Assembly: GCF_000243255.1 (NCBI RefSeq)
Contig: NZ_CM001436.1
Location: forward strand, 1,948,957-2,012,956
Direction: 5' to 3'
Origin: Methanoplanus limicola DSM 2279
GTDB lineage: Archaea > Halobacteriota > Methanomicrobia > Methanomicrobiales > Methanomicrobiaceae
Length of the DNA: 64,000 nucleotides
The translations under genes were made by a program, and so were the position numbers. The first letter of the stretch is position 1. Every line of letters starts with the position of its first letter. Positions 1 through 64,000 of this stretch are shown here, one piece after another. The notes beneath the pieces were generated by a model. That model did no database searches and was not told the origin of the DNA. It worked only from the letters and a program-made list of their open reading frames with translations.

Positions 1-536
1 ATTTCATAGTCAAGACCATATTCTTCATTTACAGTCTCTGTGTCTTTCATTATGCCTGCACCAGGCTCTATTCCGACTATTGTTGAATCAAATTCCTCAG
101 AATGATCTTTTAATTCCTCAATTGAATTAATGTCAACGTATTCCGGGACTACAAGTCCGCATCTTGTGCCGACCATGTTTTCACCTACAAACACAATGTC
201 GTCCTTATACTTGTCATAGTACTGACCATGGCATGTCGGCAGCCAGGCACCAACGAAGAAGTCTCCGGAACCTGAGGCCAGTCCCTGAAATGCAAGGCCT
301 ACATCGACGATTTTAAGTTCAACATTGTAGCCGTTTGCATCAAGTACCTGTTTGATGACATTTCCGCTTGCAAGTTCTGTGTCATACGGGGTTGAGATCA
401 GGACAACTTCTTTGCTGCCGGAATCTGATGCAACTTCTGTATTGTCTGTATCTGCCCCTACGCAGCCCGCAGCCAGAACAATGGCTGAACAGACTACAAA
501 TAATATTGATAAGTCTTTGATTCTTTTTTTAATCAC
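1..536 (-). CDS. Glycine betaine/choline-type ABC transporter substrate-binding lipoprotein (3' end outside window)
   Basis: Partial gene running off the left edge, so the C-terminus is missing. Reading from a GTG at 534-536, the product starts with a basic N-terminus, a hydrophobic stretch and a lipobox-like LAAGC, then an acidic Ser/Asp-rich linker. The mature part has features of OpuAC/ProX-family binding proteins (for example VGLAFQGLASGSGDFFVGAW, and later a segment around GIEPGAGIM). It is therefore expected to be a lipid-anchored extracellular receptor for a quaternary amine such as glycine betaine, feeding an ABC importer for osmoprotection. The permease and ATPase genes are not in view and would lie to the left. 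The start is inferred: other upstream TTG/GTG codons hit stops at once. Family call is good; substrate is inference. Confidence 0.82.
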   Translation of the reverse strand, partial: MIKKRIKDLSILFVVCSAIVLAAGCVGADTDNTEVASDSGSKEVVLISTPYDTELASGNVIKQVLDANGYNVELKIVDVGLAFQGLASGSGDFFVGAWLPTCHGQYYDKYKDDIVFVGENMVGTRCGLVVPEYVDINSIEELKDHSEEFDSTIVGIEPGAGIMKDTETVNEEYGLDYE

Positions 537-1266
537 AATAACACAACCAGATTAAATCAGTAAGATGGAGGATTTAGAATGTAACCTGTACAGTTTATCC
601 TCCACGAATAATGCGGTCCCGAAAAAAAAGTCCGGATATTTACTTTGATATCTGTTTTATCAAAGTTTTCCCGGATATAATTAGTTAATCCGGAACATTA
701 CACATTGTGTTATAGTAATACAAAAATTGCACATATAAATTTTTCCCACAACCAGATATTAATTACTCCCACCAGAACGATTAATTATCAAATTTAACGA
801 TGTAATAAGGATATATTCTAATTACAATCATTTATGAAGACCGATATTGATATTTAAAATCTCTGCACCATCTAAAATGAAATGTAAGGACATTTTGCCA
901 CCCAAAATCTAAAATCAACCAAATATTCTGATTATATCCAATAAAAGCCACATATACACATTTAATTTTGATTTAAAGAGCACACCACAGCCCATATAAA
1001 ATCAAAGTTCAATTAACTACCCAATATTAAAATTAGCGATAATCCGGACTTTTTGGATTTTTGACGCGCAGAGGAAATGGGACATTTTTTCCGGGATATT
1101 GATGTCTCCTTCAGTCCGGTAAAAATCTGCTCTGGATTTCTCACATCCTACGGTCTTTGGGTAATTAAATCCGGATTTTTTCCAAAAATGCTTAATGTCT
1201 GCATAATAATATTTAATTACAGGCTGAGTAGCAGGTAAATATACGGGATTAATTCCTGCGCTTTAA
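537..1266. other. AT-rich intergenic region, no gene seen
   Basis: About 730 bases of AT-rich sequence between the divergently oriented lipoprotein gene and the ApeA-like gene. I see no convincing reading frame, RNA gene or long repeat. The stretch around 700-760 is TATA-like and could hold promoters for both genes. Confidence 0.6.
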
Positions 1267-1290
1267 GTGAAATATCTGTGCAGTGGTTGT

Positions 1291-2706
1291 ATGGACAATA
1301 TTATCAGGATAAGGGGTAAGTGGAATATTAAAAATTCCGGGTGTTATGATACTGACAGGGATTTCCCCGGACTTTTAACCATTAAGCCGTATTATCATGC
1401 TCTGCTTGAATGCAGTCTTTCCCGTCAGGGAAGTGATGAAAATGATGCAGTCTTATGGAATGTTTTTCCTGAAGAAAGTGATCACTGTGTCATTAACAGA
1501 ATCCCGCTTATTTCAGGAAGAGGGGTTAGTGGTACTGAGATAACGCTGTTAAATAACAGGATGGTTCACAGGGATAGGATGAACCCGGTTTTAGGTCCTG
1601 AAACTGATGACAATGAGATACTTTTTCTTCCGGAAATTGTGATTGACGGATATAATTTCAGTAGCTACGATGAGGTGAGGTTCTGCCGGGTTCTGACTCT
1701 TCCTGATGATTTTGTTAACTGGATTGGTTTTGAGCATATTTCCGGGGAGATTAATAAAAAAGGTGGTCTGATAATTTATTCTTCCGGGAACTGCACCTTA
1801 AAAATCTGTACAGATGAAAATGATCCGGACCTGATTTTACTTGCTGAATATCCTGAGGAGAAGAGATTAAGAGATATTATCTCTGATCTTCAGGTGATCC
1901 AGAATATTCTCACATTCTTTTGGGGTAAACCGTCTTTCTTCATCTCCATTACAGGGGAGCATGAAAAAAATCCTCTGCTATCTGATTATTACGGTGAAAA
2001 AATACTGAATAAATGCAGTATTTATCTTAATAATAACAGGCTTTGTAACCGGAAACTGGCTGAATATATGCATTATGGCAGTTATTTAATTTCGTTTGAT
2101 GAAATTAGTGATGATTTTGGGGAATATCTCGGACGGTGGAGGGTGTTTGAGAGAGATTACAGTCCTATGGTAAGGCTGTATTTTTCTGTGGTCTTTAACC
2201 CTGAGATGTATCCAGAAAATGTTTTTCTAAGCTTTACAGAGTGTATTGAGATTTATCACCGGAGAAATGATAACTTTAAGGATTACCTTATAAGTCCGGA
2301 TGAGTACCGGGAGAGGACTGATATAGTTAAACGGCTTCTTGGGGAAAATAAGGTTTTTACAAAGAAGGTCAGGGAATCGATCGTCAATACCCTTAAGTTT
2401 GGGAATAAACCAAATCTTGAGAACCGGTTAAATGATATATGTGATTTTTTCGGGGACTTTCTTGAGCCTTATATAGCTGATTACGGAGAGTTTTCTTCTT
2501 CTGTTTCGGGAAACAGGAATTATATTGCGCACAGGGAGGCTAAAGAGGGTTTTTCATATGCAGGCGGTACTGAACTCTGTATTTTTACTGCAAAACTTGA
2601 AATGGTTATATATACGATTTTTCTTTATGAATGTGGTTTTGAGAAGGATTTTATAAAGAATATTCTGAGCAGGTTTATGGACAGGAAGACCGGAGAATGT
2701 TTTTAG
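1291..2706 (+). CDS. ApeA-like HEPN protein, probable abortive-infection defence gene
   Basis: Large protein (471 residues from ATG 1291; a GTG at 1267 in the same frame would add 8 residues, but homologues of this type usually begin just before the GKW-like motif, so ATG is preferred). The N-terminal half has alternating beta-type segments (IRGKWNI, PGLLTI, ISGRGVSGTEITLL) like the ApeA N-terminal domain. The C-terminal end carries RNYIAH, an RxxxxH HEPN RNase motif (about residues 409-414 from ATG 1291), followed by a helical segment. HEPN proteins of this type are predicted RNases that act in anti-phage abortive infection. It is a single gene, 29 bases before the DUF389 gene on the same strand. 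HEPN motif is seen; the ApeA assignment is inference from layout. Confidence 0.6.
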   Translation: MDNIIRIRGKWNIKNSGCYDTDRDFPGLLTIKPYYHALLECSLSRQGSDENDAVLWNVFPEESDHCVINRIPLISGRGVSGTEITLLNNRMVHRDRMNPVLGPETDDNEILFLPEIVIDGYNFSSYDEVRFCRVLTLPDDFVNWIGFEHISGEINKKGGLIIYSSGNCTLKICTDENDPDLILLAEYPEEKRLRDIISDLQVIQNILTFFWGKPSFFISITGEHEKNPLLSDYYGEKILNKCSIYLNNNRLCNRKLAEYMHYGSYLISFDEISDDFGEYLGRWRVFERDYSPMVRLYFSVVFNPEMYPENVFLSFTECIEIYHRRNDNFKDYLISPDEYRERTDIVKRLLGENKVFTKKVRESIVNTLKFGNKPNLENRLNDICDFFGDFLEPYIADYGEFSSSVSGNRNYIAHREAKEGFSYAGGTELCIFTAKLEMVIYTIFLYECGFEKDFIKNILSRFMDRKTGECF

Positions 2707-2735
2707 TGGTGGTTGTGTGACGGGAGGGCAGAGGG

Positions 2736-3725
2736 ATGAAAAAAATACTGATTAATGTTCGTTATGAAGATTTTCCTGAACTTGAGAAACTTCTTGCCGG
2801 TTTTCATCATCTGGTGAATAAAGAGAGGAATTATGTCGAGGTCAGGGTTTTTGTTCCTGATGCGGAGGTCAATGATGCAATAGAGGTGCTTAGAAAGCCT
2901 ATTGATATGAGGTATAAAGAGTCCCTGATTGATGTCTCCACTCCGGATTTTGTAATCTCGTCTTCTCTTCAGAGGGCAGAAAAAAGGGTAACTGTGAGTG
3001 TCAGGACGCCTGTTGAAAAACTGATTGATACGGCTAAGGATTATACAAAAATTGATTACTGGCATCTGGCACTGGTCGGTATTGCAGGGCTTATTGCTCT
3101 TATGGGGCTGTATCTCAATAATGTCGCAATTATTATCGGGGCAATGCTTTTATCTCCGATTCTCGGCCCGATTCATTCGTTTGCAATTTATTCTGCAACA
3201 GGGAGGGTAAATGAGGCATTAAGGAGCATTTTTGTCCTGGCTATTAATCTGGCGCTCATCTTCCTGCTTGCCCTTACTGCTACGCTGTTAATGTCGGTGT
3301 TTACCGGAATTTTCACTGGTTCTTCTCTGAATATATCACTGACTGAAGAGATTATGCTCAGAACGGTCTCAAATCCGATATACATAATTATGGCTGTGCT
3401 TCTTGGCACTGCCTCTATTATTGCGCTTACAAAGAATATCTCTGAACTTGTTGCAGGGGTTGCGGTTGCTGCGGCGCTGCTTCCGCCGACGGTCGTTGCC
3501 GGAATTACTGTTGTTCTTATACCGGAGAGGTCTCCCGGTGCGGTTCTTCTTGTCCTGGACAATGTCATCGGGCTTATTGCCGGTGCGCTCATTGCCACAC
3601 TTGCACTTAAGATTGCGCCAAGAAAAGGCAGTGATATTAAGACTGCAAAGAGTTTCATCCGGAGGAGTATTATTCTGATCCTTATTTTAATCGGAATTCT
3701 GACATTTTCGTCATTAATTATCTGA
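2736..3725 (+). CDS. DUF389 / TIGR00341 family membrane protein
   Basis: 329-residue protein with a soluble N-terminal part (about 1-95, beginning KKILINVRYEDFPELEKLL) and about six to seven hydrophobic segments from residue 108 onward, ending in a strongly hydrophobic tail. Segments such as IGAMLLSPILGPI and VAAALLPPTVVAGI match the DUF389/TIGR00341 family of archaeal and bacterial inner-membrane proteins, whose function is unknown. Length is typical. A GGAGGGCAGAGGGATG context gives a plausible ribosome site. It follows the ApeA-like gene closely but looks like ordinary chromosomal content. Confidence 0.88.
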   Translation: MKKILINVRYEDFPELEKLLAGFHHLVNKERNYVEVRVFVPDAEVNDAIEVLRKPIDMRYKESLIDVSTPDFVISSSLQRAEKRVTVSVRTPVEKLIDTAKDYTKIDYWHLALVGIAGLIALMGLYLNNVAIIIGAMLLSPILGPIHSFAIYSATGRVNEALRSIFVLAINLALIFLLALTATLLMSVFTGIFTGSSLNISLTEEIMLRTVSNPIYIIMAVLLGTASIIALTKNISELVAGVAVAAALLPPTVVAGITVVLIPERSPGAVLLVLDNVIGLIAGALIATLALKIAPRKGSDIKTAKSFIRRSIILILILIGILTFSSLII

Positions 3726-3927
3726 TTTTAGCCGGAATTTTCATGGCCGGTAATTCCGGATATGAGAGATTTACGTGCTCTTGATTATGGATATAATTCC
3801 TGCATAATGCCTGAAGAGGTATTAATTCCGGATGAGGTGCTAAAGTTAAATCATAACTTTTAACTGTGTAGAGATCATTTTTATTATGCACACTGTGTGT
3901 AACTACCGACATAGAAGAAATTTAGCT

Positions 3928-4040
3928 GCTGTCGTGGCCTAGTCGGTTAGGGCGCCAGACTCATAGGGTTTTGAGCACATTTCGGAGGCGCTGATATCTG
4001 AGATATCTGGAGGCCGTGGGTTCGGATCCCACCGACAGCA
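3928..4040 (+). tRNA. tRNA-Met (CAT), elongator type, with 39-nt intron
   Basis: Acceptor stem GCTGTCG (3928-3934) pairs with CGACAGC (4033-4039), discriminator A at 4040, CCA not encoded. The anticodon stem CCAGA (3955-3959) pairs with TCTGG (4006-4010). Anticodon CAT is at 3962-3964 and the intron occupies 3966-4004, directly after position 37, the canonical archaeal position cut by the splicing endonuclease. The T arm GTGGG/CCCAC is intact. The mature length is 74 nt. The anticodon stem lacks the three consecutive G-C pairs of initiator tRNA, so elongator Met is favoured; a tRNA-Ile with modified CAT cannot be excluded. The gene sits exactly where the degraded island begins. Confidence 0.95.
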
Positions 4041-4452
4041 CTTTTAAGCAAAATTTAGCCCCGTTTTTTAATTCTAAGCTCATTTTCCTAATTACTGCGT
4101 TAACTTTAACGTCAATAAATGTTTCGGCTTTTTCACTGCTTTGATTTTTTTATGTTATTCCCCGGTGCCTGAAGCGCAATCATACTGTCAGTAGAAGGAT
4201 TCTTTTTCCTTTTTGGGAATGCCTGTGGCCTTCCTTTCCGGGTTTTAAGCTGATGAAGAAGGGCCGGAGATATTCAGATTATAATAACGGGCCGGTTGTT
4301 ATAACAGAATCCGGTTTTCCGGAGTTTTCCTTCACTTGCTTATCTCCACTTCAGATATTAAATTAATAAAATGTGTACCAGTTCCACAAAATAAGTTGCA
4401 AAAATGTGCGGCCGTCACACATAATACACACTTATAGATGAAAAGTCATGTT
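4041..4452. other. Gene-free region ending in a decayed copy of the 33-bp operator array
   Basis: No gene is seen from 4041 to about 4362. From about 4363 to 4443 the sequence (AAATAAGTTGCAAAAATGTG and nearby) matches one to two units of the 33-bp repeats at 54148-54345, just before a remnant of the same downstream gene. So both the promoter region and the start of that gene were once duplicated here. Confidence 0.6.
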
Positions 4453-4542
4453 ATGAAACGGTACATTCACAATACTTTACAAAATGGAAAAAGAGTAGGA
4501 ACCGTAAACCAGTGATTATTGAAGGAATTCGCCAGTGCGGGA
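4453..4542 (+). pseudogene. 5' remnant of AAA/DUF4143 ATPase gene
   Basis: About 90 bases closely match the first 30 codons of the ATPase gene at 54366: both have a KRFI/KRYI-type start, then VIIEGIRQCG just before the Walker A lysine, followed here by loss of homology. The reading frame is disturbed and the remainder is gone. Its upstream repeat unit is also partly preserved. It is a truncated duplicate with no expected product. Confidence 0.8.
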
Positions 4543-4553
4543 TCACATAGTGA

Positions 4554-4754
4554 TCATATGATAAATACTCCAATTATAAACATCAAATGTAAAAAGGGAT
4601 CATTTCCTGGGTTAAAATCAACAATAATCTGATTTGCTTCTACCATTCCGGCAGTATTTCTGCCAATGTATGTAGTGATTACATCACCAATGAACATAAT
4701 AAAAAGACAAATCCAGGTTAGCCAGTAAAATATTATTAAATCCGGTATTTTCAT
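4554..4754 (-). CDS. Truncated DUF5658-like small membrane protein
   Basis: 66-residue product with two hydrophobic stretches (about residues 5-30 and the C-terminus). The pattern GDVITTYIG followed by EANQIIVDFNPG resembles DUF5658-type archaeal membrane proteins, in which a D-x-x-T-T motif and an E-x-N motif sit between transmembrane helices. Family members normally have a further helix; here the frame ends within FIIGVFII, right at the junction with the ATPase remnant. It is probably a 3'-truncated gene, expression doubtful. Family call is tentative. Confidence 0.45.
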   Translation of the reverse strand: MKIPDLIIFYWLTWICLFIMFIGDVITTYIGRNTAGMVEANQIIVDFNPGNDPFLHLMFIIGVFII

Positions 4755-4868
4755 TTTATCCCAGTAATTATTAGATTTCGATTAAAAAAATCACTCCTCT
4801 CTTTTAAATCTGCCGGGTTGAAACTTTGAACCTGAAAGAGTAGAATACAAAGAAGTGAATCTAATAAA

Positions 4869-5080
4869 TTATATCCGCCCTAAAAGTTCAGTGAAGTTCT
4901 TTTCAGCCTCTTCTAACCGTTCCCTGGTTTTTGCACCTGTAATTATGAATTTCCCGTTGCTGAATAAGAGAAATGATACACCCCAGTTTTACCATTCACC
5001 CTTAGCGGCCACTGCATTGAGCTTTGCGTAATAATCACCTTTGTTCCTGATTATGTACCTGCTCAGGTACAATTCCGGTA
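4869..5080 (-). pseudogene. TBP-like (TATA-binding protein) C-terminal fragment with internal stop
   Basis: Reading down the minus strand from 5080 gives IPELYLSRYII, an in-frame TAA after KGEW, then FLLFSNGKFIITGAKTRE and a terminal stop at 4869-4871. The second part closely resembles the end of archaeal TATA-binding proteins (the P-E-L-F-P-G-L-Y and F-G-S-G-K-x-x-x-T-G-A-K motifs). The upstream half is absent and its break coincides with the 17-bp tandem repeat. It is a remnant of an accessory TBP paralogue; the real housekeeping TBP must lie elsewhere. Confidence 0.55.
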
Positions 5081-5145
5081 TGTCAAGAATACCGAGATGT
5101 CAAGAATACCGAGATGTCAAGAATACCGAGATGTCAAGAATACTA
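5080..5145. repeat. 17-bp tandem repeat, about 4 units
   Basis: Unit ATGTCAAGAATACCGAG repeats at 5080, 5097 and 5114, and a fourth copy begins at 5131 and decays after 13 bases. Units 1-3 are identical, implying recent slippage or a recent expansion. It abuts the TBP-like remnant. Confidence 0.92.
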
Positions 5146-5239
5146 AAGATCTTTAAGTGTGATCAATATGTCGAAGAAACAAAGTATTTTCGACAGATTC
5201 ACATTGACGTGTCTAAGGTTTCGGCATATTGTTGTTGAT

Positions 5240-5515
5240 TTGTCGAATGTCCAAAATTTTGAAGTTTCGGAGGTTTTGGGGATTTTGGAAGAGCAGGGGT
5301 TCTTGTTGATACTTCCGGTTCTGTTGGTTGGGCCGGATTAGTCATGGAGCTGCTTTGGGCCGGAGTTTTTGAGGAGAGGGTTGGTTTTGATGTCTGCTTT
5401 TCTCCGGTTGGGACTTTGGTTGGGGAAGAAAGTTGAGGGGTTTTGGAGGGGGTGAGATATTGAGGCATAGACTTTTGCTGCAGCAGGAGGCGCAGTGGCG
5501 TAGTTCAATCAGTTA
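5240..5515. repeat. Long dispersed repeat, copy A (cassette boundary)
   Basis: G/T-rich segment up to 5465, then a short CTGCAGCAGGAGGCGCAGTG segment to 5515. The first part matches copy C (9195-9620) along its length, including GGTTTTGATGTCTGCTTTT and CCGGTTGGGACT, and the second part matches the start of copy D (11400-11590). It lies directly after the 3' end of the minus-strand gene at 5527. Its minus-strand frame encodes a Ser/Thr/Pro/Lys-rich peptide that has no recognisable domain, so I treat it as non-coding. Confidence 0.85.
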
Positions 5516-5526
5516 TCCATCTCACC

Positions 5527-6438
5527 TTAATTTATATCATAATCAGTAAGTGTATATGTGCGGTTTTTGCTTTCACCGACTCTTCTTTCCAGTAACTGAA
5601 TGGTTGCCGGCAGATTGAGATTCTGGTTAATTAAATCTGCATTTTCAATTACAGTATCTACTCTGCCTGAGATAATTTCCTCTGAATTATCTTCAGAAAA
5701 TTCAAAAATCCTTTTTTTAGGAAGATAACCAATAAAATGACCTTTCAGCGTGATCTCTTCCTGACGTATATTGTCCTCACTGAGTCTGCTTTCACTTTGA
5801 CGAATCTGACCTACATCGGTGAAACCAAAGGCATTTCCTTTTGACTTCAGTGTGCATACAGCATCCTGATCTGCAAGAGTTTTTAGAAATTCACGAATGG
5901 TTTTAATCGCCCGTGGATCAGCTTCTGATAGTGCCTCATTTAACTCTTCATCAGTTCCGGTTGATGCTTTGAATATCGCCATAGTTGTACTTATAGCAAG
6001 TTCGACAGGAGAGGGTTCATTGTTCAGCTTAGGATTTTGTGACACTTCTTCTATTACAAATCCAAATGACCCCTTGGTTGTTCCGGTTATCAACATCTTA
6101 TATTCTTCACGGTTTGGCAACATACCCCGCGATCCCAGAGTGTCTGTCTGACTTGCTCCGACTGCTGCGACTGCATCAGTGAACTGTTTGATGGCATTTC
6201 CTCCAAAGTCTGCCTGAACTCCATGGCTGTTGATGACCGGAGCACCCCGGAATGTTATACTGAATTGAGCAGGATTATAATATTGGCCCTCAAATGAGGC
6301 AAGTGAGGCTTCTATATCATGTTTTCTGGATTCCAGACTGAGACGCTCAATGACACTGGACGTGGGTAGTTGTATAAGCATTTTGTTTAATGTGGATAAC
6401 TCCGCTTTTAAATGCTGATAATTCTGATTGGTCATCAT
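5527..6438 (-). CDS. Unknown protein, partner of the DUF6932-like nucleotidyltransferase
   Basis: 303 residues, not recognised as a named family. Residues 1-50 look helical and coiled-coil forming. The middle has a beta-rich part around FSITFRGAPV, then GGNAIKQFTDAVAAVG and KGSFGFVIEE, and a helical part containing DPRAIKTIREFLKTLAD. The final third is beta-rich. Its start overlaps the stop of the upstream nucleotidyltransferase gene by ATGA, indicating a co-translated two-gene unit, which suggests a nucleotidyltransferase/partner toxin-antitoxin or defence pair. The order of a beta hairpin, a helix of about 20 residues and a G-S-F/V strand also appears at the N-terminus of the 34187 gene; this may be a shared fold, but it is only an impression. 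Confidence 0.7.
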   Translation of the reverse strand: MMTNQNYQHLKAELSTLNKMLIQLPTSSVIERLSLESRKHDIEASLASFEGQYYNPAQFSITFRGAPVINSHGVQADFGGNAIKQFTDAVAAVGASQTDTLGSRGMLPNREEYKMLITGTTKGSFGFVIEEVSQNPKLNNEPSPVELAISTTMAIFKASTGTDEELNEALSEADPRAIKTIREFLKTLADQDAVCTLKSKGNAFGFTDVGQIRQSESRLSEDNIRQEEITLKGHFIGYLPKKRIFEFSEDNSEEIISGRVDTVIENADLINQNLNLPATIQLLERRVGESKNRTYTLTDYDIN

Positions 6439-7016
6439 AAAGAATCCTCCTCTTTCATCATTGCATCAAGGTTGCTCATAGCAATCTGATCTTCTTTATC
6501 GGAAAGTTCTATTTGTATAAATCCTTTCCACTGTCCGTCTCTTCTGTGTGACCAGATGCTGTACCAATACGTGATTTGCCTGATAAGCATCTCGTATCCA
6601 TCTGAGTTTAACTGTACAAAATATGCATCAACATTATATTCATCTTTCGTCCTTTTAGAGTTGAAGATATCTTGGTTAGAAGATAAAAGGGTCTCCTGAC
6701 TTGTTTCTTCAGGCAGAATAAAAAATGTGACAAGATCGATATCATTGGGATTTCTTCCTTCTGTCTTCTCAACATTTTCAAGGAAACTTCCATCAATCCA
6801 CTGAAAGCCTTCATTAAGCCCTAATTCATGCAGATCAGAACGGAAATTCATAAAACCTTTTATGATCTCTCTACGGTGTTTGGTATTTGCAAACCGGAGA
6901 ATTAAGTCAGTTAAAGAGATTGAATAGGGGGACCTTTCAAAATCTGTTGGATCAGCCATATTTATGGGCGGTAAAATCCCGTCAATGTTCCAGTCCGGTA
7001 TCACGTCTTTATTCAT
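6435..7016 (-). CDS. DUF6932-like nucleotidyltransferase-fold protein
   Basis: 193 residues. After a short leader with DGILPP, it carries QWIDGSFLENVEKT and NPNDIDLVTFF: the G-S and D-x-D signature of the polymerase-beta-type nucleotidyltransferase superfamily, in the arrangement seen in the DUF6932 family. The DID aspartates would bind metal. It is the first gene of a two-gene unit overlapping the 303-residue gene by 4 nt. A distal role as toxin or antitoxin that nucleotidylates RNA or protein is plausible by analogy with MNT proteins, but not shown by sequence. Fold call is good; function is inferred. Confidence 0.7.
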   Translation of the reverse strand: MNKDVIPDWNIDGILPPINMADPTDFERSPYSISLTDLILRFANTKHRREIIKGFMNFRSDLHELGLNEGFQWIDGSFLENVEKTEGRNPNDIDLVTFFILPEETSQETLLSSNQDIFNSKRTKDEYNVDAYFVQLNSDGYEMLIRQITYWYSIWSHRRDGQWKGFIQIELSDKEDQIAMSNLDAMMKEEDSL

Positions 7017-7171
7017 TTAACGTCTCCTTTGAAAGTTCTGCTTTTATTCATTATTATCCTCCCTAAGTGTTTTTTTCCTTTTTGCTGAATATGTCTGCCA
7101 GTCTTATGGTTCATATAAAGTCTGACTAAGGGTTATTGAGTTGTATTTAGTTCCTAGATAAAACACGAAGT

Positions 7172-7393
7172 TTAGCCAAAAGCCACATCCATCCGTGTGA
7201 TATAGATCTCCCCGTGGAACCGTGACTGAATCTCCTGCAAAGATGCGGTTTTTAAAAAGAGCTCCAAAGCCTCATGAAGGTTATTACGGGCTTCTTCTAC
7301 AGTACTGCCCTGGCTTGCAATGTCATATTCCGGGCAGAATGAAACATAGCCATCGCCTTCCTTTTCAATAATGGCTGTGAGCTGTTTTCGCAT
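7172..7393 (-). CDS. HicB-like antitoxin, no adjacent HicA
   Basis: 73 residues in the HicB partial RNase H-like fold: MRKQLTAIIEKEGDGYVSFC, then PEYDIASQGSTVEEARNNLHEALELF. This is the usual core of solitary HicB or UPF0150 proteins, which normally neutralise a HicA mRNA interferase. No HicA reading frame is seen on either side. It stands 155 bases upstream of the nucleotidyltransferase pair on the same strand and belongs to the cassette between repeat copies A and B. Confidence 0.82.
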   Translation of the reverse strand: MRKQLTAIIEKEGDGYVSFCPEYDIASQGSTVEEARNNLHEALELFLKTASLQEIQSRFHGEIYITRMDVAFG

Positions 7394-7509
7394 AATATTT
7401 TATCTCCCGTATTTTGTAATAATATCTGTTACTATATCATAATAATTATGTAACAATTCAATAAAAGAGAGAGGAGGAACTAAAGAGGCTGAGGCTTTTT
7501 TGAAGGTCA

Positions 7510-7820
7510 GTCTTCTCTGCCGGTGCCTTGACTCCTTAAACTCTTTTATGCCGGGGAAGGTTGCCGGAGTTCTTGGAGAGTGTTTTGGTGTGTCGGTTGA
7601 TGCCGGTTATTTCTTCCCTGCTGCCGGTTAGGTGTGGGCCGGCCGGAGGTTTAAGGGCCGGGGTTTTTGAGGAGAGAGTTGGTTTTGATGTCTGCTTTTC
7701 TCCGGTTGGGACTCTGATTTGGGAAGAAAGTTGAGGGTTTTAGAGAGGGTGAGAGCAGCCGAATAACTCCGGGGAAGAAGAGAGTTACCTGGGCGTTATC
7801 GGGCTGAAAATCCGGAAAAA
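7510..7820. repeat. Long dispersed repeat, copy B (cassette boundary)
   Basis: Matches copy C with an internal deletion: TGCCGGTTATTTCTTCCCTG and the GGAGGTTTAAGGG part are followed directly by the GAGAGAGTTGGTTTTGATGT part. From 7757 it continues with a segment (ACTCCGG, then GAGTTACCTGGGCGTTA) shared with copy D. It starts about 117 bases upstream of the HicB start and ends just before the stop of the DUF3467 gene at 7836. Same orientation as copies A and C. Confidence 0.83.
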
Positions 7821-7835
7821 TCAGGATGCCTTTGA

Positions 7836-8174
7836 TTATTTTCCATCATCGGGAGTATAAACTTCCATTTTACCTTCTGAGTGTACTTTCTTTAATATCC
7901 CGTCAAGGGCTTTGGAGAGTTTTTGGGCTGCGGAGTGGGACATATATATCCTCGTGCCCTGTATGTGTACTTTTTCGTCATCTTTTTTTATCCCCGGCAT
8001 CTCCAGAAAATCAATATATAGATCCCTGTGAGTTGCCTGCACATATGCAAGATTGGAGTAGGCACTGGAAGTTATATCGGTGACCATATCGTCCTTTTTG
8101 TATCTGTACATTTCACTTATATCAATTGTCGCTGAGTCTGTATTTGCCGTTTTTTTATTATCAGTCATATTCAT
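7836..8174 (-). CDS. DUF3467 domain protein
   Basis: 112 residues with a disordered acidic N-terminus and a core reading YSNLAYVQATHRDLYIDFLE, then VHIQGTRIYMSHSAAQKL. This is the DUF3467 pattern (an N-x-h-x-h-x-x-x strand, then h-x-h-S-h-x-x-A-K-x-L), a small family of unknown function common in archaea and bacteria. Its start overlaps the stop of the winged-helix gene by ATGA, so the two are one transcription and translation unit. Function unknown. Confidence 0.8.
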   Translation of the reverse strand: MNMTDNKKTANTDSATIDISEMYRYKKDDMVTDITSSAYSNLAYVQATHRDLYIDFLEMPGIKKDDEKVHIQGTRIYMSHSAAQKLSKALDGILKKVHSEGKMEVYTPDDGK

Positions 8175-8659
8175 GCACTCGCCGATATGGTTTCATATTC
8201 TTCATCATCTGTGCTTTTTATTTCCGGATTTAAACTCCATTTGTCATAATTAGCAATTGCTTTTGGTTCGTATTTTTCTCTTAAGACTGAATTGTAATAG
8301 TCACTGACTGCCATGTCCATGCAGTCTGTCCCTTCACGATCATCAAGCATTGCATATGCCAGAAATGAAAGTCCGGCAAACTTTTTTGACTTAACTATAA
8401 CTCTGTATATTGGGTGTTTTTCATCCCCGCATTTTTCAATAAGTCCAAGAATTACTAATTTTTTGAGGGCATCATGAATTGATTTTTCAGATTTTTTTGT
8501 GACATCTTCAAGATATTTTGGACGGTAGTCCATTGTAGGATCTGCGATAAGTTCCTCAACAACTTTTGCCATTACTGTATCGCCGAATAAACCTCCATAT
8601 GGCTTATTAAGATACATCTCCTCTTCTGCTGATAATACCGGCAGGGATTTATCTGTCAT
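8171..8659 (-). CDS. Winged-helix DNA-binding protein
   Basis: 162 residues. The middle part, YLEDVTKKSEKSIHDALKKL followed by VILGLIEKCGDEKHPIYRVI, reads as a helix-turn-helix with a recognition helix and a beta wing, as in ArsR/MarR-type regulators. The C-terminal half is helical and unassigned. A GAGAGGT site lies about 10 nt before ATG. Because it is translationally coupled to the DUF3467 gene, the pair may act as a regulator and its partner. No target is known. Confidence 0.7.
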   Translation of the reverse strand: MTDKSLPVLSAEEEMYLNKPYGGLFGDTVMAKVVEELIADPTMDYRPKYLEDVTKKSEKSIHDALKKLVILGLIEKCGDEKHPIYRVIVKSKKFAGLSFLAYAMLDDREGTDCMDMAVSDYYNSVLREKYEPKAIANYDKWSLNPEIKSTDDEEYETISASA

Positions 8660-8751
8660 TTCCCTGACCTCTCTTTTTTTCTATGATTGAAATAATTTCT
8701 AATGTAATATTGTATGTATGTAGTAAATAATTACTGTTGTCCCATATTATT

Positions 8752-9060
8752 TTATAGGTTTGTCCAGTGCCGGTGATGTGGCACTTCAACGTCATAATAT
8801 GTCATCCACTGATCAGCCCATACTTTATCGACACGCTGAATTACTTTATTCCCGTTTCCTGTCTGTCCGATACGGATGTATTCCATACCTGCCTGTTTAA
8901 TAAATGATTTTGCAGTAAACCCGTTTTCCTGACATTTTCTTTCACAATCTTTTTCTCTTCTTATTCCGCCCCGTTTTTTTAACCACCCAAGAAAAGCCGC
9001 CCCATTAAATCCGGGATCAGGTCCCTTTGGGCATGAATTATACTGATTCAGCAGGCTCAC
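8752..9060 (-). CDS. Hypothetical protein
   Basis: 102 residues, not recognised. It is basic, with a run KKRGGIRREKDCERKCQENG and four cysteines but no clear zinc-binding pattern. The start is a GTG (9058-9060) preceded by TTGAG, which is weak, so the N-terminus is uncertain. It lies upstream of and on the same strand as the winged-helix/DUF3467 pair with a 92-base gap, and is the 5'-most gene of the cassette between repeats B and C. Confidence 0.55.
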   Translation of the reverse strand: MSLLNQYNSCPKGPDPGFNGAAFLGWLKKRGGIRREKDCERKCQENGFTAKSFIKQAGMEYIRIGQTGNGNKVIQRVDKVWADQWMTYYDVEVPHHRHWTNL

Positions 9061-9194
9061 CTCAATCTAATTATTATTTTTGGTGCAATTATTATTATCT
9101 CAATAATGAGAACTCATCTCAATAAAGACAATAATTCAGCTCAATGAGGGAGAATTAGTTACCGTAATGCTGAAAAAGGTTATTAATATTAGTT

Positions 9195-9620
9195 CTTGTC
9201 TGCCGGCTGCATAATTCAGTGCCTTGAGTCCCTGGACTATTTTATGCCGGATAATGTTGCGGCACAAAGTTGCCGGAATTCCTGGGGTTTTGTTCTGGCA
9301 TATCTGCCGATGCCGGATAATACCGGTTATTTCTTCCCTGCTGCCGGTTAGGTGTGAGCGGGCCGGAGGTTTAAGGGACGGGTAACTTCAGAAGAGGTTT
9401 TGGGGGTTTTGGAAAGGCAGGGGGTTTTTGTTGACTGCCGGAGAGATGGATATGCTGGTGCATCTGGTGCTTCCGGTTCTGCTAGTTGTGCCGGATTAGT
9501 CCGGGAGCTGCTTTGGGCCGGAGTTTTAGAGGAGAGAGTTGGTTTTGATGTCTGCTTTTATCCGGTTGGGACTTTGGTTAGGGAAGAAGATTGAGGGGTT
9601 TTGGAGAGGTTGAGAGAAAA
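9195..9620. repeat. Long dispersed repeat, copy C (longest copy, cassette boundary)
   Basis: The fullest version of the repeat family. It contains all segments found separately in copies A and B: TGCCGGTTATTTCTTCCCTG, GGCCGGAGGTTTAAGGG, the TTCCGGTTCTG part, and the GGTTTTGATGTCTGCTTTT part. It ends 25 bases before the stop of the HEPN gene at 9646. There is no credible gene within it: a plus-strand frame at 9400-9594 has repetitive composition and is not conserved as an open frame in copy B. Confidence 0.87.
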
Positions 9621-9645
9621 TATGCCTCTAAAAAAGCTTTGAAAT

Positions 9646-10014
9646 TTATTTGTCCAACGATTTAATTATCTCATCGGCCACTTTTAGGGAGTCTTTCAGA
9701 TTTGATTCCAGATTATAAACTGGTTCATTATAATCGGCATCCTTTCGCCATTGATGAAGACGCAGTAATTTCCTTTTTATGTCGGGTTTTCCCTGTGACT
9801 GATAAAATTCTCTGATTAATTTATGGTCTGCTCCTGTATTTCTGGGAGCATATCCCATAGTATCTTTTGCATACCTGAGGGAATACCCAAATGCTGCATA
9901 ATAGGCCCTGCTTATTGAGCATCTGTATGCCGCTTCCGGGGGTAAAGCTCCTTCTTCAGCCTGTGCCTTTAAAAATCTGGCAACATTCAGAAACTGAGAC
10001 CAGCAAAACATCAT
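9646..10014 (-). CDS. HEPN-domain protein
   Basis: 122 residues, mostly helical. The segment RCSISRAYYAAFGYSLRY matches the first conserved helix of HEPN proteins of the UPF0332 type, and LHQWRKDADYNEP matches their R-x-x-A-D-Y helix. Such proteins are RNases or toxin partners in two-component systems. It overlaps the upstream 191-residue gene by 4 nt (ATGA) and ends a three-gene unit that begins with a TIGR04255 protein. It probably supplies the effector activity of the unit, which is inference. Confidence 0.75.
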   Translation of the reverse strand: MMFCWSQFLNVARFLKAQAEEGALPPEAAYRCSISRAYYAAFGYSLRYAKDTMGYAPRNTGADHKLIREFYQSQGKPDIKRKLLRLHQWRKDADYNEPVYNLESNLKDSLKVADEIIKSLDK

Positions 10015-10586
10015 ACTCTATTCTGAGGGGGTTTATAATCGGTTGTCAAAAGAAGCCACCCTGACTGACCGGCCAGCTCACCCTCAAATTCATCACATAT
10101 TATGTCCATTTTCTCTATGATGTCATCTGCGTAATTTTCCTGACGGATATATAATGTGAGATACTTGTCCTGACTTTCATCGTCATAATATAATTCAAGG
10201 GACACTTCGGAGTCCTTAATGAACTCTTCACATGCAAGAAGACAGGCATATAGAACAGCATCACAGATTCCGGGATGCCTGGTAATGTAATCCATTACCT
10301 CACCGGGATTTGGAATGCTCATATCAAGATAATCTGCCAGGTGAAGCAGGGTCGATTCGATATAGGTATAACTACATGAACCATCATATGTGAAATATCC
10401 CGGACCTGTCTGAACAGACAGGAGGTTAAGATGCTCTGTATTGGTCTCGCCGAAGAGTTCTATCAGAAGTGTCTGAAGCTTTTGTCTTAGAGAATTCTTA
10501 CCTTCTTCTGAATAATAGTCTTCCGGAAACGGGTATCTTTTTTGATTCCCAATTCCACAACCGGAGAAAGAATCAGAATATAACAT
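10011..10586 (-). CDS. Unknown protein, middle gene of the TIGR04255 operon
   Basis: 191 residues, no recognised family. It is acidic with aromatic-rich strands (for example GPGYFTYDGSCSYTYIESTL) and a C-terminal part with DKYLTLYIRQENY and GWLLLTTDY. It starts immediately after the TIGR04255 stop and overlaps the HEPN gene by 4 nt, so all three should be co-translated. It may be an adaptor or antitoxin; nothing in the sequence decides this. Confidence 0.65.
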   Translation of the reverse strand: MLYSDSFSGCGIGNQKRYPFPEDYYSEEGKNSLRQKLQTLLIELFGETNTEHLNLLSVQTGPGYFTYDGSCSYTYIESTLLHLADYLDMSIPNPGEVMDYITRHPGICDAVLYACLLACEEFIKDSEVSLELYYDDESQDKYLTLYIRQENYADDIIEKMDIICDEFEGELAGQSGWLLLTTDYKPPQNRV

Positions 10587-11327
10587 TTAGTCATCTCCAT
10601 TAAACAATGATTCTGTTTTTTCTGTAATGCAATTCCTGAAGATATTTTTTATTTCATTATGGGCCACTTCTGTCCAGAGCAGAGCATCATTTGGCACCAC
10701 AGATCCCGGTTTTGCTGTGAAAAAATCGGTGGTGAGAAGGAATGCTATATCTCCCTTTTTTTCAGGAACTGCTCTTGTCAGCTGAACTCTGCATATGTCA
10801 TTGCCGGCATTGTAAAGAAAATCAGATCCCATATTGATATTTCCAACGGTCAGTTCGGGCATTTTTGGTATGTTTGGGTAGAATGTGAAATAATCTTTTA
10901 ATTCCGCAGGTTTGTCTGAGATTTCGATCTTATTGACATATAGCAGCCCTATTCTTTCAATCCCGTGAATTTCTGTCAGTTCACTCAATGTATTATAGGC
11001 CAGTCTGATCTTTTCATTAAATATATCCCATGAAGGATACGGTTCTAAACAACTTATTGACAGCAATCCCGGAGCAATCTGAACTATAAATCTTCTGTCG
11101 TTGTCAAAGAACAGATGTCTGTCATTTAATTCAGTTTTACTGTTCTGAATGCCTTCTATATCTGCGTTTACCTGGAAGTGATGAACCTTTTTTACTTCCT
11201 TTTTTGGAAATTCTGATTTTATCTTTTCGTAATATTTCAAAGACAGGTCTTTGTCCCGGCCGGTCTTTTTTGAAAACCTAAATTCACATACAGCTTCTCT
11301 TATTGGTGAATTGCTATAATCAGTCAT
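10587..11327 (-). CDS. TIGR04255 family protein
   Basis: 246 residues. The N-terminus NSPIREAVCEFRFSKKTG is diagnostic of the sporadically distributed TIGR04255 family (Y-x-N-P-P-I-x-E-A-V-C-E-h-x-F). The middle has YVNKIEI and the remainder is of mixed alpha/beta character. Family function is unknown, but its patchy distribution and frequent location beside toxin-like genes suggest a defence or toxin-antitoxin component. It heads a tightly packed three-gene unit with a 191-residue protein and a HEPN protein. A broken copy of its 5' end lies at 49793-49977. Confidence 0.8.
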   Translation of the reverse strand: MTDYSNSPIREAVCEFRFSKKTGRDKDLSLKYYEKIKSEFPKKEVKKVHHFQVNADIEGIQNSKTELNDRHLFFDNDRRFIVQIAPGLLSISCLEPYPSWDIFNEKIRLAYNTLSELTEIHGIERIGLLYVNKIEISDKPAELKDYFTFYPNIPKMPELTVGNINMGSDFLYNAGNDICRVQLTRAVPEKKGDIAFLLTTDFFTAKPGSVVPNDALLWTEVAHNEIKNIFRNCITEKTESLFNGDD

Positions 11328-11399
11328 TGGTTTTCACTTCTGCTATCCGGAATATATTTCCGGGGATAATTAATATAACTTCCCTAATTAATTTACAAG

Positions 11400-11590
11400 A
11401 GAGTGAATAAAGCAAGCCACAAGCCTTCTGCCGCAGCAGTAGGCGCAGTGGCGGTCGTCAATCAGCCGAAGGGACTCCGGAACCCGGAGTCACCTGGGCG
11501 TTACTAATCCGGCTTAGCGGGAAAACTAACTGATCCGTTCACGGATAAGTGAAACGAAGCCGGGAATCGTGAGCGTTTAAAAATGTTATA
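11400..11590. repeat. Repeat family copy D: structured, palindrome-rich segment
   Basis: Contains CTGCCGCAGCAGTAGGCGCA (shared with copy A) and GGAGTCACCTGGGCGTTAC (shared with copy B) plus inverted repeats GACTCCGG/CCGGAGTC around AAC and ATCCG/CGGAT around TTCA. It lacks the G/T-rich part. It could fold as RNA or mark a recombination site. It bounds the third cassette on its 5' side. Confidence 0.7.
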
Positions 11591-11689
11591 ACATTAAATG
11601 ACAGTGATATTAATAGTCACCAGTAATGACCACTATAAATGATTTTTTGAAATAACGAAACAGAAACTTAAATTTGTAGTTGCTTCACA

Positions 11690-11706
11690 TATCTAAAATT
11701 TAGATA
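11690..11706. promoter_or_regulatory. Inverted repeat, 8-bp arms
   Basis: TATCTAAA and TTTAGATA separated by one base, in an otherwise gene-free stretch 55 bases before the small frame at 11761. An operator-like dyad; owner unknown. Confidence 0.4.
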
Positions 11707-11760
11707 GCTTAGGGGATTTTTAATTTGTATTTTAGTAGACCATTCTGGAGAAAAATCCAA

Positions 11761-11892
11761 ATGCAGAAGAACATTGAACTATTACAGTTCTCAGCATTGT
11801 TTAAGATGAATAACTCAGCAGAGGAACAATGTAAATCTGATGCAAAAGTAAAAAATATGCTTGCCAGCGTTGTTAGGGATGATCATGTCTAA
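11761..11892 (+). CDS. Putative small protein (43 aa) or transposase remnant
   Basis: ATG at 11761, stop at 11890-11892. The product begins MQKNIELLQFSALF and ends LASVVRDDHV. A GGAG lies about 10 nt upstream. The start resembles the extreme N-terminus of some transposases with an E-L-L-x-F-x-x-x-F motif, so it could be a remnant rather than a gene. Very weak support. Confidence 0.3.
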   Translation: MQKNIELLQFSALFKMNNSAEEQCKSDAKVKNMLASVVRDDHV

Positions 11893-12112
11893 TTGTTTGG
11901 TGTCAATACCTAACAGAAAATTATCATTGTCTGAACCTGTCAAATATTATAGAAATGTCAGATATATACACCATTTGAACAGAGGAAATCATATAATGTG
12001 GGATACTTTTACATAAGGTAATCTATGATTAATGGTTCTTTCCTAATTGTGATAAATGGTTCAAACCAAAGTTACAATTATATTTTTACAAGTATGGCGG
12101 AAATTGATTAAA

Positions 12113-12430
12113 ATGCATAACAAATTTAGAATTTTAAAAGCCACAAATTTTCTCTCCGGAATTGGATGCTATGATACAAGATTAATATTGATCGAATGGT
12201 TAAATGATGATGAAACAATTCATGAATATTCCTGTTCCTACCAGACACGGCCCAATGATGCAATATTCTGGTCACATAACACAAGTTCTCTAAAGGAAGC
12301 AGAGCTAACCATGCGAAATATCCTAAAAAGAGACATAAATATATGGAAAAATACAAAAGTCCATAAACTCAACAACAACACAATATACACCTTTGACGAA
12401 AATCACAAAATAATACCCGCATCAGAATAA
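12113..12430 (+). CDS. Hypothetical protein
   Basis: 105 residues from ATG 12113; the frame is open upstream to 12056 but the extension is hydrophobic and unlikely. Residues include SGIGCYDTRLILIEWLNDDE and SCSYQTRPNDAIFWSHN, giving a small alpha/beta protein with no family I can name. Composition is AT-rich and there is no strong ribosome site. A 36-residue frame with a good ribosome site follows 59 bases later on the same strand. Confidence 0.5.
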   Translation: MHNKFRILKATNFLSGIGCYDTRLILIEWLNDDETIHEYSCSYQTRPNDAIFWSHNTSSLKEAELTMRNILKRDINIWKNTKVHKLNNNTIYTFDENHKIIPASE

Positions 12431-12489
12431 ATATAAACTCTTTTCTATTAAATTATCTCAAATTTTTTAAAATTATTCAGGTGGTAAAA

Positions 12490-12600
12490 ATGATACAAAA
12501 GAAAATTCCATTCTCCAAAACAAAACTTCTGGAACACTTATGGAACGAAATATCAGAGCTATCAACAAAATTAAATATGCCAAACCTTAACAGAATATAA
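12490..12600 (+). CDS. Small protein, 36 aa
   Basis: ATG at 12490, stop at 12598-12600, preceded by GGTGG about 5 nt upstream, one of the better ribosome sites in the region. The product is basic at the start (MIQKKIPFSKTKLLEHLWNE) and amphipathic-helical. It converges with the DUF499 gene. It may be a small antitoxin-like or leader peptide; no homology recognised. Confidence 0.45.
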   Translation: MIQKKIPFSKTKLLEHLWNEISELSTKLNMPNLNRI

Positions 12601-12666
12601 CTCACTGTTTAAATATTAAATAAATTTTCAGTGCTTGTAAACGATTTGGCATTATTTATATTGGAT

Positions 12667-15513
12667 TTACTCATCTTCAAATTCTGCGGATATGAAACCA
12701 AGGGTATTACAGTTCTCCCTGACTGCTCTCTGGAGTTTTTCATCAAAGCCTTTGCCGTCACTGGTCTCAATCTCTATCTTTATCCTGACATCTGCATCAG
12801 GGCGGGTTGTAAAGTGCTGAATTACCTCATCCACAATCTGCCCGAAGTCAAGTTTGGCTTTTACAGGGTCAAGATCACAGCAGGCATAGAAGCGTTTTTT
12901 ATTCCCGGAAGTTGCTGTTCCGGTTGGGCCGGTTGCAGTCTGACCACCGTGAACTGGGGGAGTTACGGACTTACCTCCCCCTCCCCCGGTTATACCTCCG
13001 GTGCTACCGGGGCCTGTAGGTATTTCAGGAGGTTTAGGCACTTCAGGTGGTTTTATGCTCTCTTCATACGCTGCTGCGGCATCCGGCTCTATCAGCAGCA
13101 GGGACTTGTCAATGATTATACCTGACCTGTATGTCCCAAAGGAGAAGTCGAGATACTTATCTCCGTCCTTTCCTGCCGAAATTCCAAAGAAATCTCTTTT
13201 GTCTGCTCCGGATTCAACTGCCTTTTTCAGGACATCTTTATTCTGAAGACGTGGCATGTAAAGATAGCGGCATGTGTTTTCAAAGAGTTCACCGGCACTG
13301 TATTCGGATCTGTCGTCATCCCAAAACCACCTCTTCAGGAGGTTTGACAGGTGCACCGGTGCCCATACAGGGATTAATGCCTCATTTTCAGTGAGAACAC
13401 GCTCAATCTCCTCTATGGGTTTTTCCGCACCGGGATTTAAGGTGAAATTTTCCCACGTTATCTGTGTGTCAACCCTGCCGCCGGATATCTCCTGGAGAGG
13501 GGCAAGGATGTGGCGGTATGTCTCCCTGATGCTTCTCTTCACCGTCCTCTTTGACTGCTCAAGGCTCTCCCTTGCATTCTCTGCCATCAGGTTGTCAAGG
13601 GTAATTCTCCGGTTGCTGTAATCCGAGATTATCGAATCCCATGCAAGCATTGACCTGACATGGTCATATAGTCCGGTTACATTGCCAGAATCTGCGGCAA
13701 GGAAGATCAGCCGGTTCTGGTTATAACGTGGCTGATCGCCGCGTTTTTTAAGATATTCACCTGCACAGGAGGTGGCAATTCCTATATCATTTCTGCCATA
13801 TGTTGCGTTTGGGGGAAGGGCGATTAACCTGAGGGATGTGTCATCCGGAATATCACTTCCGGGGGTGAAGATGTGCACTCCGTCAAAATGCCCTCTTTTT
13901 ATGACCTTTACGAGTTCTTCCCTGATGGCGGGGATGACATCCTCTTTCTCATCATATCTCTTCTTTCTCTCCTCCATCTCACGCCTGAGATTGGGGCGTA
14001 TGTCAAACCAGTACCTGTTATCTGCTGAGTTGAGGTAGTACAGCCGGTCTGAAAGCCTGTGCAGGGCATCACGGTAGATGCTTATCTGCTGTCCGGGCTG
14101 AACACTGCCAAGGAGTATGCCTCCTTCTTCTATGCCCTGGACCATCTTATTCGGAGTTCCGGGTGCACTGCCGAGGAATATTGTTCTTGCCACACGCCGG
14201 CATGCCTGAAGACTGCCAAAGCGTGTATCTCTGTTCTCTATTTCCGTTGTTTCTGCCCCGTCTCCGTCAATGTCACGCTCAAGGACGGGGTCCCATCCCT
14301 GCGGGAGGTAATAGATGGCTTCGTTTCTTGTGCCGCCGTCATAGAGCGGAAGTCCGGCGGGCATTATCATTAAGTCATTGCTGCCGTCATTCCAGAGGCG
14401 GTGTATGACCTTTGCCATGAGCTTTAGGACTCCGCGTGTTCTCTGGAAGTTGTCAAGTGAGGACCAGTCTTCATACAGGCGGTCAAATATCTCCGGGTGG
14501 ATGGGATAGGCGTTTATGAGTCTGCTGTAGTAACGGCTCTCCTGGGTCTCTGCCGGAAATTCCGCTCCGGAATTTATGTACATGTCGGCAAATGACCGGC
14601 AGACATCCTCAACAGCTTTTGTATCTGTTATCTCTGAGAAGAGGCGCCTTCTTACGATCTCAAAGGCCTCTTCTGCTGCAACAGGTTTCCAGAGTGCCTG
14701 AATACGGGCGAAGTAGTGTTCAAGCGTCTGAAGGGCTTCAACTCCTCTTCTGCTCCCGGCTTCCTGTTCAGATTCCGGCAGTGAGGCTAAGAGGATGGCA
14801 TTTGGCACTGCTCTAATCCCCTCTGTAAGGGCCTGTATAAACGATATGTTAGAATCAAATGTACCCCCTGTAAGCTTCTGATCTTCGCTGAACTGCCTTA
14901 TGTATCCAACAAGCTCATCCATCAGGATTACACAGGGAGAATATGTTTTAAGAAGCTCAGACAAATTATCTGCTCCGGGTGATGTCCCGGATTCGTCTGC
15001 CTCTCTTATCTTTTCATAGGCTTCTTCTCCGCCAAGCTGCCAGGCAAGGCTGCCCCACATGGTGTTTATGGCTGTGCTGCCGTGTTTTTCCGGCATGTTT
15101 GGTGAGAGTCTTGTTCCGTCAATTACTGCAACTCTTGCCTTTGGAAGGTCTATTATTCCGGCTGAGTCAAGGATGGGTGGTATTCCCTGAAGTTCTGCTG
15201 TTGAAACTGTCCCCTTTACCAGGTGATAGACTGCAAGCATGGTATGCGTTTTTCCGCCGCCAAATGCAGTCTGTAACTGAATTACAGGGTCCCCTCCTTC
15301 TCCGGATATTCTTTTGATTACGGAGTCCAGAAGGAGCCTCATGCCTTCTGTGATGAATGTCCGTCTGTAGAAGAGGACGGGGTTGCCGTACTCTTCACTT
15401 GCAGTTCCGTTGTGCACACGCGATAAGTCAGCCGCAAACTCTGCCTGCTGAAATGTTCCCTTAAGGACGTCTTCATGCGGAACTGCAACCTCACGCCACG
15501 GTTTTAATGCCAT
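12667..15513 (-). CDS. DUF499 (COG1483) AAA+ ATPase
   Basis: 948 residues. N-terminal DUF499-type ATPase: Walker A in [18 protein letters not shown] (about residues 82-99), Walker B in [14 protein letters not shown] (about 195-208). It ends with a Pro/Gly/Thr-rich linker (about 825-870) and a small C-terminal beta domain (from [18 protein letters not shown]). Known genomic partners of this family are DUF1156 methyltransferases and Swi2/Snf2 helicases, exactly as here, in predicted anti-phage restriction modules. It is the last gene of the operon, 124 bases after the DUF1156 gene with a 37-residue frame in the gap. It probably drives ATP-dependent remodelling for the modification/restriction complex. 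Confidence 0.9.
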
Positions 15514-15514
15514 T

Positions 15515-15628
15515 TTACTGATAATCCCCTTTCTGGATCATATCGCTGAACTTTTCAGTCTGGACCTGTTTATCTGTTATTTTCCGGAGTTTTACATTGA
15601 TATTTATCATATTGCTGTGATCTTTCAT
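15515..15628 (-). CDS. Small protein (37 aa) between DUF1156 and DUF499 genes
   Basis: ATG at 15626-15628 preceded by GAGGGG about 5 nt upstream, a strong ribosome site. The product [20 protein letters not shown] is followed by 17 more residues, and its stop TAA (15515-15517) sits 2 bases before the start codon of the DUF499 gene, so it is placed to couple translation to that gene. Basic, no hydrophobic segment. It could be a genuine small subunit or a coupling leader peptide. Confidence 0.6.
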
Positions 15629-15637
15629 ATTATCCCC

Positions 15638-18520
15638 TCAAAATGAATCAAGATTTTTCTGCGGAGTTTTGCTGACCGCTTCAGGTGTTCTTGCTTCCAC
15701 TTCGCCCCATGATGTGATCAGTTCATTGTAGGGCCGGGCATCCTCTGCCCATCCTTTCCTCTCACAGAGGGTGTAAAGTCTGTATGCAAGCTGTTTTATC
15801 GACAGTGCCCGACCGGACATCCGGCTGAGAAGATCAGCCGCTCCTGCTTCTCCGCCCCCGCACTGGTGCACCCGGATTAGGTGATGCAGTGCCTCCCATA
15901 CCGGGGTTCTGCTGTCTTTTTCCGGTGACCAGTCATCCGGATATTCAGACCATCTGTACAGCCTGACTTTGCCGCTGCCGGATTCAATGACTCCTGCCTC
16001 TTTTACGCCGTCAACACTCGTTCCTTTTGCACGGGCAAGACCGTCCGCCTCGCCGAATCTCCCTTCCTTCCATGAATTTTCATCAAACCAGGCAAGACAG
16101 AAGCGTGTGTCTGCATCAAAGTCGTCCCCTGCCTCTGAGAAGTATTCGTCCAGCTCACGGTTTATCAGGACAAGTGCATCATGCACAGTCATCTTGGTCC
16201 CGTCTGCCTCAAGCACAGCAGAATATTTTGAGAAGACAGCCATGCCCGGCCCGATTGATGCCTGTGCCAGGTCAACCGGCGCAATGGACGATGCAGTCAT
16301 CTCATCCAGTGCCTCAGGAAGCTCACGCTTAAGCTCTTTCAAAAACTCCTTTCTCGACACGACATCAGCATCATCCCCCCTCTTCCGGCAGACGAGCACG
16401 ATGGAGGAGGCAAGGGCGTTTGTATTCATAGCAACTGAACGCTCTGTTCTTTCAGTATGCATAGGCCACGTACCTTTAATTGCAAAACCAGATTTAATCA
16501 CAGCCTCAAGAAATGTTTCCCAGCCGCTTGATGATGTATTACCTTCTTTTGTCTCGGACTGCTTAAATGCGTAATAAATAGTTACCGGAAAGAGGGGATT
16601 TGCCTGCTCTGCAAGTCTATGCATTGCTTTATTCATACCTTCCATAAAAAATTCTTCAGCATCCCCTTTTGAACCATGACTATAAGAGGCAGCCACAAGC
16701 TCCTCAGATTTAGGAGTATTCACAGTGATCAATGTGACTGGCAATATAAATCTTAAAAAAGTCCTCAACCACACATAAAAGAAATCCGAAAGATCAGCAT
16801 AACCTATATTGTCATAATATGGAGGATCGGTCGAAATAATTTTATTACTACTTAAATCTTGAATCATTGCATTTTTTTGAGTAGAATAACCCAAATTAAA
16901 GGCAGATAAACTTTTGTTAAGATTTATTTGAGATTCAATTATTGAATACCAGGATGCTATAGGTCCAAAAGGATTACTTTCAGCATAGTCCCATACCATA
17001 GGTATTGCCTGTCGAGCAAACAAAGCACGGAAATTTTGATTTACATTATTCCAACTAACTAAACTATTTGTGAGATCTGTCCATCTAGACAATGATAATG
17101 CTAAATATATACAAATTGAGTCGGCATAAGCAGCAGCACCCGTTCCTCCGTCTTCAAGGCCCGTTTTGTCATCAGGCATTCCGGCGGCGATGGCATCATT
17201 AAGTGCTTTCTCCCTTGCTTCTTTAACCAGATCGGAGAAGGTTGTCAGGGCTGTAAGCTGGCGGGGTGTGAAAATATCTGAAAAATTGGGAAGCCCATAT
17301 AGTGGAGGAGAAAACCAGCGGTGATCATTGGTCATGGGCTTATTGGCTTCCGGAACATCCGGCTTTTTTATATCCGGAACTTCAAATAAATCAGAGGATA
17401 GATAAACACGGCCCTTTTTTCCTTTGGCAACAATAGCTAAAGGAATTGACTCAAGACCATCTTTCTTTGAGATTTCCCTCAGCTCTGCCTTTTTTATAAA
17501 TGTACCACAGAACAGGCATCTGGCTCCCTTTGCATCGGTGGTATTTTCCGGAACATCTCCTTTTGATTCAACTCTAAATCTTTTTACTGCCGGAATATTT
17601 TTGTCAATCTCCGGAATAACATGGACTTCTTTTCCTTTTTTCTTAGAGAGATGAAATGACCTTAAAAGTGGTGCTCTACCCCCACAGGCAGGATTAGGAC
17701 ATTTGACAGTCCGTGCCCAGAGCCATGCGATGACGGTCAGTTCTTCCCCTGCATATTGTTTGAGATCAGGGCGGTCCTCTGCCATCTCCTCTGTGATCCT
17801 GACTTTTGGGTAGAGATGCCCGATCTTCTTCTCTGCTTCATCCCTCATCCACTGGCCATAATAGCGGACATCTTCGGCAAGACCTGCTGCACCTTTCCAC
17901 TCGGAATCATCCACACGGATCTGTTCTTTGCTCTCAGGGTTTACGGGAGGATTTCCGGCAAACTTCGGCGGGATCTCAATCATCGCCTTATTTATCAGCA
18001 CAGCAACCGGATTTAAATCAGATGCCCATGCCTCAAGCCCAAGCCTCTGGGCCTCAAGAGGAATAGCACCACCACCGGCAAAGGGGTCATGAAATGCCGG
18101 AAGTTTCTCCGGATTAAAAAGCTCTTTTGCCTGAGGGTGCTTCTTATTCAGCTCGCAGGTCTCCCTCCAGCTCTTCATGATCTCGGCCCTGGCTTCGGCT
18201 AAGACCTGCTCATTATTGGTATTCTCCCACAGGACAAGCTTCTTAATAATCTCAAAGAGCCTCTTTCTCTCCGCTTCAGCCTTCTCTTTGTTAACTCCAC
18301 GTCCAAGTTCACGCTCATAACCGGGATCGTTTACCAGTTGTGCAAAAAGTACTGCTCTTACAGCAGCAATTCTCCTCCGTGCCCACCATATATGTAATGA
18401 TCTTGGGTGCCTCGGAGTGAATGGATTGCCCTCTTTTTTGCAAGCTGCATTGATCTCGTCCAGCGGAAGTGCGACCTCAATCAGTTTTTTTGGGGCTTTT
18501 ATCTCCGGAACTTTGGCCAT
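15638..18520 (-). CDS. DUF1156 (COG1743) adenine-specific DNA methyltransferase
   Basis: 960 residues. N-terminal DUF1156 segment [18 protein letters not shown] and [20 protein letters not shown] (residues 12-65). SAM-binding motif [19 protein letters not shown] near residue 145. Two zinc-ribbon-like Cys pairs (CPNPACGG and CLFCGTF). Catalytic [17 protein letters not shown] near residue 575, the DPPY type that marks N6-adenine or N4-cytosine methylases. It likely marks host DNA, while the ATPase and helicase act on unmarked DNA. The start overlaps the stop of the HicB gene by 1 nt. Length is normal for the family. Confidence 0.92.
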
Positions 18521-18729
18521 TATGCCTCATCTCCGTCAAAACCGAAACTTGGATCAGGAACAGAAAGACCGTCCTCTTTTAGTCCCTCAATATGAAAGAC
18601 CAGTGCTTCCCGCATATTACTCTCTGCTTCAGCAGGTGTTCTTCCGGTTGAAACACATCCCAAAACGTCCGGAGAATATGCAGAATAGTTCGTGCCCGCT
18701 TCTTCAATAACTATCAAAAAATTATCCAT
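18520..18729 (-). CDS. HicB-like protein inside the methyltransferase operon
   Basis: 69 residues: [20 protein letters not shown], then [20 protein letters not shown], the compact HicB-like fold without a separate DNA-binding tail. A GAGG lies directly before ATG. The stop codon overlaps the methyltransferase start (TAATG), so it is part of that operon. No HicA partner is nearby. Its first 43 codons and leader are duplicated at 19326 as the front half of the chimeric gene. Confidence 0.85.
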
Positions 18730-18801
18730 TTCCTCAATCCCATCTTATTTTATAATTTATATTTTCTATTGACTATCTGCTTTTTGTTATCACTCAGGGA
18801 A

Positions 18802-19326
18802 TCATATATTCGGTCCGGAAGTTTCAGCCTTATCAAGAAGGGACTGCAAATCAAGATTGACACTTGTAACAGCCCATCCCGGTTCACCGTCAAAAGGCTC
18901 TCTGACATAGAAAGGACCTTCAAAGGAATCGCCGTTAACAATCACAACCGCAAGAATGAACTTATCAGACTGATTAAGACCATACATAATCTCATTTCTT
19001 GAAACCGTAATCGTAGTCTGCCCCTTTGCCCGTCCCTTAACCTCAATATGTCTGGTCATCGAAGGCCCGCCATCCGGAGAAGGTAAAACAGACGTAACAT
19101 CCCATCCGCACTTCTCAGCCGAAACATCGGTAACAATATGCCCGAAAGACTCCTCAGCGTCCATCACTGCCTTCATGGCAACCGCCTTAATATGTGCCAG
19201 TGCCTCACGTATATTACTCTCTGCTTCAGCAGGTGTTCTTCCGGTTGAAACACATCCCAAAACGTCCGGAGAATATGCAGAATAGTTCGTGCCCGCTTCT
19301 TCAATTACTATCAAATAATTATCCAT
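18802..19326 (-). CDS. HicB-DUF3883 chimera created by tandem duplication
   Basis: 174 residues. Residues 1-43 are nearly identical to the HicB protein at 18729 (ending at REAL), and from [16 protein letters not shown] onward the protein is nearly identical to the last 130 residues of the helicase that ends at 19400: [30 protein letters not shown] and [11 protein letters not shown], the DUF3883 domain. The leader before ATG also duplicates the one at 18730 but with GAGG changed to GAGA. The duplication period is 597 bases (199 codons). The frame has stayed open and only a few residues differ, so a fused protein may be made. Sequence relations are seen; any activity is unknown. Confidence 0.85.
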
Positions 19327-19399
19327 TTTCTCAATCCTATCTTATTTTAGATTTTATATTTTTTCATTGATTATCTGCTTTTTGTTATCACTCAGGGAA

Positions 19400-22300
19400 T
19401 CATATATTCGGCCCGGGAGTTTCAGCCTTCTCAAGAAGGGACTGCAAATCAAGGTTAACACTTGTAACAGCCCATCCGGGTTCGCTGTCAAAAGGCTCTC
19501 TTATGTAAAAAGGACCTTCAAAGGAATCGCCGTCAACAATCACAACCGCAAGAATGAACTTATCAGACTGATTAAGACCATACATAATCTCATTTCTTGA
19601 AACCGTAATCGTAGTCTGCCCCTTTGCCCGTCCCTTAACCTCAATATGCCTCGTTACCGGAGCAATGTGTCCGCCTTCGCTGTCCCGACCGGCCCTGCTA
19701 TCACTGCCACAAACACAACCCTGCGGCACAACAGACGTAACATCCCATCCGCACTTCTCAGCCGAAACATCGGTCACGAAATGCCCGAAAGCCTCCTCAG
19801 CGTCCATCACTGCCTTCATGGCAACCGCCTCAATATGTGCCCGTGCCAGAGCGTCCACTCCCGGACTCTGCGACTCACCCTTCCTCTTAGCCAAAAGCCC
19901 TGCCGGAATAACAACCGCACCTCCGGCAATAACCGGCGTAGCAGAGATGACATGCCTCATAGCCGAGAGTTCACGCCTCCTCCTCTCAAGCCTTGCACTA
20001 AGGTCATCAATCGTCTTCTTAAAATTATCAATATTCAGCCTGACATCCTTACCGGCCTTTCTGTCCTCCTGAAGCCTTATCACACGGTCAGACCAGTAAT
20101 TGATCTCCTTAACAAGTCTCTCCTGCACCTCAGAAAGAGTCCGATCAGCCATCTCCTCACGCCTTAACCTGACCTCATCAAAATGGCCCGGCACAAGGTT
20201 CTCCGTCGCATAACCAAGCGCCATCTGCTCAAGACCGTTATTAATCCACGGAGAAGACAAAACATCCTGCACGAGGCTGGATTCCTCACCGGAAATCGGC
20301 TCAAGGTCCAGATGCGGCGCCCAGCCGGCATTCTCCGCCCCGCCATCAGCATCAATCTTAACAAAATTCATCCGCCGTGAAACCGTCCGGCTGCCATCAT
20401 TGCCATCCCTGACCGAATGATCAATAATAAAGAGCACCTTCGGCTCATCAGATAAGTCATTCGGGTCAACAAAGACCGTCCCCTGCCGGAGTTTTGTCCG
20501 GTGGGCTTCAAGAACAAGATCAGTTACAGACTGCATAAGCGGATGGCCCGGATGAAGAAGACTTGCCATAGGTGCTCCGACACGGTCCAAAAGCCTGACA
20601 TAATCCTTCTCAAAGCAGACACGCTCATATTTGTTCATCACCGGAGCAGTGTACCGGCGGTCACGCCCGGAGATCTGCCGATCCCTCTCCTTAATAACAG
20701 CCGGGACATGGGTAATCTCCCACCTCCCCTTCTCACGCTGCCGCAGTTCTCCCTTAAACTCAGCAAAAGCCCGCGTGAAAAAAGCCCGTATGAAATAAGG
20801 CTGAAGCTTCCTCGCCTCAGCCTTTTCCATCTCTTCCTTAAGCGCATAAAGCTGCTCCTCATCCATAACCTCCTCACAGAGGGCGTTGGCCCGCATAATC
20901 TCGCGTAGATGCTCAGTATCAAGTGCACCCTCCACCTTACGAAGAAGCCTTGCCCGGACCTCCGGATCATCACCATAGCGGATGGCCTCAATAAGAAGGT
21001 CCTTTAAACTCCGCTCATCAAAGACATCGCCGAGAATATCAAAGACCCGTCCGCCAAGCGCCTGCCGCTCAGTCTCAAGCTTACTTAACAGCTTCTGGAA
21101 TACATCACCCTCCCTCGTCTCAGACGCGATTAGATTCCAGAGATGGCAGACCTCAGTCTGGCCGATACGGTGAATTCTGCCAAACCGCTGCTCCAGCCGG
21201 TTGGGATTCCACGGAAGGTCATAATTGACCATCAGGTGGGCATTCTGAAGGTTCACACCCTCACCGGCAGCATCTGTTGCAACCATCACCCGCACGTCCG
21301 GATCATTCCTGAAACGCTCCTGCTTCTTCCTCCTCTCCTCACGCCTGTCGCTTCCGTCAATAGTTACAACAGCATCAGCAGAGCCAAGCAGGTCACGAAT
21401 TCTTGCGGCAAGATAACGGAGGGTGTCTTTGTACTCCGTAAATATGATGAGCTTCCTCTGCCTGCCGCTCTCTTCATGCATCTCAGGTGTCTCCTGAAGA
21501 AGCCTTGACAACTCCTCCCACTTACGGTCATTTCCGGAGATTACCACCTGCCTTGCCTGATCTTCAAGCCTCTTTAAAATCCTGATCTCGGCCTCAAGCT
21601 CATTGACTGTCCCTGACGCAGTCGCCTTATCTACGATCTTCTCCTCATAATCCTCATACTCCCCGTAAGACATCTCATCCTCGGCTTCCCAGGGGTCCTC
21701 TTCCGGAGCGACAAGATATGAAAAAGTCTCTGCGACCTGATAGCCTCTCCTCTCAATCTTAACCTTCTCAACCTCACTTTTAAGCTTCTCATGGCGGCGT
21801 TTAAGGGACTGAAAGATCGCCTCCGGACTTGAGGCAAGGCGGCGCTGAAGACCAGTCAGGGCAAAACCTACATTGCCCTTCCTCTGATTATCCCCAATAT
21901 TCTCCGCCTTGTTCATCTCCTCGCGGACATAACGGGTGACAGAGGCATACAGGGCTGCTTCGGCATCTGAGAGAGTATAATTGACTGAATAAGCCCTTCT
22001 TTCCGGAAACAAAGGCCTGCCGTCAAACTTCAGGAGGTCTTCTTTTACCATCCGGCGCATTATGTCAGTTACATCAACCTTGTGTGCCCCGTCCCTGAAC
22101 TTACCATAAAACCGGTCTGAATCAAGGAGAGATAAAAAGAGCTGGAATTCTTCTTCCTTGCCGTTATGGGGAGTTGCAGTCATCAGAAGAAGATGACGGG
22201 TATTTTTACCCAGGATCTGCCCAAGCTTAAACCTCCCTGTCGGCTTAAATTCCCGGCCGTAATAATGGGCAGACATCTTATGTGCCTCATCCACCACCAC

Positions 22301-22978
22301 AAGGTCCCACTGTGAACGGTCAAGCTTCTCCTTATATTCATCATTTCTTGACAACTGGTCCAGCCTGGCGATCATCAGGTTATGGTCATCAAAGGCATTG
22401 CCGCTCTGCGACTGCTCATAAATTTCCCCTGAAAATATCGTAAAGGAAAGCCCGAACTTCTCATTCATCTCATCCTGCCACTGCTCGACCAGACTTCCGG
22501 GTGCGACAATCAAAATCCTCTCGGCGTCTGCTCTCATCAGCAGTTCACGGATTAAAAGTCCGGCCATAATCGTTTTGCCGGCACCCGGATCATCGGCAAG
22601 GACATAACGCAGGGGCTGTTTTGGGAGCATTGATTCGTACACTGCCGTTATCTGATGGGGCAGAGGCTCAACATTAGAGGTATGCACCGCCATCATCGGG
22701 TCAAACAGATATGCCAGATTGATACGGTACGCCTCAGCAGCAAGCTTAAACTCCTCTCCTGGAGCATCAAACGCCCAGGGCCTTCCGGTCTTCGCAAGTG
22801 AAAGTGAGGATTCATTTGACCTGAAAAGCATCTGCTCTTTTAAACTGCCGTCAGAACCTTTGTAGTAAACAGTGACAGCATTCTCACCCACAGGTTCGGT
22901 TGCAACAATACTGACATTCTGCTCCGGTTCAATCCCCGATACAACAGCGTCCTTCTTTAGATCTTCAAGTTTTAACAT
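19400..22978 (-). CDS. SNF2/HepA-type DEAD helicase with C-terminal DUF3883 domain
   Basis: 1192 residues. Helicase motifs: [20 protein letters not shown] (Walker A, about 120-139), [11 protein letters not shown] (Walker B, about 228-238), [13 protein letters not shown] (motif III), then [17 protein letters not shown] and [20 protein letters not shown] (motifs V-VI). The last 150 residues form a DUF3883 domain with [15 protein letters not shown], in which the E-V-K resembles the core of PD-(D/E)xK nucleases. Together with the DUF1156 methylase and DUF499 ATPase it makes a predicted restriction-like module and probably translocates on DNA. First gene of the operon; the C-terminal 130 residues have been duplicated downstream. 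Confidence 0.93.
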
Positions 22979-23134
22979 TAAATGCAGGCATCTCCCATTA
23001 TAGAACCTATAGAGGCTGGTCAGGGTACTGCAGAAGTGTAAAAGCCCCCACCCCCTGAAGAATTTTAATTATTTCTTAATTATTTTTGAGATCTAATTAC
23101 TATTTCGATTTATTTGTCAGACCTCTCAGCTTAT

Positions 23135-24226
23135 AATAGGACTTACGCACTACCCCCTCAAAAAAAATTTCGCGCACGATTTTTCATGAAATCTGTGATG
23201 CCCAGTCTTACAATTTCCCAATTGGCATCATAAGGTGTCTGACCATTTTCCAGGAAATTAACCTCAAAACGAACATATGCTCTCAAAGAACAATTAATAT
23301 GATTTCTTTGGCCAATTCCCTTTCTTAATTTGCATTTTTCGACATTGCAAACTTCCTTTATGACTCTGTGGCAGTTCTCAATGTTCCAGCATATATCTTC
23401 CAGATTTTGCAGACCATAATTATCCATCGTAAGGAAATTTGTGGCCCAATAGCATCTATTTCCAGCCTTATTTAGTGATACGAAGATTTTAACAAAACCA
23501 TAAGCTTTGAGATGTACTTCACGACCATCCTGATCGCCCAGATGAAGGTCCATTGATTGTAAATCTGTTTTATTATCCTTCTCAGGACTGACAGATCTAT
23601 TTCTCTTAAGTCTTGAAAACCAGTTTAATCCAAGATTTCGGATAAATTTGAGGTTTGCAACACTCGAATACCAACTGTCAAATAATACAAAATATGGTCT
23701 GAATCCTTTGTTATATGCTTCTTGAAGCATATCCCAGAAATGATCATTTTTTGTTTTTCCGTCATTATCAATATCATATATTCTGTAATTTATTGGGAAA
23801 GTATGCTCTCCATCGGTCCATATCAATGATATCAGGCCAATTCCTCTAACTACTGTCCTATGTTTGCCACTCCATTGAAAATATGTGCCTTCCATTTTTT
23901 TGAATGAATTTTATCGATTACAGTGTCATCCGCCACTAACCAGCCTGATTTTAGATCAACAAAAGGTTTTACTTCATTCCATAAGGCCTCTGTGCTTAGA
24001 GGCTCTCTTAAAAGAAATCTGTTGACTGCATCATGTGAAATGTTAAAGCTGTCAGTTGGAAAACAATCTGCACCTCTGATACAAGATAATTCACACTGAG
24101 CTCCCATAAGAAAGCTGATGTAGTCTACCTCAGTGTATTTAGGCTTAGGTGGCATTCTGATAAGCAATATTGTACGCATTATATAAAGATCTTTCGATTT
24201 AAAAAACGTTCTGCGTAACTCCTATT
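23135..24226 (-). mobile_element. IS701-like insertion sequence, about 1.09 kb
   Basis: Imperfect terminal inverted repeats AATAGGACTTACGCAC (23135-23150) and AATAGGAGTTACGCAG (reverse complement of 24211-24226) match at 14 of 16 positions and bracket the transposase. No target duplication is apparent. The right end supplies the stop codon of the DUF1016 fragment, showing insertion at the end of that gene. Confidence 0.75.
23158..24179 (-). pseudogene. IS701-family transposase, split by a -1 frameshift at A7
   Basis: Two overlapping frames (24179-23850 and 23895-23158) join to a DDE transposase of the IS701 type. The first contains GWLVADDTVIDKIHSKK with the first catalytic Asp region; the second contains QWSGKHRTVVRGIGLISLIW, PYFVLFDSWYSS and WNIENCHRVIKEVC with the later catalytic residues. 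The natural start is probably at MPPKPKYTEVDY (24155). The switch falls in TCA AAA AAA TGG, where one extra A would restore a single frame of about 340 residues. It is either a decayed gene, a homopolymer sequencing error or a frameshift product; decay is the default. Confidence 0.85.
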
Positions 24227-24572
24227 CGTTTAATCTCTGCTCAATCATCCGGCGCTCACGAAGAATTTCGGCTGCTAATTCTTCTTCTGTGGGCAGATAG
24301 AGCATGTATTTTGAGGCAAAGATCTGTTTTCTCTCACTCAGGACAGAGTATCTGGCTACGGCATCGTTTTTTGCAGTGCAGAGGATAAGTCCGATTGTTG
24401 GATTGTCGTCTTCTTCTATGTATAGATCGTCAAACATTCTGACATAACCGTCCATCTGCCCGACATCCCCGTATGAGAACTCTCCCATTTTGAGATCAAT
24501 TAACAGGTAGCACTTCAGGATGCAGTTGTAAAAGACGAGATCGATATAGAGATCAGTATCATCAAACCTCAT
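24222..24572 (-). pseudogene. C-terminal fragment of a DUF1016 (YhcG-type) PD-(D/E)xK nuclease
   Basis: 116 residues beginning inside the nuclease domain: RFDDTDLYIDLVFYNCILKC then YLLIDLKMGEFSYGDVGQM, with the D...(E/D)xK pattern (here IDLK instead of the ELK of the intact paralogue at 37225). The N-terminal DUF1016 domain is missing. The C-terminal stop lies inside the IS701 inverted repeat. Upstream it joins a helicase fragment at about 24575. It is a remnant produced by recombination and insertion. Confidence 0.8.
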
Positions 24573-24577
24573 TCTCC

Positions 24578-24943
24578 TTAACCGGTTCCGGAAGTTATGA
24601 TTGTATTATCTCCGGATGTTATGGAGTGTATAGCATCGCTCTGGTGTTTGTAAAGTTTTACAGGCTTTGATTCTTTATCTTCGGGATTTTTGGTGAAATA
24701 AAGGGATGTGTCCTTATGGAGTAGTTTATCATGGGTTAGTTTATCAAATGAATCACCAAGAGCATACCTGCGTGCAAGCTCAATGTATGACCCTTTGGAT
24801 AAAAGTGTGCCATTGTTTATTCTGCTGTCAACCCATTCTTTTATGACGGGGTTTTTGAATTTCTGAAAGGAACTTACGAAAGTGCGTCATGCTTCTTTTA
24901 TCTTGCCAAGTGCTGAAACCGGATCAAATGATGGTTCTGTCAT
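24578..24943 (-). pseudogene. N-terminal fragment of a DEAD-box helicase, with an internal stop
   Basis: From ATG 24941-24943 the frame reads MTEPSFDPVSALGKIKEA, an in-frame TGA, then WVDSRINNGTLLSKGSYIEL and finally VKLYKHQSDAIHSITSGD and NTIITSGTG before a stop. The last part is the Q-motif-like and Walker A region of a COG1205-type DEAD helicase, cut exactly within Walker A (G-K-T lost). All parts are in one frame. It is a dead remnant of a larger helicase, perhaps from another defence operon. Confidence 0.75.
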
Positions 24944-25028
24944 GCTTAATATATAAACATTTTTTATTATAATATAAACATTATGGTATGATTCCGGATG
25001 ATAAATAATAGTAAAAAAGAAGTTAATT

Positions 25029-25154
25029 TTATTTGCCTTTTTTTGCGGCAGTTGACATCGAACGGGATTTAAAAGCCTGGTTTTTTCCACTGCGATCTGC
25101 TGCTGCCTGAATACGGGATGCTGCTTTTGGGGTCATAGATGTTTTTTTAGACAT
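25029..25154 (-). CDS. Small basic SMP/LEA-like protein, 41 aa
   Basis: ATG at 25152-25154 with GGAGG about 7 nt upstream, a strong ribosome site. The product MSKKTSMTPKAASRIQAAAD continues with SGKNQAFKSRSMSTAAKKGK. The M-T-P-x-A-A-S-R-I-Q motif is like seed-maturation-protein-type small proteins found in methanogens, thought to be stress or desiccation related. Likely a real gene missed by length cut-offs. Function is inference. Confidence 0.7.
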   Translation of the reverse strand: MSKKTSMTPKAASRIQAAADRSGKNQAFKSRSMSTAAKKGK

Positions 25155-25235
25155 TTTTTTAACCTCCGATAGGTTTACAATAACAAAGAGGATATGAAAA
25201 AATATATGCCTTTTTTGAAACTGTTTCCGGATTAA

Positions 25236-26039
25236 TCAACTGTTGCTTTTCTCTTCTTCTGAATTTAATATTGCAAGGGCAAATATTCCATCACTGGTTA
25301 TACGATATTCTTTTTCTCTCTTATTTCCGGGGCGAGATCGCTCTTCTATAAGACCCCATTCTTCCAGTTGGGATTTGATTTTGGATATGGTTCCCTTATT
25401 GGGAGATTTTTTTATTTTTTCCTCACCATTTAGACGGGCAGGTCTGTATTTTACAGTCAGGATTCTTGAAAAGTCTTTTCCGGGGACCCACAGTGCTTCA
25501 TCTTCCTCATGAGACTTTTCATTTTTCCTTGCAAGGATTTTTAATGCGTTTATGTAATTGATATTCTGCCGGATTTCGGTAAGATGCATTTTAGGGATCG
25601 CAATTTTTTCGATTCCTCCACCTCTTGGAGTCAGATAAATATCTCCATTCAGCCATAATGCCATTACAAAAAGTGATAATGAAAGCATTTTGGTACCGCC
25701 GCTGAGGTTGAATGAAATCCTTGAATAATCAGTTTTGTTGAGGTTTAACAGAACAGAATCCCTAATATAGGTGAGAGAAGTATTTTTAACCCGTATTTCT
25801 CTGAATTTGACAAAATTTTCCCTGCACTTTACCTCCATTGATTTTATTGACTGTTGAATCAATATTTTGGTTTTTCTGCGTTCTTTCTTCTCTTCAGAAT
25901 CATTTTCGTTTTCAGGTTCATTTTCATAAACTCCTTCTTCAACAAAAACCCAGGCTTCATTAATTCCTTTGAGGTTGCTAAATACAACAGGGAACGTATT
26001 ATGGATGCTTTGTCCGGCACTCATTATCAGCAGATGCAT
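25236..26039 (-). CDS. CARF-domain winged-helix regulator (Csa3-like)
   Basis: 267 residues. The N-terminal half is a Rossmann-like CARF domain: MHLLIMSAGQSI at the start and RISFNLSGGTKMLSLSLFVM at about 108-127, where N-L-S-G-G-T-K is the ligand-binding motif. Residues about 205-257 form a winged helix (TISKIKSQLEEWGLIEERSR and EYRITSDGIFALAIL). CARF domains bind cyclic oligoadenylates or similar nucleotides, usually in type III CRISPR systems; Csa3-type proteins are transcription regulators. No cas gene or CRISPR array is in the window. It is divergently transcribed from the viperin gene with only 99 bases between the starts, so viperin is its probable target. Confidence 0.85.
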   Translation of the reverse strand: MHLLIMSAGQSIHNTFPVVFSNLKGINEAWVFVEEGVYENEPENENDSEEKKERRKTKILIQQSIKSMEVKCRENFVKFREIRVKNTSLTYIRDSVLLNLNKTDYSRISFNLSGGTKMLSLSLFVMALWLNGDIYLTPRGGGIEKIAIPKMHLTEIRQNINYINALKILARKNEKSHEEDEALWVPGKDFSRILTVKYRPARLNGEEKIKKSPNKGTISKIKSQLEEWGLIEERSRPGNKREKEYRITSDGIFALAILNSEEEKSNS

Positions 26040-26138
26040 TTTGATCAGATTGTGATTAGTTCTTTTCAGATAAATTGTTTCTTATTTGGGAAACTGTTTC
26101 TGAGAACACAGATATAAAATTCCGTTTAAGTTGTATAT
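26040..26138. promoter_or_regulatory. Shared divergent promoter of CARF regulator and viperin
   Basis: A TATA box TATAAAA lies at 26113-26119, about 23 bases before the viperin ATG at 26139, and there is no Shine-Dalgarno, so viperin is probably transcribed without a leader. Any operator for the CARF-winged-helix protein would have to lie in these 99 bases. I see no perfect dyad. Confidence 0.5.
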
Positions 26139-26972
26139 ATGTCGAAGACAGCATCTATCCGTTCTGTAAACTGGCACCTGATCTCAGCATGCAACTATTC
26201 CTGCAAATTCTGTTTTGCAAGGAACCTTGGGGAAAAGCCTGTACCATATTCAGAAGGTCTAGAAATTTTAAAGAGACTGCATGAAGCCGGTATGGAAAAG
26301 ATAAATTTTGCAGGGGGTGAACCACTGTTACATCCTCACATTTTTGACTATTGTCATGAAGCACATGATCTTGGAATGGTTGTTTCTGTTACAACAAACG
26401 GTTCAAAACTGACTGAAAAACTGGTACATGAGAACAGGAGGCATATCGACTGGATTGGCCTGTCTGTTGATTCGGCATGTGAGGATACTGAAATTCTGCT
26501 TGGGAGGGGAAGAGGCGGACATGTCGGGCACTGCACTGAAATATCTGATGCAATTAGAGAAGCTGAGATCAGACTGAAGATCAATACAACAGTTACTGCA
26601 CTAAGTTGGATGGAAAACATGGGGAATTTCATCAGACGGGTAAATCCGGACAGATGGAAGGTATTTCAGATGCTTCATATTAAAGGAGAAAATGATGATG
26701 CAGTTCCATGGCTTTCCATAACGGATTCACAGTTTGATTATTTTAAGAACAACCACAAAAAGGTGATTCTTAAAAACAGCACGGGACCGGTTTTTGAATT
26801 CGCTGATATGATGGAGAGTTCATATTTTATGCTCACACCAGGAGGAAAGGTCAAGACCGACACCGGTAGGGTTATAACCAAATTCCAGCTTGAGGCCGTT
26901 TTACATAGGGGAGTTTCAAATTACGTTTTCGAGGACCAATATTTTGGAAGGGGTGGCGTTTATGCCTGGTAA
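26139..26972 (+). CDS. Prokaryotic viperin, radical SAM enzyme
   Basis: 277 residues. The start SVNWHLISACNYSCKFCFAR holds the CxxxCxxC 4Fe-4S cluster motif (C18, C22, C25) with the N-x-H prefix typical of viperins. INFAGGEPLLHPHIF and GLSVDSACEDTEILLGRGRG match the later substrate and SAM-binding motifs, and the C-terminal YFGRGGVY closes the protein. Viperins convert CTP (or UTP/GTP) to 3'-deoxy-3',4'-didehydro nucleotides that terminate viral RNA chains; archaeal viperins with antiviral activity are known. No nucleotide kinase, a frequent partner, lies beside it. Instead its divergent neighbour is a CARF regulator. Confidence 0.93.
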   Translation: MSKTASIRSVNWHLISACNYSCKFCFARNLGEKPVPYSEGLEILKRLHEAGMEKINFAGGEPLLHPHIFDYCHEAHDLGMVVSVTTNGSKLTEKLVHENRRHIDWIGLSVDSACEDTEILLGRGRGGHVGHCTEISDAIREAEIRLKINTTVTALSWMENMGNFIRRVNPDRWKVFQMLHIKGENDDAVPWLSITDSQFDYFKNNHKKVILKNSTGPVFEFADMMESSYFMLTPGGKVKTDTGRVITKFQLEAVLHRGVSNYVFEDQYFGRGGVYAW

Positions 26973-26982
26973 AACAGGCAAT

Positions 26983-28188
26983 TTATTCCTCTTTAAGCTT
27001 AAACTTTGAGCATCTGCACCATTCATCAAACAGGTAATTTAGTTTTAAGGCCTGACCTTCATCATTAATCATTATTCCGGTATTGAATCCATAGTCTATT
27101 CCGGCATTTTCAAAATTTGAAGTCATGATAAATGCTTTAAGTTTCCCGTTATTTTTAGAGATAACTCCCTTTGCATGGAAAAAGGGTATGCCATAAATTT
27201 CTGCACCGGAATTTAGTAAAGTCCTAAGTCCGGGTTTGATTTTACTTTTTGAGTTTGTTATGATTTTTACTGGTCTTTCTTTTTTAAGATGGAGGAGAAT
27301 CTCTTTGACAGAGTCATTACGAGCATCAAAATTCCATGCAAATACCTTTAATTCGCCATCAGATTCCTGAATGAATTTTATGAGCTGATCTTTTAACTTA
27401 AAACTTTCATATTCTCCTGCTTCTTTTTGATTTTGATTTTTTATTGTCGTATAAATTCCCGCTTTTGAAGATTTTAGCTTAGGCAATTCTATTGGAAGAT
27501 TTTTTGGTGGGTTTGCAAGATCACCAAGTCCGTCACTTCTTATTTCTCCGGTTGCAAGAATATAAAAACCAATTAGAAACTGATGAAATATTACATCTAT
27601 CTGATTACCAGTTAATTTAACTGCGATATCGGGACTCTTGTACACAGCACCGGTAAGATTGCAGGTCATAACATAGCCTTTCCTATTCTTCCGGTTCTTT
27701 GGATCAATAAGTATGCATTTTAAGTGAAACTCTTTTGAAGAGCGGATCAATACTTTACCCTGCATCTCCTTAAGAAATCGAATGTGGTTTTCAAGACTCC
27801 TTATATCCTTTTCACTGAGTATGTCTTTATCAAGGTAATTTTCAGATGCTGTAAGAAAGTATATTCTTACATTTCTCTGATAGGCCTCAATTAATGCATC
27901 CTGAATTTTTTTATTCCCAATAACAAAGGAGGAAATACAGATAAATTCCTGAGCAGAACCAATTATATTAATGAGTTCCTGAATTAGAAGTCCGGGTTCT
28001 GACTGTTTAAAATCCTCTTTTTTTAATTCAGAGTCTTCCTCATCCTTCTGTTTTGGTATTAGAACAAGATTTGAGATTTTCTCAGGAATATCAGACATTT
28101 TACCTGATTTTTCCCTTTTTTGCCAAAAAACTCTTTTGGAATTTACCTTTTTATTTTCTGAATTCTTCTTTCCTTTCGTATTCTTCAT
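26983..28188 (-). CDS. Phospholipase D-superfamily nuclease, third gene of helicase operon
   Basis: 401 residues. A long basic and charged N-terminus (1-60) precedes two PLD repeats. The first has HLKCILID (H155, K157, D162) followed by a C-N-L-T-G stretch; the second has HAKGVIS (H338, K340) then TSNFENAG. The usual Asp in the second HKD motif is replaced by Ser344. Such proteins are nucleases. The start overlaps the stop of the 380-residue gene by 4 nt. With the SF1 helicase upstream it resembles the Mokosh defence theme, in which a COG1112 helicase is combined with PLD. Confidence 0.85.
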   Translation of the reverse strand: MKNTKGKKNSENKKVNSKRVFWQKREKSGKMSDIPEKISNLVLIPKQKDEEDSELKKEDFKQSEPGLLIQELINIIGSAQEFICISSFVIGNKKIQDALIEAYQRNVRIYFLTASENYLDKDILSEKDIRSLENHIRFLKEMQGKVLIRSSKEFHLKCILIDPKNRKNRKGYVMTCNLTGAVYKSPDIAVKLTGNQIDVIFHQFLIGFYILATGEIRSDGLGDLANPPKNLPIELPKLKSSKAGIYTTIKNQNQKEAGEYESFKLKDQLIKFIQESDGELKVFAWNFDARNDSVKEILLHLKKERPVKIITNSKSKIKPGLRTLLNSGAEIYGIPFFHAKGVISKNNGKLKAFIMTSNFENAGIDYGFNTGIMINDEGQALKLNYLFDEWCRCSKFKLKEE

Positions 28189-29327
28189 ATTATATTCTCC
28201 ATTGAAAGATCAATTGGGGCCTGCAAATACCAGAATTTTCTGCTGAACAATCCATCTTTTCCATGAACTGATTCTATAAGTTCTTTCCTGTCAGGAATCC
28301 TGATTTGAGAATAAAACTCATCGTATTCTTCAAACAGGGATTTATTTTTTAATTTTACTAAGTCCAGCCCCTCTTCGGAGATATAATCATGAATGTCCTG
28401 TTCAATGTTGAAAATGTACCATCTCTGAGCATCATCAAGAGATTTTGGAATTAATCTGCAGTTCAGGTACTCAATATTTATAGGAGAATCTCCAAAAAAT
28501 TCGTTCAATTTCATATTTTTAAAGAATATATTCCCGTTAAATTTGTTTAAATCTCTAATATTATCATTTACCGGGAATGAAGTCTTAATTCCGTTCAATC
28601 TGTCATCCCAGCCAAAGACATCAGGATAAATTTCCTTTAATTTTTGATTTAGGGTTATGCAGTTAATATTGCCCCTTTCCCATTTGCAATTATCATTATC
28701 TGAAAAATATTCGGTTAAATTTGAATTTCCATCAATATAACCACTTATTTTGGTTTCCCTTTTTGATTCCAGGATGATACAGTTATTATTTATTTCAAAG
28801 ATTTTCCCGTTTTCGTATATGGTGCGGTATTCATTAATATCTCTTTTTTTCCTTGCTACTTCAAATTTACAACCTTCTATTGAAGAACTAATATTTTCAG
28901 GAAGTGTGGTTAATTCCGGTTCTCCGTTTATCCTGTTGTCAGAGTGAGATACAGGTTCGCATTCTAGTATTTTTACAGGAATATCCGGTTCATCAGGTAA
29001 AACAATGTGATAGATGTCTCTTTTCAATTCATAGTACTTCTCATTTTCAGCACATTGTAATCCGTTATCTGTCAGAATTGCAGTTTCGCCCGGTATTTCC
29101 CACTCAAAAATGTGATTTTTGATGCAGTAGTTTAGAACTGATTCAGGAACTGCGGGAGGACATGGACCAAGAAATTTACTTTTTATTACATCTGATGATA
29201 TTCTGTTGTTGTTTTCCTTTGCAAGTTTTGCATAGGCAATAACATCACCTCTGTTCTTCTCCCATCCAATTTCCATTTCTATATAGTATTCAAGAAGATT
29301 GCATTTTCTCTCAGTGAGTATTTTCAT
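28185..29327 (-). CDS. Unknown protein, middle gene of helicase-PLD operon
   Basis: 380 residues without a domain I can name. The N-terminal 110 residues are helical with a winged-helix-like pattern (ILTDNGLQCAENEKYYEL), and the C-terminal part is mixed, rich in Asp/Asn/Lys. The gene overlaps both neighbours by 4 nt (ATGA-type junctions at 28185-28188 and 29324-29327), so it must belong to the same unit as the helicase and PLD nuclease. A role in target recognition or regulation is possible, with no direct evidence. Confidence 0.75.
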   Translation of the reverse strand: MKILTERKCNLLEYYIEMEIGWEKNRGDVIAYAKLAKENNNRISSDVIKSKFLGPCPPAVPESVLNYCIKNHIFEWEIPGETAILTDNGLQCAENEKYYELKRDIYHIVLPDEPDIPVKILECEPVSHSDNRINGEPELTTLPENISSSIEGCKFEVARKKRDINEYRTIYENGKIFEINNNCIILESKRETKISGYIDGNSNLTEYFSDNDNCKWERGNINCITLNQKLKEIYPDVFGWDDRLNGIKTSFPVNDNIRDLNKFNGNIFFKNMKLNEFFGDSPINIEYLNCRLIPKSLDDAQRWYIFNIEQDIHDYISEEGLDLVKLKNKSLFEEYDEFYSQIRIPDRKELIESVHGKDGLFSRKFWYLQAPIDLSMENII

Positions 29328-31987
29328 TTTTTCTTCTCCGGAAATTTCATATAATATGGTCCTGTTGCAACATCTTTAAGGATAGAAGAGTCTTCCTGAC
29401 TTTTGAAATACTTTCTAAAACCAAACAAAATCATATAATGGCGTGCACGGGTAAGGGCAACGTTCAGCCTGTTTAAGCTATCGAGGAAACCTATTCTGTC
29501 TGTGTTTACTATGGAGAGAAGGACTATATCTGCCTCATGGCCCTGAAAACCATCCACGGTATTGATTGTGACGGTTATTCTTTCGTCATCAGGGAAAAAA
29601 ACTGAATTTCCTGATACATTAAACTTATTTTTAAATAATCTGACCAGTAGTTCCTTTTGGTTCTGATAAAAAGTCAGAACTGCAATATTCCATGGTTTAT
29701 CCTGAATTAAACCAGGCGATTCCTTTAATTCGGTTATAATGTCTGTGAGGTGTGAAATCAGAATTTCCGCTTCAGTTTCATTGACATTATTCTTTTTCTC
29801 ACCGGCAGAACTTATTGGAGTATATGGATATGTTACCCACACTGCACGGTTATTATACTTGATTAAGTTTAATTCTCTTTCCCGGATATCTGAAATTGTT
29901 TTAGTACTTTTGAGGCATTCAAGACCTTGCCGGTTGTAAATATTTTCCCTTGAATATTTAATTATGTCATCATGAGACCTGTGCTGGAATTCAAGGACAT
30001 AGTATCTCTTCTCAAGGTCTTTTTCTGTAAGTCCCCCGGTTATACAATTATTTCCCGGTGATTTATCTCCATGATAACCGCTTGTAATCAACTCAATGAT
30101 GGATGGTAACGGAATAAATTCAATGTTTCTTATTTCGTCTAAAAGTATATTTTTAAATCCCGGTTCAAATTCTGGCAGAAGGTTTCTGATCTCACGACTG
30201 TACCTTTTTTTAGTACCATATGAATTACCGTCACCCTTTTTAAAATACCTGAGTTCAAATTTTCGTTCAGTTCTCCATGCAAGGGCAACTTCCAGATTTT
30301 TCTCGAAAGAATATTCTCTGTTCTTAAATTTCTTTTTGAAATTATTCTCTGCTTTTTTAGTTATAGTTTCATCAATGTCTTTACCGGAAGCGTAGATTAT
30401 CTCTGAAAGAATTCTTTTGGAGATTGCGTCCGTTTTGCAGTTACATGATAAGTAAACGACCGGCTTACTGCTCCTGATATTATTATGATTATTATCAAGG
30501 TCAATTATCTGAATACCTGTTGATTCTGCCTGATGTCTGTAATAATCTCTGACTTTCGGATCCTCTTCTGAGATTAGAACAGGTGCTTTATACCTGCTGC
30601 ATATGGAAATGTCTGTACAGACTTTTTCTATTGTTTCATAATCAGGACTTGGTTCTGATTTTTTAATTTCTTCTATAATGGATGCTTTAATATTTGCACC
30701 AAGTTCCTTCTCATTAACAAATGGGGGTAATTGCAGAGGGTCACCCACAATAACCCATTTCTTTGCAAATAATGCAGGGACAAGCCATTCCTGAAATGTT
30801 GCACGGCTTGCTTCATCAATTATTAATAGGTCATATGCAGGCTCAATATTCTCCTTCATGTTTTTAATTGAAGGGTGGTGGAGAATACCCATTGTCGTTC
30901 CACAGATGAGATTCGCAGAATTAAGGATAATTTCGGTTGCGATATCATTGTTTGTTTTAACTGCTGATAGGAAATATTCCTGCGATTCTGAAATCTGATC
31001 CGGATATTCAGTTTCGATATAGTCGATAATTCTCTTGCGTTCAGTATCCCTTCTTTTGTCTATGTGGTAGTCTTTAAGCCTCTCATCCACTTTTATTTCT
31101 CTTGCACTTATTCTTACAGCAGTTATTTCTTCCCTGTCAGCAATTTTTGCAAGTACGTTATCAACTGCAGTATGAGTTGGTGCACAGAGTAGTATCTTCT
31201 TACCTCTTTTTGCAGCCTGAAGTATAAGTTCACATATTGATTCCGTCTTTCCTGAACCCGGAGGGCCATTAAGAATGCAGAAGTCCGGAGAATTAAGAGC
31301 ACTGTTTACAAATTTTTTCTGAATTTGTGTTCCGTATTTATCATTGCAGGCAAAGGCATCACTGTCAAGAATTTCCCAATCAGTGACAGGATTATATTCT
31401 ATTGGGAATTCATCAAGAACTGTTTCTATGCCAGATTTCGGCTGAAATAATTTTATTATAGGAAGGTATTCATCCCTGCAGTTGTTTGCCAGTGCCCTTA
31501 TTGCTTCAATCTGTTTTTCTATTACATACAATTGTGGTGGAAGGATAATTTTTTCAGAAGAGGGTCTTTGTGAAAGAAGCAAACGGTCTTCTTTGTAATC
31601 AATATCTAATATGCTAATATATTTTGAAAAAGAAGTATTTGCATACTTTTCTCTTCCGGGGTCAATTACTCTGTCAGAGTCAAAGAAACCGGACTTTATC
31701 TTTTGGAAATTGGCTGCACTGAGATTTTTTCCTGATTTGAGAGTAACCCAACAGTTTGTATTTTCTTTTTTTTCTGCTCCCCCATCTCCTGTTTTTTCAT
31801 GTTCTGCCTCACAGAAAAGGTATGAAGGATTCTTTTTTTGGTATTCACGTGCTTTTAAAAGATATTTCTCATAGATGTTGAGAAATTTTGAGGTGTGTTT
31901 TATGTACAGATCATAATTTTCAGAATTCTCACCATTGTCCGGTTTCTGAAAATGAGGTGCAATTTTGCCCCTGTCACCTAAAATCAT
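29324..31987 (-). CDS. SF1 (UPF1/DNA2-like, COG1112) helicase
   Basis: 887 residues. An N-terminal extension of about 235 residues, then Walker A CILNGPPGSGKTESICELIL, motif Ic APTHTAVDNVLAK, Walker B LLIIDEASRATFQEW, VIVGDPLQLPPFV, and C-terminal motifs TVDGFQGHEADIVLLS and LNVALTRARHYMILFG: the full UPF1/DNA2 set. No kinase or nuclease domain is fused to it. First gene of a three-gene overlapping operon with an unknown protein and a PLD nuclease. Together they look like a split, Mokosh-like defence system that senses RNA or RNA-DNA structures; the assignment is inference from gene content. Confidence 0.9.
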   Translation of the reverse strand: MILGDRGKIAPHFQKPDNGENSENYDLYIKHTSKFLNIYEKYLLKAREYQKKNPSYLFCEAEHEKTGDGGAEKKENTNCWVTLKSGKNLSAANFQKIKSGFFDSDRVIDPGREKYANTSFSKYISILDIDYKEDRLLLSQRPSSEKIILPPQLYVIEKQIEAIRALANNCRDEYLPIIKLFQPKSGIETVLDEFPIEYNPVTDWEILDSDAFACNDKYGTQIQKKFVNSALNSPDFCILNGPPGSGKTESICELILQAAKRGKKILLCAPTHTAVDNVLAKIADREEITAVRISAREIKVDERLKDYHIDKRRDTERKRIIDYIETEYPDQISESQEYFLSAVKTNNDIATEIILNSANLICGTTMGILHHPSIKNMKENIEPAYDLLIIDEASRATFQEWLVPALFAKKWVIVGDPLQLPPFVNEKELGANIKASIIEEIKKSEPSPDYETIEKVCTDISICSRYKAPVLISEEDPKVRDYYRHQAESTGIQIIDLDNNHNNIRSSKPVVYLSCNCKTDAISKRILSEIIYASGKDIDETITKKAENNFKKKFKNREYSFEKNLEVALAWRTERKFELRYFKKGDGNSYGTKKRYSREIRNLLPEFEPGFKNILLDEIRNIEFIPLPSIIELITSGYHGDKSPGNNCITGGLTEKDLEKRYYVLEFQHRSHDDIIKYSRENIYNRQGLECLKSTKTISDIRERELNLIKYNNRAVWVTYPYTPISSAGEKKNNVNETEAEILISHLTDIITELKESPGLIQDKPWNIAVLTFYQNQKELLVRLFKNKFNVSGNSVFFPDDERITVTINTVDGFQGHEADIVLLSIVNTDRIGFLDSLNRLNVALTRARHYMILFGFRKYFKSQEDSSILKDVATGPYYMKFPEKKK

Positions 31988-32123
31988 TAAAAAATTATAT
32001 TATTCTATGCTTTTTAAATATTTTGTTTTGATTTCAATAGCATTATTTAATTATTAATTATTTACATTGAATCAAAAACAAACCCAATGAAGTTATAACT
32101 ACTATAAATCCAAACCTAATCCA

Positions 32124-32636
32124 ATGACAGTCTGGATTGCATCAACAAACCGGGAGAACTGGGAAGTTATAAGGGAGAAGAACCTCTGGGGTGTGCCAAA
32201 GAGGAATAAGAACAGCATTGAGAGATCAAACCCCAAAGATAAAATCCTGATCTTTGTAAAACAGGAAGTTGTCCGGCAGGAAAAAACCGGTAAGGTTGCG
32301 GGAACGGGTGCAGGTGAATGTGAAGATACCGGAGATGAAGTAATTCAGTCAGCCATAACCGGAGCCTTTGAGATAATATCAGAACCTTTTGAGGACGAAT
32401 CTTTGGTCTTCAAAAAACCGCCGACAATGCCCGGAGAAGAGTTTTTCCCATACCGGGTAAAGCTAAAGCCGGTTGAGATATTTGAAGAGCCTCTGGATTT
32501 CAAGTCATTGATTCCAAAGCTTGAGTTTATCACCAATAAGAAGCAGTGGACCGGACATTTAAGAACGGCAATGAGAACTATTCCTGATGCTGATTATGAA
32601 TATATCATGAAGGCTGCAAAGACACCGAGAGGATGA
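32124..32636 (+). CDS. EVE-domain protein, copy 1
   Basis: 170 residues. TVWIASTNRENWEVIREKNL then WGVPKRNK, a pair of basic residues, PKDKILIFV and a C-terminal [19 protein letters not shown] match the PUA-like EVE fold (UPF0310), which binds modified bases and is common in restriction-type defence. A Gly/Glu-rich insertion of variable length lies at about residue 58-72. TATAAAT about 22 bases before ATG and no ribosome site suggest leaderless mRNA. A second near-identical copy is at 39041 and broken copies are at 42774 and 51604. Confidence 0.85.
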   Translation: MTVWIASTNRENWEVIREKNLWGVPKRNKNSIERSNPKDKILIFVKQEVVRQEKTGKVAGTGAGECEDTGDEVIQSAITGAFEIISEPFEDESLVFKKPPTMPGEEFFPYRVKLKPVEIFEEPLDFKSLIPKLEFITNKKQWTGHLRTAMRTIPDADYEYIMKAAKTPRG

Positions 32637-32703
32637 TGACTCCGGAAAGAGGACATAACTCATCTTAGAGGCATGCATTGCGTAGGCAACCGGAACAACG
32701 GCA

Positions 32704-33570
32704 TCAGTTAACATCTTCTTCATCTCCCTGCTTTGCCAGACATCCGGATGAATCAGCTATCTTTTTTTCCTGTGACTTTACCCGGCGCTCAAGTTTCTTC
32801 AGGTCTTCCTCAGGTGGCAGTGATTCCGGTCTGATGCCGCGTTTTACCAGAAGCTCCCTGATGTCCTCATTGTTCAGAACATGCTCACCGGTAATTGCAG
32901 GCTCACCGTAAAGTTCATCCTTCACCACATTGAAATTCGTGATCTCAGTTGCAAGATTCTTTGCTGTTATAGTAACAGTTGGCAGAAAATCTGCAAGAGG
33001 ACGGTTATTTGGTGCGCCAAGATTCTCCTTCATCTTCTTAGTTGTAAGTCCACCGAATAGTGCCTGATCACCTTTACTGCGTATCCGCCCGAAACCTGAT
33101 TCATCCACCCCCCTTTCATAGATATTTTTGGACAGTACAGTCTCAGACTCACGCAGCCGGTCCCGTGCCTTTAAGCGTTCTGCAAGCTGAAGATGCTCCT
33201 CAATAATCTCCTGCCTTCGTGTCTGCACAGCGAAATAACTCTGTGCAAATGCAATCTCATCCTTTCTGGGATCTCCGTTCTGGGCAATGAGATAACAGGC
33301 ATACCTGGTTAACATGATGTCGGGGATTTCACGCTCTGCTCCTGACCCAAGTGATACCATTTTGTTGACGTTAACAAAATGGTCTGAAACCTCATTTTTT
33401 GCATTTTTACAGGATTCCTGGGCTTTTTCAATAACTTTTGAAAAGTTCCGCCACTCCCTGTAACCCAGAAGCATCTGAAGATCCCTCGCATACCAGAACT
33501 CAACCCCGTCTGCTTCATAGACAAAGTCTTCAAAGTTCCGGTGAAGACGACTCACAATATCCGGTTTCAT
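32704..33570 (-). CDS. dinD: DinD-like protein (BRO-N family)
   Basis: 288 residues. EFWYARDLQMLLGYREWRNF is the BRO-N signature, followed by EIPDIMLTRYACYLIAQNGD, FAQSYFAVQTRRQEI, and the DinD-specific ERGVDESGFGRIRSKGDQAL. DinD in E. coli is induced by DNA damage and inhibits RecA filaments; archaeal versions are part of the mobile pool. The start overlaps the stop of a 46-residue frame (ATGA). It converges with the EVE gene. A remnant of its 3' part is found at 56125-56290. Length is typical. Confidence 0.88.
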   Translation of the reverse strand: MKPDIVSRLHRNFEDFVYEADGVEFWYARDLQMLLGYREWRNFSKVIEKAQESCKNAKNEVSDHFVNVNKMVSLGSGAEREIPDIMLTRYACYLIAQNGDPRKDEIAFAQSYFAVQTRRQEIIEEHLQLAERLKARDRLRESETVLSKNIYERGVDESGFGRIRSKGDQALFGGLTTKKMKENLGAPNNRPLADFLPTVTITAKNLATEITNFNVVKDELYGEPAITGEHVLNNEDIRELLVKRGIRPESLPPEEDLKKLERRVKSQEKKIADSSGCLAKQGDEEDVN

Positions 33571-33707
33571 AAGGTGCCTCCCTGCTGAATTGCCTGAAAT
33601 ATTGGTACATTGACCAGAGGATATAACTCTCCCTGGGTAAAAATTTTATTAGCTGCGGATTCTTCTTTAATCGGGCTGATTTCTCTGCAAAGCCCCGGTC
33701 CTTCCAT
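33567..33707 (-). CDS. Small frame (46 aa) coupled to dinD, possibly 3' end of a lost gene
   Basis: From ATG 33705-33707 to TGA 33567-33569 the product begins MEGPGLCREISPIKEESAAN and ends VNVPIFQAIQQGGTL, with its stop overlapping the dinD ATG by 4 nt. The frame continues upstream to a TAA, and before that another frame-mate reads AAATKVLHKLRRKW. This suggests the decayed 3' end of a larger gene that preceded dinD rather than a free-standing peptide. Confidence 0.4.
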   Translation of the reverse strand: MEGPGLCREISPIKEESAANKIFTQGELYPLVNVPIFQAIQQGGTL

Positions 33708-33911
33708 ATATTCATCCCTCTCTGCTTTAGACTTTTACCATTTTCTCCGAAGTTTATGCAGCACCTTAGTTGCAGCCGCAACGTCTGTGGTTTCCGACTC
33801 CGTTTTATTCTCTACATACCTGGGTCAGGATTCAGGTTTTAGCCCTTATTCATAATTTTATTTGTCTGATAAATATGTTGGTTATTCCTTATACCTATAC
33901 TTTTGTCTAAA

Positions 33912-34074
33912 TATTGGATCTGTATATCATCACAACAAAAGCTGTAAACCTCTCTGAAGAAGATATAACAGGCCGGACAAACTAAATTTAAATGAAAGGG
34001 AGTAGCTTTCAGGCATAAAATTAAGGATTTCTCCACGTTTTAAGTTCTCTGATGAAGCTATTGAGGCATATATA
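33912..34074 (+). pseudogene. Decayed copy of the VapB-type antitoxin gene
   Basis: Matches 42452-42613 closely: CACAACAAAAGCTGTAAACC and TCTCCACGTTTTAAG are shared, but the ATG has become ATC (33929-33931) and several small indels break the frame. It is a dead duplicate of the gene at 42469. Confidence 0.8.
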
Positions 34075-34186
34075 ATGATACGGGTGGGTGATTATATCTG
34101 CATACAAAAGAGACAGTATCTTCCGGTCATTTCTATCGTAAAATGTAAATGTTTTTGAAGAGTATAATATCTAATACGTGAATAAT

Positions 34187-35239
34187 ATGGCAGAAAGAGA
34201 GACACCAAAAACATGGATCTTCATCCGTGACGGTGACATAGTAAAAAACCATTCTATTGAAGGTTTAGCATTTGCCAGAATTATCACAGACGTTCAGCGT
34301 GTAATTGACAATATTGGTGCTTCAAAATACGGAAAAGATTACAAAAAAGAAGACTTACGCCTGTACTTCAAAGATATCCAGGAAGGTAGTGTAGTTGCAC
34401 CTATGTACCCGATAACATATCCAGCATCACCTGACAGCAAAAACCTTTTTACTGAAATAACGGGCATAATGGAACGCCTTATTACAACACTGAATACAAA
34501 GCCGGACTTATTCAGGGAACAGTTAGAATCTGAGATAACATCTCCTCCTGAAAGAATAGGTCTTTTAAAGAGTCTGGCCTCACTCTCTTCATCCAATACT
34601 CCCGTTGAGATCAAAACCTCAGTTAAAAAACCACAGAATGGTCACTTTATTCCGAAACATTATACCAGTTATCTCAACGATCTCCTTATAGACTATGGAG
34701 GATACGGCGAAGTATCAGTAAGCGGAGTAATTGTCAGAATAAACGGTGACAAAAATTATTATTTTACAATTGAGGCGAAAAACGGCCACAAATATAACTG
34801 CTATTTTGACCCTTCAAAAGAGGAGACAGTTAAATCACTTTATAAAAAATGGGTTGGGTTCAAAGGAGATATGACAAAAACCCAGAAACAGACGAAGATA
34901 CATTCTGTTAAAGAACTTGATGAAGTTAAAACAGAAACTCTTCACAATGCTGAAAATTACGTATTCAAAGAACCCATAAAATTTGATGTTCACTATGATA
35001 ATGATGATAAATTATGGTGTATTGAAAATGAAAGTCTTTCATTATCCGGATATGGAACAAGTTACAATAAAGCCTTAAACTCTTTGACCGATGAAATCGA
35101 AGGCCATGTATTAAGTTTTACAAATTTTCCGGATGAAAAACACAGTTCTGAATCACTCAGGCTTAAAGAAAGATTGTCTGTTTACATCGATTTCAAAGCC
35201 GCTAAAAAGATTATTGACGGAAAATATGGTGGTGTCTGA
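34187..35239 (+). CDS. Large HicB-like antitoxin fusion, partner of a HicA toxin
   Basis: 350 residues from ATG 34187 (a GTG at 34178 is also open; TATAAT about 26 bases before the ATG favours leaderless start at ATG). The N-terminal 280 residues are not recognised: TWIFIRDGDIVKNHSIEGLA, a helix, then KDIQEGSVVAPMYPI. The last 70 residues look like a HicB-type domain: DVHYDNDDKLWCIENESLSL then GYGTSYNKALNSLTDEIEGH. The next gene, 2 bases later, encodes a HicA-like protein, so this is probably its antitoxin with an additional N-terminal domain. Normal HicB proteins are 70-150 residues. Confidence 0.65.
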   Translation: MAERETPKTWIFIRDGDIVKNHSIEGLAFARIITDVQRVIDNIGASKYGKDYKKEDLRLYFKDIQEGSVVAPMYPITYPASPDSKNLFTEITGIMERLITTLNTKPDLFREQLESEITSPPERIGLLKSLASLSSSNTPVEIKTSVKKPQNGHFIPKHYTSYLNDLLIDYGGYGEVSVSGVIVRINGDKNYYFTIEAKNGHKYNCYFDPSKEETVKSLYKKWVGFKGDMTKTQKQTKIHSVKELDEVKTETLHNAENYVFKEPIKFDVHYDNDDKLWCIENESLSLSGYGTSYNKALNSLTDEIEGHVLSFTNFPDEKHSSESLRLKERLSVYIDFKAAKKIIDGKYGGV

Positions 35240-35241
35240 GG

Positions 35242-35535
35242 TTGTCACTGAAGAAACGTGATTTTTCCAAAGCTGCTACATCAAAAGGATATATCGAAGT
35301 CAGAGCCGGAAATCATGTCTTTTACAGGTTCACAGATTCTGAAGGAAAAATCTGTGATCGGGTTCATACCAGGATGAGTCATGGCAGTGCAAAAGATTTG
35401 TCAAATGACCTTCTTGCAAAAATGTATAAACAGATGAAGTTTGATAAAAAAACTGATCTTGAAGAGTACATAAAGTGCACGTTCACCGAAGAAAAATACC
35501 GGAATCATCTGAGAAATAAAGGTTATGAGGTGTAA
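35242..35535 (+). CDS. HicA-like mRNA interferase toxin
   Basis: 97 residues. SKGYIEVRAGNHVFYRFTDS with a His in the G-N-H motif, then HTRMSHGSAKDLSNDLLAKM, matches the dsRBD-like HicA fold in which that His is catalytic for mRNA cleavage. It is longer than classical HicA (about 60) by a C-terminal extension. The start is a TTG (35242) directly behind the stop of the HicB-fusion gene, implying coupled translation. Gene order antitoxin then toxin. Confidence 0.72.
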   Translation: MSLKKRDFSKAATSKGYIEVRAGNHVFYRFTDSEGKICDRVHTRMSHGSAKDLSNDLLAKMYKQMKFDKKTDLEEYIKCTFTEEKYRNHLRNKGYEV

Positions 35536-35694
35536 AACCTTATGTGCAGAACTCTCAAAAACCTCTTCTCCCTGTAACGATTCAGCCGGAAATAAATCAG
35601 AGCATTAACAACAGGACATCCCTTCATACAGGGAAATAAGAGACTGGCTTTTCTTCTGTCGGCCCTTGTTCTATACCGGGCACCGGAGTGTTAT

Positions 35695-35808
35695 ATGATC
35701 ATAAGTCCGGACGAAAAGAATAATAATTTTGTCCGTGAAATTGCCAAAGGGAATAAATCACTGGAAGATGTTACTGTGTGGCTCAAAGCCAGCGTAAAAA
35801 AAGAATAA
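35695..35808 (+). CDS. Putative small protein, 37 aa
   Basis: ATG at 35695 with GGAGTG about 5 nt upstream, stop at 35806-35808. The product MIISPDEKNNNFVREIAKGN continues to SLEDVTVWLKASVKKE. It is highly charged and helical. It converges end to end with the minus-strand gene at 35809. It may be a real small gene or the 3' end of a lost one. Confidence 0.4.
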   Translation: MIISPDEKNNNFVREIAKGNKSLEDVTVWLKASVKKE

Positions 35809-36072
35809 TTATTCTGCCAGGAGAACAAGTGTCCCCTTATGCCTCTTCATAAGCATTTTAAAGTCGTCCTGGCGTTGTGTTTTCCGGGATTTATCTTCAG
35901 CTTTTGGGACATTTATTTCAGATTCAGGAATAGCATTTATTGTTTTTTTGTTATCCGGATTTACAGATGCTTTTACAGGGGATACGATATTCACTGATGA
36001 ATGCTGGCGATATGCCCGTGATGCTTTCACAAATCTTCTGTTATATCTTGATTTGATTCCGTAATTCTGCAT
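35809..36072 (-). CDS. Hypothetical basic protein
   Basis: 87 residues, strongly basic N-terminus (GIKSRYNRRFVKASRAYRQH) and Lys/Arg-rich throughout, with no hydrophobic segment. GGGGAGG lies about 8 nt before ATG, so expression is likely. A nucleic-acid-binding role is possible from charge alone. No family recognised. Confidence 0.6.
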   Translation of the reverse strand: MQNYGIKSRYNRRFVKASRAYRQHSSVNIVSPVKASVNPDNKKTINAIPESEINVPKAEDKSRKTQRQDDFKMLMKRHKGTLVLLAE

Positions 36073-36226
36073 TAATTATACCTCCCCTTTATTATCACTA
36101 TTATCTGCTGTTTCCTGATAATCTCATATTTGTGCTGTAGTGGTATTATAGTGCAGAACCTTACGTTTTGGAATGATCGGAATGAAATGGAGGTTATTCC
36201 AAAGCGTGCATTCTAATCGCACTACA

Positions 36227-36267
36227 TAGTCTTAAGCAAACTTTCCGGAAAGTTTGGTATTAGACTA
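36227..36267. promoter_or_regulatory. 41-nt near-perfect palindrome
   Basis: TAGTCTTAAGCAAACTTTCC pairs with GGAAAGTTTGGTATTAGACTA apart from three positions, with a perfect 18-bp core AAACTTTCCGGAAAGTTT at 36238-36255. No run of T follows directly. It lies in a 400-base gene-free stretch (36073-36477) that otherwise holds nothing I recognise. An operator, terminator or recombination site. Confidence 0.6.
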
Positions 36268-36477
36268 TAATATTTAGATCAGGCATAGAGAATATTTGCC
36301 GGAAGATTCTTCCGGATAAAACTTCACTAAGCAGTGGACAAAAATCCCTATATCATTGAGCAGTATAAGATAAAAACCATCGAAAAAGCTCATAACGGTT
36401 ATTCACGGAGTTAGAACTGTTTTAAAATCTCCCCCCTACAAGCGGCTTCAGCACAACGATCTGCTATCAATATATGG

Positions 36478-36684
36478 TCAGAGTTCTGATTCATCAATCC
36501 CTGAAAGCTTCATCAGATGCTTCTGCAAACCAATTTTTAGTGAAGTATTTCCATGGACAGGAACAGTAATTCTGTTTGGACCTACGTATTTGCCCTATAT
36601 GTAGTGACTGCCGGAAATTCTCATTAGTTCCCAGCCGTGTGATTCCAGGAGACTAAAGAACTTTTTGCCACTGACGGCTTTCAA
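36478..36684 (-). pseudogene. HicA toxin gene with an in-frame TAG
   Basis: Starting at a TTG (36682-36684) overlapping the HicB stop, the frame reads KKFFSLLESHGWELMRISGS then HYI, an amber stop, then GKYVGPNRITVPVHGNTSLK and a C-terminal LMKLSGID. This is a complete classical HicA (about 68 codons), including the catalytic G-S-H motif, broken by one TAG. A single substitution explains it. Its loss leaves the HicB antitoxin alone. Confidence 0.82.
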
Positions 36685-36884
36685 ACCGCAATCTCCATTA
36701 CTCTGTCTTTTCCGGACAGGGAAATATTCTGTACATCCACAGACAGGCATCCTTCTACTGCGTCATAAATATTGGCAAGCAGCTCATCAAAAGTCTCACC
36801 CTGAGTTACACAACCGGGAATTGAAGGAACTTCTGCCCAAAATCCGCCTTCCTCCGCCTCATGAATGATTACTTTCAGTTTCAT
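36681..36884 (-). CDS. hicB: HicB antitoxin
   Basis: 67 residues: [40 protein letters not shown], a full HicB partial RNase H fold. Overlaps the inactivated HicA gene downstream by 4 nt. Usually HicB binds HicA and its own promoter; with HicA broken it may persist only as a relic or as a cross-neutralising antitoxin for other HicA proteins in the island. Confidence 0.88.
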
Positions 36885-37009
36885 TACAGGATATATTGTT
36901 TTGACAATATATTAGATTTTACCTGATTACCCAAAGACAAATCAGAGATTCTAAGGATAAAAATCCTTAAACCATTCGGTCCGGCAAAAATAAAAATGTC
37001 CTTCATTGG

Positions 37010-37205
37010 TTATTTATGGCTAAGGGCCTTATATGTCCGCCGTGCGGCTTTCATCAGGACCTTATCTGTATCTTCAAGAGTATATCCTTTTTCACTCCAT
37101 TTAACCCATTCAGAGATGATTATGCTTTCGGGGGACATCCCGGCAGGAATCCTTTTTCTCTAAGATTTCAGTGATAGGTTTGCAGGTTAATTTTTTTCGG
37201 GTCAT
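37010..37205 (-). pseudogene. Small frameshifted gene remnant
   Basis: ATG at 37203-37205 opens TRKKLTCKPITEILEKK, but the conserved-looking continuation (PAGMSPESIIISEWVKWSEK, then DTDKVLMKAARRTYKALSHK) is in another frame, ending at 37010. One frameshift near 37150 would join them to about 65 residues. Basic and helical; perhaps a small DNA-binding or antitoxin protein. Confidence 0.4.
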
Positions 37206-37224
37206 TATTTCTCCAGAATCAGTA

Positions 37225-38373
37225 TTATTTCCACATCTCTTCTAATTTCTCTTCGATAAACCGCTGCATCTCTTCCTTTTTTGGCAGTTCTACCTGGTAC
37301 CGGGATACGAATAGACTATTGTCCATTCCTGCAAGTGCATACTCTACCATTGCATGATTCCTATCTGTACATAGCAGAATTCCGACAGGTGGTTTATCGC
37401 CGCTGCACATTTCATTCTTTTTGTACCAGTTAAGATAGGTGTTTAACTGACCAATATTTTCATGACTGAACTCTGCCATTTTCAGTTCAATTAGCACATG
37501 GCACTTCAATATCCGGTGATAAAAAACCAGGTCAACAAAATTGTATTCATCACCAATCAAAATTCTCTTCTGGCGGGCTTCAAAACAAAATCCATGCCCA
37601 AGTTCAAGCAGAAACTCTTCAAGATTGTCCAGTAATCTATCTTCAAGGTCTGACTCACTCATGACCTCCTTTGGCTTAAGGCCAAGAAATTCAAATACAT
37701 ATGGGTCCCGGATTGTCTGATTGGGAGTATCAATTTCAGCATTTTCATTTGCCAGAGCTGCAAGTTTTTCTTTATCGAATGATAAGCCGGAGCGTTCATA
37801 GTAAAGGCTGTTTATCTGCCGCTTAAGTTCCCGCACCGACCAGTTGCCACGTATGCATTCAATCTCATAAAAGGCCCTTTTCATCTCATCATCCATATCA
37901 ACAAGGAGATCAAAATGACTGTATGACAGAGTATGAAGCAGTTTATTTACAGGTGGATGTAATTGTGGGGACACCGTCCCCACTTTTTCTGAAACGTCAA
38001 AAAATGGTGTTTTCAAAGGTCCTTTGAATTGTGGTGACACTGTCCCCACTATCTGTGGATAAAGCCGGTAAAATCTGATATATCGATAAAGTTGTCTTTT
38101 GTTGCAGTTGCTGACACCTTCTAAATTTTTAGACAGTTCCGGAAGAAGTCGATCTCCATATTGTGCCCGGTCACTCCCATTAAGTTCATAATCAGATATA
38201 TAGGCACCAATGCACCAGTTACGCAGAGTCAGGCTTATATTTACTGCCCGGAATGCCTCTTTTTTGGTCTCATAATTTATTGACTGGATAATTTCAACAA
38301 GTTTGCTGAAATTAATCTCCCGCTCTGAGTTATTTTCTATAAATTCCATATTAGTTTTACCTTGTAATTGCAT
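37225..38373 (-). CDS. DUF1016 (YhcG-type) PD-(D/E)xK nuclease
   Basis: 382 residues (374 if the internal ATG at 38349, which has an AAGGT upstream, is used). The N-terminal DUF1016 domain (NISLTLRNWCIGAYISDYEL and YGDRLLPELSKNLEG) is followed by a duplicated VGTVSPQ motif at about 112 and 134, a spacer unusual for this family. The C-terminal nuclease domain has EYNFVDLVFYHRILKCHVLI then ELKMAEFSHENIGQL, giving the D and ExK catalytic residues. YhcG-type proteins are found in mobile and defence loci. A C-terminal piece of a paralogue lies at 24222. Confidence 0.9.
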   Translation of the reverse strand: MQLQGKTNMEFIENNSEREINFSKLVEIIQSINYETKKEAFRAVNISLTLRNWCIGAYISDYELNGSDRAQYGDRLLPELSKNLEGVSNCNKRQLYRYIRFYRLYPQIVGTVSPQFKGPLKTPFFDVSEKVGTVSPQLHPPVNKLLHTLSYSHFDLLVDMDDEMKRAFYEIECIRGNWSVRELKRQINSLYYERSGLSFDKEKLAALANENAEIDTPNQTIRDPYVFEFLGLKPKEVMSESDLEDRLLDNLEEFLLELGHGFCFEARQKRILIGDEYNFVDLVFYHRILKCHVLIELKMAEFSHENIGQLNTYLNWYKKNEMCSGDKPPVGILLCTDRNHAMVEYALAGMDNSLFVSRYQVELPKKEEMQRFIEEKLEEMWK

Positions 38374-39040
38374 TTATGGAGAGATTTTACTCCCGGACTT
38401 TATTTACAGGATGTAATCCTTTTAGAGCTAAATCAGTTTTGAAGTGGTTTTGTAATGTTTTGTAGTATGATGCAATTAATCCTGTGGGGTTTTTATTTTA
38501 ATTCTGTAACTCTGTAGTGGCTGATTATCGGCTGATACTCACCCGCCCCCAAACATCTTCAACAAAACCGCAACAACCCCGCCGGCCCGGCCCAAATTCC
38601 GGCTGACAACCGCTGCCCTCTCTTCCCGTCACAGGCCGCTTCAGATTTCCGGATTTTTCCGGCCTTCAGGGAGTTCTGATCCGGCCCTCAAAGTCTTCAC
38701 TCTCACTTATCAATCCTTCTTTTGCGTCTCGCACATCCATTTTACATCCCGGCTGTTGATTATGTTGTCATTCATGATACTTGCACATTTAATTGTGGGC
38801 AATCATACGCCGGAGTTCTGAAAATATCATCCGGGCACAGACTCAAAAGATGGATAAGGCGAAGAGGTGGTTAATGGAGAACGGGCAGCTCTTAGAGGAG
38901 GAGATATAAAGCAATTTAATGATTTTAAAAAATCCGTGACCTTATTAGACTTTATTTCTGATTTTGAAGTTTCATGATATACAACCAATAAATTCCACCG
39001 GATTGATAATTTAATATCCTGCTATGCCAAATCTAAATCA
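38374..39040. other. Gene-free region with a GC-rich core
   Basis: From about 38540 to 38720 the sequence is unusually rich in CCGG and C, in style like a reverse-complement relative of the dispersed repeat copies A-C, but I cannot align it convincingly. At 38850-38908 a frame of 19 codons (MDKAKRWLMENGQLLEEEI) looks like the end of a lost gene. The EVE promoter is at the right end. Confidence 0.45.
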
Positions 39041-39589
39041 ATGACAGTCTGGATTGCATCAACAAACCGGGAGAACTGGGAAGTAATCAGGGAGAATAAC
39101 CTCTGGGGTGTGCCAAAGAGGAATAAGAACAGCATTGAGAGATCAAACCCCAAAGATAAAATCCTGATCTTTGTAAAACAGGAAGTTGTCCGGCAGGAAA
39201 AAACAAATTTGGATGCAGATACTGGCGTGGATGCTGGTCTAAATACAGGTGTGGGCGCAGATGTGGTTGCGGATGAAGATACCGGAGATGAAGTAATTCC
39301 TTCAGCGATAACCGGAGCCTTTGAGATAATATCCAGACCTTTTGAAGATGAATCTCCGGTCTTCAAAAAACCGCCGACAATGCCCGGAGAGGAGGCTTTC
39401 CCATACCGGGTAAAGCTAAAACCTGTTGAAGTGTTTGATGAGCCTCTGGATTTCAAGTCATTGATTCCAAAGCTTGAGTTTATCACCAATAAGAAGCAGT
39501 GGACCGGACATTTACGGACTGCAATGAGGACAATTCCTGAAGCAGATTATGAATATATCATGAAGGCTGCAAAGACTCCGAGAGGATGA
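39041..39589 (+). CDS. EVE-domain protein, copy 2
   Basis: 182 residues, nearly identical to the protein at 32124 over the first 58 and last 110 residues; they differ in the insertion (here a longer Asp/Gly/Val-rich stretch DADTGVDAGLNTGVGADVVA). Same PUA-like EVE fold predicted to bind modified bases in nucleic acid. The sequence just downstream (TGACTCCGGAAAG) is also shared, so the duplication extends beyond the gene. A 56-residue frame follows 13 bases later on the same strand. Confidence 0.85.
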   Translation: MTVWIASTNRENWEVIRENNLWGVPKRNKNSIERSNPKDKILIFVKQEVVRQEKTNLDADTGVDAGLNTGVGADVVADEDTGDEVIPSAITGAFEIISRPFEDESPVFKKPPTMPGEEAFPYRVKLKPVEVFDEPLDFKSLIPKLEFITNKKQWTGHLRTAMRTIPEADYEYIMKAAKTPRG

Positions 39590-39602
39590 TGACTCCGGAA
39601 AG

Positions 39603-39773
39603 GTGAAAGTATTCAGGATTGAGGCAGTCAGGGCCGGATTTAAGAAGGCATGGCAGGAGAAGGACGACCAGACGATTATAGGAATATCAAAGAGGATTCC
39701 GCCAAAGGTTTTAGAGGAAGATCCTAAGCTTCTGATGTGGTATGATCAGGCTGTAACAAGGATTGGGGATTGA
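39603..39773 (+). CDS. 56-aa protein resembling a detached C-terminal domain
   Basis: GTG start at 39603 just behind a GGAAAG. The product VKVFRIEAVRAGFKKAWQEK then ISKRIPPKVLEEDPKLLMWY looks like the helical tail found at the C-terminus of large restriction-type helicase or methylase proteins, where R-I-P-x-x-V-L-x-E-D-P-K-L-L-M-W-Y-D recurs. Here it stands alone directly behind EVE copy 2. Either a free small subunit or a remnant; the parent is not in this window. Confidence 0.5.
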   Translation: MKVFRIEAVRAGFKKAWQEKDDQTIIGISKRIPPKVLEEDPKLLMWYDQAVTRIGD

Positions 39774-39858
39774 TTTATAAATCCAAAATTTAAATTTGAG
39801 GAACAATAATATAACAATGTAATTATACATTACATTAAACACATAACTGTGAGAAGTA

Positions 39859-39983
39859 GAGCTATACAGTCATTAATAGTTGTACACCGAAATTAGTAAT
39901 TGTACAGTGATTCATAGCTGTAAACCTGATGTTGGATCGTGTTGCTTATGGTGGCCATTGGGATTTATAGCTGTACACAGTGA
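39859..39983. promoter_or_regulatory. Iteron-like TAG(C/T)TGTACA motifs upstream of the PARIS-like operon
   Basis: Five variants of one motif occur: AGCTATACAG (39860), AGTTGTACAC (39878), AATTGTACAGTGA (39898), AGCTGTAAAC (39915) and AGCTGTACACAGTGA (39969). They fall within 160 bases before the ATPase ATG and could be operator sites. The GTACA core is also present in the 33-bp repeats before the ATPase at 54366. Confidence 0.5.
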
Positions 39984-40015
39984 TCCACTAAAGATAAAGA
40001 AAGGGGAGAAATACC

Positions 40016-41368
40016 ATGTATCTGTCAAATCCATATATCAGGATAAATAAACTTGAGATCAGAAATTACAGGGGAATAGATGAACTAAGAATAGATTTTC
40101 CCCGTCCGGTAATGGACTTAGATACTGATATAATGGTAATTGGCGGCAGAAACGGAATTGGCAAAACTTCAGTCCTTGAGTGCTCCGCAATACTTACGCT
40201 GCTATCTGACGAAGATGAAGGTGAATATTTCATCGACAGCCATAAGATAACACCACAGGTGAACCTTTCCGGACTTATTATCCACAGCGGAGCAGATGAA
40301 GCAGTCATATCCGGAGAAATTGAATACAGTGGAGAAGAAACAAAATCAAAAGAACTCATAAAAACAGAAATCGAGATCAAAATCAGGCGCAATAACACAA
40401 TAAATCTCAAAAAAAAGAGCACTGACAGTGAAATAAGAACAGAACATAAATATCCGGGATACAATACCAAAGATAAAGATTACATAAAAAAGAGCACTGA
40501 CAGTGAAATAGAAAACGATCATAAATATCCGGGATACAATACCGAAGATAAAGATTACAAAAGCAAAATCTGTGAGACTAACACAGCCGGATACAGCACA
40601 AAAAAGATCACACTAATAAAAGACCTTTCCGGAAAAAATGAGATAAAAAAAGAGTATTACGACCTGCTGAATACCATCTGCGGTTCAGAACCAAATCCAT
40701 TAATTGGAGACAAATGCCTGTTCTTCCATAGTTTAAGAAGGGTCACACACGGAAATCCTCAGCTTAAAGATGCAATAAACTATCAGACATATGGAACAGA
40801 AAGTACAGGCAGGCCCCGGATAACAGATCAAAATCCCAAAATAAAAGAACATCCGGTCTATCCCGCAGGAAAAAAATCTGAAATCAGTTCTTTTAAATCG
40901 GAAATACTCCGGACAATTATAAAGCAGACCGATATCTTTGAATATGATTCTAAAAGCACAGCAGAAAATGGTGAATATTCCTTAAATATTTTAAACAGTC
41001 TGTTAAAGACATATGCCGGTGCAAAATCCGGAAAACTCCGCCCGGCAGAAGACAATTCAATTGAGATCCGCATAACTCCTTTAAACGGAGGAGAACCCTA
41101 TTCTATTGACAGTCTGGGTTCAGGAGAAAAAGATATTATATCCACACTCTTCATGATCCATAGAAATACATCAGAAAACCCGGCAATAGTTCTGATCGAT
41201 GAACCTGAAATGCACCAAAATCCCGGATGGCACAGGAGTTTTATGAACCGGATTATTGAATTAGCTCCGGATAATCAGTATATAATCACAACAAACTCAG
41301 AATATATAATGGATTCAGTTGAAGAACAGAACAGAATTATCCTCACCTCCGGAAAAGATAAACAATGA
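40016..41368 (+). CDS. PARIS-like AriA: AAA ATPase with ABC/SMC-type motifs
   Basis: 450 residues. Walker A GGRNGIGKTSVLECSAIL (about 43-60), an ABC-like signature LGSGEKDIISTLF near 368, Walker B VLIDEPEMHQNPGWHRSF near 395, then a switch His/Asn region. ATPases of this type paired with a DUF4435 protein form PARIS, a two-gene abortive defence system triggered by phage anti-restriction proteins. GGGGAG lies 8 nt before ATG. It overlaps the next gene by ATGA. Odd: an exact in-phase 75-bp tandem duplication (40411 and 40486) adds a second copy of a 25-residue segment within the insertion before the helical domain. Confidence 0.8.
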   Translation: MYLSNPYIRINKLEIRNYRGIDELRIDFPRPVMDLDTDIMVIGGRNGIGKTSVLECSAILTLLSDEDEGEYFIDSHKITPQVNLSGLIIHSGADEAVISGEIEYSGEETKSKELIKTEIEIKIRRNNTINLKKKSTDSEIRTEHKYPGYNTKDKDYIKKSTDSEIENDHKYPGYNTEDKDYKSKICETNTAGYSTKKITLIKDLSGKNEIKKEYYDLLNTICGSEPNPLIGDKCLFFHSLRRVTHGNPQLKDAINYQTYGTESTGRPRITDQNPKIKEHPVYPAGKKSEISSFKSEILRTIIKQTDIFEYDSKSTAENGEYSLNILNSLLKTYAGAKSGKLRPAEDNSIEIRITPLNGGEPYSIDSLGSGEKDIISTLFMIHRNTSENPAIVLIDEPEMHQNPGWHRSFMNRIIELAPDNQYIITTNSEYIMDSVEEQNRIILTSGKDKQ

Positions 41369-42264
41369 CCGGCAAAATAATTTTTCCGGACCCAAAAGAA
41401 GCAATAACTGATGCAAAGCACATACTGTTTGTAGAAGGTGACAGTAAAAATTCAATAGATCCAAAAGTTCTCCGGCTTCTTCTTGGGAATAATATCAATG
41501 TTTTGCCACTCGGACCTTCAGCTCATATCAGAAGTGCTGCCAAATCACTGTACAGATATCATCCTTCATACTATTTTCTGATAGACAGGGACCACTTTAC
41601 CGATGAAGAAGTCGAAGAGTGCTGGGGTAAATACCCTGATCCGGACAGAGATAATCTCCTCATCTGGAGGCTTAGAGAACTTGAAAACTATTTCCTTAAC
41701 CCCTCTTTTCTTGGAAAATCACGATTCTGTAAAATCTCAGAAGAAGAGCTTGAAGAAGAGGTCTTAAAAATTGTAAGAAAAAGGCTGTACATGGAAACGG
41801 CAAACCATGTCATCATCAGAATCAGGGAGGATTTTAAGAAAAACTGGATCAAAATATTTACAAACCCCAATGATTTCACTGACCGGAAAGACACGGTAGA
41901 TTTACTCACTACTACACTGCATTCCGGAAATTACACTAAAAAAGTATGGAATGCTTTAAGCAAAAGAGAAATTGAAAGTCTGTTTGAGTATTACCACGAT
42001 AAAATTACACAGGGCAGTGAGAATATCTCATTTGATAACCCAAAGTGGCTGAAATATGTTAAAGGAAAGAAGATTCTTTCAGGGATAATCGGTTCTCCAT
42101 CCTTCTTTGAAGTCAGGGACAGAGCAGGAAATAAAATTGAGAAGAAAGCAAAACTTGATTTTATAATCAGAGACCTCTTATTGGACGATAATATAGTAAA
42201 GCCAGGCGATTTCACTGAACTAAAAAAACTAATTGAAAAGAGAATTCAGATTCCACTGAGATAA
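41365..42264 (+). CDS. PARIS-like AriB: DUF4435 TOPRIM-type nuclease
   Basis: 299 residues. KHILFVEGDSKNS (E24) and YYFLIDRDHFTDEE (acidic D-x-D about 75) are the TOPRIM-type catalytic positions, and RELENYFLNPSFL is the conserved DUF4435 helix. In PARIS, AriB is held by AriA and released as a tRNA-targeting nuclease on infection. It is translationally coupled to AriA by a 4-nt overlap, as in known PARIS operons. Length fits. Assignment relies on the combination of the two motifs, so a related OLD-type system is the alternative. Confidence 0.78.
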   Translation: MTGKIIFPDPKEAITDAKHILFVEGDSKNSIDPKVLRLLLGNNINVLPLGPSAHIRSAAKSLYRYHPSYYFLIDRDHFTDEEVEECWGKYPDPDRDNLLIWRLRELENYFLNPSFLGKSRFCKISEEELEEEVLKIVRKRLYMETANHVIIRIREDFKKNWIKIFTNPNDFTDRKDTVDLLTTTLHSGNYTKKVWNALSKREIESLFEYYHDKITQGSENISFDNPKWLKYVKGKKILSGIIGSPSFFEVRDRAGNKIEKKAKLDFIIRDLLLDDNIVKPGDFTELKKLIEKRIQIPLR

Positions 42265-42399
42265 AAACCCCTGAATTCCGGCTATATACCCAAAGATAAA
42301 TCCTGTAATTTTCCGGAGAATTATTTAGCAGTGGATTTTCACATGCTGATTTATGATTTTTCAGAAGTCTTTATCCTGTAGTCCCTGCTGATGAAAAAA

Positions 42400-42418
42400 C
42401 TCTACGCACCGCGTAGAG
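42400..42418. promoter_or_regulatory. Hairpin between AriB and VapB genes
   Basis: CTCTACGC and GCGTAGAG flank ACC: a perfect 8-bp stem with a 3-base loop, 136 bases after the AriB stop and 51 bases before the VapB start. No following T-run. Could be an operator or terminator. Confidence 0.55.
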
Positions 42419-42468
42419 AATTAATTTCAGACACATTTTTAATATTGTTCACGTAATATCTGTATATC

Positions 42469-42756
42469 ATGACAACAAAAGCTGTAAACCTCTCAAAAGA
42501 AGCATATGACAGACTGAACAAGCTGAAATTAAATGAGGAGGAAAGCTTTTCAAGCGTAATATTAAGGACTACTCCACGTTTTAAGTCCTCTGATGAAGCT
42601 ATTGAGACATATGAAAAGAAACGTAAAGAGTCACAACCGGAATTGTCTCTCCAAAATTGCCGGGATGAAGCTATTGAGACATATGAAAAAAAACGTAAAG
42701 GGAATTGCATCTCTGACGAAGAGGCAGAAAGAATCCTTGGTCCCCGGGGAAAATGA
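42469..42756 (+). CDS. VapB-type antitoxin with internal duplication, toxin absent
   Basis: 95 residues. [20 protein letters not shown] then [17 protein letters not shown] is the AbrB/CopG-like N-terminal domain of archaeal VapB-family (DUF217) antitoxins. A 24-codon repeat ([12 protein letters not shown] at 42592 and 42664) lengthens the C-terminal half. It ends in a normal-looking C-terminus. Downstream comes an EVE remnant instead of a VapC PIN toxin, so it is an orphan. No ribosome site; leaderless start likely. A decayed copy is at 33912. Confidence 0.75.
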
Positions 42757-42773
42757 CTTTACAGCACACTAAA

Positions 42774-42954
42774 TGGGTTCGGTTAAAACCTGTTGGAGTG
42801 TTTGAAGAGCCTCTGAATTTCAGGTCCCTGATCCCAAAGCCTGAGTTTATCACAAATAAGAAGCAGTGACCGGACACTTACGGACAGCAATGAGGACAAT
42901 TCCTGAAGCAGATTATGAATATATAATGAAGGCTGCAAAGACACCGAGAGGATA
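42774..42954 (+). pseudogene. EVE gene remnant, 3' part
   Basis: Matches the last 60 codons of the EVE genes ([18 protein letters not shown], then TNKKQ), with one base lost after AAGCAGTG that breaks the frame, and a terminal KAAKTPRG end. The 5' two-thirds is missing. Confidence 0.85.
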
Positions 42955-43139
42955 ACAACTCCTGGAAGATGAAATTACGGGGAAAATACGGACTTCTGCC
43001 ATGACAAGTGGTGATAATTGTATCGGCTTCTCATAATTTTTGATGGGGACAACTTGTAGGCAGTATATAAAATCCTGTTGACAAAAAGAGAGATTTCAAG
43101 AATATTTTTGTGAATTCATTCATCAAATGAGAGCTTGAC

Positions 43140-43271
43140 CACTACTTGCTCACTACTTGCTCACTACTTGCTCACTACTTGCTCACTACTTGCTCACTAC
43201 TTGCTCACTACTTGCTCACTACTTGCTCACTACTTGCTCACTACTTGCTCACTACTTGCTCACTACTTGCA
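43140..43271. repeat. 11-bp tandem repeat, 12 units
   Basis: Unit CACTACTTGCT runs without interruption from 43140 to 43271; 11 units are perfect and the last ends TGCA. An 11-bp period is close to one turn of the helix, and being no multiple of three it gives repeated open frames on the plus strand that are artefacts. It lies 150 bases before the HEPN/MNT pair. The flanks 42961-43139 and 43272-43422 show nothing else. Confidence 0.95.
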
Positions 43272-43422
43272 TGGTAACCGTCAAATCACCCAATCTACTG
43301 CCCACGATAATTCAGATAAAAACAGAATTACCAAATACCACATCATCCTTATTGAATTCCGGCAAAAAATTAAAAAGCTTATTATGCCTCTGTACCAAAT
43401 CTGAAAACAGGAGAACAGTCAT

Positions 43423-43875
43423 ATGTCCGGCTCAGACATTCATTCTGTCCAGCGGTTTAATAATTATAAAAAAGCATTCTCAAATCTGAAAGGTGCTGTG
43501 AAACTCTCAAAAACACGGGAACTTTCAGATCTTGAAAAGCAGGGCCTGATCCACACTTTTGAATTCACCCATGAGCTTGCATGGAAGACAATGAAGGATT
43601 TTTTGGAGTATTATGGTACTGTTGCTTCAGGGTATGGATCACGGGATGCAACCAGGGAATCATTTAAGATCGGCCTTATTAATAACGGAGATGTCTGGAT
43701 GGATATGATTGTGAGCCGGAATAAAACAGTGCATACATATGACGAGGACGAGATGAATGCAATCTACAGGAAAATTGTAGATGATTACACTCCGGAATTT
43801 ACATATCTGAAGGAAAGAATTCTAAAGGAGGTTGAAAAAACTGAAGAGACTGAATCGGTTGGAGAAGCCAAATAG
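43423..43875 (+). CDS. HI0074-family nucleotidyltransferase-binding (HEPN) protein
   Basis: 150 residues, all helical. RFNNYKKAFSNLKGAVKLSK then DLEKQGLIHTFEFTHELAWK and MKDFLEYYGTVASGYGSRDA match the TIGR01987/HI0074 substrate-binding family, structurally related to HEPN. A further MIVSRNKTVHTYDEDE gives R-N-x-x-x-H, the HEPN catalytic pattern, followed by a Y as in HEPN/MNT toxins. It is followed by a small nucleotidyltransferase, the antitoxin in such modules. GGAG lies 9 nt upstream of ATG. C-terminus is extended by a Glu-rich tail. Confidence 0.88.
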   Translation: MSGSDIHSVQRFNNYKKAFSNLKGAVKLSKTRELSDLEKQGLIHTFEFTHELAWKTMKDFLEYYGTVASGYGSRDATRESFKIGLINNGDVWMDMIVSRNKTVHTYDEDEMNAIYRKIVDDYTPEFTYLKERILKEVEKTEETESVGEAK

Positions 43876-43977
43876 GCCGGAGATTCTAAAACGGGTTGGA
43901 GAGACTGAATGAGTCGGAGAGGATAAAAGGGTTTAAAAAACTATTATGAGTATTAACCGGAGCAGGATTGATTGTTT

Positions 43978-44352
43978 ATGATATTCGGGCTTAATGAAGA
44001 GACAATCTCACGCATTAATTCTGTCTTTTCAGAATTTTTTGGGATTGAGAAGGTCATCATATATGGTTCAAGGGCAAAGGGGAATTTCAGGGAAGGTTCA
44101 GATATTGATCTCACTATTCTTGGAAAAGATCTCAGCAGAGATTTAATCTATGAACTGAACAGAAGGATTGATTCACTGAATCTACCCTATTCTTTCGATA
44201 TTTCAATATTTAATGACCTGAAAAATGAAGAGCTTATAGATCACATCAACAGGGCCGGCAAAATATTCTACTCTCATTTATCTGACCCGGAAAGTTCAGC
44301 ATTAAATAATCAAAAACCAGATAATCCGGATAATTTAATATCTACTAAATAA
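43978..44352 (+). CDS. MNT-type minimal nucleotidyltransferase, antitoxin of HEPN/MNT pair
   Basis: 125 residues from ATG 43978 (the frame also opens from a TTG at 43972). VIIYGSRAKGNFREGSDIDL is the G-S-x(10-11)-D-x-D signature of minimal nucleotidyltransferases, with a third Asp in FDISIF. Partner of the HI0074/HEPN gene 100 bases upstream. In characterised pairs MNT inactivates the HEPN RNase toxin by AMP transfer onto a tyrosine. The C-terminal tail after SHLSDPESSA is a low-complexity extension. Confidence 0.88.
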   Translation: MIFGLNEETISRINSVFSEFFGIEKVIIYGSRAKGNFREGSDIDLTILGKDLSRDLIYELNRRIDSLNLPYSFDISIFNDLKNEELIDHINRAGKIFYSHLSDPESSALNNQKPDNPDNLISTK

Positions 44353-44372
44353 TGGATTAAAATTTCAGACAA

Positions 44373-44648
44373 TTGAAAGAATACAATAAGGCAGGGTGTT
44401 ATCAGAAAGGAGAGAATAGAGAAATTCTTAGTGACGATATTATATCCTGGATTACAGAAGCACAACTACACGCAATTCCGGAAGGAAAGGCCACCCTCAC
44501 GGCATTGACTAATGATCCGGCTATGTTTGCATTCAAAAGAATGGATCTCAACGGGGCTGTTATTGACCGGAATAATGAGCGGCTTGAGGTTTTGCAGAAC
44601 GGAGTTTCGGTTGAGATTGTGCTGATAAAAAAAAGTTATTCAGATTGA
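44373..44648 (+). CDS. Hypothetical protein, possibly truncated
   Basis: 91 residues. The start is uncertain: a TTG at 44373 with no clear ribosome site. SDDIISWITEAQLHAIPEGK, DPAMFAFKRMDLNGAVIDRN. It overlaps the 3' end of the convergent YhaN-like gene by 9 bases, which suggests a real 3' end. Not recognised; might be a remnant of an Hsp20- or metal-binding-type small protein. Confidence 0.4.
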   Translation: MKEYNKAGCYQKGENREILSDDIISWITEAQLHAIPEGKATLTALTNDPAMFAFKRMDLNGAVIDRNNERLEVLQNGVSVEIVLIKKSYSD

Positions 44649-47600
44649 TTCTAAATCAATAACCTTCAGTCCCGGAGATTTATCCTGCATAATCTGAACA
44701 ATGTCCGGATGGCACGTAAAGAACAGTATCTGATTTGTCTTTGAAAGTTCAAGTATTGCATCACAGCAGTTCCTCTTCCTCTCCGGATCAAAGTTCACTA
44801 AAATATCGTCAAAAATCACAGGCAGAGGTTCATTATTTTTACCATACACAGATATATGCCCGAATCGTATGGCAAGATAAAGCTGCTCTGCTGTACCTCT
44901 GCTAAGGGAAGATGTATCAATCCGGTTACCATCATCAGCTTCAATTAAAATATCATCTGAGGATACCGGCTTTATAATCTTTTTATACTTTCCGTCTGTA
45001 ATGCTCCTGAAATAGTCCTGTGCAAGCCTGTAGACTTCAGGCTGCCTCTCATTTTCATATTTCTGTACAGCTTCATTTAAGATATGCTGCGCAATTACAT
45101 ACTTTGCCCATCTTCTTGAGTCATCAAAGATCTCCTCATGGAGTGCTTCATTATTCATTAAAAGCAGAGAATAATCATCTTCTTTTTCAAGACCGGAAAG
45201 ATTACTGTTTATTTCTCCGGATTTAACTTTCAGTGCTTCAATCTCTTCCTGAATATCCGACATACTCTGATTAAGTTCAGTAATTTCATTATTAATTTCT
45301 GAAATATCAGATGATTCAAGTGTGGATAAAAATTCATCGAATTTACTGATATTTCCTGATGCTTTTTTAAGCCGGAGTTCACAACCCTCAATCTCCTTTT
45401 TCAGTTCCTGAGATCTAACCCATATATTGTGATTTACTCTGAATTCATCTTCATTCTCTGAAAAACCACTTTTTAACAGATCTCTTATATCATTTTCAGC
45501 GTTCTGGATTTTGATGGAATAATCATCTATTACTTTTCTGTGTCTTTCTTCAAGTCCTCTTAGATTTTTCAGGTCTTTTGAGTTATTTTCGTTTTCTTCA
45601 AGAACATCACCAAGAACATAAACATCCTTTTCAACTGACTGCTGTGACTGTATACCGCAGGCGTTAAGGACTACAACCAGTTTACTCTCAAACTCTGACA
45701 GCGACTTTTTCAGCTTAGAAATCTTATCTTCATTCTTATTGATTGAACTATGGATATTCAGTGCCTCTTTTACTGAAGAAAAGAGATCAAGGGCAAGTTC
45801 CGGAGTTATATTCAGGTCAAGCTTAACAGATTCTAACCATTCCTTCCATTCGCCTTTTAGCTCGTTAAGATTTGATTCAGCCAGATATTTTCTCCTCTCA
45901 GCTCCCTCCATAACCTCATTCTGCTTATCTAAAGAACCATTCAGTTCATCAATCTCTCTGCATATCCTTTCATATTCTGCAATACGATTTTCCATTGAGC
46001 GATATTCCTGTTTTCTGCCGGCTATAGCAGAAGAGTCCGGGATCATGGAAAAACCGCAAATACGGGATTTTTCTTTGAGTTCTGTCTCAGATTTATTCAG
46101 CAGATCCTCTTTTTCCATTCTCAGTTTTGAAAGTTCAGAGATCTTCTCAACCGGATCTTCAGCATCATTAAAGAGACTTCTCTCATTCTGTTCATTTGTC
46201 CTCTTAATTCCAAAATAAAGAACAACTGCTGAACCTACAAGGATTAAAAATATTACAGCTCCGGTTTCAGTCATATTCCCGGCAATTCCGGCAATAAGAC
46301 CTATAATTCCGGCAACAACCAGCAGAGCAGCAGGCCATAGCGGAATTTTATTGTTAATAAGTCTCTTTTTATTCTCATAATCGGTTTTGGCCTCTGCTTC
46401 TTTTTCCCTTAGATTATCTAATTCATATCTCTTCCGGGCCAGTTCAGATATCAGAGCTGAGAGACTTTCAAGAACAGAAGTTTTCCTCGCAAGTTCATCT
46501 TCCGGCATCAGACTCTTAGAATCCGGAAGAGCTGCTTTGAGGCTTTGGACCTTATCTTCAGTCACACTGATAGAATCTTTGTGACTGCGTATTTCCCTTT
46601 CAATATCAAGGATTTTTTCATTTCTATCCGTAAATTCATCCCTGAAATTTTCAATATTGGACTTTGCAGACTGTGAAATATCAAATGCCAGAAGATCATC
46701 TGTTGTCCAGATATTGCTGATACCTTTGATACGTGACTTAAGCACATTTGATAAACCGGAATTTTCCAACTCCAGATCACTTACAGAATTTCTCTCTGAC
46801 TGATATTTTTCAAGTCCTTTCTCAAGGATCCGGATTTCATCCTTATTTAAGAGGACATTTTCATCAACAATAATTTTTGAAATATTTTCTTCTGTACTGT
46901 ATAATTCCCTGTTCTCGTCATCAAATTTAGCCTGTAAATCACTAAGCTTCTCATTCAGGCGTTCAAGTTTATCTACACCTTTCTCCGGAAATGAGGCTAA
47001 CTTAGGCAGAGCAGACAATTCATCCCTGGCATTCTTAAGCCCGACCCAGTCCTCCCAGGCACCTTTGATTTTTTCTTTCTCACTCAGTCGAAATTTTAAA
47101 CCTCTGATACTCTTTTTCCGGTCCAGAATATTCTTTTCACTCTCTTCCTTTTTATTTCTGCAGTTCTCATATTCATTCTGTGTACCTGAATATCTCTTCA
47201 GCTCAGACTGATTCTCTTTTATTATCTTGATCTTCTTTGAAATTTCAGGGCCGCCCCTCTCCCCGGAAAAATAAAGTGCCCCCTTCTTTTCATCAAGTTC
47301 ATCTATCACATCTGAAATAGGAACTTTTGTCATCCCGGCACCGGCACTCATAAGCTGGCTCTGGATTTTGTCTCCGGAAAGTGTTTCAAGTTTCTGAAGT
47401 TCGTCAAGTCCAAAAGCAAACACATTTTCAAAGAGGTTCTGATCAGCAGACCCAATGATCCGGTTTAAACCGGCATCTGTTTTGGAACCATCAGGCAGAG
47501 TCACACTGAAATTTCTTTTGCCGGACAATCTGGTTAAGTCATACTCCTTTCCCTCACTGGTGCTGACAGAGAGCCTCCCGCCAAGGGTACCCCCATTTAA

Positions 47601-47789
47601 GGGCTGATATTGATTGGTTGTACCCGATCTTTTTGGGAATCCAAAGATTATCCTCCGGATAAATGCAAGAATTGTAGATTTTCCTGCCTCATTTGGTCCT
47701 TTAACCAGTGTAAGTCCCGGAGAAATATCACTAATCTGCTTTTTGTGGAAAAGTCCGAATCCGTCGATAAACATTCTGTTTATTTTCAT
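44640..47789 (-). CDS. YhaN-like SbcC/RecN-family ATPase
   Basis: 1049 residues. Walker A LVKGPNEAGKSTILAFIRRI at 28-47, very long coiled-coil arms, two hydrophobic helices near the middle (about 490-545, beginning PAALLVVAGIIGLIAGI), a signature SLSRGTAEQLYLAIRFG near 970 and Walker B LPVIFDDILVNFDPER near 1005. The central membrane segments distinguish YhaN from ordinary SbcC/Rad50. Overlaps its upstream partner (YhaO-like exonuclease) by 4 nt. Likely a membrane-associated DNA-end processing or defence complex. Its 3' end recurs as a fragment at 55940-56095. Confidence 0.9.
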   Translation of the reverse strand: MKINRMFIDGFGLFHKKQISDISPGLTLVKGPNEAGKSTILAFIRRIIFGFPKRSGTTNQYQPLNGGTLGGRLSVSTSEGKEYDLTRLSGKRNFSVTLPDGSKTDAGLNRIIGSADQNLFENVFAFGLDELQKLETLSGDKIQSQLMSAGAGMTKVPISDVIDELDEKKGALYFSGERGGPEISKKIKIIKENQSELKRYSGTQNEYENCRNKKEESEKNILDRKKSIRGLKFRLSEKEKIKGAWEDWVGLKNARDELSALPKLASFPEKGVDKLERLNEKLSDLQAKFDDENRELYSTEENISKIIVDENVLLNKDEIRILEKGLEKYQSERNSVSDLELENSGLSNVLKSRIKGISNIWTTDDLLAFDISQSAKSNIENFRDEFTDRNEKILDIEREIRSHKDSISVTEDKVQSLKAALPDSKSLMPEDELARKTSVLESLSALISELARKRYELDNLREKEAEAKTDYENKKRLINNKIPLWPAALLVVAGIIGLIAGIAGNMTETGAVIFLILVGSAVVLYFGIKRTNEQNERSLFNDAEDPVEKISELSKLRMEKEDLLNKSETELKEKSRICGFSMIPDSSAIAGRKQEYRSMENRIAEYERICREIDELNGSLDKQNEVMEGAERRKYLAESNLNELKGEWKEWLESVKLDLNITPELALDLFSSVKEALNIHSSINKNEDKISKLKKSLSEFESKLVVVLNACGIQSQQSVEKDVYVLGDVLEENENNSKDLKNLRGLEERHRKVIDDYSIKIQNAENDIRDLLKSGFSENEDEFRVNHNIWVRSQELKKEIEGCELRLKKASGNISKFDEFLSTLESSDISEINNEITELNQSMSDIQEEIEALKVKSGEINSNLSGLEKEDDYSLLLMNNEALHEEIFDDSRRWAKYVIAQHILNEAVQKYENERQPEVYRLAQDYFRSITDGKYKKIIKPVSSDDILIEADDGNRIDTSSLSRGTAEQLYLAIRFGHISVYGKNNEPLPVIFDDILVNFDPERKRNCCDAILELSKTNQILFFTCHPDIVQIMQDKSPGLKVIDLESI

Positions 47790-49090
47790 TTTGAATCACC
47801 CCCGACAAACCTGTCAAGCAGATATGTACGGGCCTCTTTTACAAGTTCCCCCATCTCATCATCCGAAAGATCTTCAATGAACTTTTTACCTTTACTGCTT
47901 TTAAACAGGTCATCAAGTTTCAGACGGACTGTCTGTAGTTTTGCCTCCTCCTTCAGTAATGAATCTGAGATCTGAACAATATCACCTACGATATCTTCCC
48001 TTTTAGCGACCTCATTTAAATCAATCTCAGGTTCAGTATTATCTATGATTTTCTCAAGGAATACAAAATTATTGCTCTCCTCTTCGTCCCTGAAGTGCCG
48101 GACAATATCATCAGCCACCCCTTCTTTTGACAGCAGTGAATGAACAGGACTTCTTCCAGTCAGTGTCAGCCTTAAAAATGTGGGTTTATCCCCGGAATTT
48201 CGCCTGATCTTCTGAATTTCCTTCTCTATTCTTTTAATGAGATCATTTTCATCAGATATTTTGCTTACGTTTACAGAGACTTTTTCCCATTTAATCTCTG
48301 CTGTTTCAATGAATTCAGTCTCAATTGAACCCCTGTTGCTGACAGTAACAATGTAACATCCGCGTATTCCGGATTCTCCCATATCCCTGCCCTGAGGGTT
48401 TCCGGGATACACAATTACAGGTTCCGATTCCTGAATAATCTGTGGTTTGTGGATATGACCAAGTGCCCAGTAGTCATAATTTTTATCTGTGAGGTCCTTT
48501 ACAGAACATGGGGAGTAAGGCTCATGACCTGTATCTGTTCCCAGATTGCAGTGAAGCATACCAATTGTAAACGGCCAGGAATTTTCCTTTTCCGGATAAT
48601 ATTTTGTGAGATTTACAGTTGTATTAGACTGTTTGTAACTCATACCAACAATTGCAGCTCTTTTTTTCCCGCCGGATTCATAAAAGAGGCATTCCGGGTC
48701 ATTTCCGGGCATTATATTCACATTTCCGGGCCAGTCAATCTTTGCTGACCATCCGCTTAACGGGTCATGGTTCCCAAAGGCAAGATATACCGAAATATCA
48801 TAATCAGATAATTTTGCAAGTCTTTTCCGGAATTCAAGCTGTTCATAAATTCTTCTGTCAGCACTATCATATATATCTCCGGAGATTAACAGAAAATCCA
48901 CATTATTGTCTATGCAGTGACTAACTATATTATCAAATGCAGAAAAAGTTGCCTTTGACATTTTTTTTGCCATGTCCGGATTCATGCCGGAAATACCACA
49001 GAATTTACTTCCAAGGTGCAAATCTGCTGTATGAATAAATTTCAGAACGTCCGGACTATCGGACATTGGAGTATTATTTTTAGACATCAT
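47786..49090 (-). CDS. YhaO-like SbcD-type metallophosphoesterase (DNA exonuclease)
   Basis: 434 residues. FIHTADLHLGSKFCG (18-32), LLISGDIYDSADR (about 62-74), YLAFGNHDPLSGW (about 102-114) and the later ALGHIHKPQI hold the four phosphoesterase metal-binding motifs of the SbcD/Mre11/YhaO group. The C-terminal half is the DNA-capping and ATPase-contact region. Gene pair with the YhaN-like ATPase (4-nt overlap), as in Bacillus yhaO-yhaN. It starts at MMSKNNTP; the second Met is also possible. Confidence 0.92.
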   Translation of the reverse strand: MMSKNNTPMSDSPDVLKFIHTADLHLGSKFCGISGMNPDMAKKMSKATFSAFDNIVSHCIDNNVDFLLISGDIYDSADRRIYEQLEFRKRLAKLSDYDISVYLAFGNHDPLSGWSAKIDWPGNVNIMPGNDPECLFYESGGKKRAAIVGMSYKQSNTTVNLTKYYPEKENSWPFTIGMLHCNLGTDTGHEPYSPCSVKDLTDKNYDYWALGHIHKPQIIQESEPVIVYPGNPQGRDMGESGIRGCYIVTVSNRGSIETEFIETAEIKWEKVSVNVSKISDENDLIKRIEKEIQKIRRNSGDKPTFLRLTLTGRSPVHSLLSKEGVADDIVRHFRDEEESNNFVFLEKIIDNTEPEIDLNEVAKREDIVGDIVQISDSLLKEEAKLQTVRLKLDDLFKSSKGKKFIEDLSDDEMGELVKEARTYLLDRFVGGDSK

Positions 49091-49732
49091 AAAAAATCCC
49101 CATTCATCAATAATAAAAGATATATTCTAAATAAAATAAGTTTTTCGAAATGATTACTCTTCACGGACTGATAAGCCGGTGAATGCCTGACATTCCGGGA
49201 ATATCCCCATAATATCAATTACTAAATAGAGAATTGAAATATTGTCTGTGGATTAAAATAATAATTCATTTAAATAATAAACATAAAAATTAATCAGGGA
49301 CTGTATTGAGGGATTAAATATTACGAATGAATTGCTTTTTACAATATTATTTGTAATAAATGTATTGAATATACCGGATTAGTTTACGCCTTTGATTTTC
49401 CCGGAATAATAAAAATATTGATGGGGTTATATTAATGAAACCAATGACAAAACCTTTCGCAAATCATGAACCTGACAATTGTCACCGCCGGTGTTATATC
49501 ATTCATGATCTATCAGTTATTTCTGTTCAGGGATAACTGATCAAGCCCCGGCTTACACAAATTTGAGACTCTGAGAAGATCTAATCCTGCCGATCAGGAT
49601 CACATTACTGTTGCATCCCGGCTTAAACAAATATCAGGCTCTTAGAAGACGGCAAAAGCTGGTCTTTAAAAATTTTAAAAAATTACTCAACCTCAATCCA
49701 TTCCTGATTAGAACCGGATTTATTTTAATTCC
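49091..49732. other. AT-rich intergenic region, no firm gene
   Basis: 640 bases of AT-rich sequence. A 24-codon frame at 49466-49540 (MNLTIVTAGVISFMIYQLFL) encodes one hydrophobic helix and could be a tiny membrane peptide or debris. Two imperfect direct repeats around 49550 and 49620 (CCGGCTTA-ACAAAT) are visible. Nothing else recognised. Confidence 0.4.
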
Positions 49733-49792
49733 TCCTATGAAACAGTGCACTGTTTCATTCATCATATGTGAACCCGCAGGCTCATGGGTGAC
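49733..49792 (+). repeat. Two-hairpin mini-element, copy 1
   Basis: 60 bp: hairpin ATGAAACAGTGCACTGTTTC plus AT, a perfect palindrome, then a second hairpin GAACCCGCAGGCTC (one mismatch), ending GGGTGAC and followed by T6. It sits exactly in front of T6-GGAAATTC of the TIGR04255 remnant. Confidence 0.85.
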
Positions 49793-49977
49793 TTTTTTGG
49801 AAATTCAGATTTAATCTTTTCATAAAAATTCAAAGACAGGTTCTTGTCCCAACCGATCTCCTATGAAACAATAATGTTTCATTCATTATCTGCGAACCAG
49901 GGGGTTCATGGATGACTTTTTTAAAACCGGAATTCACATACAGCCTCACTTATTGGCGAATTGCTATGAAAAGTCAT
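49793..49977 (-). pseudogene. 5' remnant of a TIGR04255 gene, carrying mini-element insertions
   Basis: Minus strand from ATG 49975-49977; matches the first 44 codons and the upstream leader (ATCCGGAATATATTCCGGGG) of the gene at 11327. Relative to that intact copy it is interrupted by a 58-bp insert (49859-49916) and is bordered by a second insert at 49733-49792. The rest of the gene is missing. Confidence 0.88.
49859..49916 (+). repeat. Two-hairpin mini-element, copy 2 (inside TIGR04255 remnant)
   Basis: 58 bp, TCCTATGAAACAATAATGTT start and GGATGAC end, second hairpin GAACC-AGG-GGTTC-like. Inserted between GATC and T6 compared with the empty site at 11265-11275 of the intact TIGR04255 gene. 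Confidence 0.88.
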
Positions 49978-50112
49978 TGATTTTCACCTCTGTTATCCGG
50001 AATATATTCCGGGGCACAACAGATATAACATATCCAATAGATTTACAGAACCCCGGATAAAACCCAGGAAGCGGAAGCTTTCAAAGGAATGATAAACTGA
50101 TACTCAAAGAAA

Positions 50113-50298
50113 TTACAATTCCTTAACTTCTTCTACAGGAGCAGTTGGAGCATTCTTTTTAATGCTTTCAATACCATTCAGGCAGGCGGCTCTGGAGCTG
50201 TATCCCTGACCAACGGCAATGATCTCTCCGTTCGGAGCTTTTAACCTGAAACGATACTTGCCTGAACTGTCGATATAAACCTCAAATTTTCCAGTCAT
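50113..50298 (-). CDS. YegP-like DUF1508 protein
   Basis: 61 residues: KFEVYIDSSGKYRFRLKAPN then GEIIAVGQGYSSRAACLNGI and ESIKKNAP. This is a single YegP/DUF1508 repeat (F-x-h-Y-x-D-x-x-G-x-x-R-F-R-L-K-A-x-N-G-E-x-I-x-x-S-E-x-Y). Function unknown, often associated with stress. Stand-alone, minus strand, with a Pro/Glu-rich tail. Confidence 0.88.
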   Translation of the reverse strand: MTGKFEVYIDSSGKYRFRLKAPNGEIIAVGQGYSSRAACLNGIESIKKNAPTAPVEEVKEL

Positions 50299-50420
50299 AT
50301 TGTGCAGTATGTAGGTCTAAAGATAATTAATGATATCGCTGAAAGGACAGAGACCAAATCATTAGTGCCCTGCCAGCAGGAGGACAAAATCTTTATCATC
50401 TGAATCGCTTAATTAAGATT

Positions 50421-50708
50421 ATGACCGAAATCGATCCACATATCACCAGGATGGAAGCAAAAATTGAGGAAATGGATGCCGAATTTAATAAAATCAAAGC
50501 CAGGGCAAAGGGCAAAGGGGCTGATGCCGAGATACAGTTCAATGAACTTGCTAAGGAATATGAACAGAAGAAGTCAGAAATGATGAAGAATATGGCAGAT
50601 TTTAAATCCACAGGAAAAAATGCTGCTAAAGATCTGAAAGAGGGAGCTGAACAGGCGTTCGGAGAACTTACAGCCTCTTTTGAAAAGGCTAAATCACGCT
50701 TCTCCTGA
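50421..50708 (+). CDS. Coiled-coil stress-type protein
   Basis: 95 residues, wholly helical with heptad spacing: ITRMEAKIEEMDAEFNKIKA, ELAKEYEQKKSEMMKNMADF and a C-terminal EQAFGELTASFEKAKSRF. The layout resembles small coiled-coil proteins of the sll1863 type, induced by stress in bacteria. Charged and soluble. No strong ribosome site. Neighbours (YegP-like, ChaB) are of the same general stress type. Confidence 0.7.
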   Translation: MTEIDPHITRMEAKIEEMDAEFNKIKARAKGKGADAEIQFNELAKEYEQKKSEMMKNMADFKSTGKNAAKDLKEGAEQAFGELTASFEKAKSRFS

Positions 50709-50813
50709 AACCTGATTCATATCTTCTTTTTTTAAACAACCCATTGTGATCCGTGGGAAGTGATCATTGGCAGGGAAGGAGAAGACAATTTGGAGATTGC
50801 TCACTATTTCTTC

Positions 50814-50873
50814 TCCTATGAAACATTACACTGTTTCATTCATCATCTGTGAACCAGCTGGTTCATGAGTGAC
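50814..50873 (+). repeat. Two-hairpin mini-element, copy 3
   Basis: 60 bp, TCCTATGAAACATTACACTG start, second hairpin GAACCAGCTGGTTC is a perfect palindrome, end GAGTGAC. Lies in an intergenic region between the coiled-coil and ChaB genes. Confidence 0.85.
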
Positions 50874-50918
50874 TTCTTTGATCACGGTAAAATGAACCTG
50901 AAAGAGATGTATGTTGCC

Positions 50919-50958
50919 ATTTCAGGAACCTGGAGTTTGGGAAACCGGTTCCTGAAAT
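50919..50958. promoter_or_regulatory. 12-bp inverted repeat with 16-nt loop
   Basis: ATTTCAGGAACC (50919-50930) and GGTTCCTGAAAT (50947-50958) pair perfectly. Within the otherwise empty 50709-51056 region. It could be a terminator for the coiled-coil gene or a structured RNA. Confidence 0.6.
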
Positions 50959-51056
50959 CCGACTCCATTCTGCAATCCTAATTGAAGACATTATCTTTTT
51001 GTTATGAGCAAACGGGAATTTCCTGCATCAGAACACCAGCGTGATGAGAACCGGAT

Positions 51057-51287
51057 TTATTTTTTCTTCCACTTCCCTGACTCTTTCTCCTTCACGTATT
51101 CGTTTTTTACCGCCGCCCAGGCAACCTTGTGTGCAGTCTCCTCGCGGGATGCATCTCCCCGGCGGTCTTCGGGATCGCTGTATTGATCCCAGGCATTGTT
51201 GAATGCCGCCAGATAAATCTCCCGGGCATGTTTCGGCAGGTTATCTTTAACGCTGTCCGGGAGATCTTCAATAGTTTCGTATGGCAT
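51057..51287 (-). CDS. chaB: ChaB family protein
   Basis: 76 residues: MPYETIEDLPDSVKDNLPKH, AREIYLAAFNNAWDQY and HKVAWAAVKNEYVKE. A complete ChaB domain of typical length. ChaB was named as a regulator of the Ca2+/H+ antiporter ChaA, but in archaea its role is not established. No partner antiporter nearby. Confidence 0.93.
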   Translation of the reverse strand: MPYETIEDLPDSVKDNLPKHAREIYLAAFNNAWDQYSDPEDRRGDASREETAHKVAWAAVKNEYVKEKESGKWKKK

Positions 51288-51603
51288 AGTATCACTTAAT
51301 GTTCCGGTTATTAAATATTTTTTTGGTTATCCTTATGTCGGTTTGCCAGGTCCGGATCTTCCGGATTTAAGTTTTTAAGGATACTTTCTCGCTTAAACTA
51401 CCTCAGGGCTAAAGACCAGGGGGATTTACGCTAAACTTCTAAACTATCTTTTCAGATGCTTTTGGTTTTTTTACATCCATCTGATGGATTTTTCTGGCGT
51501 AAACATCAGCCCTCACCATATAATCTTCAGAATATCGCCCTTTACCACATGACAATCCCGGATCCTGACATCGACAGACTGCTGCATGGCCGGTGTGGTT
51601 AAG

Positions 51604-51876
51604 GAGATTTTGAGATTTTATCCAAACCTTCTGAAGATGAATCGCTGGTATTCAAAAAAACGCCGACAATGCCCGGAGAGGAGTCTTTCCAATACCGGGT
51701 AAAGTTAAAGCCGGTTGAGATATTTGATGAACCTCTATTTCAGGTCATTGATACCAAAGCCTAAGTTTATCACTAATAAGAAGCAGTGGACACAGACATT
51801 TACGGACGGCGATGAGGACAATTCCTGAAGCGGATTATGAGTATATCATGACGACTGCAAAAACAGAAGGGAAAAA
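51604..51876 (+). pseudogene. EVE gene remnant with frameshifts
   Basis: Aligned with the last 90 codons of the EVE genes (ILSKPSEDESLVFKKTPTMP, then PGEESFQYRVKLKPVEIFDE), but with small deletions near 51737 and after TGGAC near 51790. The first half of the gene is missing. It is the fourth EVE copy in the window. The preceding 51288-51600 is empty. Confidence 0.82.
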
Positions 51877-51879
51877 ATG

Positions 51880-53484
51880 TTAAAGATATTTCTCCTTTCC
51901 AATATAATACCATGCAATTCTGGCTGCATCACCTGTATCAACATTTCCATTTTTATTAAAGTCCGCAGCAGGATTTACGGTCGTCAGTCCGGCAACCATA
52001 TATGATACCCTTGAAACATCGCCGATATCAACAGCTCCGTTCCCATTAAAATCACCTTTAACCCCGAAAATAGTGATATTACCTTCAATAGATTCGAGAT
52101 AGTGTTCTTTCAGGTCTGTATCAGTCCAAATTGCATTAAATATGGATATTGTGCACGAATCACCGCTGTTTCCTCCTGGAATTACGGATATATCGAATAA
52201 AGCTTCTGGTTCTGTATCTGTCATTGAATTGGTATTGGCAAGAACCAGATCTGCCTGCCCCTCTGTAAGGTTCAGTGTAACTGAAGAACCAAGAAATACT
52301 GAATTGTTTGCCTTAACTTCGTTTACCGTTATGACTGATGAATTCCATCTTAATGAACATGATACCTTCTTTGCATTGGTAATCCCGGATACTTTTACCG
52401 GTATCACATATGTAGAGTTTGCAGGGATGCCGGTATCCGGGATCATTAGTTGTGCTGATGAAAATCCGGTAGTGAAACTTTTGAATATATCTGTGAACTC
52501 AAAATTTTCCTGGTCCAGTTGTGACCACTGGTATATTGCAGTACCCTCACTGCCATTGTTATCCCTGTTTATTGACCACATGCCAAGCATTGTAACCCAG
52601 TCTTTTGATTCGGCCCATTCTTTAACCTGATTTGCATTATCAATAGTAAATATTTCCAGTTCCTGGTCATTCTGACCTATCATCGGGGTCATGCCCAGCG
52701 TTGCAGAAATATTTCGTCCTTTTAGCTGGTCATAAGTTCCTTTTGTTGCTGAAATTGCATAATCACCCATTTTACCTGCCGGATCCGGAGCAGCTCCCTG
52801 CCCGTAATCCATAACCATAAGATTTACAATGTCAATTTCAACGCCATTTTCAGTAGCATTGTCAATTACATTAAGTCCATATGCATCAAGTCCTGTCGGA
52901 GTTACAGGGAGACAGAATCCGATTCTAAGTCCGGGATTGCTATCCTGTAATCTTTTAATAGCTATACTCCTCCTTCCTATAGAGGGTTTGTCAGCCACTG
53001 CAAATCCTTCAATATCAAAATCAATCCATGTTGGATTGTATTTATCAATTACCTGCTGGTATTTCGATGTCAGGGTATTGATATCAGTGTTGTTTACTGC
53101 AATCTCTACTCCGTTTGCCCCGCCAAAGGATATCGCAACATCACCCCCTGCTGAGCGGATGTAATTTATTTTATCTACAAAGTGATCCGAATCCATTCCA
53201 AGACTGGTATATCCGCCCCATGTCGGATTGGCATTTCCATCACTCACAATAAATGCCAGGGTATAATATTTCTGCCCGGTAGAAAGATATGCATTCTTCA
53301 GGTCATATTACCCGCCGGTACTCCAGAGTGTTGTATCAACATAAGGTGCAGACACTCTGTCAGGCCATCCGGATTCTTCAGTGTTATCTGTCAGTGATGC
53401 CCCAGAGACAGTCATTGTGCTGCATAATATGAATAGCAGCATAATAACAAATCCAGGCAAAGAAAATTTATTACAGAATTTCAT
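51880..53484 (-). pseudogene. Secreted GH18 (chitinase-like) protein with cohesin and dockerin domains, broken by one stop
   Basis: From ATG 53484 (GGAGGG 5 nt upstream) a signal peptide (FVIMLLFILCSTMTVSGA) leads into a GH18 domain: VAISFGGANG and WIDFDIEGFAV, holding the D-x-D-x-E catalytic pattern. Then a cohesin-like domain (PVKVSGITNAKKVSCSLRWN) and a C-terminal dockerin with two calcium-loop repeats (GDFNGNGAVDIGDVSRVSYM and DFNKNGNVDTGDAARIAWYY). The frame is intact across about 535 codons except for one TAA at 53308-53310, right after LWSTGG. It would be an extracellular polysaccharide-binding or degrading protein. Recent nonsense mutation. Confidence 0.85.
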
Positions 53485-53906
53485 CCATTCCCTCCTTTCT
53501 CCAGATTTTCTCCCCCATTCCAACAACAATTCTATTGGTACAAAACTGCCCGGTCATAGTTTTTCTTTGTATTAACTTTATTAATAGATTCCCCCAAATT
53601 GAATGAGTTCACTTCAGTTCGTGACATTACAGGGGTTAAATTAATATTTCCCTGAAATATATGCCATTTGTAATATCTGCCTGCATTCGGGATTTGCCCG
53701 GCATTTTTTGTTTTTTACGTGGTCAACAGTTAAGATGCCTGAAATTCCCGGAGTATCAGGAAGGTGTGATTTTTAAAGGTTTTTCCGGGGTTTTTTCCTG
53801 CAAATACGGATTATTTGCAAGGTTAAAACAGAGGAATTTAAAAGAGTGCAATTTGAGCTTTGTTTTGGATTATCCTGAATAATTGAGATTTATTGAGGGT
53901 GCTGTA

Positions 53907-54083
53907 ATGGCTCAGGCATCCCGGAGGATGTTTTGTATGGTTCATGACCATAAAAGGCAGTACAGGCCTTCTGTGTGGATTGATTTTTTAGTGCTTTCAC
54001 GGAATTCTGACAATACTGAACTTTTTTACTACCACTTAAAAAAACAGCAGTCATTTATTCATCTCAGGATAACGGCTCAGTGA
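53907..54083 (+). CDS. Putative small protein, 58 aa
   Basis: ATG at 53907 with GAGGGTG about 5 nt upstream. MAQASRRMFCMVHDHKRQYR then VWIDFLVLSRNSDNTELFYY. Charged, no family recognised. The stretch 53530-53906 before it has only a frame at 53661 with composition that looks non-coding. Confidence 0.35.
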   Translation: MAQASRRMFCMVHDHKRQYRPSVWIDFLVLSRNSDNTELFYYHLKKQQSFIHLRITAQ

Positions 54084-54147
54084 CCAGTCAGAGTTTTAGC
54101 TGAAAGAACCGGTTTATAACTATACATTTCTCCGGAACTTAAGTTAT

Positions 54148-54345
54148 TAAAATATGTACATGATACACGAAATAAGTTGTAAAAATGTGTACACCATACA
54201 TAAAATAAGTTGTAAAAATGTGTACACCATACACAAAATAAGTTGTAAAAATGTGTACAACACACACAAAATATGTTGTAAAAATGTGTACACCACACAC
54301 AAAATAAGTTGTAAAAATGTGTACGGCATACACATAATATATACT
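54148..54345. repeat. Six 33-bp direct repeats before the DUF4143 ATPase gene
   Basis: Units begin at 54148, 54181, 54214, 54247, 54280 and 54313, with the core AAATGTGTACACCATACACA and AAAATAAGTTGT. Each unit holds a GTGTACAC-type palindrome. There is no spacer variation, so it is not a CRISPR array. The array ends 20 bases before the ATG. A decayed piece precedes the ATPase remnant at 4453, so repeats and gene travel together. It probably is an operator array. Confidence 0.93.
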
Positions 54346-54365
54346 TAAAGATACAAAAGTCAATT

Positions 54366-55691
54366 ATGAAGCGGTTCATTTACGCCACTCTGCTTGAATG
54401 GAAAGAGAGGAGGAATCATAAACCGGTTATTATTGAAGGAATTCGCCAGTGTGGGAAAACGTGGATATTAAAGCATTTTGGCGAGGCAGAATTCAAAGAT
54501 GTTGCTTACTTCAACTTCGAATATGATAACCGTCTGCAAAAGATATTCGAAGACGACCTGAATGTTTCAAGAATTATCAAAGATCTTGGCATTCTGAGAA
54601 ACAAACACATACAGCCCGGTAATACCATCCTCATATTAGACGAAATCCAGACCTGCCCGCGTGCGATAACCTCGCTTAAATATTTCTGTGAAAACCTGCC
54701 CGAACTCCACGTTGCCGCCGCCGGTTCCCTGCTTGGAGTTGCTGTCGCACAGATGGACCAAAACATCTCCTTTCCGGTTGGCAAGGTGCAGATGCTCAGG
54801 ATGTACCCCCTCAGTTTCGCAGAATACCTCCTTGCAAAAGGGGAAGACCTTTTGTATGACCATCTCAGAAATATCTCTCCGGATGAAAAAATATCCGGGG
54901 CATTTACAGGCAGACTAAAAGAGGCATATAATGAATACCTGATAACGGGAGGCATGCCGGAGGTTGTTAAATCATGGGTAAATAACCATGATATTGAAAT
55001 CGTAGAAGAGATACAGAGTGAGATTCTCAGCAATTACGAGAAGGATTTTGTGAAATATGCATCGGTATCAGAATTTCCAAAACTCTCCCTGATTTGGCAC
55101 GCGATTCCGGCACAGCTTGCAAAGGACAATCAGAAATTTATATTCGCCCATGTGAAGCAGGGAAGTCGTGCCCGCGATCTGGAAGACTCTCTGCAATGGC
55201 TGATTTCAGCAGGACTTATCCATAAAATAGAGAAAATCAGTCGTCCTTATATCCCGGTTACAACGTACGCAGATGTTACATATTTCAAGATCTATTTCTC
55301 AGATGTCGGACTGTTACGCAGAATGAGCAAATTCCCGGCAGATGTTGTATTTGATAAATCTCCGCTGACTGCCGATATGCGGGGGATTTTAACGGAAAAT
55401 TTTGTGCTGACAGAACTGATTGCAAATGGCTCCGGAACACCTTTTTTCTGGAAATCCAAAGGAATTGCTGAGGTAGATTATATCATTCAGAACAGTGTTG
55501 ATGTCATTCCTGTTGAGGTTAAATCAGCAAAAATGACCCGTTCAAGAAGTCTTGCAGAATACAGGAAAAAATATACACCCCGTATTGCCGTCCGGACAAG
55601 TCTTAACAATATTACACATCATTCAGACGAATATGGCGAAATACTGGAGATCCCGTTATATCTTCTCTGGAGACTGAAAGCATATCTTTGA
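54366..55691 (+). CDS. AAA_14/DUF4143 ATPase
   Basis: 441 residues. Walker A VIIEGIRQCGKTWILKHFGE (22-41), Walker B TILILDEIQTCPRAITSLKY (about 82-101), a sensor-type LHVAAAGSLLGVAV, a central winged-helix region, and a C-terminal DUF4143 domain where AEVDYIIQNSVDVIPVEVKS has the D...E-x-K of PD-(D/E)xK-type folds. This family is abundant in archaea and considered mobile or defence-linked, function unknown. The 33-bp repeats directly upstream overlap its promoter and may be its own operator. Intact, typical length. Confidence 0.9.
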   Translation: MKRFIYATLLEWKERRNHKPVIIEGIRQCGKTWILKHFGEAEFKDVAYFNFEYDNRLQKIFEDDLNVSRIIKDLGILRNKHIQPGNTILILDEIQTCPRAITSLKYFCENLPELHVAAAGSLLGVAVAQMDQNISFPVGKVQMLRMYPLSFAEYLLAKGEDLLYDHLRNISPDEKISGAFTGRLKEAYNEYLITGGMPEVVKSWVNNHDIEIVEEIQSEILSNYEKDFVKYASVSEFPKLSLIWHAIPAQLAKDNQKFIFAHVKQGSRARDLEDSLQWLISAGLIHKIEKISRPYIPVTTYADVTYFKIYFSDVGLLRRMSKFPADVVFDKSPLTADMRGILTENFVLTELIANGSGTPFFWKSKGIAEVDYIIQNSVDVIPVEVKSAKMTRSRSLAEYRKKYTPRIAVRTSLNNITHHSDEYGEILEIPLYLLWRLKAYL

Positions 55692-55719
55692 GGGTCAATG
55701 ATCATAAAACACTCTCTTT

Positions 55720-55804
55720 AAGCTCAGTGATGAATTAAGCCCAGTGATGAATTAAGCTCAGTGATGAATTAAGCTCAGTGATGAATTAAGCTCAGTGATG
55801 AATT
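55720..55804. repeat. 17-bp tandem repeat, 5 units
   Basis: Unit AAGCTCAGTGATGAATT at 55720, 55737 (one C for T), 55754, 55771 and 55788. Downstream of the ATPase gene. Non-coding. Confidence 0.95.
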
Positions 55805-55879
55805 TTCAGCCCGGAATTTCAGCCGGTCTTAAATGCTCAGAAACAGAAAGTTCCGTGTGAGACTATAAAAATCCAAAAA

Positions 55880-55939
55880 GTCACCCATGAGCCTGCGGGT
55901 CCACATATGATGAATGAAACAGTGCACTGTTTCATAAGA
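55880..55939 (-). repeat. Two-hairpin mini-element, copy 4 (inverted)
   Basis: Reverse orientation: GTCACCCATGAGCCTGCGGG at the left end, ATGAAACAGTGCACTGTTTC plus AT at the right. 60 bp. It directly abuts the YhaN remnant that begins at about 55940. Confidence 0.85.
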
Positions 55940-56095
55940 GTTATTCAGATTGATTACAGGCAAATAACCTTTCGGTCCTAAAGATTTCTCCTGTATAATC
56001 CGGACAATTTCCGGATGGCATGTGAAGAAGAGCATCTGGTTTGTCTCTGAAAGTTCAGGTATTGCATCACAGCAGTTCTTCTTCCTCTCTTTTTT
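55940..56095 (-). pseudogene. 3' remnant of the YhaN-like ATPase gene
   Basis: Matches 44635-44790: the minus-strand product reads CCDAIPELSETNQMLFFTCH and PEIVRIIQEKSLGPK, close to the last 50 codons of the gene at 44640, but followed by a changed tail. The rest of the gene is missing. Confidence 0.85.
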
Positions 56096-56124
56096 TCCCA
56101 GCCACCCGGATGTACAGACCATCT

Positions 56125-56290
56125 ATTTCACCTGTGATTTAACCCGGCGCTCAGGTACCTTCAGATCTTCTTCATGAGGTAAAGACTCCGGTATGATTCC
56201 CACGTATTACCAGAAGGTTTCCTTACATCCTCATTATTCAGGAAATGCCCACAGGGGAGTGCAGGCTCACCATAGAGTTCATTCAGTCTG
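56125..56290 (-). pseudogene. 3' remnant of a dinD gene
   Basis: Matches 32780-32930 of the intact dinD (AGCTCACCATAGAGTTCAT and TTACCAGAAG parts are shared), with several indels that destroy the frame. Directly follows the YhaN remnant. Together with 55692-55879, which holds repeats only, and 56291-56402, which is the dCTP deaminase leader, this fills the gap before dcd. Confidence 0.82.
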
Positions 56291-56402
56291 CAACGCTTCT
56301 GAAACAATCCGGATATTATTCAGTTGGGCATAACATTCCTCAACATAAAAACAATTACCCACTAAGATTATCATTCTTCCCAACCAAAATTATAGAGTTG
56401 AA

Positions 56403-56957
56403 ATGATACTTGTTGACTGGCAGCTTCAGGACAGGGTCAGAAGAGGTTTTATCAAATTAGAACCCTTTGATCCAAAATTCATACAGCCAAACTCCATTGA
56501 CATCCGGCTTGGAAACCACTTTGTCTGGTATGATAAAAGCGATGAGATAATTGACCCTTACGATGGTGAAACCGTAAAATCTCACGTAAATGAAAAGAAT
56601 TCAGACTATATCGATATAGAACCGGGCATGTTCCTCCTTGCAGAGACCTTTGAGGCGGTTACACTTCCGGATGACATCGTTGCCACAATCGAAGGCAAAA
56701 GCAGCATTGCAAGGCTTGGAATAACACTGCACCAGACCGGAGGATGGATAGATGCCGGATTTTCGGGCACAATAACCCTTGAGATCTGCAATGTCAACCA
56801 CAGACCGGTCAGGCTCTATGCAGGGATGCCAATAGGTCAGCTTGTATTCTACACAACCGAAAAGGCTGAAAAGCCTTACGGTGCAAAAGGGGATGCGAAA
56901 TACCTCCACCAGAAGAACGCAACCCTATCAAAATACTTCGAGAATAAGAAGGAGTAA
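56403..56957 (+). CDS. dcd: dCTP deaminase
   Basis: 184 residues. [19 protein letters not shown] near the start, [20 protein letters not shown] then [20 protein letters not shown] and [11 protein letters not shown] form the dCTP deaminase/dUTPase fold, with G-K-S-S-x-A-R-x-G and the catalytic Glu of T-L-E. It deaminates dCTP to dUTP (possibly also cleaves it to dUMP) in pyrimidine nucleotide synthesis. It is the first ordinary chromosomal gene after the island and is followed by the ThrRS gene on the same strand. Length is typical. Confidence 0.95.
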
Positions 56958-57037
56958 ACGTCTGACTGTCGGACAATTCTCATCAATATAAATATAAAAA
57001 AAACTAATTTTTAAGGCGTAACGGAGATCTAAAAAAA

Positions 57038-58870
57038 ATGCAACTTCTCTTAATTCATTCTGATAATATAGAATATTCTGCCCAGAAAAAGACCCCTGTG
57101 GCAGAGGAAGAAATAATTCCGCAGGACTCACTTGACGAGGCATTAACGGTATTCTGTGCGGTTGAATCCTCAGACGAGGACGACATCGAAGGAACAGTAA
57201 AAAAAGCAGTAGCTGAGATACTTGAGACAAGCAAAAAGCTGGGCACAAAAAATATAATGCTCTACCCGTATGCGCATCTCTCATCAGATCTCTCCTCACC
57301 CAAAGCAGCAGTAGAGGTCTTAAAGAAGATGGAAGCCGGATGTTCATGTGAGGAGGATTATACCATTAAAAGGGCACCTTTCGGATGGTACAAATCCTTT
57401 AAACTCTCATGCAAGGGCCACCCGCTCTCCGAACTGTCAAGGACCATCACACCCGGAGACGTGGAGGAGAAGCCTGAAAAAAAGCAGGTCACCCATGAAT
57501 TCTTTGTAATGACACCCGAAGGTGAGGTTAAAGACTACAAAGACTATGCAGACAATTCCCCTCTTGGAATGCTCATTAAAAAAGAGACAGGCATGGGCAA
57601 AGAGTCCGGAAAAGAGCCACTCCATGTCAGCCTTATGCGCTCAAAAGAGCTTGTGGACTATGAGCCCCTCTCAGATGTCGGTCAGCACAGGTGGATGCCA
57701 AAGGGAAAACTTGTCCGCGATCTTCTCGGCGATTACGTTTTAGGACTTGTCCTTGACTATGGCGGAATGCCGGTTGAGACACCAGTCATGTATGACCTTG
57801 GCGACAAAGCGATCAATGAGCATGCCGGAAAATTCGGCGAGAGGCAGTATCGGTTTAAATCCGGAAACAGGAGCATGATGCTTCGTTTTGCTGCATGCTT
57901 TGGCATGTTCTCAATAATGAAGGATATGCACATCTCTCCAAATACACTTCCGATGAAGATGTATGAGCTCTCCACATATTCATTCAGGCATGAGCAGAAG
58001 GGAGAATGTATAGGACTTAAGAGGCTCCGTGCCTTTACAATGCCGGATATGCACTCACTCTGCCTTGACATGGACCAGACCCTTGAATGCTTTGAAGAGC
58101 AGATGATGATGGGCTGGCAGACAGGAAAGGACCTTGAGACAGAATTTGCCGCAATCTTCCGGTGCACAAAGGACTTCTACAAAGACCACGAGGACTGGAT
58201 AAAAGGTCTTGTTAAAAAATCCGAAGTTCCGGTGCTGATTGAGACACTCTCTGACAGGGTGCATTACTGGATTGCAAAGGTTGACCTCGCTGCAATTGAC
58301 GGGCAGGGAAGACCGATTGAGAACCCGACAGTTCAGATCGATGTCGAGAGTTCAGACAGGTTTGACATCAAATATTACACTGACGATGGCGAAGTTCACC
58401 CACCGATCATCCACTGCTCACCTACAGGCAGTATTGAGCGTGTAATATGTGCACTGCTTGAGAAGACCGGAACAATGGAAGTTCCAATGCTCCCCGTCTG
58501 GCTCTCGCCCGTTCAGGTCAGGATTGTCTCCGTTGCAGAGAGGCACAATGAGCTTGCAGAAGAGATCTGCAATAAACTGAACAATGCAGGCGTCAGGTGC
58601 GACTTTGATGACCGTGAGGAGAGCGTAGGCAAGAAGATCCGTGCAGCCGGTATGGACTGGGTTCCATATGTTGCAGTGCTTGGAGATTCTGAAGCTGAAT
58701 CAGGTAAGCTGACAGTCACAGTCAGGAGCAAATCTGCGGCAGGCAAGCCATTCAAGGTTGAACTGTCCCACGATGAACTTGTAGAGATGGTAAAGGCAGA
58801 GATCGGCGACCGTCCGTTCAGAAAACTCTACACTTCAAAGAAATTATCAGTCAAACCAAGATTTATCTGA
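57038..58870 (+). CDS. thrS: Threonyl-tRNA synthetase, archaeal type
   Basis: 610 residues. The N-terminus [20 protein letters not shown] is the archaeal-specific editing domain related to D-Tyr-tRNA deacylase, which removes mischarged serine; it continues to about residue 140. The catalytic class II core follows ([40 protein letters not shown] with motif 2, and [15 protein letters not shown] with motif 3), then the anticodon-binding domain (about 490-610, with [20 protein letters not shown]). Charges tRNA-Thr. Intact and of normal length. Separated from dcd by 80 bases. Confidence 0.97.
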
Positions 58871-59191
58871 TAATATCATCCAAGCCACTTTTTTTATCGC
58901 CAAAGAGACTGCAACGGTTATTTCCGGCGCAGTTCCGGCAAAATCTGTAAAAGAGATCAGATTAACTTACTCTACTGTGAGCATGAAAATTATATTTTTA
59001 CCGGAAAAATTCACCAGATCAATCCATAAAATTACAATAATAAGCGAATAACTTAAATCCTTAGAGATAGCATTCATCTTTACCAGATTTATGGTGATTT
59101 AATATGGGTAAAGACATAGTTGGCGAAGCACTTTCCTACACGAAAGATGGCTTTGTCGGAGAATGGATGAAGTGGTTACTGCTTATTATAT

Positions 59192-60925
59192 CAGTACTTT
59201 AAACATTTCCTGAAAAACCCCATTTTTTGCTCAGAGTATTTCTGCCCAACTTGAGAAAGTTAAGTACTTCTCTATTTTAATGACAAACCGCATGGACTAC
59301 TGCGCGTAATACTGCGCGTTTACCCCAATATCGCCAAATTCTTTTAGAATTTAGCCAGAATTTACCTTATTTTTTTGACGTACGCCTGATTTATGGTGGG
59401 GTTTATATACTCTAAAAACCTCTCATATGGCAAATAATTGTCAAAATATAGGCAAATCAGAGCTTAATAAAGAAAATAAGCTTGGAAACCTTGAACCGAT
59501 ATGCGCTCTTGTTGAGGGGAATGTAACCTTAACAGGTGGCAGAAACTATGATAGTCTAACGTTGATTCGGGGAGCTATCGCTACGGCATGTTCTAATAAC
59601 TCAATATCTGGTTTTGCAAAAATGACGGAAGGACTACCGTCCCATACGACTTGTCTAAAAAAACTTCATGGCCTTAATATGGAGGAATTGACACTAAATA
59701 CTCCAAAAATGCTTTTAAAAGCGGGAAAAGGAATCCTTAAGAAAGGTCAGGAGTATGATTTTGCAATTGATATAACGCTAATTCCATATTATGGGAAAAA
59801 GGATAAAAAAATCCTAAATCTCCAATTGTAGGTGGAAAAAGAAAGGCATCGACAAATTATTTTGTTGGATACCTGACATTCTCGGTTGTAAATATGGATA
59901 AGCACCTTATACTTCAGGTTATTCCTTTGTTTAGAGATTCCACTAACCTCACCGCAATAAAGAATTGTGTTGATTTAATTTATGGATATGGATTCAAGAT
60001 CAAATCTCTGATGCTTGACCGTGAGTTTTACTCTGCTGAAATATTCAGTTACCTTCAGGAATCTGAAATTCCTCACATAGTGCCTGTTAAGAAGAACAGT
60101 GATGAACTCAAAAGGCAGCTGAAGGGAAAGAAATCAAAATCATTTGAATATGTTATAAACGCCAAATCGAAGAATAAGCTAAAATGTAAGGTGAAAATTG
60201 TTGATCGTGTCATTTACATGAAAGGTAAAAGGGTAAAAAAAGGTGCTCTTCATCGTGCTTTTGTTGTGTACAAAATTAATACTTCCCCAAAATCAATTAG
60301 TGAGCGATACAGGCATAGATTTGCCATTGAATCAACATATGTCATTAATAATAAATTCAAAGTAAGAACATCCACCAAAGATCATGTGGTGAGATTTTTT
60401 TATTATCTAATTGCATGCATAATTCAGAATTTTGGGTTTTAACAAAATGGGAGCGATTTGCAAAGATTCAGAGAGGACCAAAAGTAATAGACAGGGACAA
60501 ATTCCCCTTAAATCATTATCTTGCCATCATATTTGAAGAAAGTATGACTCATTTTCGTATATTAAGGATTGATGAAATTGCTATAAGCTGACATTCTGAC
60601 ATCTCAATGAACGGAATATGCAGCTGCGACCGATTTAGCGGTAGCTATCTATAATTTTGTAACTTTTTCACTGGAAACAATACAATTTCAATTCAAAGAT
60701 ACTCTTTTCAGATTGATCTCGATGAGAAATGGAAGAATTTAATGAGGCCTAAATGGGGATGAGTGATGTTAATCAAAATAGGTTTACAAAATGTGCCTTG
60801 TGACCTCTGTGCAAAAAAACGGAGAATTTAGGGCTAATACTGTGATTTGGACAATTTAAGAGAGTATTTTAAATTTAATATTGTAGGTTCGAACATATTA
60901 ATGATCGTCTAAGTTTAAAGTACTG
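59192..60925 (+). mobile_element. ISH3-like insertion sequence with 13-bp TIRs and 5-bp TSD
   Basis: Perfect terminal inverted repeats CAGTACTTTAAAC (59192-59204) and GTTTAAAGTACTG (60913-60925), flanked by direct repeats TATAT (59187-59191 and 60926-60930). Length 1734 bp. Contains the transposase frames. After the transposase, 60592-60912 has no gene. Confidence 0.93.
59427..60591 (+). pseudogene. ISH3-family transposase, two frameshifts
   Basis: Three consecutive frames read as one DDE transposase. Frame 1 (59427-) contains EYDFAIDITLIPYYGKKDK with the first Asp; frame 2, joined at a run of seven A near 59806, contains KSPIVGGKRKASTNYFVGYL, IKSLMLDREFYSAEIFSYL and RYRHRFAIESTYVINN with the later Asp and Glu; frame 3, joined at TTTT near 60432, contains WVLTKWERFAKIQRGPKVID to the stop at 60589-60591. 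Each join needs one missing base in a homopolymer. Probably inactive, or sequence errors. Confidence 0.85.
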
Positions 60926-61677
60926 TATATGCACACTCATCCAGGGAATTACATTAAATATTGTCCCGCTCGCCACCGGATATATCTTCAGAATTTATTC
61001 CGGAGAAAAACCTGCACCTGAGATCAATCAGTGGGGCAAACTCTTTGTTGACGGATGGAAGATCAACATCGTTATGATTCTTTACGCGATTCCGGCGATA
61101 ATTATTGCATTAATCTTTGGCGTCTTCGCATTCATACCTGCACTGTTCGGGCCTGTCGCAACCGGACAGACACCAAATGTTATGGCCTTTGCCGGTGTAC
61201 TTTTCGGACTTGCAATAACATTTGTTGTAATTCTCGTTTTATTCCTCTTTGCATACATGGGAGTTGTAAGGCTTGGAAAGACCGGGAAGATCGGTGAGGC
61301 ATTCAACTTCCATGCAATTAATGAGACCATCTCAAAAGGTGTCGGATGGCTTGGATATATCGGATATTACATCCTTCTGTGGCTGATTGCGATTATATTC
61401 ATTGTAATTCTAATGATTCTCGCAATAATCCCGTTAATCGGATGGCTACTTATGTTTGTCATTACACCTCTGTGGGCAGTATTCATGGCACGCTACATGG
61501 TAAACATCTACGAAGCCGGCGAATAATCAGAAATCATGGGATATATCCCATAAACAGAACTATTTTTTCCGGGTTTTTATGAAGAAATTTATCAGGCCCA
61601 AAATTTTCAGAAATTAATTCAGCAGAACAATTATATCACATGATAATATACTACTCATCTGTTAACAGGAAATTACC

Positions 61678-61971
61678 ATGACAGAAATTAAACACATTAG
61701 CGTTTTATCGCTTGCAAAAATATTTGCAGCCGTATCACTGGTTGTCGGACTTATCATCGGAATAATTGTGCTGCTGCTCGGAGGGGTTGCAACAATGTTT
61801 ATGGGTTCTTACGCACCGCAGGCTGCAATGGGTGTTGCCGGGGGAGTCATTGCAATTATTGTTATGACGATAGGCGGGGCCGTTGTAGGGTTTATCTATG
61901 GTGCAATAATAGCATTCATCTACAATATTGCAGCGGGATGGTTCGGAGGAATTGAGATCGAACTTGAATAA
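61678..61971 (+). CDS. Small archaeal membrane protein
   Basis: 97 residues with three hydrophobic segments: LAKIFAAVSLVVGLIIGIIV, MGVAGGVIAIIVMTIGGAVV and GFIYGAIIAFIYNIAAGWFG, the last ending in the charged tail GGIEIELE. This layout is common as small unnamed methanogen membrane proteins, often next to DUF4013. Function unknown. Start ATG 61678 follows AGGAAATTACC, a weak ribosome site. Confidence 0.85.
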   Translation: MTEIKHISVLSLAKIFAAVSLVVGLIIGIIVLLLGGVATMFMGSYAPQAAMGVAGGVIAIIVMTIGGAVVGFIYGAIIAFIYNIAAGWFGGIEIELE

Positions 61972-62192
61972 TACCTGCAAAAATCAGATCTAACTTTTTT
62001 CACATCAAACTACTGAATTTTTACCGGATCATGACTTAAGCAATGTGCATACATTTAACCTCAGTCAGTACATATTCGGATTAAAGGGAGCATCTGAATC
62101 CGCCCATATCACAGAAATATTAAAACACCCATCTCAAATACTAAATAATTACGGGCAGATATTATAACAGAAGTTTTCTAACGGAGTTTTTG

Positions 62193-63932
62193 ATGGATAA
62201 AGCCGGACTTATAAAATACATTACATTATCTGCCGCAGTTTTTTTCTGCCTTTCCGGAATTGCAGGTGCTATGGGCAGCGGTCCCGATCTTTCCGGTAAC
62301 ATCACCGAATTATTCCCGGAAAATTATGAAGAACCTTCAGCAGCAATTCCCTCATATGAAGATAATTTTCAGTCAGCACTAGATACAGTTCTTAGTTCTG
62401 AAGAAAAATCAGAAGAATCTGTACTTAAAAACTCAAATACTTCCATAAATTTCTTTTACAGCGAACGGTGCGGAGCCTGCCATAAGGTGCTTCCGATAGT
62501 AAAAGAGATTTCAGCAAAATACCCCAACATTCCGGTTTACTACTACGACACCTATAACTCCCCAAAAAACCGCTCGTTTATGTACACATTTGCAGAAAAC
62601 TACGGTGTCGATTACCCTGCATACCCAAATCTCTTTGCCGGAGATTCAATATATCTTGAGGGTTTTACTGAAATTAAAAATAATATTGAGGATCTCTTCA
62701 CTGCATATAATGAAGGCCTTATTCCGGACCCTGAATATGAAGCAGAATGGCAGGAGAAAAGGAAAGGCAGTATCAGCACGGATAATTCACAGAGTAACAG
62801 TTTAAACGGAAGTTCAGGCAGCGCTGCAGGAGAGATTACACTGCCCCTTGTGATAATCGGAGGACTGCTTGACGGGATAAACCCCTGTGCAATATCGGTT
62901 CTTCTGATACTTCTTGCATCACTTTCTGCGGCAGGGAGCAGAAAAACCATTATCTCAGCCGGAATTTCATATACAACAGCTGTTTTTATCTTCTATACAC
63001 TTGCCGGAGCCGGAATTTTAGCTATAACCGGTTTTGCCGGCATATCGGTTTACTTCTCAGTCTTTGCTTTTGTCATTGCCCTCATTGCCGGAATATTGAG
63101 TATTTATGAAGGAGTTACAGGAAGGCAGCAGAATCTTATAAGAATTCCAAAGTCTGCCAAAGGAATTCTGAAGAAATATCTCAGGCTGTCCGGTGACGGC
63201 AAAGATTCTGAAGGAAACAAAGATTCTGATTATAAAACCATAAATAAAGATCATTCAGCAGATAAACCTTTAAACAGCAATCCGGCATTATCATACGGAC
63301 AGTTCTCAGATGAACTCAAAATAGAGATACCCACATCAGATAAAGATGCCGGAGATGAGCAAATATCAGCAGAATCATATGAGAACAGAGCAGATGAGCA
63401 AATATCAGCAGAATCATATGAGAACAGAGCAGATGAGCAAATATCAGAGAACGGAAATACAGAGAGCATAATTCCGGCAGAAAAGAGCAACCCTGAGACA
63501 GGCCGGAATACCAAAGGCACACAGGATTCTCCGGTCAGAAAAACGGGCTGTATAATTACAACGGCCTTTATCCTCGGAACATTTGCCTCGATGTTTGAAC
63601 TTCCATGCACAGGAGGCATTTATATTGCCGTCCTTTCGATGATCTCGTCCACTTTTTCTGAAAGTGCCGCAGGTCAGGAAGTATCAGATATTTCAGGATT
63701 AATAACAGGAGAACTCTCAACCGGAATTATTTACCTGCTGATCTACAATTTAATGTTCATACTCCCGTTAATTATCATCATTGCCCTGATGGCATCCGGA
63801 CTTCCGGCAGGGAAAATTGAGAAGATTGACACCTTCAGAACAGAGAAGAGAAGGGCCATAAGAATAATCACCGGCATTGTGATGATTGTCCTTGCCATTT
63901 ATCTTGCACTTGGCATTGCCGGATTAATCTGA
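62193..63932 (+). CDS. Thioredoxin-fold plus CcdA/DsbD-like transmembrane protein
   Basis: 579 residues from ATG 62193 (GGAG 6 nt upstream; TTG at 62190 is less likely). A signal peptide (ITLSAAVFFCLSGIAGAMGS), a thioredoxin-like domain with the redox motif ERCGACHKVL (about residue 91-100), then CcdA/DsbD-type transmembrane segments: LPLVIIGGLLDGINPCAISV, and later TFASMFELPCTGGIYIAVL, each with the Pro-Cys of this superfamily. Between them a hydrophilic loop of about 100 residues carries 13-residue repeats. Likely transfers reducing equivalents across the membrane to extracytoplasmic disulphides. Loop length is unusual. No cytochrome genes seen. Confidence 0.85.
   Translation: MDKAGLIKYITLSAAVFFCLSGIAGAMGSGPDLSGNITELFPENYEEPSAAIPSYEDNFQSALDTVLSSEEKSEESVLKNSNTSINFFYSERCGACHKVLPIVKEISAKYPNIPVYYYDTYNSPKNRSFMYTFAENYGVDYPAYPNLFAGDSIYLEGFTEIKNNIEDLFTAYNEGLIPDPEYEAEWQEKRKGSISTDNSQSNSLNGSSGSAAGEITLPLVIIGGLLDGINPCAISVLLILLASLSAAGSRKTIISAGISYTTAVFIFYTLAGAGILAITGFAGISVYFSVFAFVIALIAGILSIYEGVTGRQQNLIRIPKSAKGILKKYLRLSGDGKDSEGNKDSDYKTINKDHSADKPLNSNPALSYGQFSDELKIEIPTSDKDAGDEQISAESYENRADEQISAESYENRADEQISENGNTESIIPAEKSNPETGRNTKGTQDSPVRKTGCIITTAFILGTFASMFELPCTGGIYIAVLSMISSTFSESAAGQEVSDISGLITGELSTGIIYLLIYNLMFILPLIIIIALMASGLPAGKIEKIDTFRTEKRRAIRIITGIVMIVLAIYLALGIAGLI
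63354..63447 (+). repeat. 39-bp in-frame repeat in the CcdA-like gene
   Basis: GATGAGCAAATATCAGCAGA-type units begin at 63354, 63393 and 63432 (partial), encoding DEQISAESYENRA. The first two units are identical, so the repeat is recent. Confidence 0.93.
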
Positions 63933-64000
63933 ACCTGAAATTATGAATGCTCCCATTATAGGGTTATCTGGAGATATAATCCAATTAATTACGATAAAAA

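What the first reader, a model, noticed from the sequence alone, without database searches (positions are those of the whole stretch)
25236..26972. CARF-winged-helix regulator divergent from a viperin gene
The gene at 25236 has a CARF domain (motif NLSGGTK) and a C-terminal winged helix, and shares a 99-bp divergent promoter region with a clear prokaryotic viperin (C18xxxC22xxC25 with NWH prefix). CARF domains sense cyclic oligonucleotides. No CRISPR array or cas gene is present. The layout suggests that viperin may be switched by a cyclic-nucleotide signal, which would link two antiviral signalling pathways. A nucleotide kinase, a common viperin neighbour, is absent.
Basis: partly seen in the sequence, partly recalled or inferred. 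Interest (0 to 1): 0.78.

Follow-up and report, generated by a model that had tools for sequence, protein, structure and literature searches.

The report
CARF-type switch for archaeal viperin
In methane-making archaea, a gene for the antiviral enzyme viperin is paired with a nucleotide-sensor-like regulator, and the same short DNA control site sits at a fixed distance in front of viperin and in front of an unnoticed tiny partner gene, which makes the question of what turns viperin on directly testable.

Summary
25236-26039 (-) encodes a CARF plus winged-helix protein; its closest solved folds are Csa3. 26139-26972 (+) is a viperin above the NCBIfam cut-off. The pair is not unique: in 391 genomes of the phylum, 22 of 28 viperin genomes carry this CARF family 136-216 bp from a viperin.

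(1) A footprint, GTTTC-N8-GAAAC-N-RTTTC, in the intergenic region: its core starts exactly 49 nt before the viperin ATG in 13 of 17 loci and is 89% identical between genomes whose flanks are about 25-31% identical. (2) A second copy just behind the CARF stop in 7 of 7 genomes scanned, in front of a conserved ~42-aa gene. (3) Relatives add a TPR protein and, in one family, the VakA kinase; the window lacks both.

The cyclic-oligonucleotide claim is untested: Cas10 is absent here and in 19 of 22 CARF-viperin genomes. Best model: a dedicated Csa3-like activator, ligand unknown. PADLOC already models regulator, TPR and kinase; operator, small protein and fixed geometry are not in the literature held here.

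The parts
25236..26039 (-). CARF plus winged-helix regulator (267 aa), Csa3-like
   Evidence: motif I SAGxxIxxT and motif II FNLSGGTK conserved in viperin-linked relatives
26139..26972 (+). prokaryotic viperin (277 aa), intact radical-SAM triad
   Evidence: NF038283 261.5 bits, cut-off 180; PDB viperins E 1e-40
26077..26100 (.). operator 1: GTTTC-N8-GAAAC-N-GTTTC, shared by the divergent viperin and CARF promoters
   Evidence: only match in the window, 0.00 expected in shuffles; fixed position and 89% core identity across genera
25217..25227 (.). operator 2: GAAACTGTTTC just 3' of the CARF stop, upstream of the small ORF
   Evidence: two GAAACNGTTTC in the window, both flanking the CARF gene, 0.09 expected; a site at the same place in 7 of 7 genomes
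25029..25154 (-). conserved 41-aa small protein gene with GGAGG Shine-Dalgarno
   Evidence: distant resemblance to Pfam SMP, below cut-off
24887..24943 (-). relic of the N-terminus (MTEPSFDPVSALGKIKEA) of the ~1790-aa DEAD/MZB helicase that follows the CARF side in relatives
   Evidence: one search compared with L002, L003, L045, L046, L146; a transposase (23158-24179) lies beyond it
26983..28188 (-). PLD-family protein converging on viperin (possible associate)
   Evidence: PLDc_2; homologue in the viperin-CARF loci of G008
28185..29327 (-). protein of unknown family in the same operon (possible associate)
   Evidence: no family hit
29324..31987 (-). SF1 helicase, MkoA-like (possible associate)
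   Evidence: homologues near viperin in G008 and G013

Best explanation
The CARF protein is a dedicated one-component regulator of an inducible viperin system. As a dimer it binds the dyad in the shared intergenic region, which lies directly upstream of the viperin TATA box, and a second copy in front of the small-protein gene. A nucleotide-type ligand made during infection binds the CARF dimer and changes what the winged helices do, most likely turning transcription on, so that viperin (and in relatives the TPR protein and kinase) and the small protein are made only when needed. Shown by sequence: gene identities, fold, conserved pairing, two conserved sites, fixed geometry. Inferred: that the CARF protein is the factor that binds, that it activates rather than represses, and that a cyclic or other nucleotide is the signal. 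The synthase is not identified and is probably not Cas10.
For: Pairing: 24 of 53 CARF hits, and 21 of the 22 scoring above 200 bits, lie 136-216 bp from a viperin; 22 divergent, 2 codirectional. Co-occurrence 22/6/14/349 of 391 genomes. Operator core starts exactly at -76 from the NWH codon (-49 from ATG) in 13 of 17 loci, in both gene orders; TATA-like AT at -27/-26 from ATG in 14 of 17. Core identity 0.89 against 0.25-0.31 in flanks. None in front of the CARF-less viperins scanned. A perfect match to the full pattern occurs in G000, G029, G034 and G054 only between these two genes. A second site just behind the CARF stop in 7 of 7 genomes. The same N8 dyad layout and place, 12 bp upstream of BRE/TATA, is described for the CAPPa palindrome (TCCCN8GGGA) assigned to Csa3a, an activator (PMC8699464, PMC8844856). 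Best folds are Csa3, including cA4 complexes.
Against: No binding or expression data. The promoters compared are homologous, so they are not independent, although their flanks have drifted to chance identity. Csa3a binding to its own palindrome was found non-specific in vitro and not improved by cA4 (PMC8699464). No Cas10 in this genome and no enrichment in cassette genomes. The motif II lysine is lost in the sub-clade with GTAAC operators. Operator type does not track the regulator clade perfectly (the G341 locus).
Confidence: 0.65

Rival explanations
1. The CARF protein is a repressor and autorepressor: it holds viperin, the small-protein gene and its own gene off through the dyads, and a ligand releases it.
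For: Divergent regulator-target layout with one shared operator is classic for repressors; Csa3b represses cas genes (PMC8844856); in G054 the left half-site lies close to the annotated CARF start.
Against: On the viperin side the site ends about 12 nt upstream of the TATA region rather than covering it or the start; several loci have a poor TATA box there, which suits an activator.
Confidence: 0.28
2. Cyclic oligoadenylate from a type III CRISPR system elsewhere in the genome is the signal, so viperin is an ancillary output of CRISPR.
For: CARF fold and GGTK motif as in Card1; Csa3 binds cA4 (PMC8844856, PMC8699464).
Against: No Cas10 palm here; 3 of 22 cassette genomes against 71 of 391 overall; the only Cas1 here stands alone among unrelated genes.
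Confidence: 0.07
3. A refinement of the best explanation: the ligand is another nucleotide, such as c-di-AMP, a linear or mixed cyclic nucleotide from an unrecognised synthase, or a viperin-derived ddh-nucleotide acting as feedback.
For: The best-scoring members pair almost only with viperin; DisA-type c-di-AMP synthase is in 22 of 22 genomes; canonical synthases are rare; the Csa3 cA4 motif 1 is not conserved (one search compared with PMC8844856).
Against: DisA is general in this group, so its presence is not specific; nothing points to a particular molecule.
Confidence: 0.45
4. The pairing is only defence-island co-location and the CARF gene regulates other targets.
For: The window is rich in defence genes (Hma, PDC-S13, PDC-S02); weaker CARF homologues live beside other genes such as an H+-pyrophosphatase.
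Against: Fixed 136-216 bp spacing in 22 genomes, fixed operator position, cassette copies at different chromosomal places.
Confidence: 0.04

Closest known systems
Csa3 family (Csa3a/Csa3b of Sulfolobales)
   Same: CARF plus MarR-like winged helix; best fold match; N8 dyad about 12 bp upstream of BRE/TATA; defence target
   Different: Viperin instead of cas genes; cA4 binding motif 1 not conserved; below the TIGR01884 and Csa3_N cut-offs; no CRISPR locus nearby
PADLOC viperin gene set (pVip PDLC02903-5, TPR PDLC02907, Csa3 PDLC02909, VakA PDLC02911)
   Same: The window regulator, viperin and the relatives' TPR and kinase all match these models strongly
   Different: The window lacks TPR and kinase; operators and the small protein are not among the models I saw hit. 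That these models form one set is inferred from their numbering.
MM_0565 of Methanosarcina mazei (PMC7465815)
   Same: Methanogen CARF-HTH regulator, acts as activator, binds upstream of a cas1-solo operon
   Different: No distinct binding motif was found and no viperin is mentioned in that paper
Prokaryotic viperins (pVips)
   Same: Radical-SAM enzyme with all motifs, above the curated cut-off
   Different: Paired with a dedicated adjacent regulator

Membership tests
Prokaryotic viperin (pVip) | Score above curated NCBIfam cut-off (180 bits) | tested here: met
   261.5 bits
Prokaryotic viperin (pVip) | CxxxCxxC with NWH prefix and C-terminal extension | tested here: met
   C18, C22, C25, SVNWH, RGGVYAW end
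Prokaryotic viperin (pVip) | ddh-nucleotide synthesis | not testable with these tools
   needs an enzyme assay
CARF superfamily | CARF fold with ligand motif on strand 4 | tested here: met
   PF23400 25.0 bits over cut-off 24.6; Foldseek to Csa3, Card1, Cam1, Csm6; FNLSGGTK
Csa3 | CARF plus winged helix architecture and fold | tested here: met
   top two Foldseek targets are Csa3, 2wte and 6wxq
Csa3 | Curated cut-offs TIGR01884 and Csa3_N (PF22662) | tested here: not met
   20.6 against 60.2 and 14.5 against 27 bits
Csa3 | cA4 binding motif 1 (hydrophobic-G-F-N/D-x-polar-F) | tested here: not met
   the family has SAGxxIxxTF; motif from PMC8844856
Csa3 | Association with CRISPR-Cas | tested here: not met
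   no cas gene seen in the window; no Cas10 in the genome; Cas1 solo
PADLOC viperin-set 'Csa3' (PDLC02909) | Strong full-length match | tested here: met
   309 bits, residues 6-262
Cyclic-oligonucleotide signalling system (type III CRISPR or CBASS) | A Cas10 or SMODS nucleotide cyclase in the genome | tested here: not met
   PF22335 and PF18144 absent in G000; other cyclase types not tested

The most novel reading that the evidence does not exclude
A CRISPR-independent nucleotide alarm in methanogens, using a messenger and synthase not yet known to act in defence, switches on a viperin regulon through a CARF transcription factor; the regulon includes a new ~42-aa partner protein whose gene carries the operator even where it lies away from the regulator.
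Probability: 0.3. Interest if true: 0.85.

Novelty: new variant of a known kind. Interest (0 to 1): 0.66.

Why it matters
In animals viperin is induced by interferon (established knowledge); I found no held paper on what controls viperin in prokaryotes. A conserved CARF regulator with an exact operator would give viperin its own nucleotide-gated switch and make it testable by gel shift and reporter. It would also extend CARF signalling to genomes without Cas10 and raise the question of which enzyme makes the signal. The small protein is a new candidate part of the system.

Tried and rejected
Regulon search: whole-genome scans with up to 2 mismatches gave near-chance numbers outside the cassettes; the extra G000, G017 and G054 hits I opened lie mostly inside genes. 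CARF search in viral contigs found nothing, so no sign that viruses carry it. Two bacterial-named contigs (L166 Bacteroidales, L168 Acholeplasmataceae) hold the cassette, but they are 4-5 kb MAG pieces nearly identical in promoter to Methanocorpusculum L147, so I take them as mis-binned. PDB sequence search with the CARF protein gave only weak Card1 and MarR hits; the fold search settled it. Pfam found no family for the small protein. Papers by Bernheim et al. 2021 and Shomar et al. 2024 were not held, so they may already discuss the pairing.

Full report
OBSERVATION. The two genes are as described. The minus-strand ORF 25236-26039 gives 267 aa and the plus-strand ORF 26139-26972 gives 277 aa, with 99 bp between. 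The second is a viperin by a curated model (261.5 bits, cut-off 180) and by its solved relatives. The first passes the Pfam CARF_Card1 cut-off narrowly (25.0 against 24.6), matches PADLOC's PDLC02909 'Csa3' at 4.6e-93 over its whole length, and its AlphaFold2 model (pLDDT 90) is closest to Csa3 from Saccharolobus, including cA4-bound entries, then Cdn1, Card1, Can2 and Cam1.

WHERE IT IS. The window lies in a complete 3.2-Mb genome. Named relatives found with the CARF alignment are Methanoculleus, Methanolobus, Methanosarcina, Methanocorpusculum and other Methanomicrobiales, so the host is a methanogen of that kind. The exact species was not determined.

SURVEY. Among 391 genomes of the phylum the CARF family is in 36 and viperin in 28. 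Twenty-four CARF genes stand 136-216 bp from a viperin, 22 divergent and 2 codirectional; 21 of the 22 CARF hits above 200 bits are so placed. Both are in 22 genomes, only viperin in 6, only CARF in 14, neither in 349. The CARF-only genomes are mostly one genus with copies near an H+-pyrophosphatase and a motif FDISAGSK, perhaps a housekeeping offshoot. On a viperin tree the CARF label needs 6 changes and is clustered. The own genome has a second cassette in the order CARF, viperin, TPR, all in one direction.

CASSETTE. In relatives viperin is followed by a ~980-aa TPR protein (PDLC02907), and in family f8 by a VakA-type kinase (PDLC02911), often a second viperin, and the TPR protein. Behind the CARF gene several relatives have a ~1790-aa DEAD/MZB helicase; the window keeps only its first 18 codons, with a transposase beyond. 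The window viperin therefore sits in a trimmed cassette. PADLOC's numbering puts the regulator, TPR and kinase models next to pVip, so its curators had probably seen the association; no paper held here discusses it.

OPERATOR. The intergenic region holds GTTTC-N8-GAAAC-N-GTTTC at 26077-26100, the only match in the window. Lined up on the viperin NWH codon, the 11-bp core begins at -76 in 13 of 17 loci, the other four having one or two changes or a one-base shift. The ATG is at -27 in 17 of 17 and a TATA-like AT lies 27 and 26 nt before the ATG in 14 of 17, which fits a leaderless transcript. One group of loci has GTAAY-N-RTTAC in the same place, including the two codirectional cassettes where no divergent gene forces the arrangement. 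Core identity among divergent members is 0.89, flanks 0.25-0.31. CARF-less viperins scanned do not have it. Four loci of family f8 share another palindrome, AATAAATCTATTTATT, in the gap. The layout repeats that of the CAPPa palindrome TCCCN8GGGA, which lies 12 bp upstream of BRE and TATA of the Sulfolobales adaptation genes and is assigned to the activator Csa3a (PMC8699464, PMC8844856).

SECOND SITE AND SMALL PROTEIN. GAAACNGTTTC occurs twice in the window, on each side of the CARF gene. In 7 of 7 genomes a site with at most two mismatches lies just behind the CARF stop; with the background density of such hits the joint chance is about 1e-25, ignoring shared ancestry. It precedes a ~42-aa ORF with a strong GGAGG signal, MSKKTSMTPKAASRIQAAADRSGKNQAFKSRSMSTAAKKGK in the window. 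A profile finds it in 12 of 22 cassette genomes, mostly inside the cassette. In the second cassette of this genome the copy behind the TPR gene carries the same kind of full operator, and in Methanocorpusculum the copy between viperin and TPR does too; a copy away from any cassette (G054:C1:2251087) does not. Its family is unknown; two members resemble Pfam SMP below the cut-off.

LIGAND. The phosphate-binding motif FNLSGGTK is kept in the window protein and resembles Card1, but the Csa3 cA4 motif 1 is not conserved, and one sub-clade has lost the lysine (motif from PMC8844856). Cas10 is absent here, present in 3 of 22 cassette genomes and in 71 of 391 overall, so there is no link. An SMODS cyclase is seen weakly in one. 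c-di-AMP synthase is in all 22. The single Cas1 in this genome stands alone among unrelated genes.

CONCLUSION. Shown: two well-identified genes, a conserved pair, two conserved sites at fixed places, a conserved small gene. Inferred: direct binding, direction of control, nature of the signal. I favour an activator with a nucleotide ligand that is not from Cas10.

Noticed in passing
window 12667-22978 (-): Complete Hma defence system (HmaA, HmaB, HmaC) with an extra HmaA C-terminal fragment at 18802-19326.
   Followed up: partly
window 26983-31987 (-): Helicase (MkoA-like), unknown protein and PLD operon converging on viperin; homologous genes lie directly downstream of viperin and a second, HTH-less CARF gene in G008 (L055).
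   Followed up: partly
G000:C1:390938-397131 (L057): Second CARF-viperin-TPR-small protein cassette in the same genome, whose CARF has motif FNITAGTALF and whose viperin operator is GTAAC-type, while its small gene carries a GAAAY-type operator.
   Followed up: yes
G000:C1:2175469-2175883: Three tandem copies of the small SMP-like protein gene away from the cassettes.
   Followed up: no
L122-L129 (genus g18): CARF-HTH homologues without viperin beside a membrane H+-pyrophosphatase in a conserved chromosomal region, with motif FDISAGSK.
   Followed up: partly
L058, L059, L060, L061, L150, L152: Viperins without CARF have another conserved adjacent ~560-aa gene with no family match (cluster 5), perhaps an alternative partner.
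   Followed up: no
window 54107-54370: Array of 33-bp tandem repeats (TAAGTTGTAAAAATGTGTACACCATACACAAAA) directly upstream of the 441-aa ORF at 54366, iteron-like.
   Followed up: no
window 43134-43276: Array of 11-bp repeats CTTGCTCACTA.
   Followed up: no
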